IMG/VR virus record: IMGVR_UViG_3300047457_000194
Location: 1-53,261 of that record
Reading direction: 5' to 3' (one strand)
Source: a virus
DNA length: 53,261 nt
Made by a program: the position numbers and the translations under genes. The notes beneath the pieces were generated by a model. It was not told the DNA's origin and did not search any database. It was given only the letters and a program-made list of their open reading frames with translations. Numbering within the stretch: position 1 is the first letter of the stretch; each line of letters begins with the position of its first letter. This document shows, one piece after another, positions 1-53,261 of the stretch.

Positions 1-1516
1 GCAGTACACGCAGAAGCAGATCGACACGATCATCGCGAACGCGAAGAAGCTGCCTTATCACGAGCAGGTGGAATTGTACCAGCTGCTGGAGCAGTACGAA
101 AAGCACCTCAAGATCCAGAAGTGCCAGAACAATTTTATGGACTTCGTGAAGGAGATGTGGCCTGCATTTATCGGCGGCAGGCATCACTCCATCATGGCCG
201 ATGCGTTTGAGCGGGTCGCCAACGGGACGTGCAAGCGCCTGATCATCAACATGGGTCCTCGGCACACGAAGAGCGAGTTTAGCTCCTACCTGCTACCGGC
301 GTGGTTCCTCGGGAAGAATCCGCACAAGAAGATCATTCAGACGGCCCACACAGCAGAGTTGGCTGTTGGATTCGGTAGAAAGGTCAGGAACTTGGTTGGT
401 AGCAGTCATTACCAATCAGTGTTCTCTGGAGTCTCCTTGTCGTCTGATTCAAAGGCAGCAGGACGGTGGAATACCAATAAGGGTGGTGACTACTTTGCTA
501 TCGGCGTGGGTGGCGCTGTTACTGGTAAGGGCGCAGATCTCCTCATCATCGACGATCCACACAGTGAGCAAGAAGCCGCTATAGCTGCTACAAATCCAGA
601 CATATACGATGGTGTCTATGAGTGGTACACGTCTGGTCCTCGCCAGCGTCTGCAACCGGGTGGTGCCATCGTTATTGTAATGACGCGCTGGTCCAAGAGA
701 GATCTGTGCGGTCAGATCCTGAAAGCCTCAGCGCAGAGGGACGGGACGGACGAGTGGGAAGTGATTGAGTTCCCAGCGATCATGCCCTCTGGGAATCCGC
801 TGTGGCCTGAGTTCTGGTCGCTGGAGGAATTGGAGAAGATCAAGGCGGAACTCCCCGTCTCCAAGTGGAACGCGCAGTATCAGCAGAACCCAACCTCAGA
901 AGAGGGCGCTCTCGTGAAGCGCGAGTGGTGGAAGATCTGGGATAGAGAGGACCCGCCGCAGTGCGAGTACATCATCCAGAGTTGGGACACGGCGCTGACC
1001 AAGGGAACCCGGTCGGACTACTCGGCTTGCACGACATGGGGCGTCTTCTACGACAAGGACTCTGACGGCAAGAAGCGAACGAACATCATTCTCCTCAATG
1101 CGTTTCAGGACAAGCTGGAGTTCCCTGAACTGAAGCAGAAAGCTCTTGAGGAGTACAAGTACTGGAAGCCAGACACCTGCATCATCGAAGCAAAGGCGGC
1201 AGGCGCTCCGCTCGTGTACGAGATGCGGAAGATGGGGATCCCAATACAGGATTACACTCCATCGAGAGGGAATGACAAGATAGTCAGAGTTAATGCTGTT
1301 AGCGATATATTTGCCTCAGGCTTTGTCTATGCTCCTCCATTGCGCTGGGCAGATGAAGTTATCGAGCAGTTCGCCTCGTTTCCAAACTCAGACCACGACG
1401 ATCTTGTTGACAGTTCTACCCAGGCTCTGTTGAGATTTAGACAGGGCGGTTTTATCTCAACGCAGTCTGATGAAGATGAAGCGCCAATTCAAAGAAAGAA
1501 AGCAGATTACTACTGA
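1..1516 (+). CDS. terL: Terminase large subunit (5' end wraps round the window edge)
   Basis: ATP-driven DNA packaging motor and nuclease that docks on the portal. The frame is open to the left edge, and the last two bases of the window plus base 1 make an in-frame ATG, giving about 505 residues; another in-frame ATG lies at 53251. Counting residues from the GTG at 68: an atypical Walker A (MGPRHTKSE, 62-70), a Walker B (LLIIDDPHSE, 158-167), and an RNase H-fold nuclease domain beginning at the SWDTAL stretch with Asp 307, followed by IIEAK and a late HDDLVD acidic motif. The nuclease and ATPase motifs are complete. The small subunit ends 22-31 bp upstream on the circular map. The family is certain; the exact start is not. 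Confidence 0.95.
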   Translation, partial: QYTQKQIDTIIANAKKLPYHEQVELYQLLEQYEKHLKIQKCQNNFMDFVKEMWPAFIGGRHHSIMADAFERVANGTCKRLIINMGPRHTKSEFSSYLLPAWFLGKNPHKKIIQTAHTAELAVGFGRKVRNLVGSSHYQSVFSGVSLSSDSKAAGRWNTNKGGDYFAIGVGGAVTGKGADLLIIDDPHSEQEAAIAATNPDIYDGVYEWYTSGPRQRLQPGGAIVIVMTRWSKRDLCGQILKASAQRDGTDEWEVIEFPAIMPSGNPLWPEFWSLEELEKIKAELPVSKWNAQYQQNPTSEEGALVKREWWKIWDREDPPQCEYIIQSWDTALTKGTRSDYSACTTWGVFYDKDSDGKKRTNIILLNAFQDKLEFPELKQKALEEYKYWKPDTCIIEAKAAGAPLVYEMRKMGIPIQDYTPSRGNDKIVRVNAVSDIFASGFVYAPPLRWADEVIEQFASFPNSDHDDLVDSSTQALLRFRQGGFISTQSDEDEAPIQRKKADYY

Positions 1517-1518
1517 CA

Positions 1519-1806
1519 ATGTTCAACCCGAACCAACTGACTACTATGGCGCAGGTCGATGAGACCGTAGCCAAACTCAACGCTGCGAACATCGGTGGTG
1601 GTGTTGCCGCAATCTACATCCCCGAGTGGTCTGGTCCGTTCCCGGAACCCTCGGATGGTGAGGCGCGTCAGTATTGCCTGACCTACAACAATGGCTCCAC
1701 TGGTCACAACGTCGGCTTGATCCGGGTTACTATCGAGAATAACCCGAACACTTGGCAGCAGATGCTCCAGGCTGATGCTGTCGTTACCGCGCCGAAGGAA
1801 GACTAA
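1519..1806 (+). CDS. Small hypothetical protein between terminase and portal
   Basis: A 95-residue protein of unknown function. The ATG follows the terminase stop by two bases and has no clear Shine-Dalgarno sequence, so it is probably translated by coupling; an alternative ATG lies nine codons in. The central part (GGGVAAIYIPEWSGPFPEP) and alternating hydrophobic strands suggest a small mixed alpha/beta fold. Its position between terminase and portal makes a packaging or head role possible, but nothing in the sequence proves it. Confidence 0.65.
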   Translation: MFNPNQLTTMAQVDETVAKLNAANIGGGVAAIYIPEWSGPFPEPSDGEARQYCLTYNNGSTGHNVGLIRVTIENNPNTWQQMLQADAVVTAPKED

Positions 1807-1811
1807 CCACC

Positions 1812-4373
1812 ATGATCGACAAGCCTCTTGATGAAATGGATTTCCGCCCTGAAGAAGGGGACGAAGCTGAGATTGAGATCGGCGTCCTGAATCCTGAGGC
1901 TGTGTCGATTGAGACTGAAGACGGTGGCATGATCATCGAATTCGGTCCAGAAGAAGAAGAGGGGGGTTCGCTTGGCGACCTCCCTCACGATGCAAACCTT
2001 GCAGAGCATATAGATGATGGGGACCTGTCCTTCATCGGATCCAAGGTTCTCGATGTCTTCCAAGAAGACCTCAACTCCCGCCAGGACTGGGAGCGTGCAT
2101 ATAAGGATGGCCTCGACTACCTCGGGGTGAAGACAGAGGATCGCAACAAGCCGTGGGCTGGCGCTTGTGGGCTTCACCACAACATGATCATGGAGGCCGC
2201 TGTCCGCTTCCAGTCGAATGCCATTATGGAGATCTTCCCGGCGTCTGGTCCGGTAAAGACGCAAATCGTTGGAGACGTAACCGACGAGAAGGAAGAGCAG
2301 GCGCTTCGCCTTCAGACGGACATGAACTACCTGCTGACGCAGGAGATGAAGGACTACCGCCCCGAGACTGAGCGAATGCTGTTTGGTCTGGCGCTGTGCG
2401 GCAGTGCGTTCAAGAAGATCTGCTTCGACCCGCTGACCGAGATGCCGGATGTGAAGTATGTTCCGGCGCAGGACTTCATTATGCCTTACGGCGCTACGTC
2501 TCTCAAGACAGCCGACAGGTACATCCATGTGATGCAGAAGTCCTTGAATGACGTTAAGAAGCTCCAGTACACTGGGTTCTACCGTGACGTTGACATCCAA
2601 GCCGACTACGACTCCAACTCTCAGCTTCAGGACAAGATTGACAAGGTTAGCTACGAGTACAAGCCGGGGGATGATGAATCCGTTACTCTGCTTGAAGCTC
2701 ATATCAATCTCGATATTCCTGGCCTGGAGCATACTGATGATGACGGTTCTCCTACTGGTATTGCACTTCCTTATGTGGTCACAGTAGACAAATCGTCGGG
2801 CAAGGTTCTTTCCATCTACAAGAACTGGGATGAGAGTGATCCAAAGAAGAACAAGCTCATCTGGTTCTCTTCGTACAACTATGTACCCGGCATGGGTGCC
2901 TACGGGTACGGCCTTATCCATCTGATTGGAGCGAACGCGAAGGCGGCTACCTCCATCCTGCGCCAGTTGATCGACAGCGGGACGTTGGCAAATCTTCCCG
3001 GCGGATTGAAAGCCAAGGGTCTGCGTATTGCCGGGGACGATTCCCCGATTCAACCAGGAGAGTGGCGCGATGTGGATGTCGCGAATGGGGATATCGCAAG
3101 GGCGCTGTATCCGCTGCCATACAAGGAGCCGTCTCAGACGCTGTTCCAGCTTCTTGGGAATGTGGTGGAGGACGGTCGTCGTCTCGCTTCAATTGCTGAT
3201 GCTGAGATTGGAGATGTCAATTCTCAAGCGCCTGTAGGGACAACCCTCGCCATTATGGAGCGTGCCATGAAGGTCATGTCGGCCATTCAGGCTCGACTGC
3301 ACGCTTCGCTCCAGGAGGAGTTCTCGATCCTCGTCCGCGTCATTCGTGACAGCGGCTCTGATCGGTACAAGATTGATTTCGGTGAGATGCAAGGGAGCAA
3401 GCGGTCTGACTTTGACGACCGTATTGATGTGATCCCTGTGTCGGATCCGAATGCGGCCACGATGTCGCAGCGGGTAATGCAGTATCAGGCTGCTATCCAG
3501 CTTGCTGCTCAAGCGCCGCAGTTCTACGACCTGCCTGAGTTGCATCGAAAGATGCTGGAAGTCCTTGGCGTCAAGGATGTGAAGAAGATCATCCCCGAAA
3601 AAATTGACGCTCCGCTGTTGGATCCGATCTCGGAGAATCTGAACCTGACGAATATGAAGCCTGCGAAGGCTTATCAGATTCAGGACCACGAGTCGCACAT
3701 CAAGGCCCACATGGCCTACGTCCAGAACCCCTCGGTTCAGCAGCAGCTAGGACAGAATCCTCAGGCAAACGCGATCTTTGCTTCGTTCATGGCGCACATT
3801 GCAGAGCATGTAGGCTTTGCATATCGCGCCCAGATCGAGCAAAAGCTGGGCATCCCGCTGCCTGCTCCTGGAGAGCCGATGCCTGGGGATATCGAATCGA
3901 ACCTCTCCAAGGCGATTGCCGATGCCTCGCAGATGTTGTTGCAGCAGGCGCAGTCTCAACAACAGCAACAGCAGTTCCAGCAGCAGGCGCAGGACCCGGT
4001 TGTGCAGCTTCAGCAGGCTGAGTTGCAGATCAAGCAGGCTGAATTGCAGCAGAAGGCGCAGGAATCGCAGCAAAAAGCCCAGCTGGAGATGGTCAAGAAC
4101 CAGACGAAGGTCCAGGTTGAGACCGCTCGAATCCAATCTCAGGCGCAAGCTACCCAGCAGGCGGCTATGCAGCGTCAACAGCAGGCTCAAAGCGAGATGT
4201 CGATGGAGAATCAGCGCCTCCAGATCGAGATTGAGCGCCTCCAGACGGAGAGAAGGGAGTCCGAAGCTCGGATTTCCGCTGAAATGCAGCGTCTTCAGAC
4301 CGAAAACGACATGGCGAAGGCGAAGATAGCGGAGATTCTGGCGAAGATGGACTCCATGGGGTCGAATGCTTAA
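1812..4373 (+). CDS. Portal protein
   Basis: Forms the dodecameric ring at the head vertex through which DNA enters and leaves. The 853-residue length fits the long P22-type portals of podoviruses. Visible features are the acidic N-terminus (1-70), the globular body with the conserved NSQAPVGTTLA stretch around residue 480, and a very long glutamine-rich helical C-terminus (about 700-850) with heptad-like repeats of LQQAELQIKQ type, likely the barrel and crown helices. The order terminase, portal, scaffold, capsid supports the call. The C-terminal Q/A/E region is low complexity and may differ between relatives. Confidence 0.9.
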   Translation: MIDKPLDEMDFRPEEGDEAEIEIGVLNPEAVSIETEDGGMIIEFGPEEEEGGSLGDLPHDANLAEHIDDGDLSFIGSKVLDVFQEDLNSRQDWERAYKDGLDYLGVKTEDRNKPWAGACGLHHNMIMEAAVRFQSNAIMEIFPASGPVKTQIVGDVTDEKEEQALRLQTDMNYLLTQEMKDYRPETERMLFGLALCGSAFKKICFDPLTEMPDVKYVPAQDFIMPYGATSLKTADRYIHVMQKSLNDVKKLQYTGFYRDVDIQADYDSNSQLQDKIDKVSYEYKPGDDESVTLLEAHINLDIPGLEHTDDDGSPTGIALPYVVTVDKSSGKVLSIYKNWDESDPKKNKLIWFSSYNYVPGMGAYGYGLIHLIGANAKAATSILRQLIDSGTLANLPGGLKAKGLRIAGDDSPIQPGEWRDVDVANGDIARALYPLPYKEPSQTLFQLLGNVVEDGRRLASIADAEIGDVNSQAPVGTTLAIMERAMKVMSAIQARLHASLQEEFSILVRVIRDSGSDRYKIDFGEMQGSKRSDFDDRIDVIPVSDPNAATMSQRVMQYQAAIQLAAQAPQFYDLPELHRKMLEVLGVKDVKKIIPEKIDAPLLDPISENLNLTNMKPAKAYQIQDHESHIKAHMAYVQNPSVQQQLGQNPQANAIFASFMAHIAEHVGFAYRAQIEQKLGIPLPAPGEPMPGDIESNLSKAIADASQMLLQQAQSQQQQQQFQQQAQDPVVQLQQAELQIKQAELQQKAQESQQKAQLEMVKNQTKVQVETARIQSQAQATQQAAMQRQQQAQSEMSMENQRLQIEIERLQTERRESEARISAEMQRLQTENDMAKAKIAEILAKMDSMGSNA

Positions 4374-4563
4374 CCTTCGGGACAAGTTTTTCAAGAGAAT
4401 CGACGATCTTTCGGAGACCAGTGCAGCCTATCTGGTCTCTGGCTCGTGTGCAGACCACACGGAATACAAGATGATGGTCGGAAAACTCGCCGGATTGCAG
4501 CAGGCGAGGCAAGAGTTCCAGGAAATCTGGGACAAGTTCGTTCACCAACAAGAAGAAGACTGA
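4366..4563 (+). CDS. Small helical hypothetical protein
   Basis: A 65-residue protein whose ATG overlaps the last eight bases of the portal gene, suggesting translational coupling. It is rich in Lys, Glu and Gln (two predicted helices, LRDKFFKRIDDL and QQARQEFQEIWDKF) and has a single central Cys. I do not recognise the family. Small helical proteins at this place in phages are usually dispensable head-cluster proteins of unknown role. Confidence 0.6.
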   Translation: MLNLRDKFFKRIDDLSETSAAYLVSGSCADHTEYKMMVGKLAGLQQARQEFQEIWDKFVHQQEED

Positions 4564-4594
4564 CGCAGACGCTATTTACGCGCAAAGGATACGC

Positions 4595-4930
4595 ATGAAC
4601 GCACTTCCAACTCCGATTGGATACAAGATCCTTGTGAAAATGCACAAGGTCGTCGAAGAAAAGACGAAAAGTGGGCTGTATCTGCCCGATCAGACGAAGC
4701 AGGACGAGAATACGGCGTCCCTGATCGCCCAGGTACTTGAAATCGGGCCTGATGCCTACCGAGATCAGGTCAGATTCCCCAGTGGGCCGTGGTGTTCTAA
4801 GGGTGACTACATCATTCTCCGTAGTTACTCCGGTACTCGCATCAAGATCGAGGGCGAAGAGTATCGTCTCATCAATGACGACACGCCGGAAGCGGTTGTC
4901 CCCGATCCGCAGAAGATTGAGAGGGTCTAA
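4595..4930 (+). CDS. GroES-like co-chaperonin
   Basis: A 111-residue Cpn10-fold protein, likely the lid of a GroEL chamber used to fold capsid protein, as gp31 does in T4. The N-terminal strand IGYKILVKMHKVVEE aligns with the GroES strand that precedes the mobile loop. Residues 21-40 form a loop with the GroEL-binding hydrophobic tripeptide (LYL, 28-30, matching IVL of E. coli GroES). A KGDYIILRSYSGTRIKIEGEEY segment matches the conserved KVGD..(18)..G....IDGEEY end of the family. It sits between portal and scaffold genes, which fits a head-folding role. No GroEL gene is present, so it would use the host chamber. Confidence 0.85.
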   Translation: MNALPTPIGYKILVKMHKVVEEKTKSGLYLPDQTKQDENTASLIAQVLEIGPDAYRDQVRFPSGPWCSKGDYIILRSYSGTRIKIEGEEYRLINDDTPEAVVPDPQKIERV

Positions 4931-5925
4931 TGCCGGAAGAATACATGGAATCGGAACTCATTCTCCCGCAGGCTGAGGAGAAAGAGGAAGAGAAGCCCCA
5001 GGGCGCGGAAGAAGACTTCGATATCGAGGTCGTCAACGACACCCCTGAAGAAGATCGCCGCCCCCCGCGCACGGAAGCCAGTGAACCGGAGCCGCAGAAC
5101 GAAGAGGACGAACTCAAGAACTACTCGGAGAACGTGCAGAAGCGCATCAAGCGACTGAAGTACGAGTTCCACGAGGAGCGCCGACAGAAAGAGCGGTCGG
5201 AGCGAGAGAAGTCTGAGGCGCTGAACTATGCTGCTGCACTTCATCAGCAGTTGGAGCAGTTCCGCCAGCAGAACGAAGCCAGTCAGCGTGCGTTGATCCA
5301 TACCTCTGTTAAGCAGAAGGCGTCCGACCTGGAAGCTGCCAAGCGCCAGTTGAAGGAAGCCTACGAGTCTGGCGACACGGAGAAGATGGCATCGGCGCAG
5401 GAAGCAATTGCGGTGCTTGCTAATGAAAAGCGAGTCCTGGAATCGTACACCCCGCCGACTGGGTCCAGTGTAAGCTATCTACAGCCACAGGAAACACAGC
5501 AGCCTCAGTACGCTCCTCAGCCTGCACCCCAACCTCAGGCACCTCAGGTATCTGCTAAGGCTGTGTTGTGGAAAGAACGCAACCCGTGGTTCGGTGAGGA
5601 CATGGCGCTTACTGGATATGCTATCGACATCCACAGCAAGTTGGTTAACGCTGGAGTTGATACAGAGTCAGATCAGTACTACCAAGCCATTGACAGCGCC
5701 GTGAATCAATTCAAGAACAGTATCTCTGGGACGCAGGAAAAGCCTGCTACCCCAGCACCTAAGCCCAAAAACGGTGTCGTCGTTAGCTCCTCTCGGACGC
5801 CTAGCGGCCAGACCCGCACCAAAGTACAGCTTACGGAATCGGCTCTCGCCGTCGCCAAGCGCCTGGGAATCACCCCCCAGCAGTACGCCAAAGAACTACT
5901 GAAGCAGCAAAAGGAGATGGAATAA
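4930..5925 (+). CDS. Scaffold-like capsid assembly protein
   Basis: A 331-residue protein starting in a TAATG overlap with the co-chaperonin gene. It has a strongly acidic disordered N-terminus (1-60), a charged coiled coil rich in Arg, Glu and Gln (about 60-170), a Pro/Gln linker (about 180-215) and a small helical C-terminal domain ending in KQQKEME. This layout and the position just before the capsid genes are typical of internal scaffolding proteins that template the procapsid. No protease motif is visible, so scaffold removal probably does not depend on this protein itself. Confidence 0.75.
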   Translation: MPEEYMESELILPQAEEKEEEKPQGAEEDFDIEVVNDTPEEDRRPPRTEASEPEPQNEEDELKNYSENVQKRIKRLKYEFHEERRQKERSEREKSEALNYAAALHQQLEQFRQQNEASQRALIHTSVKQKASDLEAAKRQLKEAYESGDTEKMASAQEAIAVLANEKRVLESYTPPTGSSVSYLQPQETQQPQYAPQPAPQPQAPQVSAKAVLWKERNPWFGEDMALTGYAIDIHSKLVNAGVDTESDQYYQAIDSAVNQFKNSISGTQEKPATPAPKPKNGVVVSSSRTPSGQTRTKVQLTESALAVAKRLGITPQQYAKELLKQQKEME

Positions 5926-6365
5926 TGAAGCCGAATCGTGAGATGGAAACTCGGGAAGCTGAATCCCGCGTAGAAAACTGGAAGCCCCCCTCGCTCCTGC
6001 CCGACCCCACCCCCAGTGCTGACTGGGTATTCCGGTGGGTTCGCAAATCAATCCGTGGTGAAGCTGACCCCTCCAACGTGTCCATGCGTCTTCGTGAAGG
6101 ATGGACTGTTGCGAGAGCGGAGGATCACCCGGAGATCATGGCTGAGATCATCATGAATGAATCGAAGTCTGGCATGATCGAGATCGGTGGCCTCATTCTC
6201 TGTAAAACCTCTCGTACGATGGCCGAGCAAAGGAATCGTTATTACGAAGACATCACTCGCCGTCAGTCCGATGCGGTCAACAATAATCTCATGAAGGAAA
6301 ATGATCCTCGTATGCCGCTGTTTCGCGACAGTAGCTCGAAGGTCACCTTCGGAACAGGAAATTAG
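5925..6365 (+). CDS. Conserved head-cluster protein
   Basis: A 146-residue protein whose ATG overlaps the scaffold stop (TAATG). It has a Trp-rich N-terminal half (WVFRWVRKSIRGEADPSN, then REGWTVARAEDHPE) followed by GGLILCKTSRTMAEQRNRYY and a polar tail. The same combination is common next to scaffold genes in uncultured and marine podoviruses, where it is annotated only as hypothetical. A role in capsid assembly is inferred from position. Confidence 0.65.
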   Translation: MKPNREMETREAESRVENWKPPSLLPDPTPSADWVFRWVRKSIRGEADPSNVSMRLREGWTVARAEDHPEIMAEIIMNESKSGMIEIGGLILCKTSRTMAEQRNRYYEDITRRQSDAVNNNLMKENDPRMPLFRDSSSKVTFGTGN

Positions 6366-6374
6366 AGGAAGAAC

Positions 6375-6974
6375 ATGGCTGCTACTGCTACTCCCTATGG
6401 CCTGATCCCGTACGAACTTGCTGGTGGCGCTCTCCGCGCTGCCGCTCGGAAGTTCCGCATTGGTGCTAACAACGCCAACGCGATCTACTTCGGATCTGCC
6501 GTATCTCTGAACTCTGGCGTGATCAGCGTCATCGCTGCTACGCCTACCACCACCCGCAATGGCAACACTCCTGTCGGCATCTTCGTCGGCTGTGAGTACG
6601 TTGATGCGACTGGCCGTCCGACTTGGTCGCAGTACCTCGTCGCGAATGCCACGACCTCGGCTGGCTACACGAACATCTACGTCTACGTTGTTGACGACCC
6701 CAGCGTTGTCTTCAAGGTCCAGGCGGATGAGGCTGTTGCCACGACCGCTCTCGGGCTGAACGCGCCGCTGGTGAACGTGACCTCTGGCTCGACCACGAGC
6801 GGCAACTCGACCTGCGCTCTTGATGGCTCTGCGGTTGCCTCGACCAACACGCTGGCTGTGAAGATCATCGGCTTCGTGGAGTCGGTCTACTCGACGCCGG
6901 GTGATGCCTACACCGACTGTCTCGTTGTCTGGAATCAGGGCGTCCACGCCTACCAGAACGCTACGGGCGCGTAA
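6375..6974 (+). CDS. Probable head decoration or capsid-associated protein
   Basis: A 199-residue beta-rich protein (Ala, Thr, Val, Gly dominate) starting with MAATATPYGLIPYELAGG, an opening often seen in phage virion proteins next to the capsid gene. A Shine-Dalgarno GAGGAAGAAC lies before the ATG. The body looks like a single beta-barrel or sandwich. It lies directly before the major capsid gene in the same transcription unit, so it is probably present in many copies on the head. The exact role is inferred. Confidence 0.65.
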   Translation: MAATATPYGLIPYELAGGALRAAARKFRIGANNANAIYFGSAVSLNSGVISVIAATPTTTRNGNTPVGIFVGCEYVDATGRPTWSQYLVANATTSAGYTNIYVYVVDDPSVVFKVQADEAVATTALGLNAPLVNVTSGSTTSGNSTCALDGSAVASTNTLAVKIIGFVESVYSTPGDAYTDCLVVWNQGVHAYQNATGA

Positions 6975-7002
6975 GAACTGAACAAGGAAAGGAGAATCAA
7001 TC

Positions 7003-7914
7003 ATGGCGATTACTCGTTCACAGATGTTGAAAGAGCTTGTCCCTGGCCTGAACGCCTTGTTCGGTCTGGAGTACGCTCGGTATGGCGAAGAGCATAAGGA
7101 GATCTTCGAGATCTCTAGCTCGGAACGCGCCTTTGAAGAAGAAGTGAAGCTCTCGGGCTTCGGTACGGCTCCGGTCAAGTCGGAAGGTGGCGTCATTGCC
7201 TACGACAACGCGCAGGAAGCCTACACCTCGCGGTACACGCACGAGACGATTGCTCTCGGGTTTGCGGTTACCGAAGAGGCGATGGAAGACAACCTGTACG
7301 TCTCGGTTGCTCAGCGGTACACGAAGGCTCTGGCCCGTGCGTTTGCCAACACGAAGCAGGTGAAGGGCGCGAATGTTCTGAACAATGCGTTCAGCGCCAG
7401 CTACCTCGGTGGTGACGGCAAGCGTCTGTGCGCCACGGATCACCCGCTCATCACGGGTGGGTCGAACTCCAACCGTCCCACGACTGGTGCGGATCTCAAC
7501 GAGACCTCGCTGGAAGCTGCGATCATCCAGATCGCTGGGTGGACGGACGAGCGCGGCCTGCTGATCGCTGCGAAGCCCCGGAAGCTCATCGTTCCCCCGG
7601 CCCTGATGTTCGTTGCGGAGCGCCTGTTGAAGTCGGTTCTGCGGACCAACACCGCTGACAACGACATCAACGCGATCTACAACCTGTCGTCGGTGCCGGA
7701 AGGCTATACGGTCAACCACTATCTGACGGACACGAATGCGTGGTTCCTGAAGACGGATGTGCCGAACGGCCTGAAGATGTTCGAGCGCGTTACGCTGAAG
7801 ACCTCGGCGGAAGGCGACTTCGAGACGGGCAACATGCGGTACAAGGGTCGCGAACGCTACAGCATGGGCTGGTCGGATCCGCTTGGGATCTTCGGTAGCC
7901 CTGGCGCTTCCTAA
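7003..7914 (+). CDS. Major capsid protein, Mu gpT-like
   Basis: A 303-residue head subunit. The N-terminal segment (SQMLKELVPGLNALFGLEY) and the conserved core (LGFAVTEEAMEDNLY, KGANVLNNAF, GKRLCATDHPL, LIVPPALMFVAERLL) match the Mu-like major head subunit family with the HK97 fold. It is preceded by a strong AAGGAAAGGAG ribosome-binding site, as expected for the most abundant virion protein. The gene is followed by a hairpin terminator, so it is the last gene of the head unit. Confidence 0.9.
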   Translation: MAITRSQMLKELVPGLNALFGLEYARYGEEHKEIFEISSSERAFEEEVKLSGFGTAPVKSEGGVIAYDNAQEAYTSRYTHETIALGFAVTEEAMEDNLYVSVAQRYTKALARAFANTKQVKGANVLNNAFSASYLGGDGKRLCATDHPLITGGSNSNRPTTGADLNETSLEAAIIQIAGWTDERGLLIAAKPRKLIVPPALMFVAERLLKSVLRTNTADNDINAIYNLSSVPEGYTVNHYLTDTNAWFLKTDVPNGLKMFERVTLKTSAEGDFETGNMRYKGRERYSMGWSDPLGIFGSPGAS

Positions 7915-7933
7915 ACAGAAGCGGTGCAACTCT

Positions 7934-7962
7934 AAGGGGGGAGAGAAATCTCCCCCTTTCTC
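7934..7962 (+). terminator. Rho-independent terminator after the capsid gene
   Basis: An 11-bp stem (7934-7944 with 7949-7959, one G-T wobble) closes on a GAAA tetraloop and runs into a short T-rich tail (TTTCTCAT). It lies 20 bp after the capsid stop and separates head from tail genes. Confidence 0.7.
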
Positions 7963-8013
7963 ATAGCAAAAATCTCTTCAGACTGGCTATGCAGACGTTC
8001 AAGAGACTGATGA

Positions 8014-8019
8014 GATAAT
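8014..8019 (+). promoter_or_regulatory. Possible -10 element for the tail-gene unit
   Basis: GATAAT (five of six matches to the consensus) lies 22 bp before the ATG at 8041 and after the capsid terminator, where a new promoter would be expected. No good -35 box is seen at 16-18 bp, so this is tentative. Confidence 0.25.
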
Positions 8020-8040
8020 CTTCCTTGAAGGAGAAATAAG

Positions 8041-8544
8041 ATGGCTAACACTTCGTTTACTGGCCCCGTACGGAGCCAGAATGGTTTTCAGGGGTACAAC
8101 CCCGATGCTTCGGCGAATGCCTCGCTGACCCTCTCGGCCCAGGGTACGGGTGTTGTTCTCAATACGTCCAGCGTGACGTTCTTTGAGATGAACCCGACTA
8201 CGGTCTCCACTGCTGGTGCTGTTACCTACACTGCCGCTCAATTGAAGACCGGCCTCATTCTGCGTGATCCGAACGGTGCTGGCCGCGCCGATCTCTTCCC
8301 GACCGCCGCGAATCTCCTTGCTGCTGTTCCTGGCGCTGTCGTCGGTACTACGTTCCGCGTGACGATCCGCAATACGGCGGATGCTGCCGAGACGATCACG
8401 ATGACGACCAACACTGGCCTCACGCTCAGTGGCACGATGACGATTGCTCAGAACGCCCAGAAGGAGTTCTTGATCAACTTCACCAACGTCACCTCTGCGT
8501 CGGAAGCCGTGACGATCTACAGCATGGGTAGCACCACGTTCTAA
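8041..8544 (+). CDS. Beta-rich virion protein
   Basis: A 167-residue Thr/Ala/Val-rich protein with a strong GAAGGAGAAATAAG leader. It contains TLSAQGTGVVLNTSSVTFFEM and a jelly-roll-like run of strands (TFRVTIRNTADAAETITMTTN). It resembles small spike or decoration proteins found in uncultured phages, but no family was firmly recognised. It is first in the post-terminator unit. Confidence 0.6.
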   Translation: MANTSFTGPVRSQNGFQGYNPDASANASLTLSAQGTGVVLNTSSVTFFEMNPTTVSTAGAVTYTAAQLKTGLILRDPNGAGRADLFPTAANLLAAVPGAVVGTTFRVTIRNTADAAETITMTTNTGLTLSGTMTIAQNAQKEFLINFTNVTSASEAVTIYSMGSTTF

Positions 8545-8557
8545 GAGGAGGGGCGCT

Positions 8558-8887
8558 ATGGGTAAGCCCGTTCGCATTACCGTGACTGGGGTTGCTGCAA
8601 GCGCCCCAGTTCCTTTGAGTACGTTGACTGATTCTCCGTTCAACGTAACGCTTGGTGTGTATGGTGGCGCTGGATGCACCTACACGATCCAATTCACTCT
8701 TGATGACGTTTATGCGTCTTCGTATGTCGCTGGATCCGGCACATGGATCGACCACCCGGATGGCACTGGTCAGACTGGGAATACGGTCATCATGCTTGTC
8801 TCTCCGGTAACGGCTGTGCGATTGAACCAGACAATCGGCGCTAATGCGAGTACGTTCTTCGTCTGCCAGTCTGGAAATATGGAGTAG
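8558..8887 (+). CDS. Small beta-sandwich virion protein
   Basis: A 109-residue protein of alternating beta strands (VRITVTGVAASAPVPL, PFNVTLGVYGGAGCTYTIQF, VSPVTAVRLNQTIGANAS) with GAGGAGGGGCGCT upstream. Two Cys residues are present. It is in series with other small beta-rich proteins, so a virion surface role is likely. The family is not recognised. Confidence 0.6.
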   Translation: MGKPVRITVTGVAASAPVPLSTLTDSPFNVTLGVYGGAGCTYTIQFTLDDVYASSYVAGSGTWIDHPDGTGQTGNTVIMLVSPVTAVRLNQTIGANASTFFVCQSGNME

Positions 8888-8890
8888 CCC

Positions 8891-9286
8891 ATGGGGAACA
8901 TCACTATCCAAGGAGACTACACCGGGTCTGGTGGCGGTGGTGGAACTGGTGGGATCTCTGTAGACTATACGCTGATAGCCGGGGCGAATACTGTCACCCC
9001 GGATTCCGCCGATGGGTACTCGGAGATCACTCTGGACAGGGCGATGACGACAATCGCCGCGCCAACGTATCAAGGCAGTGGCACGCTCCAGACGGGTCAG
9101 ATATTCAGCCTGAAGCTAAAGCACACGCTGGATGGATCTGATGTCACATGGAACGCGGCCTACACTGGCGCTTCTTCTTTCCCTCCGTCTGGCGTCAACG
9201 GTCAGTACAATGTCTACACGTTTATCTGTAGATCATCTTCTGTCGTGGAGCTGATGGCTGTCCCCTTGATCGGGGTCACGAACTAA
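8891..9286 (+). CDS. Small beta-rich protein with glycine linker
   Basis: A 131-residue protein. A short N-terminal strand is followed by a glycine linker (residues 10-20) and then an all-beta domain (YSEITLDRAMTTIAAP, IFSLKLKHTLDGSDVTWNAAY). The Gly linker after an anchoring segment is typical of fibre or spike accessory proteins. It begins three bases after the previous stop, so it is in the same operon. Confidence 0.6.
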   Translation: MGNITIQGDYTGSGGGGGTGGISVDYTLIAGANTVTPDSADGYSEITLDRAMTTIAAPTYQGSGTLQTGQIFSLKLKHTLDGSDVTWNAAYTGASSFPPSGVNGQYNVYTFICRSSSVVELMAVPLIGVTN

Positions 9287-9307
9287 ACCTACCAGGAAGG
9301 TATTTTC

Positions 9308-10687
9308 ATGCGGTCTATCCGTACTGTTGTCTCTGCCCTCATCGTCTTGGGGGCCTCGCTGTTCTCGCAACAGAGCAGCAATATCTTTCAGGCTATCCCC
9401 AATACGGCGGATACCTCGACGGGTGAAGTCCGGTTCCTTGAGAAGCGGTCCAACGGGACCAACTACTTCAGCTTCAAGGCTCCCACCTCTATGAGTGGGA
9501 ATATCCTCGTCACTCCCTTCCTCTCCCTCCCGGCCTCGACCGAGTGCGTGACTCTGTCTGCGTCTGGTCAATTGTCTACTTCCGGGTGTGGGTTGACCTA
9601 CACGCCCACAAGAACGAGCGATACGGTGCTAACGCTTCCGGCAATTGCGGCAGATCAACTGGGCGTAGCTTCATACAACTGCGGGGCCATTTCTGCGGGG
9701 GCAACATTCACCGTTTCCTCGGGAACCGGAACTCTGTGGATCGCCCTTGCGAATGACTGCACGGTTGTCGTTCGCCACAACGTGACGGGAACTTGCTCTG
9801 CTGGATGCACCGCTGTATCCGGCGCTTCTGGGTTCGATCCGGCTGATCTGCCCTTGCATCAGTGGACTGTTACGACAGCCGTTCTGGCCGCAAATGGAAC
9901 GGCAAAACTGACTGCGTATCGGTCGCAGGGAATCGCGGCTGGGTCTGGGGTTTCGTTCTCTACGTCATCCGGGGTAACAACGATCTCGGCCTCTCCAGCG
10001 TTCAATCCTATCGACACCACGGCCTCGTATCTCCGCGATGAGTTCCCTCCCGGCACTTCATACGACGGAACGACGAGTATCGTTGGGCAACTGCGCTGGG
10101 TGCGGTCCACGAACCCGACAGTTGCGCCGAATGTCACGAATCTCGATGCGAACCACCCCGGCATCATACGGGTGACGAACCAAGCTGCCAGTGCTTCGTC
10201 GATTGACTTGGCGCAAGGACAGGCGTTTTCATCGAGCCTGTCTGCTTATAGCGGATGGGAGGCGCGGTATATTTTCCGTCCCAATTCCGCTACCGTAGTG
10301 CATCGAATTGGGTTCTGGAACGCCTTCGCCACGAATCCAACGGATTACGTTGGGCTTTACTACGACAGCGCGTCTCACACTAATTGGCAAGCAGTGATGC
10401 GAGCTGCAAGCGGATCAACGCTAACGTCCGATACGGGCGTGGCTTATTCCACCTCCAACTGGTTCACTCTCCGTATCCGGTCTGAGGTTACCGGTACGAT
10501 TCGTATATCCATCGCCACAAACGGTGGCGCGTTCTCGACGGAGAAGACGGTTTGTGCGAGTGGGTGCGACATCAGCGGGACGATGCCAACGACCAACATG
10601 TCGCCGTTTTTCTATATCTACACAGCAGCCGGTACCGCCAACATGGACATCGACTTCTTTGGTTGGAAGAGTACGGTGACCCGATGA
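9308..10687 (+). CDS. Fibre-like protein with N-terminal signal peptide
   Basis: A 459-residue protein that begins with a basic n-region and hydrophobic core (MRSIRTVVSALIVLGASLFS) like a Sec signal peptide, unusual for a virion fibre. The next part (NYFSFKAPTSMSGNILVTPFLSLP) is the 'F.AP......T.TLP' repeat of phage tail fibres. From about residue 255 the sequence resembles a concanavalin/LamG-like jelly roll (GWEARYIFRPNS, WFTLRIRSEVTGTIRISI, IDFFGWKST). Several Cys pairs suit an extracytoplasmic protein. Likely a cell-surface or receptor-binding protein; whether it is exported or in the virion is open. Confidence 0.65.
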   Translation: MRSIRTVVSALIVLGASLFSQQSSNIFQAIPNTADTSTGEVRFLEKRSNGTNYFSFKAPTSMSGNILVTPFLSLPASTECVTLSASGQLSTSGCGLTYTPTRTSDTVLTLPAIAADQLGVASYNCGAISAGATFTVSSGTGTLWIALANDCTVVVRHNVTGTCSAGCTAVSGASGFDPADLPLHQWTVTTAVLAANGTAKLTAYRSQGIAAGSGVSFSTSSGVTTISASPAFNPIDTTASYLRDEFPPGTSYDGTTSIVGQLRWVRSTNPTVAPNVTNLDANHPGIIRVTNQAASASSIDLAQGQAFSSSLSAYSGWEARYIFRPNSATVVHRIGFWNAFATNPTDYVGLYYDSASHTNWQAVMRAASGSTLTSDTGVAYSTSNWFTLRIRSEVTGTIRISIATNGGAFSTEKTVCASGCDISGTMPTTNMSPFFYIYTAAGTANMDIDFFGWKSTVTR

Positions 10688-13041
10688 AAGTCCTGATCCT
10701 TTCCCTTATCTCCATTCTTCCGGTGGCGGCGCAAATCACCGCATCACCTTCTTCTGTAAAGGTCACCATGCGGCGCATGGGTGCCTTCCCGATGCAGGCT
10801 TCGAGGCCTCCTGCGCCTGTCCAAATCACGATCTCAGGCACCGGATCGTGGAACATGTCGCGCAGCGGATCGCTTTCTACGGCATGTGGCGCGGCCTACG
10901 GATACTGCTTTAACGCCGTCAACTCGGTAGGGACACTGTGCAACGGGGCGCTTCCGACCGGATCTGGTGCTGGAACAACATGGCTCTGCTTTAACGGCCT
11001 GGTAACGAGCAACCTAGCTGTCGGCACTCACACTGGCACGCTCACTATTGGATCGACCAATATAGCGATCACACTTGTTGTCGAGGAGCAAAACGCCTAT
11101 AACGCATGGGGTGGGTTGTTGGGTTACCCTGTCGGATGCTCCAACTCAAACGCCTCCCAGTACGATACGGTTGATACCTGCACGATCACTGACGAGAGGC
11201 CGACTTCAACGGCATTCTCTATTCCGGCGCAGGGAGGGAGCTATGTCGATCCTCAGTTTGGAAGCACCGTAACGCGCATTACTGCCTCAGGACAGAATAT
11301 TCAATACGGAGCCCTATCGGCGTTCAGTGCCACTGGAAAGTATATTATGACCAGTGATCTATCTGGGAACGTCGATATCTACAACCGTGCGACGGCCACA
11401 GAGGCGTATGCAAATGTTCCTTCTGTGAACATAAACTTCGCTGCGTGGGATCCGTATGATGATGAAAAGCTGTGGTTTATGGATGGGGCGTCGATCAAAT
11501 ATCGAGTCCTAAGCACCAGCACGACAACCACTGCCGCGACGTATGCCTACAACCTGACCATGGGCGGGACGGTGGACATCACTGATGACGGATGGTGGGC
11601 GTTTCGCAACTCTGCAACGAACGCTGGCGATATTTGCGCGGTAAATCTTAACGGCCTGACTACGGGCAACCAGTCGTCGAAGACATTTTGCGCGTCCATG
11701 TCCAGCTTGAGCTTGACGGATATTGATTTCACGCAAATCACTCAAGTGGACAGCGAATCCAATAAGCGATATGTAATTGCCGTTGCTGCCCCGAGCGCGC
11801 AGGTTTGGAGCGTTGGGAGTAGTGGGCTCGTGTACGAGTACCCAATTCCGAGCGGTAACGGAGGAGACGTGACCGTAGAGCCGCACAGCGATGTGGGTCA
11901 GGATGAGATGGGTAGGCAGGTTTTTTGGTGGAACTGGTACGATCCGTACGGAAATCGCTACTACCTTGGCGCGATTCAGTTGAACAAGGGCGCTGAGATG
12001 ACGCGACCCGTAGAGGCTGGCGGTGGGTTGAGGATCTTGGCACTTGACAATCCCGCCGACTTCACTACTGATGCTCATTTTGGATGCACTTGGCGAGGCG
12101 TCTGCACCTACACTCCATACGGAAACTCAGGCGGGATCACGGCAAAACAAATTCAGTCCATCACTGCCGCCAATCCTTGCCAGATAAACTCAACGAGCCA
12201 CGGCTACTCGTCGTCAGATTCTGTCCAGATCGGTGGAGCGGCTGGAACAGGTGTGTCCGCGATGAACGCGATTCACACTGTCACTGTGGTCAGCGCCAAT
12301 GCCTACACCATTCCAGTGGATTGTTCATCCGGGTGGACGTATACTGCCAACTCCGCTCACTCGGCCTTGTCGGCTGCATCAGCCAGCAAACCGTTCCGCC
12401 AAGAGATAATGATCTCCAGGGTTGGGCAGTGGGTTCGTCGGCTTGCGATTCATCGTTCGAAGATTTACAGTGGCGGATCTCTCGTTGGATACTATGCCAC
12501 CCCACGAGCCTCGGTCTCTCGGGATGGAGCGTATATGGCCTACGCCTCGAACATGGGCGTCCCTGAGCAGGCCAGTGTGTATGTGGTTGCAACTGGTATA
12601 ACTACGGCTCAACGGCTGGCTGTCTCGACCACTCCAGCTGACACCAGCGTAGTTTTTAACTACACAATGCCTTCCAGCAACCAATTATCGGCAACAATAG
12701 TTATCTCCACAAGTCCGATGCTTGCCACTCCTGTTGTCAATGCCTCAGATGGACTGACGACGGTATCCAGGCAGTACGTTGCCTCTGGCCTTTCGGCTGA
12801 TACGGTTTACTATTTCCGAATTTCAACTACCGGGTACTCTAATACGGGATCGTTTCGCACTGCTCCGACGTTGACCGGGACTTCGATTCTCAGTTTAGTT
12901 CTCGGTGGAGGTGGGTCTATTCAGTACGGACCCACATCAGCACTCGGCAATTCCGGCGCAAGTCCGCTGACGTTGACCGTAAGCAAGGGCTTGTACTACT
13001 ACAATAACGGTGGTGGAGTGCAGGCGATTGTAGTTCGCTAA
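10684..13041 (+). CDS. Large exported-looking Ig/propeller protein
   Basis: A 785-residue protein whose ATG overlaps the previous stop (ATGA). It has a clear signal peptide (MKVLILSLISILPVAAQ), a BACON/Ig-like domain (about 20-115, ITASPSSVKVT), a region of propeller-like strands (about 150-430, FSATGKYIMTSD, DITDDGWWAFRN), an insert like the FCCH-type module of phage fibres (about 490-560, ANPCQINSTSHGYSSSDSVQI), a fibronectin III-like domain (about 640-740) and a glycine-rich end. The Ig plus propeller layout is like host secreted proteins, while the insert is phage-like. Possible roles are adhesion, surface masking or superinfection control; none is proven. Confidence 0.6.
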   Translation: MKVLILSLISILPVAAQITASPSSVKVTMRRMGAFPMQASRPPAPVQITISGTGSWNMSRSGSLSTACGAAYGYCFNAVNSVGTLCNGALPTGSGAGTTWLCFNGLVTSNLAVGTHTGTLTIGSTNIAITLVVEEQNAYNAWGGLLGYPVGCSNSNASQYDTVDTCTITDERPTSTAFSIPAQGGSYVDPQFGSTVTRITASGQNIQYGALSAFSATGKYIMTSDLSGNVDIYNRATATEAYANVPSVNINFAAWDPYDDEKLWFMDGASIKYRVLSTSTTTTAATYAYNLTMGGTVDITDDGWWAFRNSATNAGDICAVNLNGLTTGNQSSKTFCASMSSLSLTDIDFTQITQVDSESNKRYVIAVAAPSAQVWSVGSSGLVYEYPIPSGNGGDVTVEPHSDVGQDEMGRQVFWWNWYDPYGNRYYLGAIQLNKGAEMTRPVEAGGGLRILALDNPADFTTDAHFGCTWRGVCTYTPYGNSGGITAKQIQSITAANPCQINSTSHGYSSSDSVQIGGAAGTGVSAMNAIHTVTVVSANAYTIPVDCSSGWTYTANSAHSALSAASASKPFRQEIMISRVGQWVRRLAIHRSKIYSGGSLVGYYATPRASVSRDGAYMAYASNMGVPEQASVYVVATGITTAQRLAVSTTPADTSVVFNYTMPSSNQLSATIVISTSPMLATPVVNASDGLTTVSRQYVASGLSADTVYYFRISTTGYSNTGSFRTAPTLTGTSILSLVLGGGGSIQYGPTSALGNSGASPLTLTVSKGLYYYNNGGGVQAIVVR

Positions 13042-13068
13042 GGGGCATAACCATATAGGGAGATTTCA

Positions 13069-13320
13069 GTGGGTACTTTGAACATCGATAGACCGGAAAG
13101 CCTTACGACCCAGCAGAAGCTGGATATCCGAGAGATGCAGATCGAGATGATGAACATCACCATCGAGCAGGAGCGGGTGGTCAAGATCTTCGATGAACTC
13201 AAGAAGAAGCAGGAGGAGATCCGCTCTCGGATGGAGTCGTATAGCGCCAAGCTTGGGACAGAAGAGCAGCTTTCCGTCTGGCATCTTGACGACAAGTTGG
13301 AGTGGGCCGAGAGGAGCTAG
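13069..13320 (+). CDS. Small coiled-coil protein
   Basis: An 83-residue, highly charged helical protein with a GTG start preceded by AGGGAG. Heptad-like stretches (LTTQQKLDIREMQIEMMNITIEQERVVKIFDELKKKQEE, described here only as residues 14-50) predict one long coiled coil. The C-terminus ends WHLDDKLEWAERS. It may be a fibre chaperone or a trimerisation helper given its place between fibre genes, but no family is recognised. Confidence 0.55.
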   Translation: MGTLNIDRPESLTTQQKLDIREMQIEMMNITIEQERVVKIFDELKKKQEEIRSRMESYSAKLGTEEQLSVWHLDDKLEWAERS

Positions 13321-13326
13321 CGACAC

Positions 13327-14019
13327 ATGAAGCCTCTGGAGACAATTGGCGCAATACCTGTAGTATGCTCCCCGCATACATACACGGAGTATAGTGGATT
13401 CACTTACAATGCTTCTACGCAGACACTGTCTGTCGTCAATGTCTCTTCTACTGCTGTCTCGTTTACCTCATTTGCTGGCGCTAATCACGATCACCAGTCC
13501 GTGAATGGCGGCGGTGTTTTGAATGCTGCGGCAATCGGATCTGGCACGATTGCTACGGCAAGACTTGGGAGCGGGTCCGCAAGTGCTGCTACATTCCTTC
13601 GCGGGGATCAGACGTGGGCCACGCCTCCGGGTGGATCTTCCGCGAATGTTGGAACGACTACTGTGAATTTCGGATCGTTCCCTGGGTGTTCGGATACTTC
13701 CGTTTCTGTTACTGGTCAGGCTGGGATTCTCGCTGGCTCAGTGGTCAACGCATGGATCTACCCGTCCAGCACAGCAGATCACACGGCAGATGAGCATATC
13801 GTGGAGACGATTCAGGTCTACGCTGGGAATATTGTTGCCGGGGTTGGGTTCACAATCTACGCCAGGAATACTTCCCAGCTAAACGAACCGCTTTCTTCCG
13901 GGGGTGTCACGGGGTTTCGCCCAGCGGCTGGTACTGTGTATGGAGAGCCGAACGCCTCGGTTGGCGGGAAAGGCACCAGGATCTACGGGTCCTGGAGCGT
14001 TGCTTGGCAATGGTCGTAG
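13327..14019 (+). CDS. Tail fibre protein
   Basis: A 230-residue protein with the hallmark fibre sequence HDHQSVNGGGVLNAAAIGSG (residues 55-75), then GSASAATFLRGDQTWATPP, a combination found where fibre shafts join head-binding domains. The C-terminal 130 residues form a beta-rich tip domain ending GSWSVAWQWS. Probably a short trimeric fibre or side spike that contacts the host surface. Confidence 0.7.
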   Translation: MKPLETIGAIPVVCSPHTYTEYSGFTYNASTQTLSVVNVSSTAVSFTSFAGANHDHQSVNGGGVLNAAAIGSGTIATARLGSGSASAATFLRGDQTWATPPGGSSANVGTTTVNFGSFPGCSDTSVSVTGQAGILAGSVVNAWIYPSSTADHTADEHIVETIQVYAGNIVAGVGFTIYARNTSQLNEPLSSGGVTGFRPAAGTVYGEPNASVGGKGTRIYGSWSVAWQWS

Positions 14020-14039
14020 TGGAATAGGATGATACTGTA

Positions 14040-14696
14040 ATGGCTATTCAGATTCAGGGCAACAGCGGAACTGTCATGGAGGTCAGTGGAACTGGCTTCA
14101 GAGCGATCCGCATGGAGAAGAGGCCGCTTGAGTATGGCGTTCTTGGGTCGTACTCGCTTTCGATGCTGTCCGGTACAATCGGCGCTGGCCTAGCTGCCAA
14201 CGCAGAGATCTTTCAATTCAGATGGACGGACTCCACTCGGCTTTGCGCTGTACACGAGGTGATCATCGATGGCCTTGGCGGGTCAGCGACTGCATTCGCC
14301 GCTGGATTTGCGAAGGTTGATTGCCTGATCGCTAGATCTTTTAACGCGGCTGGCACTGGTGGGGCAACGGCCACGCTTACTGGCAACAACCAGAAGCTCA
14401 GAACCGCTATGGGAAGCACTCTTCTCGGTGAAGCCCGATGTGCATCTACCGCTGCTCTTGGGGCAGGCACGAAGACGCTAGACTCTCAGGCTATCGGCCA
14501 GTATGCGTTTAGCGTTGGCACGACCGCAAGCGTTCAGTACATAAATCAGCTTGCCCTTTTCTCTGACGATACGTTCGGTGACCATCCGATAATCCTCACT
14601 CAAAACGAAGGGTTTGTTGTTCGCGCAACTGTTCCCGCCACCGGAACATGGCAGTTTGGAGTCACTGTTCGTTGGACTGAGGTTGCCTCGTACTAG
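14040..14696 (+). CDS. Conserved structural protein of the fibre region
   Basis: A 218-residue beta-rich protein (MAIQIQGNSGTVMEVSGTGFRA start). The middle contains SARSF-like and KLRTAMGSTLLGEARCAS segments and the end reads TGTWQFGVTVRWTEVASY. Similar sequences are common in fibre regions of uncultured phages, and the 'GF.A.R....P' start is typical. I infer a receptor-binding or base structure role without firm family assignment. Confidence 0.6.
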   Translation: MAIQIQGNSGTVMEVSGTGFRAIRMEKRPLEYGVLGSYSLSMLSGTIGAGLAANAEIFQFRWTDSTRLCAVHEVIIDGLGGSATAFAAGFAKVDCLIARSFNAAGTGGATATLTGNNQKLRTAMGSTLLGEARCASTAALGAGTKTLDSQAIGQYAFSVGTTASVQYINQLALFSDDTFGDHPIILTQNEGFVVRATVPATGTWQFGVTVRWTEVASY

Positions 14697-14789
14697 CCGA
14701 TCTGCGTCCTAACGGTGCGCCGATTAAAGTCCTGTGTTTGTGGATTGGCTAAAGGGCATATCATTTGTTTAGGAGCCAGGAGAATCTGA

Positions 14790-15128
14790 ATGCAGAAGTT
14801 CAAACGCACATCCGGCGGTGGGATTGAGTATCGAGGGCATACCTTCCCTGGCTTCAACAAGCCGATCAAGTCCAGCAAGCCCGAGAAGAAGAAGATGGTA
14901 CTTGCCAAAGAAGGTGATCAGGTAAAGCTGGTTCACTTTGGTGACGCATCGATGGGCCACAACTACAGTGCTGCGGCGCGAAAGAGCTACATGGCTCGTA
15001 GTGCTGGCATCAAGGGCAAGGACTCTAAGCTCTCTGCGAACTACTGGTCTAGAAAGGTTCTGTGGGCTGGGCCTGCTGGCAGCAAGAAGGCTCCCCCGGC
15101 TTCGCAGAAAAAGAAGCTATATGAATAG
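14790..15128 (+). CDS. Small basic conserved phage protein
   Basis: A 112-residue Lys-rich protein with a GAGCCAGGAGAATCTGA leader. The core VHFGDASMGHNYSAAARKSY followed by AR, D..S..YWSRKVLW matches a family often seen in virion clusters of diverse phages, without known function. The positive charge suggests DNA contact or internal location. A 93-bp gap before it holds no gene that I can see. Confidence 0.65.
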   Translation: MQKFKRTSGGGIEYRGHTFPGFNKPIKSSKPEKKKMVLAKEGDQVKLVHFGDASMGHNYSAAARKSYMARSAGIKGKDSKLSANYWSRKVLWAGPAGSKKAPPASQKKKLYE

Positions 15129-15390
15129 TGATCTGACTTGCAAAAAGCTGACCGCTGCCGGGTACGTCTTTGAAGGCCCTGGCCGAGTGGTTACGATCTT
15201 CGCGCATTCGGCTTTGGCTGGATCCTTTCAGCTTCGAGATGGTGGTCCTTCCGGTGAGATCTTGATAGACATATCGTTTCCGAACAACGCAACAACGCCC
15301 ATCTTGCTGGGTGGAAACGGTGTTCGATTTGATACGAGCATCTACCTTACGGCTACCGCTATCGACGCAATCACAGTGTGCTGGGGGTAA
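15121..15390 (+). CDS. Small beta-rich hypothetical protein
   Basis: An 89-residue protein whose ATG at 15121 lies inside the end of the previous gene (ATGAATAG), so translation is coupled. The sequence (YVFEGPGRVVTIFAHSALAG, then GEILIDISFPNNATTPILLG) looks like a small jelly-roll or barrel, similar to head-decoration or accessory proteins. A longer reading from upstream in this frame would overlap the previous gene entirely and is not likely. Confidence 0.55.
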   Translation: MNSDLTCKKLTAAGYVFEGPGRVVTIFAHSALAGSFQLRDGGPSGEILIDISFPNNATTPILLGGNGVRFDTSIYLTATAIDAITVCWG

Positions 15391-15392
15391 TC

Positions 15393-15557
15393 ATGAAGGG
15401 CCAAATGAAGATGTCGGCGCAGCAGCAAGGCAAGGTTGGCAAGGTCATGCACGAGTTCAAGGCCGGGAAGCTCAAGTCTTCCTCCGGTCAGAAGGTCACG
15501 AACCCGAAGCAGGGCATTGCTATCGCACTGTCGGAAGCTCGGAGGGTTGAGAAATGA
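15393..15557 (+). CDS. DUF6496-like small protein
   Basis: A 54-residue basic protein starting two bases after the previous stop. The sequence KVGKVMHEFKAGKLKSSSG followed by KVTNPKQGIAIALSEARR is the signature of the DUF6496 family of small phage and bacterial proteins of unknown role. Its length matches the family. The stop overlaps the next start (ATGA). Confidence 0.7.
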   Translation: MKGQMKMSAQQQGKVGKVMHEFKAGKLKSSSGQKVTNPKQGIAIALSEARRVEK

Positions 15558-15718
15558 TCGGTCGATTCAGCATGGGGAAGCAGGTCGGCACCCCTTCGAT
15601 GTCGAGAAAGACGGGCAAGTCCGCTAAAGCACAGTTCGGTACTGGCGCGTATTCCAAGCCTACTGTCGCTCGGAAGTTCTCCAAGCTCCAGGCACCGAAG
15701 GTGAAGAAGGGCTTCTAG
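15554..15718 (+). CDS. Small basic hypothetical protein
   Basis: A 54-residue Lys/Ser-rich protein beginning in an ATGA overlap with the DUF6496-like gene. It has no clear domain (MIGRFSMGKQVGTPSMSRKT start, KVKKGF end) and is likely disordered. Tight spacing on both sides argues that it is a true gene; function unknown. Confidence 0.5.
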   Translation: MIGRFSMGKQVGTPSMSRKTGKSAKAQFGTGAYSKPTVARKFSKLQAPKVKKGF

Positions 15719-15729
15719 AGGTTCAGATA

Positions 15730-16422
15730 ATGTCTACTTCAGGAACTGCGAACTGGAACATCAACATCCTCGACATCATCGAGGAGGCGTATGAGCGTGT
15801 GGGTATCGAGGTCAAGGGTGGCTACGAGATCCGAACGGCGCGGCGCAGTCTCAATCTTCTCTCTATGGAGTGGGCGAATCGCGGACTGAATCTGTGGTGC
15901 GTGGAGCAGGAGACCCTGCCTCTGGTCGCCGGGACCGCCACCTACGCTCTGCCATCTGACACCATCGATGTACTTGAAGGCGTTGTTCGCACATACGCTG
16001 GGCAGACGAATCAGCAGACGGACATCGCCATCACGCGCATCTCCTTCGTTACCTACAACACCCTGCCCAACAAGCTCGTTCGCGGCACGCCGATTCAGTA
16101 CTACGTTGCTCGTGATCGGGACAACCCCGAGATCACCTTCTGGCAGGTGCCTGACGATACGCTCTCGCGCCAGTTCGTGTACTATCGCTTGCGCCGTCAA
16201 CAGGATGTAGGCACGAATGCGAACAACAATATGGATGTTCCCTTCCGCTTTGTACCGGCGCTGATCTCCGGTTTGGCGTATCAGCTAGCGTGCAAGCGCC
16301 CTGAGGCCTTCGCTCGGATCCCCGATCTGAAGGCGCTGTACGAAGAGGACTTTCAACGCGCCGCAGATGAAGATCGTCAGCGGTCTGCTGTCATGCTCGT
16401 TCCTGGGGGATACGGCTGGTAA
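15730..16422 (+). CDS. Head-to-tail connector (tail tubular A / gp4-like)
   Basis: A 230-residue protein with the pattern ILDIIEEAYERVGIE, RTARRSLNLLSMEWANRGLN, YALPSDTIDVLE, PFRFVPALISGLAYQLA and RAADEDRQRS, shared by connector proteins that sit below the portal in T7- and P22-like phages. It is predominantly helical at the ends with a beta-rich middle, as expected for this fold. It probably forms a dodecameric ring. A second adaptor gene follows at 18037. Confidence 0.8.
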   Translation: MSTSGTANWNINILDIIEEAYERVGIEVKGGYEIRTARRSLNLLSMEWANRGLNLWCVEQETLPLVAGTATYALPSDTIDVLEGVVRTYAGQTNQQTDIAITRISFVTYNTLPNKLVRGTPIQYYVARDRDNPEITFWQVPDDTLSRQFVYYRLRRQQDVGTNANNNMDVPFRFVPALISGLAYQLACKRPEAFARIPDLKALYEEDFQRAADEDRQRSAVMLVPGGYGW

Positions 16423-16730
16423 TGTACGCTTCCGGTAAGCACGCAATTGCGATGTGTGATATCTGCGCTAGGCAGGTAAAGTACACGTCTCTAAAGAAGT
16501 ACATATACAACCAGAGATGGAATGGCCTTCTTGTGTGTGAAGAGTGTTTCGACGTAGACAACCCGCAGCTTCAGATCGGCCATTACGTCAGAGGGGAGTC
16601 TATCGCCCTCTATGACCCCAGGACAGCGTCTCCCCAGAACCCTCCGACTCGCGAGTATTTTGGTTGGAACCCTGTTCTACCAAACAAGATCTACGTTACC
16701 CTTGGTCGGGTTACAATCGCTATCAGTTAA
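16422..16730 (+). CDS. Small zinc-ribbon-like structural protein
   Basis: A 102-residue protein starting in the previous stop (TAATG). It has two Cys pairs (CDIC, CEEC) spaced like a zinc knuckle and a C-terminal segment LPNKIYVTLGRVTIAIS closely matching the end of the protein at 23240-23539. Both genes directly precede a long glycine-motif protein. Function unknown; a virion assembly role is inferred. Confidence 0.55.
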   Translation: MYASGKHAIAMCDICARQVKYTSLKKYIYNQRWNGLLVCEECFDVDNPQLQIGHYVRGESIALYDPRTASPQNPPTREYFGWNPVLPNKIYVTLGRVTIAIS

Positions 16731-16739
16731 GGAAATCAC

Positions 16740-18014
16740 ATGCCGAAGTTCAAGAAGGTTATCAGAAGGCAGACGGGCGGCAGGACGCCAGAGCAAGTTC
16801 CGGCATGGCTTCGTTCGATTTTTGAACCTGGGATTGCAGGAACAGCCGCGTTCAATAAGGCCGTCGAGGGATTGAAGCAAAGCTGGAATCAGTCTGGGAA
16901 TCTCAAGTCCGACTACGGATCTGGTTATTCTGTCCCGGCTCAATCGCCGCAGATTACGGCTGGAGTTGCTCCTGTCGATACCCGCCCTTCTTCTCAGATT
17001 GCCCCCTCTGCGTTGCCCAAGGTTGGGGCTCCTCTGGGTCGGACCCGTGTGCGTAGCGCCCCAATGCCAGCCAAAAGAGCTTCCGTTCCTGTGTATTTGG
17101 ATCGGGATATGGGTGCGATTTCCGGTATGCTTCAGTCTCAACCAGAGTTGATGAAGGCTGCTGCTCTCGGAGTCCCTGGTCTTCCAGCGGCTGAGGTCGA
17201 GGGGGAGGGGGCCGAGCTTGCCTCCATGATGGCCGCTTCCGGCAAAGGTAGCCCCATCGCTGAAGGCTCTATCCCTAAGACCAAAGCTGGCATGAAGAAG
17301 TTCATGCAGGAGTACGGCAAGTTTATTGCTCTCGGTGCTATGGCTGGCGCTGGCGGCAAGGGTGGACAGATCGCTGCTCCGATTATGGCGGCGCTCCCTG
17401 GTCTCATTGAGATGATGAAGGGGCGCGGAAAGGACAAAGTGAACAAGAAAGCCGATGGCGGGAAGCTGTTTGATGCGCTTGAATCCGCTTATGCAGAGTT
17501 CGACAAGGACAAGTACTCGAAGGGCAAGCTCAAGACTGGGGCAAAGCGTGACGAGGAGATGCGCTCTGTAGCCAAAGAGCGCATGGAGAGGTTCTCCCCT
17601 AAATCTCCATCTACTATGGTTCAATACAACCCCCAGCAGGGGTCTTGGTATACGCCGAGTGGGTTCCGTGAGTTTGAGGATTACGGAGAGCGAAAGAGGA
17701 AGTCTGACGAATCTGAAAAGAAGAGTGGCTCCTCGAAGAAAAGCGAAGGCGGCGCTATCCGCAAATTCAAAGGAGGTTCCATGAATACGAAAGACAGCAT
17801 GTTCACCCCGAAGTACAAGAAGGGTGGCGATATGCCCAAGGGCAAGGCTGCGGGTGAAATGCCCCAGCACAAGAAGATGGCGATGGGCAAATCCACTCCG
17901 CAAAGCACGGGTCAGAAGTTCGCCAAGGGCGGCACTGCGAAGTACGCTGGCGGCGGGATGTGCAAAGGCTACGGCATCTCGAAGAAAATTCGCCCGACCG
18001 GGCCGATGAACTAG
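16740..18014 (+). CDS. Internal virion protein with glycine motifs
   Basis: A 424-residue protein with a Lys-rich N-terminus, a helical middle with an apolar Ala/Gly stretch (about 195-225, FIALGAMAGAGGKGG) and a long Lys/Gly C-terminus with repeated GG motifs (KKADGGKL, EGGAIRKFKGGSM, YKKGGDMPKG, AKGGTAKYAGGG). The same GG motifs occur in three later internal proteins. An AAAGGAGG ribosome-binding site within the gene precedes an in-frame ATG at 17781. Likely a packaged internal protein. Confidence 0.6.
   Translation: MPKFKKVIRRQTGGRTPEQVPAWLRSIFEPGIAGTAAFNKAVEGLKQSWNQSGNLKSDYGSGYSVPAQSPQITAGVAPVDTRPSSQIAPSALPKVGAPLGRTRVRSAPMPAKRASVPVYLDRDMGAISGMLQSQPELMKAAALGVPGLPAAEVEGEGAELASMMAASGKGSPIAEGSIPKTKAGMKKFMQEYGKFIALGAMAGAGGKGGQIAAPIMAALPGLIEMMKGRGKDKVNKKADGGKLFDALESAYAEFDKDKYSKGKLKTGAKRDEEMRSVAKERMERFSPKSPSTMVQYNPQQGSWYTPSGFREFEDYGERKRKSDESEKKSGSSKKSEGGAIRKFKGGSMNTKDSMFTPKYKKGGDMPKGKAAGEMPQHKKMAMGKSTPQSTGQKFAKGGTAKYAGGGMCKGYGISKKIRPTGPMN
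17781..18014 (+). CDS. Possible internal-start product of the preceding gene
   Basis: A perfect AAAGGAGG lies 5 bp before an in-frame ATG, which would give a separate 77-residue Lys/Gly-rich C-terminal protein (MNTKDSMFTPKYKKGGDMPK...). It would be very basic (DNA-binding-like). The site could instead arise by chance from the coding sequence for FKGGSM. Confidence 0.35.
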   Translation: MNTKDSMFTPKYKKGGDMPKGKAAGEMPQHKKMAMGKSTPQSTGQKFAKGGTAKYAGGGMCKGYGISKKIRPTGPMN

Positions 18015-18036
18015 TTCTCTGAGCTAGTCTATAAAC

Positions 18037-18696
18037 ATGACCTACGCTGAACTCGTACAGCAAATTAAGGACTACATCCAATCCGAGGAGACGACCTTTG
18101 TCTCCAATCTGGACGGGATCATCCAGCTCGCCGAGCAGCGTATCAACAGGGATGCGAAGTCTCCTGACTCCAGGTCATCTACTACTGGAACGTTCTCAAC
18201 TCAGACAATAACCACACCAAGTGATTTCGTTATCCCTCTGAGTCTGTTCGTCAGTGTGGGTGGCCTGGAGGTTGGTCTTCTACTGAAGGAGCCCTCGTAT
18301 CTCACAGAGGCTTACGGTGTGTCTGCGTCCTCTGCTGGTTCTACTGGTGATCCTGCATACTACGCCATACAGACTTCGTCTACTGGCGGGACTAGCATCA
18401 TCGTAGCGCCATCACCAAGCTCCCTGCTCAACTACACCCTGTACTACTACTCCGCGCCGGATACGATCACTTCCGGCGGAAGCAGTGCTACCACCTGGGT
18501 CAGCACCTACTTCCCTCAAACTCTTTTGTACGGGTGTCTTTCTGAGGCGTACACCTTCCTGAAGGGTGATCCGCAAATGCAGCAGCAGTACGAGAAGCTG
18601 TATCAGCTTGGGTTGATGGAACTCAAGAACGTCTGCGAGGACGAGCAGCGCATGGACAACTACAGAAACCCCGACAGCAAAAGGAACATTGGTTAA
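18037..18696 (+). CDS. SU10-like adaptor protein
   Basis: A 219-residue protein starting MTYAELVQQIKDYIQSEE and continuing DGIIQLAEQRINRD, the conserved opening of phage adaptor proteins of the SU10 type that sit between portal and tail. A beta-rich middle and a helical end (LYGCLSEAYTFLKGD, QQQYEKLYQLGLMELKN) complete the family layout. It probably forms a ring with the connector encoded at 15730. Confidence 0.8.
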   Translation: MTYAELVQQIKDYIQSEETTFVSNLDGIIQLAEQRINRDAKSPDSRSSTTGTFSTQTITTPSDFVIPLSLFVSVGGLEVGLLLKEPSYLTEAYGVSASSAGSTGDPAYYAIQTSSTGGTSIIVAPSPSSLLNYTLYYYSAPDTITSGGSSATTWVSTYFPQTLLYGCLSEAYTFLKGDPQMQQQYEKLYQLGLMELKNVCEDEQRMDNYRNPDSKRNIG

Positions 18697-18699
18697 CAC

Positions 18700-19131
18700 A
18701 TGGCGTTCACTGGTAGCTATGTAACGGATTCATTCAAGCAGCAGTTGTTTCTTGCTGTCCATGACTTCTCTGTGGACGTGATCAAGATCGCTCTCTACAC
18801 GAGTTCTGCGACAATCGACAACACCACTACCGCGTATAGCGTCACCAATGAAGTCTCTGGCGCTGGCTATAGTGCTGGCGGAAACACACTGACATGCACT
18901 CTGACCTCAAGCGGCGGCTATGCGATTCTGGACTTCGCTGACGTGAACTGGACCACAGCCAGCTTCACCTGTCGCGGCGCTTTGATCTACAATTCGTCGA
19001 AGGCAGACAAGTCGATCTTCGTTCTGGACTTCGGCACGGATAAAACGGTATCCGGCGGTACGTTCTCTGTGCAGTTTCCTGCCGCAGATGTGAACAACGC
19101 AATCGCCGTCATTAGCTCGGTGACCAACTGA
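18700..19131 (+). CDS. Conserved beta-rich tail protein
   Basis: A 143-residue protein with the widespread phage pattern DVIKIALYTSSATIDNTTTAYS, EVSGAGYSAGGNTLT, AILDFADVNWTTASFTCRGA and a closing strand with FVLDFGTDKTVSGGTF. It is found in many tailed phages next to fibre genes and lacks a defined biochemical role. It shares the last base with the next start (TGATG). Confidence 0.7.
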   Translation: MAFTGSYVTDSFKQQLFLAVHDFSVDVIKIALYTSSATIDNTTTAYSVTNEVSGAGYSAGGNTLTCTLTSSGGYAILDFADVNWTTASFTCRGALIYNSSKADKSIFVLDFGTDKTVSGGTFSVQFPAADVNNAIAVISSVTN

Positions 19132-20312
19132 TGCCCCCTACATACACTTCAAACAACAGAATCAAGAAGATCGCCAACGGTGATGAGACTGGAACGTGGG
19201 GAACCAGTACGAACACCAACTTCGATCTCTACGACACTGCAATCGATGGCGTTGTGGATATCACCCTCAGCGGGACCTCCAGCACCCTGACGATCTCTGA
19301 CGGCGCGGCGGCAAGCCCTGACGGTCGCAACAAGGTGCTTGTCCTTGGCGGGTCTCCGTCTGGCACGCATACGATCACGGTCAGCCCAAACTCGGTCGAG
19401 AAGCACTACTACATCCAGAACAATACCTCGCAGAGCGTTGTCATTGCTCAGGGTTCTGGGACCACGGTCACCATTGCGGCTGGGTATTCGGCGATTGTGT
19501 ACTGTGATGGCGCTGGCTCCGGTGCCTCCGTCAAGGAGATCATCACCAAGTTCAAGGCTACTGAGTTTAACGCCAGCACATACACTGCTGCTGCGTCTCT
19601 CGCGGTAAAGCCTGGGTCGAATTCAACGAACGCCATTGCCTTCCAGACCTTTGGTGGAACCCAGGTTGCCGCACTCGACACCACGAATAGCAGGTTCTGT
19701 GTGGGGACGGTTGCGCCGACAGCGAAGCTCACCATCTCTGAGAACGCCTCTTCCGTGACTCCCCCGTCTGGAACTCTGTTCCATGCGGTTGGCGCTAACG
19801 CTGCTGGTGGTGTAAGGTTCTCTATCGACGGGATTCAGAACGGGCCGATATATACCGGCAGAATCTGCTTTGGAACCGCTGCCTCCCCCAGTGCCGTTCT
19901 AAGTTCCTCTTACCTTGCGGCGCTTGCTGGGCGTGGATACCTGACTACTGGATACTCCAACGACCTGGGGCAGGTTGCTTTTCAGGCGGAAGAGAGCTTC
20001 ACTGACTCAACCGCCGCGACTGGGATCGTCTTCGTCACTACGGCACCCGGATCGGTCACCAATAATCAGGTTGCTCGAATCAACGGCAGAGGCCAGTTCG
20101 TCATCGGCGTTCAGGCGGCTGGCGGTTTGGTGAACGTACCTACGAACAACAGCGTTGGCATTGAGCTTCAAAGCACTACGAGGGCGGTCCTTCTTTCCAG
20201 GATGACCACGGCTCAACGTGATGCCATGACGGCGGTTGACGGCATGATTATCTACAACACGACAACCGGAACGATCCAGGGATATCAGAGCGGCGCGTGG
20301 GGTAACCTGTAA
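19131..20312 (+). CDS. Tail fibre / receptor-binding protein
   Basis: A 393-residue fibre protein. It opens MPPTYTSNNRIKKIANGDETGTWG, the N-terminal attachment sequence used by many podovirus fibres, continues through strand-rich shaft sequence (ISDGAAASPDGRNKVLVLGG, HTITVSPNSVEKHYYIQNNTS) and ends with TTAQRDAMTAVDGMIIYNTT and GYQSGAW, the classic phage fibre C-terminal motif. Likely the main receptor-binding fibre. Confidence 0.8.
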   Translation: MPPTYTSNNRIKKIANGDETGTWGTSTNTNFDLYDTAIDGVVDITLSGTSSTLTISDGAAASPDGRNKVLVLGGSPSGTHTITVSPNSVEKHYYIQNNTSQSVVIAQGSGTTVTIAAGYSAIVYCDGAGSGASVKEIITKFKATEFNASTYTAAASLAVKPGSNSTNAIAFQTFGGTQVAALDTTNSRFCVGTVAPTAKLTISENASSVTPPSGTLFHAVGANAAGGVRFSIDGIQNGPIYTGRICFGTAASPSAVLSSSYLAALAGRGYLTTGYSNDLGQVAFQAEESFTDSTAATGIVFVTTAPGSVTNNQVARINGRGQFVIGVQAAGGLVNVPTNNSVGIELQSTTRAVLLSRMTTAQRDAMTAVDGMIIYNTTTGTIQGYQSGAWGNL

Positions 20313-20647
20313 TGACAATATTCTCTTGGAACATTCGCCTTATGGAGGTTGTCCCGCAGGAGGGAAGCCTCAATGAAGTTGTGATCATCGTCTACTGGGA
20401 TCGCAACGCCTCCAGAATCAGTGGCGGGAAAACGTACACCGCTCACCGGACTGGAACCTCCAATCTTGGATCTCCTGACCCGTACAACTTCACGCCGTTC
20501 AACCAATTGACCCAGCAACAGGTCGTTGGGTGGATTGAAGCTTCGCTCGGTCAGGATCAAATCGACGCCATCGATCTCTCTCTCGAAGGCGAGATCGACA
20601 GCCAAATCACCCCCCCCACCGAGGTGCTGCCTCCCCCGTGGCAGTAA
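20312..20647 (+). CDS. Conserved small phage protein of the fibre region
   Basis: A 111-residue protein (TAATG overlap with the fibre stop). It has a beta strand pair (SWNIRLMEVVPQEGSLNEVV, IIVYWDRN) and a FTPFNQLTQQQVVGWIEASL helix, a combination widely seen after fibre genes in podoviruses and cyanophages. Function unknown; ends in a Pro-rich tail. Confidence 0.65.
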   Translation: MTIFSWNIRLMEVVPQEGSLNEVVIIVYWDRNASRISGGKTYTAHRTGTSNLGSPDPYNFTPFNQLTQQQVVGWIEASLGQDQIDAIDLSLEGEIDSQITPPTEVLPPPWQ

Positions 20648-20651
20648 GAAT

Positions 20652-21014
20652 ATGCACGCTGACTTCATCTCCAAACTCCTTCACGGCGTCACTGCGGCGC
20701 ACATGCTCCACCTGATGACCAAAGGCCCTGGGTCCTACGCCCGTCATAAGGCGCTTGGATCCCTCTATGATGGGCTTTCCGACTCTGCTGACTCGCTTGC
20801 GGAGGAGTGCTTCGGTGTTCATGGTGTGCCGACATCCTTCCCCAGTGAGAAGTTTGTTTGCCCGAAAGACCCGGTGAAGTTCGTCGAAGAACTCTACGAG
20901 TATGTCTCCAGGAGCCGAAGCCAGATGGGAGAAGAGAGCCACATCCAGAACTCCATCGACGGCATCCTGACGCTACTCGCCACTACCAAATACAAGCTCG
21001 TCAATCTGTCGTAG
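20652..21014 (+). CDS. Ferritin/Dps-like helical protein (DUF5856-like)
   Basis: A 120-residue all-helical protein. The central stretch AAHMLHLMTKGPGSYARHKA followed by LGSLYDGLSDSADSLAEECFG matches the Dps/ferritin-like phage family often called DUF5856, including the HxxHL.TKxxS.A.HKAL motif. The family is present in many phages but the metal-binding set looks incomplete here, so iron storage should not be assumed. Start chosen at the first ATG after the previous stop. Confidence 0.6.
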   Translation: MHADFISKLLHGVTAAHMLHLMTKGPGSYARHKALGSLYDGLSDSADSLAEECFGVHGVPTSFPSEKFVCPKDPVKFVEELYEYVSRSRSQMGEESHIQNSIDGILTLLATTKYKLVNLS

Positions 21015-21022
21015 GAGGCAGC

Positions 21023-21343
21023 GTGTCGTTTTTCGGTAAGATCAAGTCAGTCTTCTCTCCGTCCAAACTGAATCGAGTTAAGGGCGTGGTTGGGTCCGTG
21101 TACCCGATTGTGGAGTTCGTCGCCAAGATGACCCCCACTCGCGCCGACGATGAGATCCTGCAATGCGCCAACATGCTCGGCGTCCGTGAGTTCCTCGCCT
21201 CTTCTCCTGAGAAGACCGGGGAGACCTTGAAGGAGTTGGCAATCAAAGCGGCGCAGAAGAAGTTCACCGATGTTCCAGTCGAGGTCTTGGCTCGTGCGGT
21301 TGAATCCGCCTACCAGCAGATGAAGGCCAAAGACTCTATCTAA
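21023..21343 (+). CDS. Small helical hypothetical protein
   Basis: A 106-residue protein with a GTG start preceded by TAGGAGG, which decides the start. The N-terminal half has a mildly hydrophobic stretch (VKGVVGSVYPIVEFVAKM, about 18-35) too polar for a confident membrane span; the rest is helical (ELAIKAAQKKF, VEVLARAVESAYQQMKA). It could be a weakly membrane-associated protein, but I cannot assign it to a holin family. Confidence 0.55.
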   Translation: MSFFGKIKSVFSPSKLNRVKGVVGSVYPIVEFVAKMTPTRADDEILQCANMLGVREFLASSPEKTGETLKELAIKAAQKKFTDVPVEVLARAVESAYQQMKAKDSI

Positions 21344-21357
21344 GGAGTTTGTGGCGC

Positions 21358-23223
21358 ATGCCGCTTATCAAGATTCAGCCCAGGCAGGGTATCGTTAAAG
21401 ACCTCACCAACTACTCGAATGAGGGTGGGTGGTACGACTCTGACAAGATCCGCTTCCGGCTTGGATTCCCTGAGCAGATCGGCGGCTGGATCAAGTACGT
21501 TGCGACCACCTTCCAAGGAACCTGCCGCAGTCTTCACCAGTGGTTCACGAACGACCTCAATACATACCTTAGCCTTGGTACACACCTAAAGCTGTATGTA
21601 GAGACTGGTAATACGTTCTACGACATCACACCTATTCGTAGAACCGTAACGCTAGCCAATCCGTTTGAAACCGTTGCCACTGGCAGCAAGTACCTGTACG
21701 TTAACGACACCGCCAATGGTGTGGTGATCAACGACTTCGTCACCTTCTCTGGCGCGACGACATTCGACACGGTCTTTACTGCGGCGCTACTGAACGCTGA
21801 ATTCCAGGTCGTTGAGGTTGTCAGCGCCAATCAGTACAAGATCCTCGTGTCTGGTGCTGCCGCTGGTGCCAGTGCTGGTGGCGTGACTGGTGGCGGCGCT
21901 TCTGTATCCGCTGCCTACCAGATCAATGTCGGGCTGGAGAGCCAGGTATACGGTGGTGGTTGGGGCGCTGGTCCTTGGAGCCGTGGATCCTGGGGGTCTG
22001 GCTACACGGTTGGCATCGCTTCGCAGCAGATTCGCCTGTGGTCGCAGGACAATTACGGCGAGGATCTGATTACGAATATTCGCGGCGGCGGCATCTACTA
22101 CTGGACCACCGCAGGGGCGAATCCAGAAGCCTCTCGCGCCGTAGAACTTTCCTCGATCTCTGGCGCAAATGAATGCCCAACCATTGCAAACAAGATCCTG
22201 GTCAGTGATATCGACAGGCATGTCATTGCAATCGGACCCAACCCAATCTTCGAGGCAACGCAGGATCCACTCTTGATTCGCTGGTCCTCGCAGGAAGATT
22301 ACCTCGACTGGGAGCCGCGCACGGACAACACTGCTGGTGACTTTAAGATCTCAAGCGGTTCCGAGATCATTGGCTGTCACGAGACACAGCAGCAGATCGT
22401 TGTGTGGACTGATGTCAGCACGCACGTTATGGCGTACACTGGCCCTCCCTACACGTTCTCTGTCAATCAGGTCAGCGACTCTGCCTCCATCATCTCTCCC
22501 AACGCATCTGTTGACGCTCGTAGCGTTGTGTTCTGGATGGACGTGAACAACTTCTACCAGTACTCTGGTTCGATCCAGGTTCTGCCCTGTCCTGTTCGCG
22601 ACCACATCTTCAAAGACATCAACCTCCAGCAGCGGTACAAGGTATTCGCCGGGGTGAACTCCCTGTACAACGAGATCTTCTGGTTCTATCCTTCGGCTGG
22701 CAGTGAGGACATTGACCGCTACGTCATCTACAACTACGACGAGCAGGTGTGGTCTATCGGCACGATGAACCGCACGGCATGGCTGGACTCCGGGTTCAAT
22801 ACCTATCCACTCGCTACGAGCCGAATAGAGGATCCGAACGGGAACCAGAACACCACCGGGTATCTCTACCAGCACGAGACTGGATACGACGATGACGGGA
22901 GTGCGATGTCCTGCTACGTTGAGTCCAGCGATATCGACATCGATGACGGTGAGCAGTTCTCGTTTGTCAGCAGGGTGCTGCCTGACGTGATGTTCCGTGG
23001 GACCTCTGGAACTCCGTCGATCAGCATGTCATTCAAGTACCGCAATTATCCTATGGAGAGCTTTTCCAATGGACCTACGGTAACCGTGACGAATGGAGAC
23101 ACGCAGAAAGGGATCCGCATGCGGGGTCGTCAGATGGCATTCCGAGTCTCGTCGAATGGAACCCAGATTGGGTGGAGGCTGGGGTCCAATAGATTCCAGA
23201 TTCAACCTGACGGTATGAAGTAG
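21358..23223 (+). CDS. Tail hub / stabilisation protein (gp10 or tubular B-like)
   Basis: A 621-residue, mostly beta protein starting MPLIKIQPRQGIVKDLTNYS. The W-rich motifs (GGWYDSDKIRFRLGFPEQIGG, WKRY-type strands, GIYYWTTAG, YNYDEQVWSIGTM, MAFRVSSNGTQIGWRLG) match the hub proteins that plug P22/T7-like tails and form a propeller. Residues about 110-170 carry a FCCH-like module (NDTANGVVINDFVTFSGATT). The ATG at 21358 is 10 bp from GGAG; a TTG at 21349 is a poorer start. Confidence 0.8.
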   Translation: MPLIKIQPRQGIVKDLTNYSNEGGWYDSDKIRFRLGFPEQIGGWIKYVATTFQGTCRSLHQWFTNDLNTYLSLGTHLKLYVETGNTFYDITPIRRTVTLANPFETVATGSKYLYVNDTANGVVINDFVTFSGATTFDTVFTAALLNAEFQVVEVVSANQYKILVSGAAAGASAGGVTGGGASVSAAYQINVGLESQVYGGGWGAGPWSRGSWGSGYTVGIASQQIRLWSQDNYGEDLITNIRGGGIYYWTTAGANPEASRAVELSSISGANECPTIANKILVSDIDRHVIAIGPNPIFEATQDPLLIRWSSQEDYLDWEPRTDNTAGDFKISSGSEIIGCHETQQQIVVWTDVSTHVMAYTGPPYTFSVNQVSDSASIISPNASVDARSVVFWMDVNNFYQYSGSIQVLPCPVRDHIFKDINLQQRYKVFAGVNSLYNEIFWFYPSAGSEDIDRYVIYNYDEQVWSIGTMNRTAWLDSGFNTYPLATSRIEDPNGNQNTTGYLYQHETGYDDDGSAMSCYVESSDIDIDDGEQFSFVSRVLPDVMFRGTSGTPSISMSFKYRNYPMESFSNGPTVTVTNGDTQKGIRMRGRQMAFRVSSNGTQIGWRLGSNRFQIQPDGMK

Positions 23224-23239
23224 GGCTTGGTGGTATCAA

Positions 23240-23539
23240 GTGAATAGAAAAACACCAAGGCAACTCATACCCACAGCGCCTTCTGAGTACAAGAAGGAGT
23301 ATCTTGATCTTGTTGTTCGCGCCGTCAATCTCTTCATCGGAGATGCAGTCAACCCCGGCGACCTCGTCGGTAGCTCTCTGCTGATCGTCAACGCGACCGA
23401 ATCCGGCTACGATCTAAGGGTTGGTTCGGTTTATGTTGATGCAAACGGCTTCTTGAAAATGGTTAGATTCGGAGAAGCATACGCGCCCACCAATAAGATC
23501 CGTGTCAAACTAGGATCGGTTACGGTATCAATCACATGA
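23240..23539 (+). CDS. Small protein sharing a C-terminal tag with the zinc-ribbon protein
   Basis: A 99-residue protein with a GTG start and weak ribosome-binding site. Its end (PTNKIRVKLGSVTVSIT) is a close match to the end of the protein at 16422-16730 (LPNKIYVTLGRVTIAIS). The middle (SSLLIVNATESGYDLRVGSVYVDANG) is beta-rich. It overlaps the next gene by 4 bp (ATGA). Function unknown. Confidence 0.55.
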   Translation: MNRKTPRQLIPTAPSEYKKEYLDLVVRAVNLFIGDAVNPGDLVGSSLLIVNATESGYDLRVGSVYVDANGFLKMVRFGEAYAPTNKIRVKLGSVTVSIT

Positions 23540-24612
23540 AGAATAAAGGTATCGGCGCTCTCGCAGAGCAGATTGCATCCAAGGGTCGCAACGGCGACTC
23601 TCTCCTCATGCACATCCAGCCGGAAGAGCTTGCAGGTATCGCGGCGCTTCTGGGTCAGGATCTGACGATCAACCCTGAGACGGGGATGCCGGAAGCGTTC
23701 TCGTGGAAGAAGCTGTTGGGAGCGGTTGGGCTGGGGGCTGGCGCAACTGCGCTCATAGCCATGACTGGTGGCGCTGGAGCTGGGTTTCTTAAGCCACTAG
23801 CTAGCCTTGGGGCGAAATTGGGTCTAGCCAAAGCTGGCGTACTCCCAACCCTACTAAAGACCGCTGCTGTTCCTGCCCTGATTTCTGGCGCTGCTGGTCA
23901 GGCTGTTGGTGCGTTTGCCCCCGACCCCAAAAAACAGGACCAGCAGACTCTCGGCCAGATGCAGCAATACATTGACGAGAGAAACAAGCAGCAGATGCAG
24001 AAGATGATCTTCCCCTTGCTTCGGCAGATCAATCTGTATCAACCAACCCCGCAAGAACAGCAGGCCCAGCAGCAGGGTCAACCTCCGATTGGCCCTGGCG
24101 GCATTGCCTCCACACTTCAGACGAACACCCCTGGATATGCCGAAGGCGGAAGCCTAGAACCTGAAGAGGAGAAAGCGCAGCAGATCATCCGTGACGCGAT
24201 GGATGCGATTCGCGGCGAGGGAGATGATCCTGAATCGGCGCTGAATACCTACCTTGCCTACTACGGGAAAGATGCGCTTCAGGATCTCTACAAGCGCATG
24301 AGCGGCGACGAGGAGCAGGAAGGCGAAGATCAACCTGAAGACGAAGAGCCCAAAGCCGAAGGAATGGTAAAGGGTCCTGGCAACGGAATGGACGACATGG
24401 CTACCGCCCGTATGGCACATGGTGGTCAGAAAGTTCTCCTGTCGAACGATGAGTTTATCATACCTGCTGATGTCGTATCCGGGCTTGGAGATGGCAGCAG
24501 TGAAGCTGGCGCAAGAAAGCTGTACGCCATGATGGACAGGGTTCGCATGGATCGCACTGGCACAAAGAATCAACCTGGAAAGATTAAGGATAGCAGGGTT
24601 CTGCCTGCGTAG
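23536..24612 (+). CDS. Internal virion protein with a membrane-active region
   Basis: A 358-residue protein. The N-terminal domain (GDSLLMHIQPEELAGIAALLGQ) is followed by a strongly apolar Gly/Ala region (about 55-130) like a glycine-zipper that could insert into membranes, a Gln-rich linker, an acidic segment, and a conserved tail (KVLLSNDEFIIPADVVSGLG, EAGARKLYAMMDRVR) that recurs in internal proteins of marine podoviruses. Likely part of the injected trans-envelope channel. Confidence 0.65.
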   Translation: MKNKGIGALAEQIASKGRNGDSLLMHIQPEELAGIAALLGQDLTINPETGMPEAFSWKKLLGAVGLGAGATALIAMTGGAGAGFLKPLASLGAKLGLAKAGVLPTLLKTAAVPALISGAAGQAVGAFAPDPKKQDQQTLGQMQQYIDERNKQQMQKMIFPLLRQINLYQPTPQEQQAQQQGQPPIGPGGIASTLQTNTPGYAEGGSLEPEEEKAQQIIRDAMDAIRGEGDDPESALNTYLAYYGKDALQDLYKRMSGDEEQEGEDQPEDEEPKAEGMVKGPGNGMDDMATARMAHGGQKVLLSNDEFIIPADVVSGLGDGSSEAGARKLYAMMDRVRMDRTGTKNQPGKIKDSRVLPA

Positions 24613-24629
24613 TATTAAGGAGATTTGTA

Positions 24630-27600
24630 ATGGCTGAACCTCTAAATTCACAAGTTCAAATTCAGGATGTTCCTGAGTGGATTAAACCTTACAGGAACGC
24701 GCTCCTTAACGCGGCGTTTGGTGCTGTGTTCACTCCTGACTACATGCGCCAGTACCTTCCGAGTGCTACGTTCTGGAATGCGACCACGCAGGGTGGTGGT
24801 GCTGGGTCCACGCCGCCTCCTCCCGCTACTCCTGGAGGGACCGCTCCCAGTGAGCCGGATACGCGAACCGATGTGGCCGCGCCGACCGAGACTGATAAGC
24901 TGGGAATTGCTGGCGCACTCACACCGCGAATTCCCAAGATGCTTGGCTTGGTTTGGGATGCAAAGACTCGTACCTGGGTTCCTGAAGGGTACAGGGAAGT
25001 AGTTACGTCTATGGCCGAGGGTGGCGCCCTCGCCAAGATGAATGAAGGCGGTGGCCTTGCTCAGGAGGTTGCCGAGCGTTACGAGAACATTCGGCGCTCT
25101 GCTCCGCTATTTCCGTCCAACAACGCTGTCCAGCCTGAAGAGATCATGGATATCGTAAACAGATCTCTCACTGGCGGGGTTTATTATCCTGGCAGAACTG
25201 GTCCCTTCGGGTCCTTCCTGCCTGGGGCCAACACTTCCTCTTCTACTGTCGGAACGAATATCGGGAGCGGCACTACTGGAGGTACCTACACGCCTCCTGC
25301 CAGTTCGTCTACCCCATCGCCCAGGACGACTGGTCAACCCACTGCCACCACCCTGCCTGCGAGAACAAATGGCACTACCACCTCGCAGGGAGTGGCATCT
25401 GCTAGGCCCTTGGGTTCCGGCGCTCCCCCTATTGGCACTCCTGCTTCTGCCGCTGTCCTGCCGATGACGGTCGCTGGGCCTGCTGGAACCACCTCGGCGA
25501 ATCGCGGCGCTGGTGGATACAACCCGGCGCAGTACGCCACGGATGAGCAGGCTCGTGGACTTGCTTCGCTGTTGGGTGGAACTGTTTCCAGAACGAATCC
25601 CGTTGGCCCGATTGGTCCTCCCCCGCAGAACCTGATCGACGTTGGTGGGCGAGATGATCTGAATGCTGGCCTTGTTCAACAGGCGCTTGGTCCCATTACG
25701 GTTGACGGCGTCACTCGCGCCAGAACTCCTAGCGAGATGTCGTTGGCTCTTTCTGGTCTGCGCCAGGATATTTCTGGTGGGGGTGGGGATACTTCGGCAA
25801 TCGATGCTCTCATCCGCCAGAACACTGCGGCTTATACTTCCGGCGCAGGGGCATCTCCGGTTGGGCAGGGGACTGTTAACAGGCAGTCTGCTTCTGTTTC
25901 CGATCCCACCATGAATGCCATTGAACGCAATCGGCAGAGCATGATCGACATCCTTAGCCAGATCAATCAGGCGCAGGAGAAATCCTCTCCTATGGCTGGC
26001 ACTCCCGCCGACAAGGGGGCGATTGCAACTACCGCCAGAAACGCGCAGGAAGAGGACGAGTGGGTTCGCAAGAATGCTGAAGGCTACGCCGCTGGTGGAT
26101 CCCTCGCTCAGTTTGAGATCGGTGAAGACGGCAAGGTGAAGAACTACCGCAAGGGTGGAGCTATCCGAAAGAATGACGGCGGTGGTTTCGGCCCTACTGG
26201 GTCTGGAACTGGCACGGCGCAAACCGGAACCCCGTTCACCGGCCCAAATATCCTTGGCTTTGGGACGGCGCAGACCCCAAGCGCTGGCGGATTCGGAGGG
26301 GCCAGCGGTGTTGCTTCTTTGTTTAGCTCGGTCAATCCCAATGTTCCGTCTCAGAATCTGTTTAACCCTCCACCTGTGTATGGTGGGCAGCGGGTTCTTG
26401 GGTTCGGTCAGGACTTCGGTCAATACACCCCTGGGACTGGGTTTACTTCTAGCCGGATGACCAGAGGCGCTCTTGCTGGACTGGAAAGCCTTCCTAGCAT
26501 CTTCAGGAATGTTGATGTTCCAGCAACCGCTAGCACGCCTGCTTACAGCTATACGGATATCAATCCCAACACTGACTTCGGCAAGGGCCTGTCTAATGTC
26601 AACTGGGCTACTGATATTGCTGGGGTTGGCGCTGGGTCTGGGCTTGATCTTCTGAAGCAGGTTGGCCTTGGGCCGGAAGCTTCTCAACAAGAAGAGCGCA
26701 AGAGCTACCTGATGGGCTTGATGCCGGATATTCAGAAGATGGGGTTCCAGGGTCCAATCTCTGTTGCCCCACTGACTGCCCCCACAATTCAGGCCCCCAC
26801 CGGAGTGACTGCTGGGCAGACTGAGGTTGGCGAGTTCGGCGCTCCTACCGCTGAGAAGTACATGTCTCCGTATCAGCGTTCGGTTATCGACACGCAGAAG
26901 CGGGAAGCGCAGCGTCAGGCCGCAATGCAGAAGGCGGGTAGATCTGCTGCTGCTGTACGCGCAGGTGCTTTTGGTGGTTCTCGGCAGGCGATCCAAGAAG
27001 GCATGGCCGACGAAGCACTCCAGCGCCAGATGGGCGACATTGAGGCTACTGGTATGCAGCGTGCATACGAGTCCGCTCAGGGTCAGTTTGAGCGTGACCG
27101 GGCTGCGTCTCTCGCCTCTCAGCAGGCGAACCTCCGCGCCGCTCTCGAAGCGCAGATGGCGAATCAGCAGGCTGGCCTTACCGCTGGTCAGGCAAACTTG
27201 CAGGCTGCTCTCGGGACTCAACAGCTTGGAACTCAGGCTGGGCTGGAAGCTGCCAAGGCTTCTCAGGCTGGCGACCTCGCAACGTGGCAGATGCAGTTGG
27301 ATGCGATCAAGCAGGCTTCGGCTGAACAGCAGGGCATGCGTCAGCAGGACTTCGCGAACAAGCTGGCTGCTCTCGGTCAGGTTCAGTCTGGGGCTGCGGG
27401 TCTTGCTGGGCTGGGCGGCACGATGATGAACATCCCGGCGCTAGCGCAGCAGCTTGAGCTTCAGCGTCTGGCGGCTCTTCAGCAGGGCGGTGGCGCTGTT
27501 GATGTTAAGACACAGCAGGCACTGGATCTTGCGTATCAGGACTTCATCAACCAGCAGAACTTCCCGTATCAGCAGATGAACTTCTTGCAGGGCATCATGT

Positions 27601-27755
27601 CTGGCGTTCCAGTAGGCATGCAGTACGAGGGCGTTCAGTTCCAGCGCCCTAGCTCTGGTGGCCTGACTGGCTTGCTGACTTCCGGCGCAGGCTTGCTGTC
27701 CAATTACCTGACCAGCCGGGGTTCCTCCGGCGGCACCTCGAATATCAACACCTAA
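24630..27755 (+). CDS. Large internal virion (ejection) protein
   Basis: A 1041-residue protein. The first 500 residues are Pro/Thr/Gly/Ser-rich and probably disordered, with GG motifs (AEGGALAKMNEGGGLAQ, YAAGGSLAQFEIGEDG, KGGAIRKNDGGGFG). From about residue 740 there is a conserved helical domain (YMSPYQRSVIDTQKREAQRQ, AGAFGGSRQAIQEGM) and then a long Ala/Gln coiled coil to about 940. The YMSPYQ..V and AGAFGGSR motifs are shared by internal virion proteins of pelagic and other podoviruses. It probably enters the cell with the DNA. Confidence 0.7.
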   Translation: MAEPLNSQVQIQDVPEWIKPYRNALLNAAFGAVFTPDYMRQYLPSATFWNATTQGGGAGSTPPPPATPGGTAPSEPDTRTDVAAPTETDKLGIAGALTPRIPKMLGLVWDAKTRTWVPEGYREVVTSMAEGGALAKMNEGGGLAQEVAERYENIRRSAPLFPSNNAVQPEEIMDIVNRSLTGGVYYPGRTGPFGSFLPGANTSSSTVGTNIGSGTTGGTYTPPASSSTPSPRTTGQPTATTLPARTNGTTTSQGVASARPLGSGAPPIGTPASAAVLPMTVAGPAGTTSANRGAGGYNPAQYATDEQARGLASLLGGTVSRTNPVGPIGPPPQNLIDVGGRDDLNAGLVQQALGPITVDGVTRARTPSEMSLALSGLRQDISGGGGDTSAIDALIRQNTAAYTSGAGASPVGQGTVNRQSASVSDPTMNAIERNRQSMIDILSQINQAQEKSSPMAGTPADKGAIATTARNAQEEDEWVRKNAEGYAAGGSLAQFEIGEDGKVKNYRKGGAIRKNDGGGFGPTGSGTGTAQTGTPFTGPNILGFGTAQTPSAGGFGGASGVASLFSSVNPNVPSQNLFNPPPVYGGQRVLGFGQDFGQYTPGTGFTSSRMTRGALAGLESLPSIFRNVDVPATASTPAYSYTDINPNTDFGKGLSNVNWATDIAGVGAGSGLDLLKQVGLGPEASQQEERKSYLMGLMPDIQKMGFQGPISVAPLTAPTIQAPTGVTAGQTEVGEFGAPTAEKYMSPYQRSVIDTQKREAQRQAAMQKAGRSAAAVRAGAFGGSRQAIQEGMADEALQRQMGDIEATGMQRAYESAQGQFERDRAASLASQQANLRAALEAQMANQQAGLTAGQANLQAALGTQQLGTQAGLEAAKASQAGDLATWQMQLDAIKQASAEQQGMRQQDFANKLAALGQVQSGAAGLAGLGGTMMNIPALAQQLELQRLAALQQGGGAVDVKTQQALDLAYQDFINQQNFPYQQMNFLQGIMSGVPVGMQYEGVQFQRPSSGGLTGLLTSGAGLLSNYLTSRGSSGGTSNINT

Positions 27756-27763
27756 GGTAAGCG

Positions 27764-29095
27764 ATGAATCTCGTAAAAGCAGCAGACGACATCAAGAACC
27801 TCTCTGATCAGCAACTACTCTCTGCTGGTCAGAACCCCGTTATGATACCTCCGTATCTGGTGCTTGCTGAGATGAAGCGCCGGGAACAACTGAGGGCGCA
27901 GTACGCCAAGGCGCAGCAGCAACAGCAGCCTTCTGTAGCGCAGCAGTTGGCGCAGAATCTTGCACAGCCGCAACAGGGACAGCCTCAACAGGGCGCTCCG
28001 CAGGGTCCTCCTCCGCAGGGGATTATGCAGGCAGCGCCCCCTCAGGCTATGGCGATGGCGCAGGGTGGGCATGTTGCGCGGTATGCGGATGGCGGGAAGG
28101 GGAAGTACTCTCCAAGCTTTGAGGAGATTGTTTCCTACACGGCCAAGCCGATGGAGGCTTTGGTTAAGGCGTCCCAGACTCCGACCTCTGCTATTGACAT
28201 CCCCAACCTCGCATCAACTCCAGAAGAGTTTATGTTGCAGTTCCGCAAGTCCCAACGGACGCCAGAGCAGTTTGGTCAAATTGCGGAACAGATGCTTGGG
28301 AAGCCTGACTACTCGAAGTATGAAGAGCTTGTTCGCCGCCAGCGTCAGTTGGCTGAGTCCAAGAAGCCAAGCCTGGGAGATGCTCTGATTGCTGCTGGCA
28401 CCGCTATTGCCAGCAACCGGGATCCTCGCGTTGGACTTGCTAGTCTTTTGGCGCAGGGAATTGGCGTTGGGTCGCAGAGCTACAAAGCAGCTAAGGAGCA
28501 GCGCGAGAAGGACATCAACGCCGCAATGATGGCGGAGATGTCGCTTGAACGGATGCGCCAGCAGGATCAAGAGAAGAAGGCTGCTACCATGATGAACCTC
28601 ATGCAGATGGATTCTGGTCAGCTTCAGACTATTGCCAACAATCTCAGTGCCAATCAACGCACTCTGTACGAGGCTGGCAAGAATGCCGAGAACGCGCAGG
28701 CAAGGATGAAGATCGATATAGCCAAGGCAGATCTCGATAGGGCGATGTCCGCTGTAAACTCAGTCCTTTCCTTCAAGCAACATCAGGCCTCCGATGAGGC
28801 CGCTCTTGCTAGGGTTAACGCCGCCAACCAGTACAGAATCTCTGCCCCAAGGTCGTCTCCTCAGATGACTGGCCTTACCACTGCGATCAGAAACAACCAG
28901 AGCAGACTCAAGGAGATCGACGAGCAGCTTGTTAATCCGAGAATCAAGAGGAATCCAGAGATGCTCAAGTCTCTCGTTGAAGAACGCAAGAGATTGCAGT
29001 CTGCTACGGATATATACACAAAGATGTTTGAGCGATCCGTGGCTTCCGGCGGTGCCATTGGTGGCGGGTATGTCCCGTACACCGATGAAGAGTAG
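27764..29095 (+). CDS. Internal virion protein, Gln-rich
   Basis: A 443-residue helical protein. The N-terminus (DIKNLSDQQLLSAGQNPVMIPPYLVLAEMKRR) is a short conserved module often seen in such proteins, followed by a Gln/Pro tract, a GG motif (AQGGHVARYADGGKGKYS) and a helical C-terminal half (KEQREKDINAAMMAEMSLER) with several coiled-coil stretches. It is in an operon with the other ejection proteins. Confidence 0.65.
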   Translation: MNLVKAADDIKNLSDQQLLSAGQNPVMIPPYLVLAEMKRREQLRAQYAKAQQQQQPSVAQQLAQNLAQPQQGQPQQGAPQGPPPQGIMQAAPPQAMAMAQGGHVARYADGGKGKYSPSFEEIVSYTAKPMEALVKASQTPTSAIDIPNLASTPEEFMLQFRKSQRTPEQFGQIAEQMLGKPDYSKYEELVRRQRQLAESKKPSLGDALIAAGTAIASNRDPRVGLASLLAQGIGVGSQSYKAAKEQREKDINAAMMAEMSLERMRQQDQEKKAATMMNLMQMDSGQLQTIANNLSANQRTLYEAGKNAENAQARMKIDIAKADLDRAMSAVNSVLSFKQHQASDEAALARVNAANQYRISAPRSSPQMTGLTTAIRNNQSRLKEIDEQLVNPRIKRNPEMLKSLVEERKRLQSATDIYTKMFERSVASGGAIGGGYVPYTDEE

Positions 29096-29129
29096 CGTTA
29101 TGGTCGTACCATATTCTTAAGGAAAAGAC

Positions 29130-32100
29130 ATGGCGCTTAAAACGATCTACCTAGAGGGCTTCGGCTTGATGGATGTTCCTGCTGAACTCACTGGCAAGGA
29201 ACTTTCAGTCTATGCCTCTAGGGAGGCTCGGAAGCGAAGGGCGGAAGAGTCTGCCGCTGAGGTAACCCAGCAAGCGCAGAAGAAGCCTGAGCCTTCCACC
29301 ATGCAGCAGGCTGCTGGCTTTGCTGCTGGTCTCCCTGCTGGCCTTGCCTCTGGGCTGATTGGGTCTACCCTTGAGGGCATTGGTGGCCTGACTGGCATCC
29401 GCCCGGTGGAAGAAGCTGGCGCTTCTTTCAACGAGTGGGTTCAGGAGAAGTTGAAGCAGGCAGTTGGCGAAGAAGCCGCTGCTTCTGGCGCGTCCCAGGT
29501 GGGTCAGACTATCGGCGGCATTGCTTCGTTCTTTACTCCTGGAGTTGCTGCCAAGGTGCTTGGTGGTGCTGGGAAGCTGGCTAAGGTCGCTCCCTATCTG
29601 AGTACCGCGATGTCCGGTATTCAGGGCGCTGGCGAACAAGTCGAGCGGATGCGGCAGCAGGAAGCCGAGGGTGATCAGATCGATCCCTTGATGCGCCAGT
29701 TGTATGCTGCTGGCGCGGGTGCCGGGACCGCGTTGCTGGAAAACATACCCATCAGCGGACTCGCCAAGTATACTCCGCTCAAGCGTGTGCTGGGTGATAT
29801 CCCAGTCTCCGCTGAGGCTGGTGCGTTTACGAGGGCGATGGATGCGGGTGCCGGGACTATCCTTGGACGGGCGCTTGGGACTGGCGCTGGCGAAGCTGCC
29901 ACTGAAGTAAGCCAGAACGCATTGCAGAACATCATCGAACGCCAGTACAACGAACAGCGCGGCATACTTGAAGGTAGCACTGAGTCTGCTGTGGGTGGAT
30001 TCCTTGCTGGCGCGGCGCTTCAGGGTGGCGCTGATCTGTACCGCGATGTCTACCTGAATAGGAAGAAGTTTGAGGGAGATGTCAAGGCGCTTCGAGGGCA
30101 GCTTTCCGAAGAGCAACTCCCACTCCTTCCGGCTGGAAAGAGAAAAGCGGTTCAGATTCGCGGAAAAGATATCTCCACAGTATTGGGAGAGGAGGATATC
30201 GCAGAGGCAGAAGCTGCTTTCTCTAAGGTCGCTTCTCCGCAAGGAGTCCCGCTCCTTCCTCCTGGCAAGTTTGCTTCTGATGAAGAGGCGCGGAGAAAGA
30301 TTGATGAAGAGATCGAGGCCGCAAAGGTATATGGCCCGACTCCAGACTTATCCTACGCTACACCTGAAGCAATGGCGCGTATCGAGGAGCTCAGGGCTAA
30401 GGAGCAAGCGGACAACGAAGCGATAATCAAGCAGCGTGAACAGGACATCGCTGCGCTGCCGGATTTCCCATCCTACCTTCCTGATCCAAACGTAACGCCG
30501 ATCAGCGAGTGGCCGAAGCCTCAAGTCAAATTGTTTGACCAGTACCTGAGCAAGTTCTCTCCAGAGCAGGCCAAGCTGATTGAGAGCTTCAGCCCTGAAG
30601 AGATGGATTCGTTTATTGAGCGAGGCGTGAAGCGCAAGACCGAATCCGAACAGCAACTGCAAAAGATCCGAGAAGAGCAGGCGGCTCGTATTGCTGCTTC
30701 CCGTAGGGCGGATATCGAGCAGGCTGATGCGATCACTCTCTCGCGGTTCGCAGAGGACTATCAAAAACAGGAAGCCGAAGCGGCTAGGGCAAAGCGCGAA
30801 GAGGAGCTATCTAAGGCCGCTGCCGGGAGGGCTGAAGAGGCTGCGATCAAAAACCTGTATGCGCGTGAGGAGTTCGACAAGTTCGTTGCCGACCGAATCG
30901 CAGCAAAGAGCAAGATCGAAGAAAGCCAGAGGGTTGCTGGTGAACTGGCGAAAACGAAGTTCGGTAAGCCCCTCGGTGAGTTGAAAGACTCTCAGAAGAT
31001 CCAACTCGCTAGTGAGATCGACGCAATCTCAAAGGAGGCTTCGTTCAGAACTGAAGTCAACAAAGAGATTCCAGAGCTTGGAGACCCCATCTACAAGCTG
31101 CAAAACCGGGTATCTGTAAACTTCTTCGGCACTCAGTACAAGAACCTCCCAGAAGCGAAGCAGGGGATAGTGAACTCTGCTATTGAACGAGGAGAAGGGA
31201 GAACCGTACTTGGCGAAGAGCTTCTGGAAGAGAGAGATTTTGACAAGTACAAGCGGCTCTATAATCGTGACGACTTCCGCGCCGTAAACAAAGAGATGCG
31301 CTCTTTCGTGCGAGACGAGAGTGGGTTTATCCCGGTCACAAAGGACTCCCTGTATTCCGCTGTTAAGTCTGTATCCGAAGACCCTACCAGTACTATCAAG
31401 CCAAATAGAATGGCATCAAACGCCATGTTCAAGCACATGCTTGATCGTGGTGTTATTGTGGACATTGACGGAAAGACCTACCTTAACGAGGAAGCGACTG
31501 GCCCCCGCTATCAGCTTCCTATAAGCAACAATCCAAACATCGAGAGCCAGCAGAGCGCCTTCAAAGCCGAGGAAGCGAAGGTCACGGTTGGTCCAAAAAT
31601 GAGGGATGCTCTTGAGCGGCGCGGACTGTCCGATGTGTTCACCCTGGGTATCGTTGAAAAGATCGAAGATACCCCTGCTCTTGGCAAGTACCTGAATCGC
31701 GTTATTCAGATCGCCGCCGCGCCTGAGGGGAAGGTCCGATCTCTCGACGAGATGATCTCCTCGATGGATCACGAGATCGTCCACGGCATGCGTGCCGCTG
31801 GGCTGTTCACGGACGCCGAGTGGAACCTGCTGACCACTGATTTCAACGCCAACCTGCTAGACGACAAGCAGAAGGAAGCGTACACGCGGATCTACAAAGC
31901 CCAGGGGATGAGCGACCAAGCCATCCAAGAGGCCTTGAACGAGGAAGCTGTCGCTATGAAAGCGGCGCAACTCAACAACGTGGACCCCAAGCGTTTGGAT
32001 CCGAAGTCCTTGTCGCTGATCAATAAGGTCCGCTTCTACCTGGAGTTCGGGCGCAACTCTGCTGCCCTTGGATACAACAGCGCCGAAGACGTGCTGGCTG

Positions 32101-35100
32101 CGATCAAGTCTGGCGAGATTGGCAAGCGTGGGTTTACTTCTGAGTTTGAGAAGGTGGGCGGGAAGGCCAAGCGTGTTGGACGCCAGGAGATCTCTATCGC
32201 CTCTGAGGCTGACAAGTCTTCCGGGGTTGAGACCAAGGTCTACGGAGAAGAGGATGAGGAAGGGGTAACGGACGAGAAGTACAAGCAGGCTCTGTCCGGG
32301 TTGGCCTCCAAGTTCGACCGCAAGACCCCGGTGAAGTCCCCTCGTCAGTACTTGATCCAGCAGATGGATGTCGCGCCGGAAGATGTTGATGCCCTGGTCA
32401 AGGGCATGATCAAGAATAAAGATCTTGTCAAAGTTGGCGGCGCTCTCTACATCTCCGATAGGGCTAGGCGGTCTATTGAAACTTCATCCGCCGAAAAATT
32501 GCCAGTCGATAAACCGAAATACGAAATCAAAGGCGAATACAGTCTGGAAGAAGACCCTCAGTTTTCATCCTATGTAAAGTTGGCGCTGGAAGGGCTGGAT
32601 ACCAAGCAGCTTGGGGCGCAAAGCTACTCCCTGTACAGGTCCATAAAGGACGGAAGCGCGCAGTTCGATATCCCTGAATCCTTCAAGGAGTCCCTCACTC
32701 CAAGTCTGGTCCGCTCTTCTGTGGACCGAATCCTTAGAATACCTGCGACTCGCCCTGGAGAGGTTCAGTCTAAGACCGCCGCGAAATCCAGATCGGCGTT
32801 GCTTGATAGAGATCAGCTAAACTCCGCGACCCCAGAGCAACGAGAGTCAATTATCTCTGACATCAATCGGTGGATAAATGCAAGGGGGAACTCGCTTTAT
32901 CACGCTGCCTTCCCTGACAACGCGATTGAAATCCTGCGTGGCGGTGGGATCAAATCTTTCGCCGGGGAGAAAGGCGTAAGCCTCTCTCGCGTGCCAAGCA
33001 TATTCACTGGGTTCTCTCAGTCTAGCAGGCCAGTGTCGTTTGTCATCGACTCAAAGTCCGTTCAGACCAAGCCGATAAACGAAGGCGTTTACACGGGCGT
33101 CGAGAGCTTGATCAATAGAGACGGAAGAACAACAAAGGAAATCAATAGCTGGCTATCCAAGTTGAAATCTGATGGATACTCCGTTCCCAGTGATTCTTCG
33201 TTTTTGTTTACTGGAAAGAATAAATACTCCATTTCAGAAGAAGGGTTCGTTCAGGCCATGTCTTCGCTTGGGGTTCCTGTTGAATCTTCTTCTCGCTTTA
33301 TCTCTGCCAGAAAGATCTTGGATCAGCCCAGAGAGCTAGCCTCAGCCAATCTCAAGAGGGTTCCTGGGCAGAAGGTTGACTTCGACGCCTCGTTTCAAAA
33401 AGCTGACTACTTGAATTTTGAGTTCGAGCAGCGCAGTAGGGGCAAGAGCGTTTACGATATCCCTTCATCCAGCATCATTGGCGTCATATACGATCCCAGG
33501 TACATGGACAAGAAGGAGATAAGCGCACTCAAAAAAGCAGCTACAGAGGCTGGAATTCCTGTGCGTGCGTATGAAACCAGCGAGGAGCTAGAGGAAGAGA
33601 GCAATATCTTTGGACCTGAAACAAGGTCTGGAAGGACGGTCAGTAGGGCTAGGGTGTCCGAAGTTCCAGCAGGGAAGCCGCTGTTTCAACTTCCACCCTC
33701 TGGTGCTGAAAGGGTTAAGGGAGACGCTCTCGTTAACCCAAGCGGAGCGTCACCCACCAAGCCATTCTTCACCAAGAAGTCTGCGAAGAACCCGCTGGAA
33801 GGAGCAAGTGACCTGATCAAGGGCAACTTCTCCTCGTTCCGGCAGAAGCTGATTGACCGCTATGACCCTGTCCGGTTGATGGCAATTGAGGCGTACTCCA
33901 AGACTGGCGACAAGAAGTACCTCAGCGCCGCTGAAGGTTCATACCACGCACTCCTGTTCTCCGATAAGGCACAGGACATGGCTCTTGCTGGGCTGGAGAA
34001 TGGAGGCTTCACGACTGAAGGAAGTATTATCCTCGCTGCCGACAACGAGAAGATCGCTCCACTGAAGATCTTCCAGTCACTGAGAGAGAAAGGCAAACTC
34101 GATGCCTTCTTCAATTTTGCGTACGCAAAGCGGTACAAGGCCCTGAAGGAGAACGGGAAAGACCCTGGCGGGGTGATCAGCGAAGCCGATGTCGAAAGGG
34201 AATACAAGCGGTGGGAGAACGACAACGACATCAACACTGCCATCGAAAACTTTAAGGCATACAATGACAACCTTGTGGACATGCTTCGCAAGAGTGGTTT
34301 CATCTCCGCAGGTGAGGCTAAGGCGTGGAAGTCTGCCTTCTACATTCCCTTCTACCGCATCCCGACCGTGATGGAAGGAGATGTGGATACGGGTGAGGTG
34401 GACATCCCGCGCCTCAGTTCGCAGATCACAAACCTCTCCAACCCCAAGGGGCTTACGGGGCGCGATCTCCCGGTCAATGACGCGATTGAGAACGTCATTG
34501 CCAACACCTATTACGTCATCGGCACCGCTGCCAAGAACTTCGCAGCTCGTAAGGTAGCGAGAGATGGTGTTATCACTGGATACATGAAGGAGATCGAGAA
34601 GCCTGGAGACGCGCAGCAGGGGTACAAGGTAATTACCGTCAGAGAAGGCGGCATCAAGAAGCATTACGAAGTAAAGGATGCTCTTCTGCATGACGCTGTA
34701 GCCAAGTCCGGGTTCCCTGTTCAGGACGTTCTGCGGGGTATGGGCTGGTTCACAGAGAAGCTGCGGCGCGGAACCACACTGTCGCCTACCTTCATCGTTC
34801 GCAACACTCTGCGTGACGCTATTCAGTCCTGGATCCTTGGTCAGTACGGAAGCACGTTCCTGCCTCCGTTCAAAGAGATCACCAAAGGAATCCAGATGGC
34901 GTACCAGAACTCTCCCGAGTTCAAGGCGCTGAAGTCTGCTGGCATCTCTAGCTCTGGGTTGCGGAAGAAGACCCTGCAAGAGACAGCTAAAGAGATGCGC
35001 CGTAAGATTGGCGAAGAGCAGCAGGGAGTTATTGCTCAACTTGGTGGGATCTTCAATAAGGGAATCGAGGTTCTTGAAAGAGGATCTGAGATCTCCGAAG

Positions 35101-36329
35101 CCAGCACGAGAACCAAGGTCTATCAGGATGTCCTGGCGAAGACTGGTGATCGCGCAGAGGCACTGTTCGCTGCCATGGAGACCATCAACTTCTCCAGGAA
35201 GGGTAGCTCCCGTGGCTTGCAGATTGGCATGGCTCTGCTTCCGTTCTTCAACGCCAGAATCCAGGGCATGGATGTCTTCTACCGCACGATGAAGGGCGAG
35301 AAGATGATGCCCAATCAGATGTCGGCTGACATGAAGGGCGCGGCAGTCACTCGCTTCATGTACTTCTCTGCCCTCTCCGCGCTCTACGCGCTGTACATGT
35401 CCAACCACCCCGCCTGGGAGAATGCCACCGACGAGGAGAAGGACGGGAATATCTTCCTTCCCGTGGACTTCATTCCCGGAATCAAAGAGGGGACGGTTCT
35501 CAAGTTCCCGATTCCGCAGGAGCTTGGCCTGATCGGCAAGATGCCTGCCGAGCGCATCGTCACCATGATCAAGGGGCGCTCTGACGGTGGTGACCTGATT
35601 GACTCCCTCCAGAGAGCGGTGTTCGATACCCTGTCGTTCAACCCAATTCCTCAGGTATTCCTTCCTGGGATCGAGGCGATTGCCAACTTCGACTTCTACT
35701 CCCAGAGGCCGATTGAGAATCAATATCTCGCCAGCCTGCTTCCAGAAGAACGATACACTGAGTACACCACTGGCGTAGCCAAGGCAATCGGCAGGGCAAC
35801 GGAAGACACTGCCGCCGCTGTATCACCTGTGATGGTGGATCATTTAATCAGGGGCTACTTCGGCACTCTCGGTGCCTACTCTGCCGACATTCTTGGCAGA
35901 CTCATAGAGGAAGGAAGCGATGCCCCCGCGCCGGAACGGATGCGCTTCTCTGAGCCGTACCTCCTCCCCGTCATCGGCCCCCTCTTCAAGTCTGCTGAAG
36001 GCAAGAAGATGGTCGAGGATCTGTACATGATCGACGAGGCTGCGAAGATGGCGGCGTCCACCCTCAAGGCATACTCTGAGAATGGGCGCGAACTATCTGA
36101 AGCCAAGGAAGACGAGCTTTACCAGCTTGCCGAGATTGGCGAGGAAGTCCGCCCGGTCATTGAGCAGATCCGCGAACTCAACCGACAGAAGCGTGCCATT
36201 CAAAGCGACACGGAGATGTCCTCCAGTGAAAAGAGAGACGAACTCAACGAGATCCAGAAAGAGATCGTCTCTCTTGCCGCCGAGGTGAACGACCTTAAGA
36301 AGCAGATTCCGATTCGCTTGCGGAAGTAG
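29130..36329 (+). CDS. Giant internal virion polyvalent protein with zincin motif and LPD38-like end
   Basis: A 2399-residue multi-domain protein thought to be packaged and injected. In order: Ala/Gly-rich apolar membrane-active region (about 50-290), charged coiled coils (about 300-700), a zincin-type HEIVH motif at 881-885 with downstream Glu 938/939 as candidate third ligand, a helical region, a compact domain at about 1240-1490 (SLYHAAFPDNAIEILRGGGI, GVSLSR, SFVID, EFEQRSRGKSVYDIP) that could be an ADP-ribosyltransferase-like fold, and a C-terminal LPD38-like domain (LLPFFNARIQGMD near 2039). No transglycosylase motif was seen. The polyvalent design is known in phages and conjugative elements; each enzymatic call here is inference. 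Confidence 0.8.
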   Translation: MALKTIYLEGFGLMDVPAELTGKELSVYASREARKRRAEESAAEVTQQAQKKPEPSTMQQAAGFAAGLPAGLASGLIGSTLEGIGGLTGIRPVEEAGASFNEWVQEKLKQAVGEEAAASGASQVGQTIGGIASFFTPGVAAKVLGGAGKLAKVAPYLSTAMSGIQGAGEQVERMRQQEAEGDQIDPLMRQLYAAGAGAGTALLENIPISGLAKYTPLKRVLGDIPVSAEAGAFTRAMDAGAGTILGRALGTGAGEAATEVSQNALQNIIERQYNEQRGILEGSTESAVGGFLAGAALQGGADLYRDVYLNRKKFEGDVKALRGQLSEEQLPLLPAGKRKAVQIRGKDISTVLGEEDIAEAEAAFSKVASPQGVPLLPPGKFASDEEARRKIDEEIEAAKVYGPTPDLSYATPEAMARIEELRAKEQADNEAIIKQREQDIAALPDFPSYLPDPNVTPISEWPKPQVKLFDQYLSKFSPEQAKLIESFSPEEMDSFIERGVKRKTESEQQLQKIREEQAARIAASRRADIEQADAITLSRFAEDYQKQEAEAARAKREEELSKAAAGRAEEAAIKNLYAREEFDKFVADRIAAKSKIEESQRVAGELAKTKFGKPLGELKDSQKIQLASEIDAISKEASFRTEVNKEIPELGDPIYKLQNRVSVNFFGTQYKNLPEAKQGIVNSAIERGEGRTVLGEELLEERDFDKYKRLYNRDDFRAVNKEMRSFVRDESGFIPVTKDSLYSAVKSVSEDPTSTIKPNRMASNAMFKHMLDRGVIVDIDGKTYLNEEATGPRYQLPISNNPNIESQQSAFKAEEAKVTVGPKMRDALERRGLSDVFTLGIVEKIEDTPALGKYLNRVIQIAAAPEGKVRSLDEMISSMDHEIVHGMRAAGLFTDAEWNLLTTDFNANLLDDKQKEAYTRIYKAQGMSDQAIQEALNEEAVAMKAAQLNNVDPKRLDPKSLSLINKVRFYLEFGRNSAALGYNSAEDVLAAIKSGEIGKRGFTSEFEKVGGKAKRVGRQEISIASEADKSSGVETKVYGEEDEEGVTDEKYKQALSGLASKFDRKTPVKSPRQYLIQQMDVAPEDVDALVKGMIKNKDLVKVGGALYISDRARRSIETSSAEKLPVDKPKYEIKGEYSLEEDPQFSSYVKLALEGLDTKQLGAQSYSLYRSIKDGSAQFDIPESFKESLTPSLVRSSVDRILRIPATRPGEVQSKTAAKSRSALLDRDQLNSATPEQRESIISDINRWINARGNSLYHAAFPDNAIEILRGGGIKSFAGEKGVSLSRVPSIFTGFSQSSRPVSFVIDSKSVQTKPINEGVYTGVESLINRDGRTTKEINSWLSKLKSDGYSVPSDSSFLFTGKNKYSISEEGFVQAMSSLGVPVESSSRFISARKILDQPRELASANLKRVPGQKVDFDASFQKADYLNFEFEQRSRGKSVYDIPSSSIIGVIYDPRYMDKKEISALKKAATEAGIPVRAYETSEELEEESNIFGPETRSGRTVSRARVSEVPAGKPLFQLPPSGAERVKGDALVNPSGASPTKPFFTKKSAKNPLEGASDLIKGNFSSFRQKLIDRYDPVRLMAIEAYSKTGDKKYLSAAEGSYHALLFSDKAQDMALAGLENGGFTTEGSIILAADNEKIAPLKIFQSLREKGKLDAFFNFAYAKRYKALKENGKDPGGVISEADVEREYKRWENDNDINTAIENFKAYNDNLVDMLRKSGFISAGEAKAWKSAFYIPFYRIPTVMEGDVDTGEVDIPRLSSQITNLSNPKGLTGRDLPVNDAIENVIANTYYVIGTAAKNFAARKVARDGVITGYMKEIEKPGDAQQGYKVITVREGGIKKHYEVKDALLHDAVAKSGFPVQDVLRGMGWFTEKLRRGTTLSPTFIVRNTLRDAIQSWILGQYGSTFLPPFKEITKGIQMAYQNSPEFKALKSAGISSSGLRKKTLQETAKEMRRKIGEEQQGVIAQLGGIFNKGIEVLERGSEISEASTRTKVYQDVLAKTGDRAEALFAAMETINFSRKGSSRGLQIGMALLPFFNARIQGMDVFYRTMKGEKMMPNQMSADMKGAAVTRFMYFSALSALYALYMSNHPAWENATDEEKDGNIFLPVDFIPGIKEGTVLKFPIPQELGLIGKMPAERIVTMIKGRSDGGDLIDSLQRAVFDTLSFNPIPQVFLPGIEAIANFDFYSQRPIENQYLASLLPEERYTEYTTGVAKAIGRATEDTAAAVSPVMVDHLIRGYFGTLGAYSADILGRLIEEGSDAPAPERMRFSEPYLLPVIGPLFKSAEGKKMVEDLYMIDEAAKMAASTLKAYSENGRELSEAKEDELYQLAEIGEEVRPVIEQIRELNRQKRAIQSDTEMSSSEKRDELNEIQKEIVSLAAEVNDLKKQIPIRLRK

Positions 36330-36765
36330 CTTCCTTCCCTTTAGTCGGCTCGATCTTGATAACCACCTTGCGCCTGTCTGCCTCGACGTACTTGACGTTC
36401 ACGTTCTCTACCGAAGATGATGTCATGCACTCGATTAGGCAGGCGCGATACAGAACCCTAAGGACTACGTCAGTAAACATGGCGTAGTCTTTCAGCTTCG
36501 ACCTATCGTGAAGCTCTACATTCAGGTTCACCCCAGAGATCGGCAGGAACCGGATTTGATTGGAGATCGTTTGCGATATCCGGTACAACTCACGGCTTGA
36601 CTGCCTGCTCTGTATCAGGTCGCCTGCCTGGTTCTTCAGGTACAAAGACAGAGGAAACGCTGGATCGTTTATTACTACACGGATAGGATCTTTGAGACGA
36701 GGGAGAGATTCAAGGTCCCTCGCCTCTCCTTCTGGGTTGCCTGCACCTCTGCGCCGCACCATCAT
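36295..36765 (-). CDS. Hypothetical protein, convergent with the giant virion gene
   Basis: A 156-residue protein on the minus strand, its last 35 bp overlapping the end of the giant virion gene. Start ATG is preceded by AGAGG. It has a mixed alpha/beta body (IRVVINDPAFPLSLYLKN, GVNLNVELHDRSKL, VNVKYVEADRRKVVIKIEP) and a Ser-rich tail. It lies 10 bp after the endolysin gene, so it may share the lysis transcript. No family recognised. Confidence 0.6.
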   Translation of the reverse strand: MMVRRRGAGNPEGEARDLESLPRLKDPIRVVINDPAFPLSLYLKNQAGDLIQSRQSSRELYRISQTISNQIRFLPISGVNLNVELHDRSKLKDYAMFTDVVLRVLYRACLIECMTSSSVENVNVKYVEADRRKVVIKIEPTKGKEATSASESESAS

Positions 36766-36775
36766 TGGCGCACCT

Positions 36776-37213
36776 CTACTTCAACGCGCTCCACTCTCCG
36801 TTCCACGGAATGTCTCTTCCACTCTTGTCGTATTGCCATCTGGCTTTCTTCTCCCTTTGATCGCAGTGTATGAATCCCCCGGAGACGGAAACTCCGACTC
36901 CCAAGAACTTTCCGAACGCCTCTACTTTGCTGTAGAGATCTTTCAGCGACATGCCGGGGCTGTGGAAATCCATCGCCACTCCCAGTCTGTGCCGCCCGAT
37001 CTTGCCGCTAGGCTTTGATACCTCCGATGGATGTAGATTGCACCTGTATCCACTCGTGATTACCACCGGGGAACCGAGATAATCCCTGAACTCCTGGATC
37101 AAGGCAATGAAATCAAGCTTCATTCCCATCACGCCGCAATGTTTGCAGCATACTTCTGATGCTTTGAAGTTCTTGGATACCATCCACGATGGGCTACGCT
37201 GTGTTGTCTGCAT
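36776..37213 (-). CDS. Endolysin, peptidase M15-like
   Basis: A 145-residue cell-wall peptidase, likely L-alanyl-D-glutamate or D-Ala-D-Ala type. VITSGYRC at residues 51-58 and the zinc ligands His75 (GRHRLG), Asp82 (GVAMDFH) and His116 (GGFIHCD) follow the M15 pattern S.YR - H..G.A.D - H.D. Length fits single-domain phage enzymes. Three Cys near residue 22-26 are unusual. There is no signal peptide, so a holin would be needed. A TTG two codons upstream has better spacing to GAGGGG than this ATG, so the start is uncertain. Confidence 0.85.
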   Translation of the reverse strand: MQTTQRSPSWMVSKNFKASEVCCKHCGVMGMKLDFIALIQEFRDYLGSPVVITSGYRCNLHPSEVSKPSGKIGRHRLGVAMDFHSPGMSLKDLYSKVEAFGKFLGVGVSVSGGFIHCDQREKKARWQYDKSGRDIPWNGEWSALK

Positions 37214-37256
37214 ACTCAATCGTAACCCCTCGGTGTATAGAACGCAAATTCTGTAC

Positions 37257-37275
37257 ACCCAGGGGTCACCTGGGT
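37257..37275. repeat. Inverted repeat upstream of the endolysin gene
   Basis: A perfect 7-bp inverted repeat (ACCCAGG / CCTGGGT) around GGTCA. It could be a transcript hairpin or operator. Confidence 0.4.
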
Positions 37276-37337
37276 AGTCTCAGTGGTTTTTTCTAGTTCA
37301 GCGTTGTCTCTATCCATCCTTCCTTTCTTTGAGGATT

Positions 37338-37365
37338 TGGGCTATGCCCATTGGGCTATGCCCAT
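37338..37365. repeat. Tandem 14-bp near-palindromic repeat
   Basis: TGGGCTATGCCCAT is present twice in direct contact (37338-37351, 37352-37365). Each unit contains the inverted repeat TGGGC/GCCCA. It lies between the dUTPase stop and the endolysin start, fitting an operator or processing site. Confidence 0.6.
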
Positions 37366-37374
37366 CTGATGAGT

Positions 37375-37827
37375 CTACTTCGTTCCGGTAGACCCAAAAC
37401 CTGCGGCACCACGTTCAGTGCCAGACAATTCCTGAACCTGCTCGAATCGAATCGGCTCGTATTTGGCTACCACCATCTGAGCGATGCGAGTCCCCTTCTC
37501 GATAACGAACGGCTGGTCACCTACCTGTCTGTATCCGTTCCAGCAGAGGATGACGCCGATCTCCCCACGGTAGGAAGGATCGATTGTTCCAGGACTGTTG
37601 AGTACCGTGATGCCATTCTTCAGCGCCAGTCCAGATCGGCTGCGGATCTGCGCTTCGCATCCAGGAGGAAGTTCGACAGACAGCCCGGTCTTCACAACCT
37701 GCGGTTCGTTCGGGCGCAGGAATACATCCTCGTCGGCATGCAGGTCCATGCCTGCGTCTTCGTGAGGGCCGTGCGCGTAGACCGGAATCTTGACGGACGC
37801 GCTAGCTGTTTTGAGCTTGACGATCAT
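37375..37827 (-). CDS. dut: dUTPase
   Basis: Hydrolyses dUTP to dUMP, protecting DNA from uracil and feeding dTMP synthesis. All five trimeric dUTPase motifs are seen in a 150-residue protein: DAGMDLH (24-30), RSRSGLALKNG (62-72), GTIDPSYRGEIG (80-91), IEKGTRIAQ (109-117) and ELSGTERGAAGFGSTG (133-148). The ATG follows GAGGAGATTTCAA. It overlaps the end of a small membrane protein gene by 26 bp. Confidence 0.95.
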   Translation of the reverse strand: MIVKLKTASASVKIPVYAHGPHEDAGMDLHADEDVFLRPNEPQVVKTGLSVELPPGCEAQIRSRSGLALKNGITVLNSPGTIDPSYRGEIGVILCWNGYRQVGDQPFVIEKGTRIAQMVVAKYEPIRFEQVQELSGTERGAAGFGSTGTK

Positions 37828-38050
37828 TTGAAATCTCCTCGACCTTGCCTCCGCAAAGGCGTTCCATAATCCGGTAGTGTTCGTACTGCCGTTCGATTCG
37901 GCGCATCTCGGCATCACCGTTAGCCATGCAGTACGCACTGACGTAATACCAGAACGCTGCCTTGGGGTGCTTGAACTGCACCAGCTTGACGTAAACAACG
38001 CCAGCCACGCCGATCAGAAACAGAATCAATCCACCTAATACAATCTGCAT
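37802..38050 (-). CDS. Small single-span membrane protein (holin or spanin candidate)
   Basis: An 82-residue protein with one strong N-terminal transmembrane segment (IVLGGLILFLIGVAGVVYV, about 3-22), followed by a basic, Tyr-rich helical tail (about 45-75). The length and one-pass layout fit class III holins or inner-membrane spanins, and the gene is upstream of the endolysin on the same strand. There is no lipobox. The function is inferred from topology and context only. Confidence 0.55.
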   Translation of the reverse strand: MQIVLGGLILFLIGVAGVVYVKLVQFKHPKAAFWYYVSAYCMANGDAEMRRIERQYEHYRIMERLCGGKVEEISNDRQAQNS

Positions 38051-38538
38051 TATTCTCTCACTTTCTGTTGTTTGCGATATTCCTTCCATGCAGCGTCCCA
38101 TTCCTTCCAGTGATCATCGCGGTTACTGAAGGGCTTGATCGCTTTATCGACGATCTTGGAACAGGTCATGCACTTCTTGTTCAGGATGTGGGTGCCAGCT
38201 TCGATCCAGTACGTCTCATGGATCCTGCCAACGATCCCCTTGCACCAGTCCTTGGTGTTCTTCTTGGCGGCTACTGGCAGGTGTTCGGTCTCACTCCTCT
38301 TGTTCCACGCCGCTCTTCGGTCAATCTTCACGCTTCCCTCCTCCTCGATTCTCTGGCGCAGATACTTCGCCAGATCCAGGACTTCTTCGTATGCGTCTAT
38401 TAGAGCATTGCGCCCGTTGTTCGCCTGAAGGTAGGTGCCGTACGTCTTCTTGCCAACCTTAGCACGCTTCCTGATGTCTTGGATAACGAGCCTGTAGATT
38501 GGTGTGGCGTTGTTTTTAGTTGGCTTCGGCTGGCTCAT
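38050..38538 (-). CDS. MazG-like N-terminus plus Cys motif protein
   Basis: A 162-residue protein. Residues 24-65 (AKVGKKTYGTYLQANNGRNA then LIDAYEEVLDLAKYLRQRI) resemble the helical NTP-pyrophosphohydrolase-like proteins found in many phages. The second half has a WCKGIVGRIHETYW pattern and CMTC, suggesting metal binding. The two halves may have separate roles. Hydrolase activity is not certain because the usual MazG acidic EExxE motif is not clear. Confidence 0.55.
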   Translation of the reverse strand: MSQPKPTKNNATPIYRLVIQDIRKRAKVGKKTYGTYLQANNGRNALIDAYEEVLDLAKYLRQRIEEEGSVKIDRRAAWNKRSETEHLPVAAKKNTKDWCKGIVGRIHETYWIEAGTHILNKKCMTCSKIVDKAIKPFSNRDDHWKEWDAAWKEYRKQQKVRE

Positions 38539-39011
38539 CCTCTCTCCTTCTCAATTGCTGTTATCCCTACGCCAATTGCCGCCCACACATCCTTCGACGC
38601 CCTGTACAGCATCCCGCCCTTCTTCGTTACGCCGACTCCATACATAGACTCGTACTTGTCGATGATGGCCTGCCGGATATTGGCATCCTTGGCGCGTGGG
38701 TTCCCGCACAAGTGCAGCTTTACCTCGCGCCGGAATACTCTCCCCACTCTCTCGTGCTGATCCATGGATACCTCCATGAACCTGCCGACCCACACGCATG
38801 TCTCAAACACACTGGCACCAACCGCCATGCCGTACGATGCGATCATCTCGATGCGTATGTCGTGGCAAGAAAGCTGTCTGCATAGGCTGCGTATCGTGTA
38901 GTTGTCTGCCTTCTGGAAGGACATGACTCTCAGGTCTTTTCGATGAAGGATTGCGTATGCTGATTCTATTGGGCCTGGATCAATTGCTAAAACCGTTGAT
39001 GCGTATGGCAT
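38535..39011 (-). CDS. RuvC-like Holliday junction nuclease
   Basis: A 158-residue RNase H-fold nuclease. The opening strand carries LAIDPGPIESAYA with Asp11; Glu55 follows in RIEMIASYG; Asp109 and Asp141 (KDVWAAIGVGITA) complete a DEDD-type acidic set. This is the usual layout of phage RuvC-type resolvases that trim branched DNA before packaging. It overlaps the recombinase gene by 32 bp in a recombination operon. Confidence 0.85.
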   Translation of the reverse strand: MPYASTVLAIDPGPIESAYAILHRKDLRVMSFQKADNYTIRSLCRQLSCHDIRIEMIASYGMAVGASVFETCVWVGRFMEVSMDQHERVGRVFRREVKLHLCGNPRAKDANIRQAIIDKYESMYGVGVTKKGGMLYRASKDVWAAIGVGITAIEKERG

Positions 39012-39819
39012 TCACTGTCTCCTTTGTGAACTCAGGTGTGAACTTGGCGTACACCTTCTCTGTTATAGCACTACTGGAGTGACCCAGCAGTTTGCTGACT
39101 CTCAGTATTGGCACACCAGAGCTAACTAGGTTCGTTGCCACGCTGTGTCGAATGATGTGCGGTGTGATCGTGATTGGCAGACCAGCGGCGACCATCAACT
39201 TGCGCCACTGGTAGTTCAGCGACATCGGCCTCCTGCCATTCTGGGCGACGACCAGCTTATCGCCATCCAGAACTTGATGCTTCTTCAGGTATTCGTACAA
39301 GTCGTCGTTGATTGAAACATCGGCCACACACTTCTGCCTGGACTTCCTGTTGGCGCTGAAGTAGATGCAGCGACCGTCCAGGTCAATGTCCCTCCAGCGG
39401 AGGGAGATGACTGCGCCGGATCTCTGCCCAGTATTGCAGAGCAGCATGCAGTACATCTCCATCCACTGTCCGAACTTGAAAGCATGGTTTAGCACACTGC
39501 CCATCTGATCCCATGTGATCCACTGCTTTCTCGGCGCGGACTCCTTAGGCAGTTCGATGTGCGGCTTGGTCTTTATCTGCCCACACTTCCATGCGGTATT
39601 GATAGCAGCGACCAGGGCCTGAAGATCTCGCCGGATCGTAGAGGACGACAGCCTCGCCAACCCCTTGGTGGCCTCCCGAATAACGGAAGGCCTGAGGTTG
39701 TCTACGAGGATGCCGTCGAGTGCTTTCAGGTGCCGATGTGCTAGCTCCTGTCTTTTCCAGAAGAGAATGTCGTCGCTACATTCTCTCCTGTACAACTCCC
39801 AAACATCTCCCACTAGCAT
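38980..39819 (-). CDS. Tyrosine recombinase (integrase or resolvase)
   Basis: A 279-residue site-specific recombinase. The catalytic set is complete: Arg133 (GQRSGAVISLRW), Lys159/163 (NRKSRQK), His221 and Arg224 (HIIRHSVATN), His247 (LLGHSSSAI) and Tyr257 (EKVYAKF). A core-binding domain fills residues 1-95; no separate arm-binding domain is evident. Could integrate the phage or resolve dimers of a circular episome. No attP core was found by eye. Confidence 0.9.
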   Translation of the reverse strand: MLVGDVWELYRRECSDDILFWKRQELAHRHLKALDGILVDNLRPSVIREATKGLARLSSSTIRRDLQALVAAINTAWKCGQIKTKPHIELPKESAPRKQWITWDQMGSVLNHAFKFGQWMEMYCMLLCNTGQRSGAVISLRWRDIDLDGRCIYFSANRKSRQKCVADVSINDDLYEYLKKHQVLDGDKLVVAQNGRRPMSLNYQWRKLMVAAGLPITITPHIIRHSVATNLVSSGVPILRVSKLLGHSSSAITEKVYAKFTPEFTKETVNAIRINGFSN

Positions 39820-39822
39820 ACG

Positions 39823-40104
39823 TTACTCCCAGGGGGCTTTGTTAGAAGCAGCGGGAGCCGCGCCCTGCTGCTTGGGAACGAAGGGCGTGGACGCCTTGAG
39901 GCTCAGGAAGCTAGTGCCTTTCGACGAGGTGCGGTTCCACCCGGCGAACTCCAGCTTGGCAGGCTTGCCCTCCTTCAGCTGCTGCGCGAGGTAGCTCACG
40001 ACATCAGCGCCCAGTTCCATATCCCCCTTCCATTCGGGAGCCTTCTCGCTCGTCTTGCGCGTGTTCTGAAAGAGAGCGCCGCTGTTCAGGTACTTGTTTT
40101 CCAT
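39823..40104 (-). CDS. DUF736-like small DNA-metabolism protein
   Basis: A 93-residue protein with NSGALFQNTRKTSEKAPEWKG and KLEFAGWNRTSSKGTSFLSLK, the beta-strand pattern of DUF736-type proteins (G.LF.N..K....P...G ... GW....KG..F.SL). Such proteins are often beside ssDNA annealing genes. The start is preceded by AGGA and lies 14 bp after the ERF gene. It might bind ssDNA. Confidence 0.6.
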   Translation of the reverse strand: MENKYLNSGALFQNTRKTSEKAPEWKGDMELGADVVSYLAQQLKEGKPAKLEFAGWNRTSSKGTSFLSLKASTPFVPKQQGAAPAASNKAPWE

Positions 40105-40117
40105 GTGTGTTGGTCCT

Positions 40118-40804
40118 TTACTTGAGGTGTTTGGTGGAGTTGCTAAAGGCGGACATGACATCATTCTCACGATCCGCGAAATGAATCTTGATCTGGCCGA
40201 TCTCGGGAGTGTAGCGCCGCCACACCTGCTTGGCCTCTTCCCTGGTGGTGCAGTGCGACAGTTCCTCCTTCACTTGCTCGATGAAGGCATCAACATTGAT
40301 CGACGGCGCTTCAGGCTTCGGTGCTTCCTGCTTCGGTTGCACCATCGGCTTGACCTGCTGCCGCTGTGGCTCGAAGATGCGATCTTCCTGGGTCTTGTCG
40401 TCGCGCTCCGGGTCATCGCCAGTCTCAAGCTGGAAGGTCTTGAGCAGGAAGTACTTGTTCGCCCCGGTCAGCGCCTTGTAGATTCCCTTGTCCCCGATCA
40501 CGCCCTTGCTGGAGCGGTCGTTACCGCAACCAACGAAGTGGCAAACGATCTCCTCTCCTGAGGAATGGATGATGCGATACCGAACCTTCACCGTAGTGTT
40601 CCCGAACTCGTCGGGTTGTGTATGCTCCACCACATCACTAATAATCACCAACTCGTTGGCGATTAAGTGAGGGCGCAAAGCATTGAGCGCGTCACCTTCA
40701 GTGGCGTACTTGTATCCATGGAATTCGTTCTTGCCTGCCTTCTGCACAAACGATACTCCAGCCATCGTATTGATGATGGCCTTGGATATGTTGCTAGTCT
40801 GCAT
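40118..40804 (-). CDS. ERF-family single-strand annealing protein
   Basis: A 228-residue recombinase. The conserved ERF core includes GYKYATEGDALNALRP, a beta run (VKVRYRIIHSSGEEI), RSSKGVIGDKGIYKALTGANKYFLLK and TFQLETGDDPERD. A Pro/Gln linker (about 150-175) leads to a short C-terminal domain. An ATG at 40810 is possible, but 40804 has better spacing (7 bp) to GGGAG. It pairs with the exonuclease gene, which it overlaps. Confidence 0.9.
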   Translation of the reverse strand: MQTSNISKAIINTMAGVSFVQKAGKNEFHGYKYATEGDALNALRPHLIANELVIISDVVEHTQPDEFGNTTVKVRYRIIHSSGEEIVCHFVGCGNDRSSKGVIGDKGIYKALTGANKYFLLKTFQLETGDDPERDDKTQEDRIFEPQRQQVKPMVQPKQEAPKPEAPSINVDAFIEQVKEELSHCTTREEAKQVWRRYTPEIGQIKIHFADRENDVMSAFSNSTKHLK

Positions 40805-41723
40805 ATACATCGTCTCCCTTTTGTCTGGTTGCTATCATTACCAATCTCTCCCTTTCTCGTTGATCACAATTCCTTGCCACGCCACAGTAGTTCGCCTCGC
40901 ACTTCTTGGGTGCGCCGTATCTGATGGCGACGATGGCGTTGCCAAGCTTCTCTGCGTGTTCCTCTGCCTGCTCGAAGGTGTCGTGAACCTTGACGGCACG
41001 CTTCTTTCCCTTCGGCACGACAGCGTACCTGTCCGCGTCTCTCCACTGTTCCTCGTATGTGCAGTCGGGCAGGGTGTCTCCCACCATCCAGTCTGCCTCC
41101 GCATCCTGGTGGACCTTCACCCTCTGCTTCATGTACGCCTCCTGCTGAGACACAGGCCACAGGCGGATCTCGTATACCTTGACGGCGCACTCATCGGGCT
41201 TGATCCTCTTGAAGATATTCCGCTTGTGGTCGCGCAGGACGGCAACGACCCGTGCCTTCGTGACCCGCTTGCCCGTGCATTTGTATACGAGGTAGGCGTA
41301 GCAGTTGATCTGCTTCTCCCACTCGCCGCTGTACCCCTTTGCAACCTTGGTCGTGGTCGTGACCTTCCAGTCGTAGATCCAGATCGAACCGTCAGGCTGC
41401 GGCACCTGGAGATCGATCTGACCAGACACCACCCACCCTCCAATCGTCGTGTAGTACCTCTCTTCCACGATGTAGGATGGATCGTACTGGGACAATATGT
41501 TCTGCGCGTGAGAGTGCCACGCCGTACCCAGTGATGTCCACAGCCTGTCGATCACGTCTTCTTCAGAACCACTCTTCTCCAGCAGCCTCACTCTCGGAGC
41601 AGCCATCAGCCCCGTCACCGAGGCATTCGCTCGGCCCTTCGTGTACATGTCGGCAGTGAGGACCGCTGCCACTGGTTCCGGCAGGTTGTGCCGATTGCTG
41701 TACGATGTTGTAGATTGCGTCAT
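40794..41723 (-). CDS. PD-(D/E)XK exonuclease, Cas4/RecB-like
   Basis: A 309-residue nuclease, likely the 5'-3' exonuclease partner of ERF. Motifs: helix with LGTAWHSHA (His70), GQIDLQV (Asp104) and IYDWKVT (Asp118-x-Lys120), then the QINCYAYL helix. C-terminal Cys residues (KKCEANYCGVARNC, about 284-297) and possibly one upstream suggest an Fe-S cluster as in Cas4/AddB. The gene starts after GAGG and overlaps the RHH gene by 161 bp. Confidence 0.85.
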   Translation of the reverse strand: MTQSTTSYSNRHNLPEPVAAVLTADMYTKGRANASVTGLMAAPRVRLLEKSGSEEDVIDRLWTSLGTAWHSHAQNILSQYDPSYIVEERYYTTIGGWVVSGQIDLQVPQPDGSIWIYDWKVTTTTKVAKGYSGEWEKQINCYAYLVYKCTGKRVTKARVVAVLRDHKRNIFKRIKPDECAVKVYEIRLWPVSQQEAYMKQRVKVHQDAEADWMVGDTLPDCTYEEQWRDADRYAVVPKGKKRAVKVHDTFEQAEEHAEKLGNAIVAIRYGAPKKCEANYCGVARNCDQRERERLVMIATRQKGDDVYAD

Positions 41724-41817
41724 TGACTAGCCTCTTGACCGTTGTTTCCCTGTCAACCGCTTGCAGCTTTAGCTTCTTGTGCAGTCCATCATCGAGTTCG
41801 ATTGTCAGTCTCGCCAT
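41563..41817 (-). CDS. Ribbon-helix-helix regulator
   Basis: An 84-residue protein. Residues 1-40 (MARLTIELDDGLHKKLKLQA, then VDRETTVKRLVNDAI) are a clear RHH DNA-binding domain of CopG/ParG type. The remaining 44 residues overlap the exonuclease gene in another frame and have unusual composition, so they may be unconstrained. It probably regulates the operator upstream (direct repeats 41835-41862). Confidence 0.65.
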   Translation of the reverse strand: MARLTIELDDGLHKKLKLQAVDRETTVKRLVNDAIYNIVQQSAQPAGTSGSGPHCRHVHEGPSECLGDGADGCSESEAAGEEWF

Positions 41818-41834
41818 GACTAAGGATACACATT

Positions 41835-41862
41835 AGCACAAAACCACACAAGCACAAAACCA
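41835..41862. promoter_or_regulatory. Direct repeats in the divergent promoter region
   Basis: Two copies of AGCACAAAACCA start 16 bp apart between the divergent RHH and primase-helicase genes. On the minus strand they overlap a possible promoter (TTGTGC, 16 bp, TGCTAATGT). This fits an RHH operator, but proof is lacking. Confidence 0.45.
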
Positions 41863-41898
41863 TACTCAATTGGGCGGCTCCTGTTGTACCATTTGGGA

Positions 41899-43647
41899 AT
41901 GCGACCAACGCCGGAATTGAGAGAACTGGCAGATCAGTTCATAGAGAGTGGGCGCGGATCATGGCGAACCATCTGTCCTGAGTGTAGCCCAAATCGCAGG
42001 CACCACAACGCACACGACCCAGTGCTTTCATGGGACCACGGAGATCGCGGCCCTGTCTTCTATTGCCACCACTGCGGTATTAAAGGAGCCGTTAGCAAGA
42101 TGAACCTCGAAGACTTTGATTCTTTATTTGACGATCAGCCGAGTCAACCTGAGTTGACACTGCCTGAACCTGGAGAAAGCGGCATCCGGCTTCAGATGGA
42201 ACACATCGACTACCTGAAGCGCCGTGGAATCTCAATCAGTACAGCCCTGAAGGCGGAACTGTTTTCTGTGCGGAAGTTCTTTCGTCAAGGCGGCGACCTC
42301 GACTGCATTGCCTTCCCTTATTTCGATATGGATGGCATGCTCGTGTCGTCCAAGTACCGTGCAGTGACGACCAAGGCCTTCTCGCAGGACGCTGGTGCGG
42401 GTGGGTTGCTGTTCGGACTGAAGCAGTCCTTCGACTTGAGGGAGCCACTCGTCATTTGCGAGGGGGAGATCGACGCGCTGTCGATGTGTGAGGCGGGGAT
42501 CTTGAACTGGGTCTCCGTTCCGTCCGGCGCTCCCGCTAAAGGGGAGAAGAACAACTCCCAGCGGTTCAGTTGGATCTCCGAACTGGAGGAGTTCCTGGGG
42601 AAGTTCAAGTCCTTCGTTCTGGCTACCGACAATGACGGACCCGGCAAGGCCCTGCAAGAAGAGTTGGGGCGCAGGCTGGGTCGGTCCAAGTGCAGCACCA
42701 TTAAATACCCAGACGATTGCAAGGATGCGAACGATGTTCTGGTGAAGCATAGTATCTCCGTATTGGCGAATGTCGTGTATGGTGCGAAGCCAATGCCCAT
42801 GACATCCCTCTATACCGCCGACCACTACTTCGATCAGGTGATGGATCTCTTCACCAAGGGTGACGGCAAAGGGGAAAGCACTGGCTTCTCTGGCGTCGAT
42901 GAATTGTACACCGTTGCGCGAGGGCAGATGACGGTTGTGACTGGCATTCCATCGAGCGGCAAGTCAAACTTCCTGGACCAGATCATGGTGAACCTGGCGC
43001 GGAATCAGGGGTGGAGGTTTGCGATAGCCAGCATGGAGAACGAACCAGCGAAGCATATCGCGAAGCTGTCTGAAATGTATGTACGCAAACCCTTCTTCCA
43101 TCAGTGGCCTGGATGTATGAGCCTGGATGAAGCGAGGGGCGCAGCCGGGTGGTGCCGGGACCATTTCAACTTCATCGACTTCAGTTCGTCGAGGGACCTG
43201 CCCACACTGGACAGCCTGCTGGATAGAGCGAATGCTGCCGTCCTTAGATTTGGAATCGACGGTTTGGTGATTGATCCGTACAACTGCATCGAAGTCAGTA
43301 GGACAAAAGAGATGAACGAGACGGAAGCGGTGAGCAACATGCTGTCTCGTGTCTCTGCATTTGCCAAGGCATCTAATATCCACGTCTGGTTTGTGGCGCA
43401 CCCGCAGAAGATGTTGCGAGAGTTCTCTTCGGCCAATGCAGTCCCTGGTGGATACGACATCTCAGGATCGGCGCACTGGTTCAATAAGACCGATGTGGGG
43501 CTGACCGTACACCGCAAAGACATGGACGGGTACGTCGAGATCCACTGCTGGAAGTGCCGCTTCAAATGGGTGGGGCGGCAGGGGATGACGCGCCTGAAGT
43601 ACGACATCCCCACCAGCACCTACTACGAACTACCGAAGGAGACCTAA
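41899..43647 (+). CDS. Primase-helicase, T7 gp4 / Twinkle-like
   Basis: A 582-residue replicative protein that combines primer synthesis and hexameric helicase. A zinc ribbon (C26, C29, C56, C59), a TOPRIM primase domain (VICEGEIDALS near 185-195; LATDNDGPGKA near 241-251) and a RecA-type helicase with Walker A GIPSSGKS (349-356) and later LVIDPYNCI are seen. A TTG start at 41884 would add five residues. It is the only replication gene on this strand, and no polymerase was recognised, so it must work with host polymerase. Confidence 0.95.
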   Translation: MRPTPELRELADQFIESGRGSWRTICPECSPNRRHHNAHDPVLSWDHGDRGPVFYCHHCGIKGAVSKMNLEDFDSLFDDQPSQPELTLPEPGESGIRLQMEHIDYLKRRGISISTALKAELFSVRKFFRQGGDLDCIAFPYFDMDGMLVSSKYRAVTTKAFSQDAGAGGLLFGLKQSFDLREPLVICEGEIDALSMCEAGILNWVSVPSGAPAKGEKNNSQRFSWISELEEFLGKFKSFVLATDNDGPGKALQEELGRRLGRSKCSTIKYPDDCKDANDVLVKHSISVLANVVYGAKPMPMTSLYTADHYFDQVMDLFTKGDGKGESTGFSGVDELYTVARGQMTVVTGIPSSGKSNFLDQIMVNLARNQGWRFAIASMENEPAKHIAKLSEMYVRKPFFHQWPGCMSLDEARGAAGWCRDHFNFIDFSSSRDLPTLDSLLDRANAAVLRFGIDGLVIDPYNCIEVSRTKEMNETEAVSNMLSRVSAFAKASNIHVWFVAHPQKMLREFSSANAVPGGYDISGSAHWFNKTDVGLTVHRKDMDGYVEIHCWKCRFKWVGRQGMTRLKYDIPTSTYYELPKET

Positions 43648-44690
43648 GACGTTGCCAGCATGATTGCGAGGGCCTTGGCCTTGGTGGTAGCGATCAGGTC
43701 GTCGCACTTCGTTCTGGCGCGGAGATATACCCTTGCAGGCTCTTGGCCCTTGACGATGGAGGCTGGCCGCTTCGCCACAGTATTATCGGTGATGCTGCGG
43801 AGACTGTCCGTGCAGATGTATCCATAGAAATTGAGGTTGCGATTCAGTAGCCTGACGACATACGTCTCGCCAATCACCTCCTCGATCACGCCGCAGAAGC
43901 AGTTGTTGATTCCGTATACGGGGATCACATTGTGATCCGAGAGGTTGATCTTGTCCAGGCTGATCTGTTTAACGACCAGTCCGCTGTGGTTGTACGTCTT
44001 GATCTCCTTCTTGTGCCAGTCGTACGTCCACCCTTCCTTCGAGCTTGAATGTTGCGGTGCGCCGTTCCTGCCCAGGCTACCGCAAGACTGGTGCCATGTA
44101 TTGATGAACGAGTCAAGCTTCCAGTCGATGTGGCTGTTGCCCTTGCGCGTCCGCTGGTACATCCGGTAGCGAGCGGTGAACCGATCCTCGCGCCGAATAT
44201 AGGTAATGTGGCTCGTGTACTGGTGGAATGCGTGTGGGCGGAATGTCTTAGGCTTTCTCGAGTATGGATAACCACCCGTGATCTCGTCATACCTCTGCTC
44301 AAAGGAGCCGCAGTAGGACTTGAAGTCTGGAACATTGAAGAGCATGGTGCTAGAGTTGACTGCATACTTCAGTTCAGACACGAACTCACGGAGGGCCGAC
44401 ATGCGGACATGCACGAGAGACGATGGGAACACTTCGAGGAAGCGATTCACCATAGCTCGAAAGGCATCCTTGCCTCTGACGACATTGATTCCTTCGAGGT
44501 AGCGGCAACTCCTGATAACGAAGCTGGCCGGAGACGCAGTGTACACCATGCGAATCCTGGTCTTCTTGTCCACGAAGGAGTAGTACTGCTGCGAATCCTT
44601 GGGGACATCGCCCTTCACAACATAAGCCTGGAGTTCGGGGTCGTACCATTCGACCCCTTCCGCCATCATCTTCCTGAAATCGATCTTCAT
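43644..44690 (-). CDS. Hypothetical protein in the MoxR-VWA operon
   Basis: A 348-residue protein of unknown family, with AAGGAGAGAGAG before its ATG. It has aromatic-rich segments (DFKSYCGSFEQRYDEITGGY, RFTARYRMYQRTRKGN, INTWHQSC) and a C-terminal alpha/beta part (VIPVYGINNCFCGVIEEV). It follows the VWA gene by 10 bp, so it is likely in the same operon. Its stop overlaps the convergent primase-helicase stop by 4 bp. Confidence 0.6.
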   Translation of the reverse strand: MKIDFRKMMAEGVEWYDPELQAYVVKGDVPKDSQQYYSFVDKKTRIRMVYTASPASFVIRSCRYLEGINVVRGKDAFRAMVNRFLEVFPSSLVHVRMSALREFVSELKYAVNSSTMLFNVPDFKSYCGSFEQRYDEITGGYPYSRKPKTFRPHAFHQYTSHITYIRREDRFTARYRMYQRTRKGNSHIDWKLDSFINTWHQSCGSLGRNGAPQHSSSKEGWTYDWHKKEIKTYNHSGLVVKQISLDKINLSDHNVIPVYGINNCFCGVIEEVIGETYVVRLLNRNLNFYGYICTDSLRSITDNTVAKRPASIVKGQEPARVYLRARTKCDDLIATTKAKALAIMLATS

Positions 44691-44700
44691 CTCTCTCTCC

Positions 44701-45873
44701 TTAGACCGTCTTGATCTTTACGACAGTGCCGAACGGCACGTTGGTGTTGTTGTAGTCGCCGTACTGCATCCAGATGACAGGCACGCCGGGGTCAGGACCG
44801 AAGTCGTAGCAGGCCATGTCCGTCAGATAGACGAAGCACTTGGGCTTGATGTCTTTGTCCTGCGCGTACTGAAACACCGGGGAGAACCGGGTGCCACCGG
44901 ACTGGACCTTCTGCCCGTCGAGTTCCATCGGGCGACCGGGCTTGTACTGGTCGTGCTTGTACACGTCATAGTCGCAGTAGAGAACATGCGTCTCCTCGGG
45001 GCGAACCTTCGTAAGGAAGTGGTTGATCATCCCCAGGAAGTTCTCCAACACATCATGCGGCACAGAACCGGAGGTATCCATGCCGACGACCAGCTTGCCA
45101 ACGCCATCCCGCAGGACGGAAGGCAGGTACATGTCCTGGCCCATGAAGCGGCGCGAGGGCTTCTGCCATGTGTAGTCGCGGGGGTAGATGGGTTGCATGA
45201 ACTTGGCGAATAGGTGGCGGTAGTCCTCCTCGGGTTCACGCGCCTTGGCGAGGAGATCCTTGAGCGCACCGGGTAGCTTGCCGCAGAACTTGGCGTGGCT
45301 CTCAGCCTGCGCCACCTTGACCTGGATCTCTTCGGCCAGCGCCGCCTTCTCCTCCTTCGTCATGCCATCGGTCGGCAGGACATCGCCCTGCGAGAAGTCT
45401 TTGTCGCCGCCCGGTCCGTTGCCCTGACCACTGCCGGATCCGCCCTTGCGCTTCTGCTCAGGCAGCATGTCGTAGATCTGTTCCCACGACAAGCCCTTGT
45501 ACCTGGGATCGATCAGGCAGTCCTTTGGAAGCTGGTATCCACACTCATGGATCAACAGATTGATGGCGTAATCCATCGCGATGTTGGCCTGCATGCGGTT
45601 GCGGTCGCCCAGGCGCAGCGGGTGCATCAGCGCAACGTGCATGATCTCGTGGATGGAGACGGCCTTAACTTCTTCGGCGCTCATCTCAGCCACGAACTTA
45701 GGGTTGTAGTAGACGGCCTTGCCATCGGTCGCCATGGTGGGGCAGCGTTCGTCAGCCACCCAGTTCATGCGGAGGGCGAGAGAGCCGAAGAACGGCTCCT
45801 GCCCAATCGCCATGCGGACATTCTGCCGCACGATCTTCGATGCCGCTTCGGCTGTGATAGTCACGGTGTTCAT
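44701..45873 (-). CDS. Metallopeptidase-like plus VWA protein (DUF2201-like)
   Basis: A 390-residue protein. The N-terminal domain has HEIMH (75-79) followed by His84 and Arg87 (HVALMHPLR), the zincin-like pattern of DUF2201-type proteins. A Gly-rich linker (about 143-157) joins a helical middle to a C-terminal VWA domain with a complete MIDAS: DTSGS (266-270), Thr328 (SGGTRF) and Asp352 (YLTDM). Such proteins work with MoxR AAA+ ATPases to remodel protein targets. It is in an operon with one here. Confidence 0.85.
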   Translation of the reverse strand: MNTVTITAEAASKIVRQNVRMAIGQEPFFGSLALRMNWVADERCPTMATDGKAVYYNPKFVAEMSAEEVKAVSIHEIMHVALMHPLRLGDRNRMQANIAMDYAINLLIHECGYQLPKDCLIDPRYKGLSWEQIYDMLPEQKRKGGSGSGQGNGPGGDKDFSQGDVLPTDGMTKEEKAALAEEIQVKVAQAESHAKFCGKLPGALKDLLAKAREPEEDYRHLFAKFMQPIYPRDYTWQKPSRRFMGQDMYLPSVLRDGVGKLVVGMDTSGSVPHDVLENFLGMINHFLTKVRPEETHVLYCDYDVYKHDQYKPGRPMELDGQKVQSGGTRFSPVFQYAQDKDIKPKCFVYLTDMACYDFGPDPGVPVIWMQYGDYNNTNVPFGTVVKIKTV

Positions 45874-45893
45874 GGTTGTCTCCTGTGTTGTGT

Positions 45894-46772
45894 TTACGCG
45901 AACATGCCGCGCATCTGGTTGACGATCTGATTGGCTTCGTCGCTGATCTGTTGGGCGCAGTCGGCCACATCGATACGGGCGGCGTCATTCTCTCGCAGCA
46001 CTTCAGCGGTGTACTGGCAAAGCTGCTCGTCGATCCGGCGCGAGATGTCGGCCAGGCGGGAGTCGCCAGCGACATTCAGCTTCGGGAGTAAGCCAGCAAG
46101 TTCCACGGTGTTCTCTATCAGGGAGTCACGGAAAGAACCTTCGCGGGTTCCCGTATAGTTCTTTAACCGTTCTGCGACATGCTGCGTCTGCTTCTGGATG
46201 CGCTCGAAGAGATCGAGGACGGCGGCGTGGTAGTTGTTGGCGAGTCGCTGCTGCATCGACTCCTGCATCTGCCTCAGTACGTCCTTACTGAGCGACACGC
46301 GGAAGTCCTGCGAGTCAGGGACAGGCGAGAAGCTAACAGACCAGTCGAACTTCGACCGGATCTCGTGCATCGACGGGAACTCCGAAGGATCGAACAACCC
46401 GTTGAGTCGATAACGCGCCTCTTCGATTACGTCCGGGTAGTTCTGCACGAACTTGTCGAGTGCCGACTCGTGGATGGAGTGATACTTCTGCATGCCCTCC
46501 TGGTAGGCGACGAAGTTGGCGACAGGCAGGATGCGGATGCCCTCGGCATCCAGCCACGGCAACGTCTGCGCGTAGTGGAAGGACCGCGCCGCAGAGATGT
46601 TCGAGGACAGCTCCGTCAGATACTTCTTCGCGGCAAGCTGCTTGTTGAAGCGGCCCACTTCGCCGTTCGTGTTGTGGTTCTGTTCCACCTCGGCGGTGGC
46701 TTTCTTGTCGTACTTTCTGGCGGTCCACTGCGACACTGCGAAGCGGACGAGGACGGCTTTATCGTTAAGCAT
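45894..46772 (-). CDS. DUF3150-like helical protein
   Basis: A 292-residue, mostly helical protein between MoxR and VWA genes. The start (MLNDKAVLVRFAVSQWTARK) and layout resemble DUF3150 proteins that accompany MoxR-type ATPases in some phages. It has few obvious catalytic residues; the C-terminal part (ISRRIDEQLCQYTAEVLREN) is coiled coil. A CAGGAGATCAATC site precedes the ATG. Two palindromic sites lie in the 98-bp gap upstream. Family call is moderate. Confidence 0.6.
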   Translation of the reverse strand: MLNDKAVLVRFAVSQWTARKYDKKATAEVEQNHNTNGEVGRFNKQLAAKKYLTELSSNISAARSFHYAQTLPWLDAEGIRILPVANFVAYQEGMQKYHSIHESALDKFVQNYPDVIEEARYRLNGLFDPSEFPSMHEIRSKFDWSVSFSPVPDSQDFRVSLSKDVLRQMQESMQQRLANNYHAAVLDLFERIQKQTQHVAERLKNYTGTREGSFRDSLIENTVELAGLLPKLNVAGDSRLADISRRIDEQLCQYTAEVLRENDAARIDVADCAQQISDEANQIVNQMRGMFA

Positions 46773-46807
46773 GATTGATCTCCTGAGATGTTGGTGTGTA
46801 TTGGTTT

Positions 46808-46822
46808 GTCCAAACTTTGGAC
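46808..46822. promoter_or_regulatory. 15-bp palindrome (copy 1)
   Basis: GTCCAAACTTTGGAC, perfect 7-bp arms around C, between the MoxR stop and the DUF3150-like gene. Confidence 0.7.
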
Positions 46823-46831
46823 AGTTGGGAT

Positions 46832-46846
46832 GTCTAGAAACTAGAC
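46832..46846. promoter_or_regulatory. Related palindrome, GTCTAG type
   Basis: GTCTAGAAACTAGAC, 6-bp perfect arms, centre 24 bp from the neighbouring palindrome. It extends as GGG-TGTCTAG and CTAGACA-CCC with one mismatch. Confidence 0.6.
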
Positions 46847-46870
46847 ACCCCTTGTCTGATAGAGCGCCGA

Positions 46871-47899
46871 TTAGAACATCAGCTTCGCGTAGGTGGGCTT
46901 GCTGATCATGTCGAGGATGGGCTTCGACGTGACGGCGGCAGTGTCGCGCTTGCACACATCCTTGAGGAACAAGCAGCCGTACTCCGGGGCCAGCCGCTGC
47001 ATGTAGGCGGCGATGGGCTTACTGTTCTGCGGGTTCCAGTTCGACGACAGGTAGATCGCCGTAGCGAAGGACGCCGACAGGTCGGTCGGGACAGCCACGC
47101 CACCAGGATCGGCGCAGATCGCGGAGATCTGGGGCAGCGACTGCCACATCCGCAGGAAGCCAAGGAACTCCAAGCCAGTGCCTTGCCCAATGCAACCCTG
47201 GATCATCTCGCCAGCGATCTCTCGGTCGGGGTCCTGGTCAAGGATGCGGGAGAGGAACTCGACAGAGCGAGGGGTGCAGAACGCGAAGTCATTCTTGTGC
47301 GGCTGCTGCACAAGCAGGTCCTTGCGGTAGGCGAAGAACGCCCGGAGTTCGGGGCGGATGGACTTGGTGATCGGCTTCGCAGGGACGACCTGCGCCGTCA
47401 CATTGCTGTCGCCAGCGGACGCCCACTCCAACCACGAGTCGAACGCCGACTCCAACTGGATGTGGAGGAAGCGGTTCATGAGCGGGGCCGGGGGCTGGTT
47501 GTAGTTGCCGCCGTCCTGGGCGCGATTGCCCGTGGCGCAGATGTACGCGCCGTCAGGCATCCGGTAGTCGCCAAGCTGCCGCTCCAGGACCAGCTGATAG
47601 AGGGCGCACTGCACCGACATCGGGGCGTCAGGCAGTTCCTCGATAGCGACGAGGGTCGCGCCGTTCTTGGGTAGCCAGTTCGGCGTGGCGCGGTAGCAGA
47701 CGCCGTCCTTGATATAGGGGATGCCCATATCCACCGGGTCCATCATCGTCGGGCGCACGTCAACGTGTTCCCGCTTGAGGATCGAGGCGACCTTGCGAAT
47801 GATCGAGGACTTGCCAATCCCGGCCTGCCCCCACACCCAGACGGGTACCTCGGCATTGATCGCGACCTGAAGCGCCTTCATGAAGTTCTGTGCGTACAT
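46871..47899 (-). CDS. MoxR-family AAA+ ATPase
   Basis: A 342-residue ATPase. Walker A GQAGIGKS (24-31), Walker B LVAIEE (83-88), sensor 1 ICATGN (Asn125), and an arginine-finger-like PLMNRF (Arg143) are all seen. MoxR-type ATPases form hexamers that use VWA-protein adaptors to open or activate targets. A promoter (47945-47974) lies 45 bp upstream and AAGGAGACTACG precedes the ATG. It is the first gene of the operon. Confidence 0.9.
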   Translation of the reverse strand: MYAQNFMKALQVAINAEVPVWVWGQAGIGKSSIIRKVASILKREHVDVRPTMMDPVDMGIPYIKDGVCYRATPNWLPKNGATLVAIEELPDAPMSVQCALYQLVLERQLGDYRMPDGAYICATGNRAQDGGNYNQPPAPLMNRFLHIQLESAFDSWLEWASAGDSNVTAQVVPAKPITKSIRPELRAFFAYRKDLLVQQPHKNDFAFCTPRSVEFLSRILDQDPDREIAGEMIQGCIGQGTGLEFLGFLRMWQSLPQISAICADPGGVAVPTDLSASFATAIYLSSNWNPQNSKPIAAYMQRLAPEYGCLFLKDVCKRDTAAVTSKPILDMISKPTYAKLMF

Positions 47900-47944
47900 C
47901 GTAGTCTCCTTGTGACTGGTTGGTGAATTGAACTACTAAGCACT

Positions 47945-47974
47945 ACTGTATGTAATCCAGTGTGCAATTGTCAA
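47945..47974 (-). promoter_or_regulatory. Sigma70-type promoter for the MoxR operon
   Basis: On the minus strand a perfect TTGACA (47974-47969) is followed by 18 bp and TACAGT (47950-47945, four of six). It is in a 77-bp noncoding gap. Confidence 0.55.
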
Positions 47975-47976
47975 AT

Positions 47977-48324
47977 CTACTTCTTGTTTGGTTTGTTGGG
48001 GAACTGCGCCTTCTCGATGATCTCGTTGATCAGCGAGTCCCGGTCGTAGGGCTGGATGCCGTCATTCAGCGGCGAGTAGTGCCAGCACTTGTAGCTGGGC
48101 GCTTGCGCCATGAAGAACACCTTGTCTGTGTTGTGGTAGTGGCCCGAGATGTCCTTACGAGGCAGGATGTCGGACTCCACTTCGTTCAGGGAGACAAAGC
48201 ACTCCTCCTGGACCAGCTTCTCGCCGTCCTTCTCGACCTGCCCTGCGGCGGCGGACAGGTTGGTGAATCCATTGGCAAGCGCGACCGCATAGATCGCGCC
48301 GATAAATTGTTCAGGTGTAAGCAT
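47977..48324 (-). CDS. Hypothetical protein
   Basis: A 115-residue protein with AAGGAGAGCTA before its ATG. The N-terminal helix (TPEQFIGAIYAVALANGFTN) and a central part (GHYHNTDKVFFMAQAP) lead to a basic tail. No family recognised. It is the last gene of the small-gene operon and its start overlaps the previous stop (TAATG). Confidence 0.6.
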   Translation of the reverse strand: MLTPEQFIGAIYAVALANGFTNLSAAAGQVEKDGEKLVQEECFVSLNEVESDILPRKDISGHYHNTDKVFFMAQAPSYKCWHYSPLNDGIQPYDRDSLINEIIEKAQFPNKPNKK

Positions 48325-48521
48325 TAGCTCTCCTTGTCGTTTGGTAGCGGACACCATTCAGGGAAGGGTCCGAAGTCTTCGTCGGGGCGCTGTATCAAGC
48401 GCGGGTTGCTGGAGTGGGTGCATTCGGACAGCATGCCCAGTCCATTGGGGGCGCGGATGTGTGTCTCCCGATTGTGCGGACATCGCACACACGCGCCGAT
48501 CACTATCTCAACTCTCTTCAT
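48324..48521 (-). CDS. Small Cys-rich hypothetical protein
   Basis: A 65-residue protein with Cys and His residues (ACVRCPHNRETH, SECTHSS, EWCPLP) arranged as a possible zinc site. It starts after GAGGTGAGAG and overlaps the next gene by one base. Function unknown. Confidence 0.55.
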   Translation of the reverse strand: MKRVEIVIGACVRCPHNRETHIRAPNGLGMLSECTHSSNPRLIQRPDEDFGPFPEWCPLPNDKES

Positions 48522-48538
48522 CTCTCACCTCTCTCACC

Positions 48539-48658
48539 TCACGCTTTGAAAGCAGCGTAGATCACCACTGCGTACAGCAGCGCCCACGCAACGTATCCTA
48601 GCACATCTTTGATCGCAGTGTCGTACTGCGATAGCGTCTTGAACACCCTGCACTTCAT
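48539..48658 (-). CDS. Small single-span membrane protein (39 aa)
   Basis: The ATG overlaps the previous stop (ATGA). A 39-residue peptide with one transmembrane segment (VLGYVAWALLYAVVIYAAF) and a basic N-terminus. It shares VLG-(Y/F)...YA.VI.AA with the 27-residue peptide at 51028-51111. Confidence 0.5.
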   Translation of the reverse strand: MKCRVFKTLSQYDTAIKDVLGYVAWALLYAVVIYAAFKA

Positions 48659-48966
48659 CGAATCACCTCGATATTGGCGGTGTCGATGCCGTTGATCGAC
48701 GCCCCGCTATACGAGGTCGGGTATCCGGTCTGCTCGTAGATAGAGGCGGCGTAGAACTCCACGGCTTTGCGTGGTCCGGTGATGATGAGGAGGCAGTAGT
48801 TGTCGTCATCGTCGTAGACGTATGCGGTGACCACATCCGTCTTCACAGGGACGCCAAACTCGGCGTCATCCATCAGCGTGGGCGCGATGTTGACGGCATC
48901 CCCGGTGGCGCGGATGATGTTGCTTTTGCTTTCGTAGGCAGCTTCGTTAGTGAACTTGAATTCCAT
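48655..48966 (-). CDS. Hypothetical protein
   Basis: A 103-residue acidic protein with strands (TDVVTAYVYDDDDNYCLLII, TGPRKAVEFYAAS) and a C-terminal beta part. Start preceded by CAGGAGACAAACC. No known family. Its 5' region, after a GC-rich hairpin (48999-49017), is a separate transcript part. Confidence 0.55.
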   Translation of the reverse strand: MEFKFTNEAAYESKSNIIRATGDAVNIAPTLMDDAEFGVPVKTDVVTAYVYDDDDNYCLLIITGPRKAVEFYAASIYEQTGYPTSYSGASINGIDTANIEVIR

Positions 48967-48998
48967 GGTTTGTCTCCTGATTGGTTGTTTATTGTTAG

Positions 48999-49017
48999 GG
49001 TAGGCGCATAGCCTACC
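48999..49017. repeat. GC-rich hairpin between small genes
   Basis: Perfect 7-bp stem GGTAGGC/GCCTACC with loop GCATA. No T-run on either side, so it is not a classic terminator; may protect or process transcripts. Confidence 0.45.
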
Positions 49018-49039
49018 TGTTACACGGTCGATGCTGAAG

Positions 49040-49297
49040 CTAGCAGCCGCAGCACGGGTAATCTTCGCAGCGGCACGCTACACGGGCGATCATGCGCCCA
49101 TCCGCAGCGTACAATCCGCGAGGATCGCGCAGAGAGTTGTAGTACCCGGCAGGCTTGCGGCGAGGACGGTACGCGCCGTTGGTTTTGCACCCCAGGCAGA
49201 AGAGCCTGGAGTTGATGTAGTTGGCCTGCGTTCCGGCCTGGATTGTGGCCCCGCATGCGCGGCAGGGGGCGGTGTAGCGGACGTTAATGATTGCCAT
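49040..49297 (-). CDS. Small zinc-ribbon-like protein
   Basis: An 85-residue protein starting MAIINVRYTA, which matches the first residues of the gene at 49496-49747 (MAIINVKYTA). Cys pairs CRAC, FCLGC and a Cys cluster at the end (RCEDYPCCGC) suggest zinc binding. AAGGAGAACACC precedes the ATG. Confidence 0.6.
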   Translation of the reverse strand: MAIINVRYTAPCRACGATIQAGTQANYINSRLFCLGCKTNGAYRPRRKPAGYYNSLRDPRGLYAADGRMIARVACRCEDYPCCGC

Positions 49298-49496
49298 GGT
49301 GTTCTCCTTTGTTCGCTATGACAATAAACACTACATCATGATGCAGTTTGAGCAGTGGAACGAGGCCGTCTGCCGATGTACCCCAATCGAGGCCATCTTT
49401 CCGCACTGGGGCCATCCTGTGATCCTTGGCTACGGTCGTGATGTTATTGCCGCACACCGCGCACCACACCTTGCAAATTTGGCTATGCATTGCCAT
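49284..49496 (-). CDS. Small Cys/His hypothetical protein
   Basis: A 70-residue protein with WCAVCGNN and a His-rich second half. Start in TAATG with the upstream stop and with AGGAGGTGAAGTA before it. Its end overlaps the following gene's start by 14 bp. No family recognised. Confidence 0.5.
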   Translation of the reverse strand: MAMHSQICKVWCAVCGNNITTVAKDHRMAPVRKDGLDWGTSADGLVPLLKLHHDVVFIVIANKGEHHGNH

Positions 49497-49747
49497 TACT
49501 TCACCTCCTGATAGACGTGGAGCGCCAGCTCCATCAGTTCTTTCTCTACTTCGCGCAGCTTCGCGACCCTGGCCCAGTGTTCAGACTGCGCGTTGTTGAT
49601 CGCGTCAGCGCCCTGTGGGTAGTAGTCTCGACCGTGCGGGGACGCCTTGCAGATCGCCTCCATAGCGCCACTCACGGCAGCATATGCTGAACGGTACTGT
49701 TTTAGCAGATAAGCGGCGGCGGTGTATTTCACGTTGATGATCGCCAT
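49496..49747 (-). CDS. Small helical protein with shared MAIINVKYTA leader
   Basis: An 83-residue helical protein (VSGAMEAICKASPHGRD, KLREVEKELMELALHVYQEV). Its N-terminal ten residues match the gene at 49040 (MAIINVRYTA), although the rest differs, suggesting a shared leader or a recombined start. Starts in a TAATG overlap. Function unknown. Confidence 0.6.
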   Translation of the reverse strand: MAIINVKYTAAAYLLKQYRSAYAAVSGAMEAICKASPHGRDYYPQGADAINNAQSEHWARVAKLREVEKELMELALHVYQEVK

Positions 49748-50067
49748 TACTGTCCCCCCTTCGCCTTGGCGATGATGGCGCGGGCGGCAGCCAATTCGTT
49801 ATCCCATACCTCCCCCGTGTAGCTGATGCTGGAGAGACAATTGGCGATTGCCTCCAGCGCCTCCAGCAACTCCGGCGCGGCAGCGATTAGACGGGCGTTT
49901 GCGTGTCCCGTGCCAATGCTCTCTGCCGTAGCGATACCGTGTGCATTGGTCGTTACGATATCGGCGACCGCTACGCCGCCGTTAACGGGTCCGACAGACA
50001 AGTCTCTGGTTTCGATGCCGGGGTCAGCCCATACTTCCCAGGGTCCTGGGGTGTGTGTGTTGTTCAT
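49747..50067 (-). CDS. Conserved phage protein, HTPGPWEV family
   Basis: A 106-residue protein with the widespread phage/prophage pattern HTPGPWEVWADPG, GHANARLIAAAPELLEALEA. Function is unknown in the family. It starts after AAAGGAGAACACA; two palindromes (50081-50111) are immediately upstream. Confidence 0.75.
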   Translation of the reverse strand: MNNTHTPGPWEVWADPGIETRDLSVGPVNGGVAVADIVTTNAHGIATAESIGTGHANARLIAAAPELLEALEAIANCLSSISYTGEVWDNELAAARAIIAKAKGGQ

Positions 50068-50080
50068 TGTGTTCTCCTTT

Positions 50081-50095
50081 GTCTAGAATCTAGAC
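50081..50095. promoter_or_regulatory. Related palindrome, GTCTAGA type
   Basis: GTCTAGAATCTAGAC, perfect 7-bp arms around A. It is 16 bp centre-to-centre from the next palindrome, in front of the gene at 49747-50067. Confidence 0.65.
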
Positions 50096-50096
50096 A

Positions 50097-50111
50097 GTCC
50101 AAATTTTGGAC
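50097..50111. promoter_or_regulatory. 15-bp palindrome (copy 2)
   Basis: GTCCAAATTTTGGAC with ACTGTTTTA flanks. Upstream of the gene at 49747-50067 and next to the hairpin at 50122-50141. Confidence 0.75.
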
Positions 50112-50121
50112 TGTTTTATTG

Positions 50122-50141
50122 GGGCAGGCTTGCGCCTACCC
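50122..50141 (-). repeat. GC-rich hairpin at the end of a gene
   Basis: On the minus-strand transcript, GGGUAGGC-GCAA-GCCUGCCC is an 8-bp stem (one U-G) with a GNRA-type loop, and it contains the stop codon of the gene at 50136-50879. It is followed by an A-rich stretch, not a T-run. Confidence 0.5.
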
Positions 50142-50879
50142 AATCGCGATGTTGATCAGCGGCGACTTCTTAGCGATAACGCTGTGATCCTGGATGACGA
50201 TATTCTTCCGGCGGTCGCCTTCACGAGTGCCGTCACACAGTTTGCAGTTGGCGCAAACCGTACGCTTTCCAGCTTCGGCACTGGCCGGGCAGGATATCTC
50301 ACCCGTCAGCTTGGTGTCGTTGCCCTTGGGAGACACCCGGAAGTAGCGCCAGCCCATGCGGACAGCCAGCATGGATTCCTGAGGCGAGTCACAGGATGCC
50401 ATGAAATACTGGCGCATCCATGACGGCGCCGTTTTCCATTGATGCGAGTACCCGGTGCGACCGCTAGCGACCGCACTGACGCCCTCGACTACATCGCGAT
50501 TGATAAACGCCGGATCACCGTACGCACCCCAGCGGACCATGCGACCGCCGAATAGGCTAGCGTACTCGCTAGCGTCAGCATGGCGATACCCGCCACGCAA
50601 GTAGCACTTCCAGATACCCGAAGCTGCCTTGCCCACCTGAACATAGCAGCGGCGACCGACCGCCTTCCCGTTCACAATCACCCCACGATGCGGACACTCC
50701 CCACAGATAGTGGAATCTAGCCCGTACCGGATCGCCATAAGCGGCGACTCATGACGGTACAGGATGTAAACCTGAATCATACCGCCCGTTTTGGAGTTGC
50801 TGGATTTGCTACGCAAGCCCGTAGCGATCACCACGATATCCGCAGATTCCTGCAGGATCACGCCGTTTGTGTTGTACAT
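50136..50879 (-). CDS. Conserved Cys-containing phage protein (DUF7227-like)
   Basis: A 247-residue protein with GGMIQVYILYRHESP, STICGECPHRG, RRCYVQVGKA and CANCKLCDGT, a pattern seen in many phages and some plasmids without known role. Several Cys pairs suggest a zinc or Fe-S site. It has a good promoter about 88 bp upstream (50967-50996) and a palindrome at 50899. Confidence 0.7.
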   Translation of the reverse strand: MYNTNGVILQESADIVVIATGLRSKSSNSKTGGMIQVYILYRHESPLMAIRYGLDSTICGECPHRGVIVNGKAVGRRCYVQVGKAASGIWKCYLRGGYRHADASEYASLFGGRMVRWGAYGDPAFINRDVVEGVSAVASGRTGYSHQWKTAPSWMRQYFMASCDSPQESMLAVRMGWRYFRVSPKGNDTKLTGEISCPASAEAGKRTVCANCKLCDGTREGDRRKNIVIQDHSVIAKKSPLINIAIG

Positions 50880-50898
50880 CCCTCACTCACCTTTCGTA

Positions 50899-50913
50899 GT
50901 CCAAATTTTGGAC
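50899..50913. promoter_or_regulatory. 15-bp palindrome (copy 3)
   Basis: GTCCAAATTTTGGAC with ACTGTTTTG downstream flank. Between the promoter and the start of the 50136-50879 gene. Confidence 0.75.
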
Positions 50914-50921
50914 TGTTTTGG

Positions 50922-50946
50922 GTTGCCGCACGTCACTGACGGCAAC
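50922..50946. repeat. Stem-loop next to a palindrome
   Basis: 7-bp perfect stem (GTTGCCG/CGGCAAC) with an 11-base loop, 8 bp from the palindrome at 50899. Confidence 0.45.
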
Positions 50947-50966
50947 GGTTAGCTACTGTGAATACC

Positions 50967-50996
50967 ATGATATCGTATCCACCTATCGTTTGTCAA
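50967..50996 (-). promoter_or_regulatory. Sigma70-type promoter with near-consensus boxes
   Basis: On the minus strand TTGACA (50996-50991), 18 bp, TATCAT (50972-50967, five of six). Confidence 0.65.
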
Positions 50997-51015
50997 ATGG
51001 CACACGGAGTGCCAT
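50997..51015. promoter_or_regulatory. Inverted repeat beside the -35 box
   Basis: Perfect 7-bp inverted repeat (ATGGCAC/GTGCCAT, 5-bp gap) touching the -35 box of the promoter. Candidate operator; also could be a weak terminator of upstream transcription. Confidence 0.45.
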
Positions 51016-51027
51016 GGTATGCCACGA

Positions 51028-51111
51028 CTACTGGTAGATGTGGGCAGCGATTACCAGCGCATAGATTGCGCCGAAACCTAGCACCGTGAGAATGGATTCA
51101 AAGCGCCGCAT
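51028..51111 (-). CDS. Tiny single-span membrane peptide (27 aa)
   Basis: Starts in TAATG with the previous stop. MRRFESILTVLGFGAIYALV then IAAHIYQ: a basic N-terminus and one transmembrane helix. It resembles the 39-residue peptide at 48539-48658. Confidence 0.4.
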   Translation of the reverse strand: MRRFESILTVLGFGAIYALVIAAHIYQ

Positions 51112-51416
51112 TACCGCTCGCTTGGGTTTAAGAACGTGGAATCGTTCCTTCTCCCCTTGCTATCTGTGCCGGAGTTGCACAGGATTCTGGCAAGCGCCGT
51201 ATTGATATGGGAGTCATAGAGGTAAGGGTATAGCTCCTCGCAAACCCAATCCATACCCTTTTTCCCGCCCACATGGCACAATCGCAGTACCTCCCAATTG
51301 AAGCGCATGTCGGAGAATCCAGCCGCCTGATACCGTTCCCGCATGTTGGGGTGTTTGGCTAGAACATCAGCGCATGCGGATGCCAGTTTGAGGTAGTGGT
51401 CTTTTGTGATCTTCAT
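51111..51416 (-). CDS. Hypothetical protein
   Basis: A 101-residue alpha-helical protein with a clear CAGGAGACACA leader. ITKDHYLKLASACADVLAKH and a Trp-containing middle are seen; no recognised family. Its start lies 15 bp from the palindrome at 51432-51446. Confidence 0.55.
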   Translation of the reverse strand: MKITKDHYLKLASACADVLAKHPNMRERYQAAGFSDMRFNWEVLRLCHVGGKKGMDWVCEELYPYLYDSHINTALARILCNSGTDSKGRRNDSTFLNPSER

Positions 51417-51431
51417 TGTGTCTCCTGTTTT

Positions 51432-51446
51432 GTCCAAATTTTGGAC
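51432..51446. promoter_or_regulatory. 15-bp palindrome (copy 4)
   Basis: GTCCAAATTTTGGAC followed by TGTTTT. Upstream of the 51111-51416 gene. Confidence 0.75.
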
Positions 51447-51461
51447 TGTTTTCCCGTTGGC

Positions 51462-51475
51462 CGTGCGAACGCACG
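51462..51475. repeat. Short GC-rich inverted repeat
   Basis: CGTGCG-AA-CGCACG. It is 15 bp from a palindrome, as other hairpins here. A second (GCTACA/TGTAGC, 51482-51511) and third (51515-51533) follow. Confidence 0.45.
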
Positions 51476-51514
51476 TTTCCAGCTACACCGCGTGGAGGTG
51501 GGAGTTGTAGCCAT

Positions 51515-51533
51515 GGGGGGATTCGATCCCCCC
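51515..51533 (-). repeat. Strong GC hairpin after a small gene
   Basis: Perfect 8-bp stem (GGGGGGAT/ATCCCCCC) with a three-base loop, 6 bp after the stop of the 51539-51772 gene. No T-run, so it may stop RNA decay or pause rather than terminate. Confidence 0.5.
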
Positions 51534-51538
51534 GTTTC

Positions 51539-51772
51539 CTACGCCAGATAGCCGTAGGGATCGCCGCGATCTACCGCGCCCATATCTTCGAGCGCCTGAT
51601 GGTATCGCTCGAATTCCCGGTGGGCTTCGATGGCGCGTCGCTTGATAGCCAGCATGCGCGTCTCCCGTTCACTCCCTGACAGAGTGAAGGTGAAGTAATC
51701 GCCGCTACGGTTCACCTCAGCGTAGCGGGGACCGTTTTGGTCGCGACCTACAATCTTGATGCTGATTCTCAT
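51539..51772 (-). CDS. Small hypothetical protein
   Basis: A 77-residue protein with AGGGAGAATCAAGCC before its ATG. N-terminal strands (RISIKIVGRDQN, YFTFTLSGS) lead to a charged helix (AIKRRAIEAHREFERYHQALED). Unknown family. Confidence 0.55.
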   Translation of the reverse strand: MRISIKIVGRDQNGPRYAEVNRSGDYFTFTLSGSERETRMLAIKRRAIEAHREFERYHQALEDMGAVDRGDPYGYLA

Positions 51773-51798
51773 GGCTTGATTCTCCCTGTAGAGGGGGA

Positions 51799-52410
51799 TT
51801 ACTCCCCCATCATCTCCCGCATAATCGCGAGGAAGTCAGCTTCGTCCTTAGCCTTGCCGAGAGCGGTCTTATACTTCGTGCGCCAATCGGTGGCGGACTC
51901 GGTGGTGGTATCGTCGTTGGAGTCATCCTCCGGAGTAGAGTCCAAATTTTGGACCGATTCAACCTTGGGTTTGTCGAGGCCGAGGGCCGCTACCACCTCG
52001 TCGCGTACGCGAGCGTTATCAATCGTTCCCTTGGCGCGGCGGGTGATCAAGCTAGCGATTGTCTCTTTATTGACCTCAGCATCGCCCTTGGATTTGGCGA
52101 GCCGGGCAATCTCTTTGCAGCTGGAGTACCCACACTTGATGAGTTCTTCTTCCGTGGTGTTGATCCACAGAAGAGCGTTACCCAAGTTCGCCATATCGTG
52201 GAACTGGGATTTCGAGATGTTCACGTCCTGCGCATCCAAAAACGATTCGATGTTCTTGAAGCCGAGTGTTTTCCACTGCTTATGTGCCTTGATTTGGTAC
52301 AGCGCCGTCGACATGACAATGAAGAGGCGGTGAGATTCGCGACTGGCGCGGATGACGAGTTGCAGGTTTTCCTGCGCAGAGCGGGTGGCGGTGATGTTGA
52401 TTTTGTGCAT
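51799..52410 (-). CDS. Helical DNA-binding-like protein (possible regulator)
   Basis: A 203-residue protein. The N-terminal 110 residues are helical with a helix-turn-helix-like part (LGFKNIESFLDAQDVNISKS), then an acidic linker (about 150-175) and a charged tail. It has no CTP-binding motif of true ParB. One copy of the 15-bp palindrome lies in the linker-coding part. AAAGGATCAACTACC precedes the ATG. As first gene of the early operon and nearest neighbour of parS, it is a candidate regulator or partition accessory. Confidence 0.55.
   Translation of the reverse strand: MHKINITATRSAQENLQLVIRASRESHRLFIVMSTALYQIKAHKQWKTLGFKNIESFLDAQDVNISKSQFHDMANLGNALLWINTTEEELIKCGYSSCKEIARLAKSKGDAEVNKETIASLITRRAKGTIDNARVRDEVVAALGLDKPKVESVQNLDSTPEDDSNDDTTTESATDWRTKYKTALGKAKDEADFLAIMREMMGE
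51940..51954. promoter_or_regulatory. 15-bp palindrome inside a gene (copy 5)
   Basis: GTCCAAATTTTGGAC within the acidic linker coding region of the 51799-52410 gene. Confidence 0.65.
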
Positions 52411-52595
52411 GGTAGTTGATCCTTTACTTGGGTGGTGTTGTTCAGGTGCTTCAAAGCCCCTGAGTCAACTATCCTAGCGAACGGTGAACACGGAGTGCAA
52501 CTATGCGAAACCGTGTGCTTTCAATGAGATGGAGATCATTAAGGAATTTTAATAAATGACTATTGTGAATGGAGTTTAATGTTGGTGGGTGGATT
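52411..52595. other. Noncoding region upstream of the early operon
   Basis: No gene seen. It holds a weak inverted repeat (TCAGG/CCTGA) and, on the minus strand, possible but poor promoter boxes (TTGCAC, 18 bp, TAGGAT). Confidence 0.4.
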
Positions 52596-52610
52596 GTCCA
52601 AAGTTTGGAC
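52596..52610. promoter_or_regulatory. 15-bp palindrome (copy 6)
   Basis: GTCCAAAGTTTGGAC, perfect arms around G. It is 16 bp before the parS site and upstream of both the terminase unit and the early operon. Confidence 0.7.
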
Positions 52611-52626
52611 GGATGTTTGTGGGGAG

Positions 52627-52642
52627 TGTTCCACGTGGAACA
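52627..52642. promoter_or_regulatory. parS-like ParB-binding site
   Basis: TGTTCCACGTGGAACA is a perfect 16-bp palindrome that equals the bacterial chromosomal parS consensus (TGTTnCACGTGnAACA). The symmetry extends to 18 bp (52626-52643). It lies 10 bp before the terminase small subunit start. Only one copy was found. Confidence 0.85.
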
Positions 52643-52652
52643 CAATAGGGAT

Positions 52653-53228
52653 ATGGGACGCAGGAAACCATCGGATACGATTGTCGAACTAGAGAAGGGT
52701 ATGACGCCTAAGCAGGTGAAGCTTGCTAGAGCATTGGCGGCGGGGGGGATACCTAAGGTCGAAGCGTATCGGCAGGTATACGGGTGGAGAGGTAAGAGTG
52801 CGAACGCGCTACAGGTGGCCGCGACGAAGGCGTGTCAAAACGATAAGGTTTCAATAATGGCAACAGCTTTAAGGGACGCTGAAACCGCGCGATTGTGGGA
52901 AGACAAGGACCGATTCAGAAATTGGATCATGCAGGGGATCACGGACACGGCCAACAACACCGAATCCGACATCACACGATTAAAGGCGCTGGAACTCGCA
53001 GGGAAAACGAGATTCGCCTCAGTGTTCGAGGAACCACAAGCAAACGAAGCGAACGCAGCCGTAGCGGGTTCCCTGATAGACCTGATTGGCGCACGTCTCC
53101 AGTCGCTACTGGGAGTTGCAACGCCTACACTGGGCGATTCAGAGGCAATCGACACCACGTTCGACCCCGTGCCACCTGATACCACCACGCCTACCGACAC
53201 CCCCACCGGGGGCGGGGAGGGGGAGTAG
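52653..53228 (+). CDS. terS: Terminase small subunit
   Basis: A 191-residue DNA-recognition part of the packaging motor. The N-terminal domain is the HTH-type small terminase (MTPKQVKLARALAAGGIPKV, AYRQVYGWRGKSANALQVAA), with helical oligomerisation part (RLKALELAGKTR) and Pro/Thr/Gly tail. The ATG at 52653 is chosen since an upstream ATG at 52569 would translate through the palindrome and parS; no strong Shine-Dalgarno is seen for either. The large subunit follows across the window edge. Confidence 0.85.
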   Translation: MGRRKPSDTIVELEKGMTPKQVKLARALAAGGIPKVEAYRQVYGWRGKSANALQVAATKACQNDKVSIMATALRDAETARLWEDKDRFRNWIMQGITDTANNTESDITRLKALELAGKTRFASVFEEPQANEANAAVAGSLIDLIGARLQSLLGVATPTLGDSEAIDTTFDPVPPDTTTPTDTPTGGGEGE

Positions 53229-53261
53229 GCCGGGTCGCGCTGGCTGTGCTATGCATAGTAT

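Follow-up and report, generated by a model that had tools for sequence, protein, structure and literature searches.

Two adjacent genes of the phage recorded as IMGVR_UViG_3300047457_000194, here called ORF1 and ORF2, probably encode proteins that are exported and act outside the cytoplasm rather than serving as ordinary virion fibres. The whole stretch of DNA that was analysed (53,261 bases, hereafter the window) carries terminase, major capsid, SU10-type adaptor and fibre genes on its plus strand and a tyrosine integrase and an ERF recombinase on its minus strand; ORF1 and ORF2 lie inside the late operon, amid head, fibre and tail genes. Phage fibres are generally regarded as folding and assembling in the cytoplasm, acting only on virions and needing no export, so the signal peptides that both ORF1 and ORF2 carry, and that a tail fibre is expected to lack, are odd. 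We compared the pair mainly with two small contigs whose capsid region is almost the same as that of the window (L001 and L002), with a phage of the window's capsid group (L027; 74% capsid identity) and with a 22-kb prophage contig found in a search with the middle part of ORF2 (L111). As the original prediction had it, both genes are present as open reading frames on the plus strand, with the following features:

9294..9300, plus strand: good Shine-Dalgarno sequence AGGAAGG of ORF1, identical in L001.
9308..10687, plus strand: ORF1, 459 aa, predicted exported fibre-like protein with an ATG start; homologue at L111:3517-5172, 41% over the C-terminal 365 aa.
9308..9367, plus strand: ORF1 signal peptide MRSIRTVVSALIVLGASLFS, score 3.0, conserved in L001 and L002 except for one V/A change.
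9419..9577, plus strand: ORF1 residues 38-90, phage tail-fibre motif (GEVRF...NGTNYFSFKAPTSMSGN...LP...SGQLS), profile E 2e-6.
9557..9577, plus strand: mosaic junction at about codons 84-90, from codon comparison with L001 and L002, with a constant N-terminus upstream and a diverged body downstream.
9590..10684, plus strand: ORF1 residues 95-459, the part common to the L111 prophage protein, with all six window cysteines (125, 151, 163, 167, 416 and 420) conserved.
10684..10687, plus strand: ATGA overlap of the ORF1 stop and the ORF2 start (translational coupling), arranged in the same way at L111:5169 and L027:17831.
10684..13041, plus strand: ORF2, 785 aa, predicted exported multidomain protein, with 57% identity over its length to L111:5521-7839.
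10684..10731, plus strand: ORF2 signal peptide MKVLILSLISILPVAA, score 3.9; the homologue has MRTLLLFLATIPAFA, another sequence of the same character.
12622..12861, plus strand: ORF2 residues 647-726, FN3-like (PF16656) region, E 0.0025 here and 4.7e-6 in the homologue, below the curated cut-off.
13327..14019, plus strand: neighbouring fibre gene, 230 aa, without a signal peptide, its N-terminus common to a 746-aa tail fibre of L004.

Export is the best-supported step of our interpretation, and on the evidence of the sequences we regard it as very likely. In both N-termini a positively charged n-region precedes a hydrophobic core that has no charged residues, and a plausible site for signal peptidase I follows; cleavage of ORF1 would fall after MRSIRTVVSALIVLGASLFS and before QQ, a weaker site (L-F-S), and that of ORF2 after MKVLILSLISILPVAA and before Q, a classic site. 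When 655 distinct late genes of related phages (at least 150 aa each) were scored with the same home-made scorer, six obtained any positive score and two a comparable one (at least 2.8), one of these two being a signal-peptide gene of L027, which itself lies in the fibre region. Two adjacent signal-peptide genes are not expected by chance. The clear signal peptides that had been claimed for both proteins are thus borne out as Sec-type N-termini of a kind rare in related phages. A longer version of ORF2, starting at TTG 10552, was rejected as unlikely because the L111 homologue also starts at the ORF2 start used here and only about four further codons are open upstream.

The cysteines provide a second line of evidence. 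The mature exported proteins contain 1.2-2.7% cysteine. For 109 large genes from related phages the average is 0.43%, and the highest value among these belongs to the 912-aa protein of L027 itself. Ten of the 12 cysteines of ORF2 are common to its L111 homologue, and those that are not shared fall in pairs. Since the bacterial cytoplasm is reducing, and paired conservation and change are what disulfides produce, this pattern argues for export independently of the signal-peptide score. We rejected even-cysteine parity as a stand-alone proof after a background count: all seven exported proteins have even numbers of cysteines, which is weak by itself because 141 of 232 background proteins (61%) do as well. 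Judged from their conservation, the conserved cysteines of ORF1 and ORF2 are probably disulfide bonded. The export proposed in the original prediction is therefore supported both by signal character that is kept through sequence divergence and by cysteines that are either conserved or change pairwise.

Homologues of both proteins are encoded together in L111, the contig of an unrelated phage; they are the one set of distant homologues of the window pair that was found. This contig contains a long 5'-end gene (tape-measure-like by eye), a gene for a 1684-aa tail protein, an endolysin and a holin, and is siphovirus-like on these grounds. The holin is followed by three signal-peptide genes encoding, in order, proteins of 551 aa, 116 aa and 772 aa; the first is the ORF1 homologue, matching over its last 365 residues, the third is related to ORF2 across its length, and an ATGA overlap like that of the window links the 551-aa and 116-aa genes. 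The L111 signal peptides are unlike those of the window in sequence and the same in layout and character. The 551-aa protein differs from ORF1 at its front, where it has a collagen-like stretch; signal peptides are thus borne by two different N-terminal builds.

One further pair, analogous to that of the window, was found in L027:

17244-17834: L027 signal-peptide gene, 196 aa, with a signal peptide and a genuine tail-fibre domain (PHROG, 2.4e-14).
17831-20569, plus strand: L027 signal-peptide gene, 912 aa, with GLUG-like repeats, a Gly-rich C-terminus and 16 cysteines.

These tandem genes stand behind a fibre gene, and 4-nt overlaps are present in all three gene sets (window, L111 and L027). 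The fibre domain of the 196-aa protein has matches in 297 phage records; in the two relatives that were examined, from Microcystis and Roseobacter phages, the fibre gene concerned has no signal peptide and one cysteine. About 28 to 33 loci of the capsid group cover the fibre region, which makes the signal-peptide feature uncommon.

ORF1 has the build of a fibre. A profile made from the motif in locus L006 and seven phage matches, several of them annotated as tail fibres, recovered ORF1 when run on all frames of the window, and both a tblastn search with ORF1 (very weak, E 2) and the L006 motif query converged on a single gene of Synechococcus phage S-B05, one that is tail-fibre-like. Residues 1-84, including the signal peptide, are nearly identical in L001 and L002, the two close relatives on which this comparison rests, and divergence sets in after codon 84; fibre sequence modules are thus accompanied by the constant N-terminus and exchangeable C-terminal body typical of tail fibres. 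Going by these modules, ORF1 is a tail-fibre-type protein behind a predicted signal peptide.

ORF2 looks like a multidomain protein of host-derived appearance. Among 21 late genes, ORF2 departs furthest from the usual codon choice (z 7.2), while ORF1 is ordinary in this respect (z 2.7), which suggests that ORF2 was acquired. The earlier idea that a secreted host protein had been captured as a fibre proved too simple for ORF1, which has phage fibre modules behind its signal peptide. Of the Ig, propeller and FN3-like parts ascribed to ORF2, the FN3-like region was recovered, below cut-off as listed above; support for the propeller went no further than a weak match to WD40 (E 0.004), and no match to Ig was seen. 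Both AlphaFold models had low confidence values (pLDDT 34 for ORF2 alone and 32 for residues 136-640 modelled with the homologue), and we therefore claim no fold for this protein. No tail-fibre family matched ORF2, and searches with ORF1 and ORF2 against Pfam, PHROGs, NCBIfam, PDB and GenBank phages and plasmids returned no family-level match. Full-length relatives of ORF2 were absent from 240 Verrucomicrobiota and 150 Gemmatimonadota genomes, which gave just short partial matches. ORF2 residues 488-560 were considered as a phage-common insertion and dropped, as a regular expression run over the compared loci matched the homologue only.

The capsid protein of the window belongs to a large environmental group with at least 600 matches. 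Its 20 relatives on genome contigs (L091-L110) lie on MAG contigs that carry assignments to a wide range of unrelated phyla and to one archaeon. Mis-binning of phage contigs is the likeliest explanation, and host inference from the capsid was therefore dropped without a call. ORF1 and ORF2 are both missing from L004, the closest capsid relative, where different fibre genes occupy that slot, one of them the 746-aa protein already mentioned, a clear PHROG tail fibre. L004 also has an HNH-like endonuclease reading frame right after the capsid gene (L004:10867-11847, plus strand), which the window does not have at that place. Another member of the capsid group, L095, encodes a signal-peptide-bearing trypsin-like serine protease with TAAHC and GNSGG motifs (L095:14639-15388, plus strand) 3.7 kb after its capsid gene, another exported product in that region. 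Elsewhere in the window we noted a GroES-like 111-aa protein, recognised by eye, inside the head module (4595-4930, plus strand), and a DUF2201 metallopeptidase/VWA protein near a probable AAA ATPase (44701-45873 and 46871-47899, both minus strand), which resemble a MoxR-VWA pair.

A lead on the host comes from L111. About 1.3 kb beyond the homologues of the pair, L111 carries a gene with the TIGR03437 (Solibacter C-terminal) domain (L111:9151-10305, minus strand; 60 bits against a cut-off of 29), and this domain scored above cut-off in one of 145 Verrucomicrobiota, two of 150 Gemmatimonadota and none of 14 control genomes. The gene itself is apparently exported and may be host flank or phage cargo. 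The earlier hint at Acidobacteriota gains from this position, since the only distant homologue pair lies near a Solibacter-type gene; the Acidobacteriota-type neighbourhood was seen for the L111 homologues only. This neighbour supports an Acidobacteriota host for L111; by extension from L111, it would be no more than a lead for the window phage. ORF1 and ORF2 resemble Solibacter-type exported proteins in signal peptides that end in A before Q and in their multidomain, probably exported build; they differ from them in having no TIGR03437 match themselves.

We tentatively favour, at slightly less than even confidence, the interpretation that ORF1 and ORF2 form a transferable Sec-exported pair placed by the phage among its fibre genes, with receptor masking or surface exclusion as the likeliest use. 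The pair would be co-translated late, together with the virion genes. Sec would then move both proteins across the inner membrane, where signal peptidase would cut them, and disulfides formed in the periplasm would lock their folds. Sec alone delivers only as far as the periplasm, and no outer-membrane route or anchor was identified for ORF1 or ORF2; from there the two proteins might act on the envelope or outside the cell. Our guess, along the lines of the surface coating put forward in the original prediction, is that they would bind the host surface recognised by the adsorption proteins of the phage, so that a producing or lysed cell stops taking up phage, and as a guess this leads over attachment to virions after lysis and over lysogenic conversion.

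If instead the proteins were accessory adhesins of the virion, exported for disulfide folding, freed at lysis and then attached to finished particles, their place among head, fibre and tail genes, the fibre-type constant N-terminus and swapped body of ORF1 and the cysteine pattern would all be accommodated. The constant N-terminus of ORF1, however, includes the signal peptide, which would be cut off; in L111 another gene, with no signal peptide, is fibre-like and weakly matches a PHROG tail fibre, and no precedent was found in the open-licence literature. We thus consider such adhesins unlikely. To lysogenic conversion, in which adhesins made and exported by the lysogen alter its surface or its attachment to surfaces, we give the same low probability. 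The tyrosine integrase in the window speaks for it, as do the host-like parts of ORF2 and its foreign codon usage (the atypical composition expected of a moron) and the location of the L111 genes, which come after endolysin and holin and near the TIGR03437 gene, a usual place for conversion genes. Yet in the window the genes are embedded with tight overlaps in the head/fibre operon, suggesting late rather than lysogenic expression, and around the pair no promoter or terminator was better than chance in a scan that covered promoters of the sigma-70 type. This result lends no support to a moron with its own promoter; it fits a late operon, and late expression better than lysogenic expression. 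That ORF1 and ORF2 are ordinary non-exported fibres, their hydrophobic N-termini being relics of captured host genes or docking peptides, is quite improbable: phage fibres usually dock through the N-terminus and the cleavage site of ORF1 is less than ideal, but the signal character is kept while the sequence changes in three gene sets, the cysteines are abundant and paired, and the related fibres of other phages that lack a signal peptide contain few of them.

With Caudoviricetes tail fibres (PHROG families; fibres of cyanophages, pelagiphages and roseophages), the putative exported pair shares the ORF1 motif, the constant N-terminus with a variable body and the position in the fibre region, and in the L027 counterpart the PHROG tail-fibre domain is complete; in contrast to the relatives examined, which have neither, ORF1 and ORF2 have a Sec signal and conserved or paired cysteines. 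We found no report of tail fibres with signal peptides in the open-licence literature. The superinfection-exclusion proteins Llp of T5, Cor of HK022 and Lom of lambda are small lipoproteins or membrane proteins. Phage origin, export to the envelope and proposed receptor masking, the latter two being predictions for ORF1 and ORF2, are common to both groups, whereas ORF1 and ORF2 are large, fibre-built and encoded in tandem.

More generally, it is possible, if rather speculative, that some tailed phages make non-virion "exported fibres" with Sec signals and disulfides from tandem co-translated genes, that these occupy the phage's own receptor and that the module moves between podovirus-like and siphovirus-like phages. 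For a large phage group that has no assigned host, the TIGR03437 neighbour offers a lead. If the Sec signals work, phages would also send receptor-binding modules into the envelope, which may open a route to receptor masking, debris avoidance or a change of the lysogen surface, and the plain annotation "tail fibre" would name the wrong compartment for such genes.

Follow-up and report, generated by a model that had tools for sequence, protein, structure and literature searches.

What a MoxR-type ATPase and the genes behind it do for a bacteriophage is the question raised by a locus in the window, i.e., the whole stretch of 53,261 nucleotides of the IMG/VR virus record IMGVR_UViG_3300047457_000194. 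The first-pass annotation had described four genes as one operon with its own promoter, taking about 8% of the genome. All four ORFs were confirmed on the minus strand by an ORF check and span 4256 of the 53261 bases (8.0%; Table 1).

Table 1. Genes and sequence elements of the MoxR locus (positions in the window).
Feature	Position	Strand	Remarks
MoxR-type AAA+ ATPase, trio gene 1	46871..47899	-	342 aa; phrog_1297 match
DUF3150-family protein, middle trio gene	45894..46772	-	292 aa from ATG
DUF2201 protein (zincin-like + VWA)	44701..45873	-	390 aa; Pfam PF13203, PF09967
Accessory protein, family unassigned	43644..44690	-	348 aa; adjoins trio
Sigma-70-like promoter TTGACA-18-TACAGT	47945..47974	-	10/12 consensus match; upstream of MoxR
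Palindrome TGTCCAAACTTTGGACA, operator-like	46807..46823		~35 bases before DUF3150 gene
Second palindrome TGTCTAGAAACTAGACA	46831..46847		adjoins TGTCCAAACTTTGGACA

The locus was compared within a set of 82 loci, which consists of 77 newly fetched IMG/VR loci, the window and four relatives. All three genes coding for MoxR, the DUF3150-family protein and the zincin-plus-VWA protein are present in 72 of the 77 uncultured-virus loci, a frequency conditional on the presence of DUF3150, through which these loci were retrieved; the remaining five are situated at contig ends. The order MoxR-DUF3150-VWA is kept in 73 of 77 complete loci, the window and its four relatives counted in. These genes form a conserved trio. 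The proposed four-gene module is rejected, as the gene for the 348-residue protein was found in only 6 of the 82 loci and the VWA gene elsewhere lies directly before a primase-helicase gene (L021, L025, L026 and L027; L022 and L023 are similar by coordinates).

Across 34 loci, the pairwise distances of the three trio proteins are correlated (rho 0.59, 0.73, and 0.68; permutation maxima 0.24–0.28), and the proteins therefore travel together. Between the window and its relative L004 the stretch from MoxR to VWA is 91% identical, compared to 81% on its right side, and dS is 0.22–0.47 for the trio against 0.70–0.99 for primase-helicase, exonuclease and Erf. This higher identity and lower dS indicate that the trio moved as a block.

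The 348-residue gene is a fast-evolving, separate accessory gene outside the conserved module. Across identical comparisons, dN/dS is 0.41–0.44 for this gene and 0.05–0.12 for the trio. The gene's dS reaches about 1.0 (trio 0.2–0.5), and even when dS equals that of the exonuclease gene, dN remains roughly four times as high. The contrast in identity between this gene and its neighbours (55% against 95%) reflects fast evolution only partly, because the trio block was recently exchanged between these phages. The structure model of the protein is poor (pLDDT 65.9, pTM 0.43).

The MoxR protein matches phrog_1297, annotated as 'ATPase' (8.4e-69, 233 bits), and stays under the cut-off of 27 for Pfam AAA_3 (0.0078, 16.5 bits). 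Relatives were found in 765 of 50,697 phage records, and public relatives are annotated as MoxR-like ATPase. In the alignment, Walker A is kept in 40 of 41 rows, N125 in 41, R143 in 40 and R211 in 41; the latter three we take to be sensor 1, the presumed arginine finger and sensor 2, respectively. The claim that all motifs are present thus stands except for Walker B, which reads E-E in the window. Its first position is an aspartate in 35 of 41 relatives, and six of the 41 rows share the D-to-E variant, which could reduce ATPase activity in the clade of the window.

For the middle gene, whose length is given from the ATG, a longer ORF with a GTG start overlaps moxR. The AF2 model of the protein (pLDDT 89.9, pTM 0.83) comprises short strands in the N-terminal part and a C-terminal bundle of long helices, and its best structure match in BFVD is a phage 'DUF3150 domain-containing protein' (TM 0.85). 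At E up to 1, PF11348 matches 28 of the 42 relatives in the alignment (best 7.1e-7), whereas the window protein itself does not match it at this limit, nor at E up to 10. The label 'DUF3150-like' consequently holds at the family level. Against the PDB, Foldseek returned a best E of only 0.24 and sequence searches gave nothing useful. Rows of VIA-align cover mostly residues 158–292, with a best Z of 11.2, which is within the range typical of helical models without a clear match. A new fold is not claimed.

The third protein joins two domains, as had been annotated, and both are over their Pfam cut-offs: DUF2201_N (metallopeptidase-like; 9.6e-45, 153.7 bits, cut-off 23.2) and DUF2201 (VWA-like; 7.8e-20, 71.7 bits, cut-off 26.4). 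The N-terminal zincin-like domain contains HExxHxxxxH at residues 75–84 (HEIMH in the window), and none of the 43 nonredundant rows departs from H75, E76, H79, and H84. The predicted site thus combines HExxH with a third conserved ligand, as in zincin-type metal sites. The C-terminal VWA domain carries the MIDAS motif DTSGS at residues 266–270, whose D266, S268, and S270 (DxSxS) are kept in 42 of the 43 rows. The MoxR/VWA-peptidase pair carries the label 'HNH endonuclease' in PHROGs and numerous database records.

A promoter-like sequence TTGACA-N18-TACAGT is present as annotated, and L003 and L004 share its TTGACA. However, a promoter scan returned six promoter-like sites compared to 4.4 in shuffles, so that the consensus alone is weak support. 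Whether the genes form one operon is uncertain, as the gap between MoxR and the following gene contains two 17-base palindromes. TGTCCAAACTTTGGACA has six matches in the window at up to three mismatches (shuffles: mean 0.09), and its pairing with TGTCTAGAAACTAGACA is repeated at 50080–50112. In the imperfect copies, G-T mispairs (transcript sense; 6) are no commoner than A-C mispairs (10). RNA stem-loops are therefore rejected, and putative operators acting at the DNA level fit better; no repressor for the palindromes was identified.

In the phages, the terminase lies on the strand opposite to the trio in 24 of the 26 records where one was found, the exceptions being L036 (weak) and L049. The packaging modules span several terminase families (phrog_38, phrog_15, and phrog_9); PHROG families had been added to the search since PF03237 missed the terminase of the window type. 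DNA polymerase is on the strand of the trio in all five loci where it was found, and primase-helicase is the convergent neighbour in the window, L002, L009, L019, L020, L023, and L026. Some of the phages carry an integrase.

The trio was also identified on plasmids. DUF3150 is present in 42 of 72,556 plasmid records, and in 40 of these a VWA gene follows within 150 bases downstream. All three profiles match in each of the four plasmids that were opened, with MoxR upstream and intact motifs, and stretches of 20–25 kb with the trio showed neither terminase nor portal. The plasmid rows are nested in the viral diversity at two places (support 96/90 and 100/99). PRTRC and type IV secretion genes adjoin the trio. 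A search for VirB4-type proteins in 12 records found none. The Burkholderiales plasmids pBMC401 and pRK1-1 show the order MoxR-DUF3150-VWA with intact motifs beside a PRTRC operon; they are conjugative, and the trio has transfer genes instead of phage genes as further neighbours.

The MoxR/VWA-peptidase pair as such is already known in phages. Group 2.2 jumbo phages encode a MoxR AAA+ protein together with a vWA protein that bears a metallopeptidase domain at its N-terminus (PMC7824862), which are the same two proteins as in the trio, likewise from neighbouring genes. The accessible part of that source names no DUF3150 partner, and the trio described here occurs in mid-size phages, opposite the packaging genes, and in plasmids. 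In the N4-like phage G7C, the MoxR profile of the trio hits gp24 (1e-67) and the VWA profile hits gp25 (3.7e-80), whereas the locus has no DUF3150 gene; in the Schitoviridae core-gene table gp24 appears as 'Unknown' and gp25 as 'vWFA domain'. All nine MoxR-VWA loci opened from named phage records lack DUF3150 (best E 0.2), which is therefore not needed by all versions. The CRISPRi-ART paper contains no mention of MoxR in the part available. The same trio with a convergent primase-helicase is found in Synechococcus phage MinM2 (DUF3150 31% identical), which differs by small extra genes between the trio genes and by its palindrome, GGTTCAGNCTGAACC; a relative of the 348-residue protein was not found in MinM2. 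A literature search did not find DUF3150 as a constant middle gene in print, and the literature found shows neither interaction nor ATPase or peptidase activity for any trio member. The trio gives the core pair of N4-like phages a constant third part. Furthermore, it puts the same machine on conjugative plasmids, which opens it to study in plasmid systems without phage culture.

Since the module is widely conserved and its metal and MIDAS motifs are intact, a protein-remodelling role is likely, as the first-pass annotation had proposed for a host or virion protein. The recurrence in unrelated uncultured phages and in plasmids suggests that the trio serves mobile DNA inside the host and not one type of virus particle. 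The reading we prefer, held with somewhat less than even confidence, is an early-expressed AAA+ remodelling machine of phages and plasmids, probably a protease, directed at a host protein. The three products would form one complex, in which MoxR is the hexameric ATPase ring. The DUF2201 protein would dock on this ring with its VWA half, in analogy to NorQ/NorD (PMC9976466), and hold the target via the MIDAS metal of that half; NorQ/NorD and other cellular MoxR-VWA couples follow the same logic of an AAA+ ring with a VWA partner, but neither DUF3150 nor a zincin fusion is mentioned in the part of the source consulted. The DUF3150-family protein may be a dedicated adaptor or scaffold giving target choice, and the zincin half would cleave the target after unfolding. 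Expression would come from the early, replication-side transcription unit. The target is conjectured to be a host protein hindering the incoming element inside the cell, which would explain the carriage by both phages and conjugative plasmids. A more specific version is rather doubtful, namely that the trio represents a previously undescribed class of ATP-driven metalloproteases common to unrelated tailed phages and conjugative plasmids, with DUF3150 as substrate adaptor, which would take apart a host barrier protein during establishment of the element, with fast-evolving neighbours like the 348-residue protein adding host-directed functions.

The trio might instead remodel or mature a replication, partition or transfer protein of the element itself, e.g., a replication initiator or a helicase assembly, without any attack on the host. 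ClpX, which remodels the Mu transposase, offers a parallel. This explanation is rather unlikely; it draws on the convergent primase-helicase in seven loci, the co-oriented DNA polymerase, the PRTRC and type IV secretion genes beside the plasmid trio, and the MoxR-VWA pairs that Vibrio D520 and Acinetobacter XC38 carry close to DNA polymerase and a helicase. However, a constant replication partner is missing, as the neighbours vary (among 41 loci, primase-helicase in 7 and DNA polymerase in 5). A chaperone of virion assembly which proteolytically processes structural proteins is improbable, although it was proposed for the jumbo phage pair with the Acidianus two-tailed virus as precedent (PMC7824862), and the PA5oct ATPase record bears an ESI-MS/MS note that may mean detection in virions. 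Plasmid carriage without terminase or portal makes virion building unlikely as a general role. In addition, the terminases lie mostly on the opposite strand and belong to several families, and N4 gp24/gp25 are middle genes (PMC4193335). A role solely in virion assembly thus fits poorly, and the virion part of the earlier proposal is weakened.

Defence against other phages, which had also been suggested, found no support here. As a shield of the lysogen or plasmid host, the trio would resemble the ternary MoxR-vWA conflict systems, which likewise combine MoxR, vWA and a third protein (PMC7159879), and its presence on plasmids and in phages, several of which encode an integrase, would agree with this. 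Nevertheless, a PADLOC search with the four proteins yielded nothing useful, and bpMoxR reached 12.6 bits (cut-off 27). The third part belongs to the DUF3150 family and was not recognised as VMAP, iSTAND, FtsH or beta-propeller; third component and effectors appear to differ from those systems as far as the source describes them, and no effector domain besides the zincin was found. We regard this role as quite improbable. Least credible is that the proteins are CobST-like subunits hijacking the host CobN for cobalamin synthesis, as proposed for gene pairs in tailed viruses of archaea and bacteria by a source that, in the part available, also calls the peptidase annotation of viral CobT a mistake (PMC8651126), which counts against the protease reading. 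An identity as cobaltochelatase CobS/CobT failed the profile tests, with no such model among the Pfam and NCBIfam matches of the MoxR or VWA protein, and phrog_249 ('porphyrin biosynthesis') covers just 48 MoxR residues (4.3e-6). The N domain, moreover, keeps its full HExxHxxxxH throughout. Between 36.5 and 53 kb the primase-helicase is the only ORF of at least 400 aa, and therefore no ribonucleotide reductase of usual size is encoded there.

Finally, a prophage island of Lawsonia contains LI0185 (MoxR-like), LI0186, and LI0187 (CobT), which, from the part of the source available, looks like the same trio (PMC3716683).

The MoxR ATPase, the helical DUF3150-family protein and the zincin-VWA protein of the window form a three-gene module that recurs in uncultured viruses. 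A search of IMG/VR with an alignment of five DUF3150 relatives returned 479 relatives, of which 80 were kept, 77 of them new. All three profiles (MoxR, DUF3150, and VWA) matched in 72 of these 77 loci, and in the five incomplete ones the record ends near the absent gene. Counting the window and its relatives L002, L003, L004, and L009, 77 loci are complete, with the order MoxR-DUF3150-VWA in 73 and DUF3150-MoxR-VWA and MoxR-VWA-DUF3150 in two each; since the loci were fetched via DUF3150, these counts show its companions and not the frequency of its absence. Several loci are near-copies, leaving 40 DUF3150 proteins at less than 85% identity. For 34 loci the mean identity is 37-40%, and the distances of the trio proteins correlate. 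When 84,980 genomes were scanned, 13 loci came up, most of them from metagenome bins and two with phage terminase and portal; the scan is incomplete because it used a single 9-residue pattern, carried by 67 of the 82 proteins of the set.

The helical protein had been called DUF3150-like in the first-pass annotation, which holds for the family, as the Pfam DUF3150 model hits 28 of its 42 aligned members, although not the window member itself. Its AlphaFold model is good (pLDDT 89.9, pTM 0.83) and has a phage DUF3150 protein as top match in BFVD; no relative of solved structure was found by sequence or structure search. The MoxR protein matches phrog_1297 in PHROGs (8.4e-69). The MoxR alignment (n = 41) shows conservation of Walker A, N125, R143, and R211; the first Walker B residue is D in 35 proteins and E in six, including the window. 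For the third protein, Pfam gives matches to DUF2201_N and DUF2201, and PHROGs gives phrog_1314. Across 43 nonredundant VWA proteins H75, E76, H79, H84, N97, and D101 never vary, and 42 of them have the MIDAS residues D266, S268, and S270. PHROGs names this family "HNH endonuclease", as do many phage records of GenBank and RefSeq (e.g., NC_023719, NC_071039, OZ196215). Pfam finds no HNH domain in the window protein but DUF2201_N and a VWA domain instead, and the label of phrog_1314 is apparently wrong.

Among 50,697 phage records, 765 contain relatives of the MoxR and 580 of the VWA protein. The helical protein has relatives in only three, all cyanobacterial phages of 65,014 bases, and a divergent DUF3150 query recovers the same three. 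One of these three, Synechococcus phage MinM2, resembles the window in the order MoxR, DUF3150, VWA, followed by a convergent primase-helicase, and its helical protein is annotated as DUF3150. Nine further phage loci were opened, those of Thermus phiFa, Bacillus G, PA5oct, CRP-7, S-TIM5, Rhizobium TM3_14A, G7C, Vibrio D520, and Acinetobacter XC38; all contain both MoxR and VWA, and in none did DUF3150 give a match better than E 0.2.

The window is a virus record of 53,261 bases, in which the trio and a 348-aa gene lie on the minus strand, with the primase-helicase on one side and the small genes of an early region on the other. The 2399-residue protein in its structural half has as PHROG relatives only phrog_18222 and phrog_9854, both of unknown function. 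At least one of four terminase models matched in 26 of 43 records tested, with an E value of 1e-5 or lower in 21. These terminases come from several families, and the trio therefore crosses phage lineages. The terminase is opposite in strand to the trio in 24 of the 26, the exceptions being the uncultured-virus loci L036, with a weak terminase match, and L049. In single-sequence searches of 41 loci, DNA polymerase shares the strand of the trio wherever found (5/5), and the primase-helicase is opposite to it (7/7).

In both the window and L003, the early region contains repeated copies of the palindromes GTCCAAANTTTGGAC and GTCTAGANTCTAGAC, which also lie between MoxR and DUF3150. The distant phage MinM2 has a different, unrelated palindrome, GGTTCAGNCTGAACC, deployed in the same way; its nine copies lie near early genes, some of them ahead of MoxR and DUF3150. 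The pattern resembles a dispersed operator system, i.e., a repressor with many operators, which would tie the trio to the early genes.

Features of the window and palindrome positions
Feature	Position	Remark
Terminase	68-1516	
Portal	1812-4373	
2399-residue protein	29130-36329	structural half
Integrase	38980-39819	Pfam family PF00589
Erf	40118-40810	
Exonuclease	40794-41723	
Primase-helicase	41884-43647	
Palindromes GTCCAAANTTTGGAC, GTCTAGANTCTAGAC	window 46807-46847, 50080-50112, 50898, 51431, 51939, 52595	dispersed, partly paired; before early genes
Palindromes GTCCAAANTTTGGAC, GTCTAGANTCTAGAC	L003 325-1637; also L002	before early genes

The trio is also carried by plasmids. Relatives of the window DUF3150 protein were found in 44 of 72,556 plasmid records, and a Cupriavidus DUF3150 query gave 42 (16 conjugative, 8 mobilizable, 18 non-mobilizable). 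In 40 of the 42, VWA lies at most 150 bases downstream of DUF3150; of the two exceptions, the first shows a split gene and the second lacks VWA among the matches listed (60 of 109). Burkholderia plasmid NZ_CP015038 (163111-167560) has DUF3150 in two pieces and VWA 2.8 kb off, a broken copy of the trio. In a Simplicispira plasmid MoxR lies 3.6 kb before DUF3150. The four plasmid stretches opened (L111-L114) match all three profiles with intact motifs. Terminase, portal, Erf, exonuclease, and integrase profiles of the window's types, which other types could escape, gave no match there, and the annotations show none of these genes either. PRTRC genes adjoin the trio on two Burkholderiales plasmids (L111, L112), and in one of them, pBMC401, it is placed between PRTRC and type IV secretion genes. 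In the DUF3150 tree (n = 55) plasmid rows are interspersed among viral ones at two supported positions, with the viral loci L051 and L086 (96/90) and with MinM2 (100/99). The L051 record has a terminase; four models found none in L086.

For the MoxR/VWA pair, the accessible text of PMC7824862 proposes virion assembly with processing, but its occurrence on plasmids and its strand position argue against this as a general role. Of the remodelling suggested earlier, a virion protein as general target thereby becomes less likely. Cobalamin synthesis, proposed in the portion available of PMC8651126, would make the pair a cobaltochelatase, a reading disfavoured by the profile tests and by the conservation of the zincin motif. 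The third idea comes from the MoxR-vWA conflict systems in the available part of PMC7159879; none of their known third components was recognised here, which argues against this idea, and the suggested defence function found no support. The remaining reading is a putative intracellular remodelling protease for establishment or replication of the element. NorQ/NorD, in which VWA plugs the ring and MIDAS grips the target (PMC9976466, as far as accessible), might serve by analogy as physical model, with the VWA domain plugging the MoxR ring and its MIDAS gripping the target. The accessible part of the open-licence literature on DUF3150 or phage MoxR/VWA/metallopeptidase pairs yielded no description of the trio.

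The 348-aa protein, previously counted with the trio, does not belong to the set, as its gene is present in only 6 of 82 loci (window, L003, L004, L009, and the uncultured-virus loci L019 and L020), and the same phage group includes relatives without it. It has no relative in the 50,697 phage records and gave nothing useful in Pfam, PHROGs, PADLOC, and NCBIfam. Its dN/dS is 0.41-0.44 (window vs. L003/L004) and 0.26 (L003 vs. L004); the corresponding values are 0.05-0.12 in the trio genes and 0.08-0.11 in primase-helicase, exonuclease, and Erf. It occurs in a small phage clade alone, and the dN/dS of 0.41-0.44 is roughly fourfold that of the adjacent core genes. It probably represents an accessory gene that is selected differently, and is a candidate for a host-directed one.

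In Lawsonia intracellularis, a prophage-associated island lost on passage ends, in the accessible text of PMC3716683, with a MoxR-like ATPase, a hypothetical protein, and CobT (LI0185-LI0187), which, judged from this annotation, are perhaps the same trio.

Follow-up and report, generated by a model that had tools for sequence, protein, structure and literature searches.

The parS-ParB pair is the best-studied bacterial centromere: once loaded, a ParB clamp can travel kilobases along the DNA, bring in SMC and follow ParA. When parS is found in phages it is normally discussed as part of a phage-encoded ParABS. Filamentous phages use host XerCD at dif. Phage ParABS systems with their own ParB are already known, since the P1 prophage and extrachromosomal mycobacteriophage prophages carry their own ParA/ParB together with their own parS (PMC7157519), and Staphylococcus phage Lacachita has a ParB-like gene and no ParA (PMC10286716). 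We found no description of ParB-less phages with a host-type parS in the open-access literature searched.

The locus described here shares with the bacterial chromosomal ParABS/parS system (ParB-CTP clamp, Spo0J) the same 16-bp site, its noncoding setting and a tolerance of change only at the N positions of the degenerate form TGTTNCACGTGNAACA and at the outermost bases. It differs in that a phage carries it, that neither parA nor parB accompanies it, and that it adjoins terminase genes instead of a replication origin. Like the P1 and mycobacteriophage systems, it places a parS on phage DNA, but here the parS is that of a host chromosome and comes without its partner genes. Like Lacachita, it amounts to an incomplete partition system on a phage, but in reverse, with a site and no gene. 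Like the phages that use dif, it would present a short host-type site that recruits a host chromosome-maintenance protein, although the site is a recombination site there and a putative clamp-loading centromere here. The window, i.e., the whole 53,261-bp stretch of viral DNA that was analyzed, contains the following features.

68-1516, plus strand: terminase large subunit (terL), 482 aa, called from PHROG 38 (E 1.8e-105) and Terminase_6C.
38980-39819, minus strand: tyrosine recombinase/integrase, 279 aa, called from PF00589 (E 3.8e-22) and PHROG 1.
51799-52410, minus strand: divergent 203-aa gene, product predicted to be all-alpha and without a ParB domain; it tracks the GTCCAAA palindrome and not parS.
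52596-52610, no strand: GTCCAAAGTTTGGAC palindrome belonging to a phage operator-like motif, distinct from parS, that has six perfect copies; this copy lies 16 bp upstream of parS.
52626-52643, no strand: perfect 18-bp palindrome made up of TGTTCCACGTGGAACA and a flanking G/C, called from a scan of the window and from conservation in L002-L005 and L079-L136.
52653-53228, plus strand: terS-position gene, 191 aa, called from its place just before terL and from homology among relatives.

The initial annotation had reported a perfect 18-bp palindrome 10 bp before the terS start codon, and its coordinates were confirmed. The 16-mer TGTTCCACGTGGAACA occupies positions 52627-52642 with zero mismatches and is the sole match in the window at ≤3 mismatches, giving a parS copy number of one; it fits TGTTNCACGTGNAACA perfectly as well as the strict form. 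The 18-bp palindrome is the longest even-centred palindrome in the window, the runner-up being 14 bp, and the spacer between parS and the terS ATG at 52653 is 10 bases (52643-52652). A second-order Markov model predicts 2.2e-5 copies of exact TGTTCCACGTGGAACA and 1.4e-4 copies of TGTTNCACGTGNAACA in the window. An alternative in-frame ATG at 52569, upstream of the terS start, would enclose parS in the ORF. This N-terminal extension was rejected because the homologous stretch of the relative L004 differs by one base in length and the frame is not kept; since the extension is not a conserved reading frame, parS is best read as noncoding. The terS-position gene gave no profile match and owes its name to its position and its homology among relatives. 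The record had been opened between terS and terL, and terS directly precedes terL once the record is closed.

Six-frame searches of the window returned no match to ParB_N (PF02195) or HTH_ParB (PF17762) at E≤1, which bears out the claim that no ParB is encoded, and no match to ParA-type AAA_31 (PF13614) at E≤0.01. Searches with the same three profiles were empty for the tested parS-bearing relatives and matched the control genomes. Neither the ParB gene nor the ParA-type ATPase of a complete ParABS was found on the replicon.

A search with the terS protein yielded a set of 13 viral contigs. A perfect TGTTCCACGTGGAACA was present in 4/4 of L002-L005, and the other nine had no match at ≤1 mismatch. 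In L004, parS lies at the homologous place before terS; in L002 and L005 it lies ~820 and ~430 bp upstream of terS, respectively, near the start of the divergent gene and in a block absent from the window. L003 has two sites, a perfect distal copy and a terS-proximal copy in which the outermost T is replaced by C; the window and the remaining parS-bearing relatives have one each. Common descent of one sequence does not explain this pattern, because the perfect 16-mer occurs at two non-homologous positions of one intergenic region.

A wider comparison was made with 80 terL relatives from IMG/VR, 51 of which, together with four MAG loci, hold at least 1.2 kb of upstream sequence. In a second clade, with terL ~72% identical, a parS-type site was found 0.55-1.4 kb upstream of terL in 9/9 members. 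Eight of these loci match TGTTNCACGTGNAACA, 554-1412 bp upstream of terL, and the ninth (L100) deviates solely at the outermost base; by simple counting, ~0.0003 TGTTNCACGTGNAACA matches are expected in the upstream space searched. The nine loci form one group in the terL tree (support 82/52, weak at the base) that includes no member without the site, and the presence and absence of parS on the tree requires 2 changes vs. 9.4 in shuffles. Most of the second-clade sites sit between the terS-position gene (208-220 aa) and terL. Their forms, TGTTCCACGTGAAACA, TGTTTCACGTGGAACA, TGTTTCACGTGAAACA and GGTTTCACGTGAAACA, vary at positions 5/12 and 1/16 alone, which we take to be the positions where parS tolerates change (those given as N in TGTTNCACGTGNAACA, and the base at either end). 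All four alignments made, covering the close relatives and the second clade, had 12/12 core columns invariant, and invariant flank columns numbered 0/60 upstream in clade B1 and 4/40 downstream in clade B2. A core that is invariant amid turned-over flanks, and conserved in relatives, implies selection on the site. Conservation in related phages had been set beforehand as a check on the annotation, and it held in both groups; the assignment as a chromosomal parS also stood, with an exact TGTTCCACGTGGAACA in the window and variation among relatives confined to parS-tolerated positions. Thus, a parS-type identity is supported by sequence and by the pattern of variation. In addition, Pelagibacter phage HTVC027P (terL 56% identical) carries CGTTTCACGTGAAACA less than 1 kb from its terS.

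A terL search of GTDB genomes returned four scattered MAG contigs only, pointing to no single host. A partial terL, 80% identical to that of the window, was observed in a 1.1-Mb contig labelled as a Dehalococcoidia MAG chromosome, CP070693.1 (L296); it would be either a prophage remnant or an assembly join.

Taken as a whole, the comparison shows a perfect noncoding parS, conserved in a manner implying selection, in a genome without detectable ParB or ParA. We consider it likely that this phage has an orphan parS of the chromosomal type, at which ParB-CTP clamps of the host are loaded onto phage DNA. Host ParB would be its natural partner, as the initial annotation had proposed. As at the host origin, the host's own ParB would recognize the phage parS, load as a CTP-gated clamp and slide over the adjoining DNA. 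More speculatively, the phage might then be treated like the host origin region, with SMC/condensin loading and ParA-driven positioning of the circular or replicating genome, and could benefit while it persists as a carrier-state phage or prophage, while it replicates and is packaged, or both. The location beside the terminase genes may simply be where noncoding DNA is available in the group, and regulation of terS would not be required. Among the possible consequences for the phage, positioning or condensin recruitment would be the first choice, because one site per genome suffices, and titration a strong second, more apt for phages that have several sites; terminase control appears weaker, because the distance and placement of the site with respect to terS change among relatives.

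Some observations count against the loading of host ParB at an orphan parS. The window has a single copy, and the site is patchy, being absent from L009, L076, L077 and most terL relatives. The integrase suggests a temperate phage and bears on a possible role of parS in the prophage state; once integrated at a distance from the origin, the parS would act as a centromere in the wrong place. Integrase genes were also found in the parS-less relatives G009 and G011 and none was found in the 62-kb parS-bearing clade-B record G019. Since integrase and parS presence do not track each other across the group, parS does not simply replace integration.

Sites of this type were also found well beyond the group. 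In IMG/VR, the exact 16-mer occurred in at least 120 stretches, whereas a scrambled palindrome, TGTCTCACGTGAGACA, occurred in 10. The 16-mer sites tend to fall outside long ORFs, with 57/116 in ORFs of at least 100 aa vs. 79% of random positions. Queries of phage records with 18-mers matched 23 and 41 records when the CC..GG form was used and 198 when the TT..AA form was used, counts that include many near-duplicates and are not independent events; each of two scrambled control palindromes gave 0 matches in the phage records. Pseudomonas phages made up most of the CC..GG matches, the others including phages of Alcaligenes and Stenotrophomonas and some microviruses. Most of the TT..AA matches were phages of Microbacterium, Listeria, Gordonia, Arthrobacter, Bacillus and Lactobacillus. 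The parS-bearing records come mostly from hosts that have ParB, among them Pseudomonas, Gordonia, Listeria and Bacillus. Neither of the two complete CC..GG lists contained an Escherichia or Salmonella phage, and Escherichia and Salmonella are not known to have a chromosomal ParB. Ten Klebsiella phage records, mainly RaK2-like jumbo phages, did match, and because these matches fall inside coding genes where annotated, some occurrences are coincidental.

Several unrelated phages carry multiple sites. With 1 mismatch allowed, Pseudomonas phage SYP has 6 and ventosus 5. Bacillus phage vB_BcoS-136 (L299) has 4 perfect parS within 1 kb (record positions 29256-30261), with no ParB_N match and only a sub-threshold HTH_ParB match. 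The 6.2-kb inovirus bajarodino virus 3 (L297, PQ006097.1) has six perfect TGTTTCACGTGAAACA sites and no ParB_N match. Three sites each were found in Lpa804 and DSS3P8, and two in a chicken microvirus. The Pseudomonas putida phage vB_PpuM-Amme-3 has a parS at 60431. ParB_N was absent from KPP25, QDWS535, ventosus, SYP and 11/14 further records; Microbacterium phage Crisis and Stenotrophomonas phage BUCTxx99 encode their own ParB_N protein, and DSS3P8 gave a sub-threshold match. On balance, we lean towards the view that many phages of ParB-bearing bacteria (tailed phages, inoviruses and microviruses) have adopted the strategy of carrying a host-type parS but no ParB; they would hijack the host ParB-CTP clamp, SMC loading and ParA positioning, or sabotage segregation by titration. 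The variant would depend on the kind of host, with CC..GG in phages of Pseudomonas and TT..AA in those of Gram-positive bacteria, and the site should be absent where hosts lack ParB. If an orphan host-type parS is indeed selected in many ParB-less phages, then contact with the segregation and condensin machinery of the host would be routine for phages. This could be relevant to how phage genomes are positioned and packaged, to carrier states, to ParB titration and to SMC-based defence.

The alternative that fares best is a decoy, in which multiplying phage genomes titrate ParB (and SMC) off the host origin, halting segregation or freeing the phage from the chromosome machinery. A parS alone would suffice for this and no ParB is needed; the 3-6 sites per genome in several unrelated phages, some of them apparently lytic, suit titration, as does the lack of an integrase in G019. 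However, the low copy number in the window and its relatives (one each, two in L003) is modest for titration unless genome copy number is high, and we regard a decoy as possible but doubtful for this phage.

Local transcription control is improbable. Here, ParB would bind 10 bp before terS, spread into the genes on either side and so silence or delay the terminase or the divergent early gene. The site does abut the terS start in the window, L004 and L003, close to operator-like palindromes, and the distal site of clade A is upstream of the divergent gene. Against this, no gene position is fixed: some sites are terS-proximal, others lie 430-820 bp upstream of terS, and others separate the terS-position gene from terL. 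The site is also single, and the operators are a separate motif. The suggestion that parS gates the terminase transcript was not supported as a general role, the site of relatives adjoining a different gene.

That separate motif, GTCCAAAnTTTGGAC, occurs in six perfect copies in the window, at 46808, 50097, 50899, 51432, 51940 and 52596, mostly within the minus-strand gene cluster; 0.19 are expected even at ≤2 mismatches, and the versions in relatives have a spacer of 0 or 1. A phage repressor operator would be expected to recur at several promoters; parS is single in the window, and the operator-like motif that recurs is GTCCAAAnTTTGGAC. The GTCCAAAnTTTGGAC copies are likely operators of a phage regulator, possibly the product of the 203-aa gene, which is found together with GTCCAAA(n)TTTGGAC palindromes. 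A second operator-like palindrome, GTCTAGAATCTAGAC, and its variants were observed at 46832 and 50081 beside the GTCCAAA palindrome, and are more numerous in L002, L003 and L005.

Because parS lies among these operator-like palindromes and adjoins terS, it could be an operator or pac site bound by a phage protein (the 203-aa neighbour, TerS or another regulator), its likeness to parS being convergence. We think this quite unlikely. Homologues of the 203-aa protein occur in parS-less L009 (81% identical), L006, L011 and L012, and searches of this gene with profiles found no family match and no ParB domain; its AlphaFold model is all-helical (pLDDT 79) and had no significant PDB match in Foldseek. 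The proposal that this neighbour is a divergent ParB-like binder was therefore rejected on distribution, predicted fold and Foldseek; it tracks GTCCAAAnTTTGGAC. The TerS of L002 is 90% identical while the site is 820 bp away, and the same motif recurs in phages with unrelated genes.

A palindrome can also form a stem, and an RNA hairpin or terminator in the terS leader, instead of a DNA site, was considered. Look-alikes after a capsid-position gene in L080, L099, L117, L123, L139 and L293 have a conserved stem around a CACGTG centre that differs from one to the next, and seem to be of this kind. However, the window sequence folds no better than shuffles (z -0.74) and has no T-run on either side, the sole terminator-like site called near parS being a different palindrome at 52594, and clade B versions are asymmetric (TGTTCCACGTGAAACA), so that the stem is broken and parS kept. 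The hairpin reading was rejected on these grounds and is very improbable. The look-alikes themselves, an inverted repeat TGTTCC-NNNN-GGAACA with an extended stem (L080:11395, L099:11783, L117:18733, L123:9398, L139:18575, L293:19216), come after the 302-312-aa capsid-position gene and its terminator-like sequence, 8.6-9.6 kb downstream of terL. They were not counted as parS, because the stem is conserved and the CACGTG centre is not, and the repeat looks like a hairpin or another operator.

Chance or simple inheritance of a functionless sequence, for which the patchy presence among relatives might speak, is contradicted by conservation (close relatives have the site at two unlinked positions, and its core is invariant in turned-over flanks), by the minute number of copies expected and by the strong excess over scrambled controls, and we give it next to no weight.

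Elsewhere in the window, positions 44701-45873 encode a DUF2201 protein (metallopeptidase-like and VWA-like) near an AAA ATPase gene at 46871-47899; its PHROG label, 'HNH endonuclease', is at odds with the Pfam match to DUF2201.
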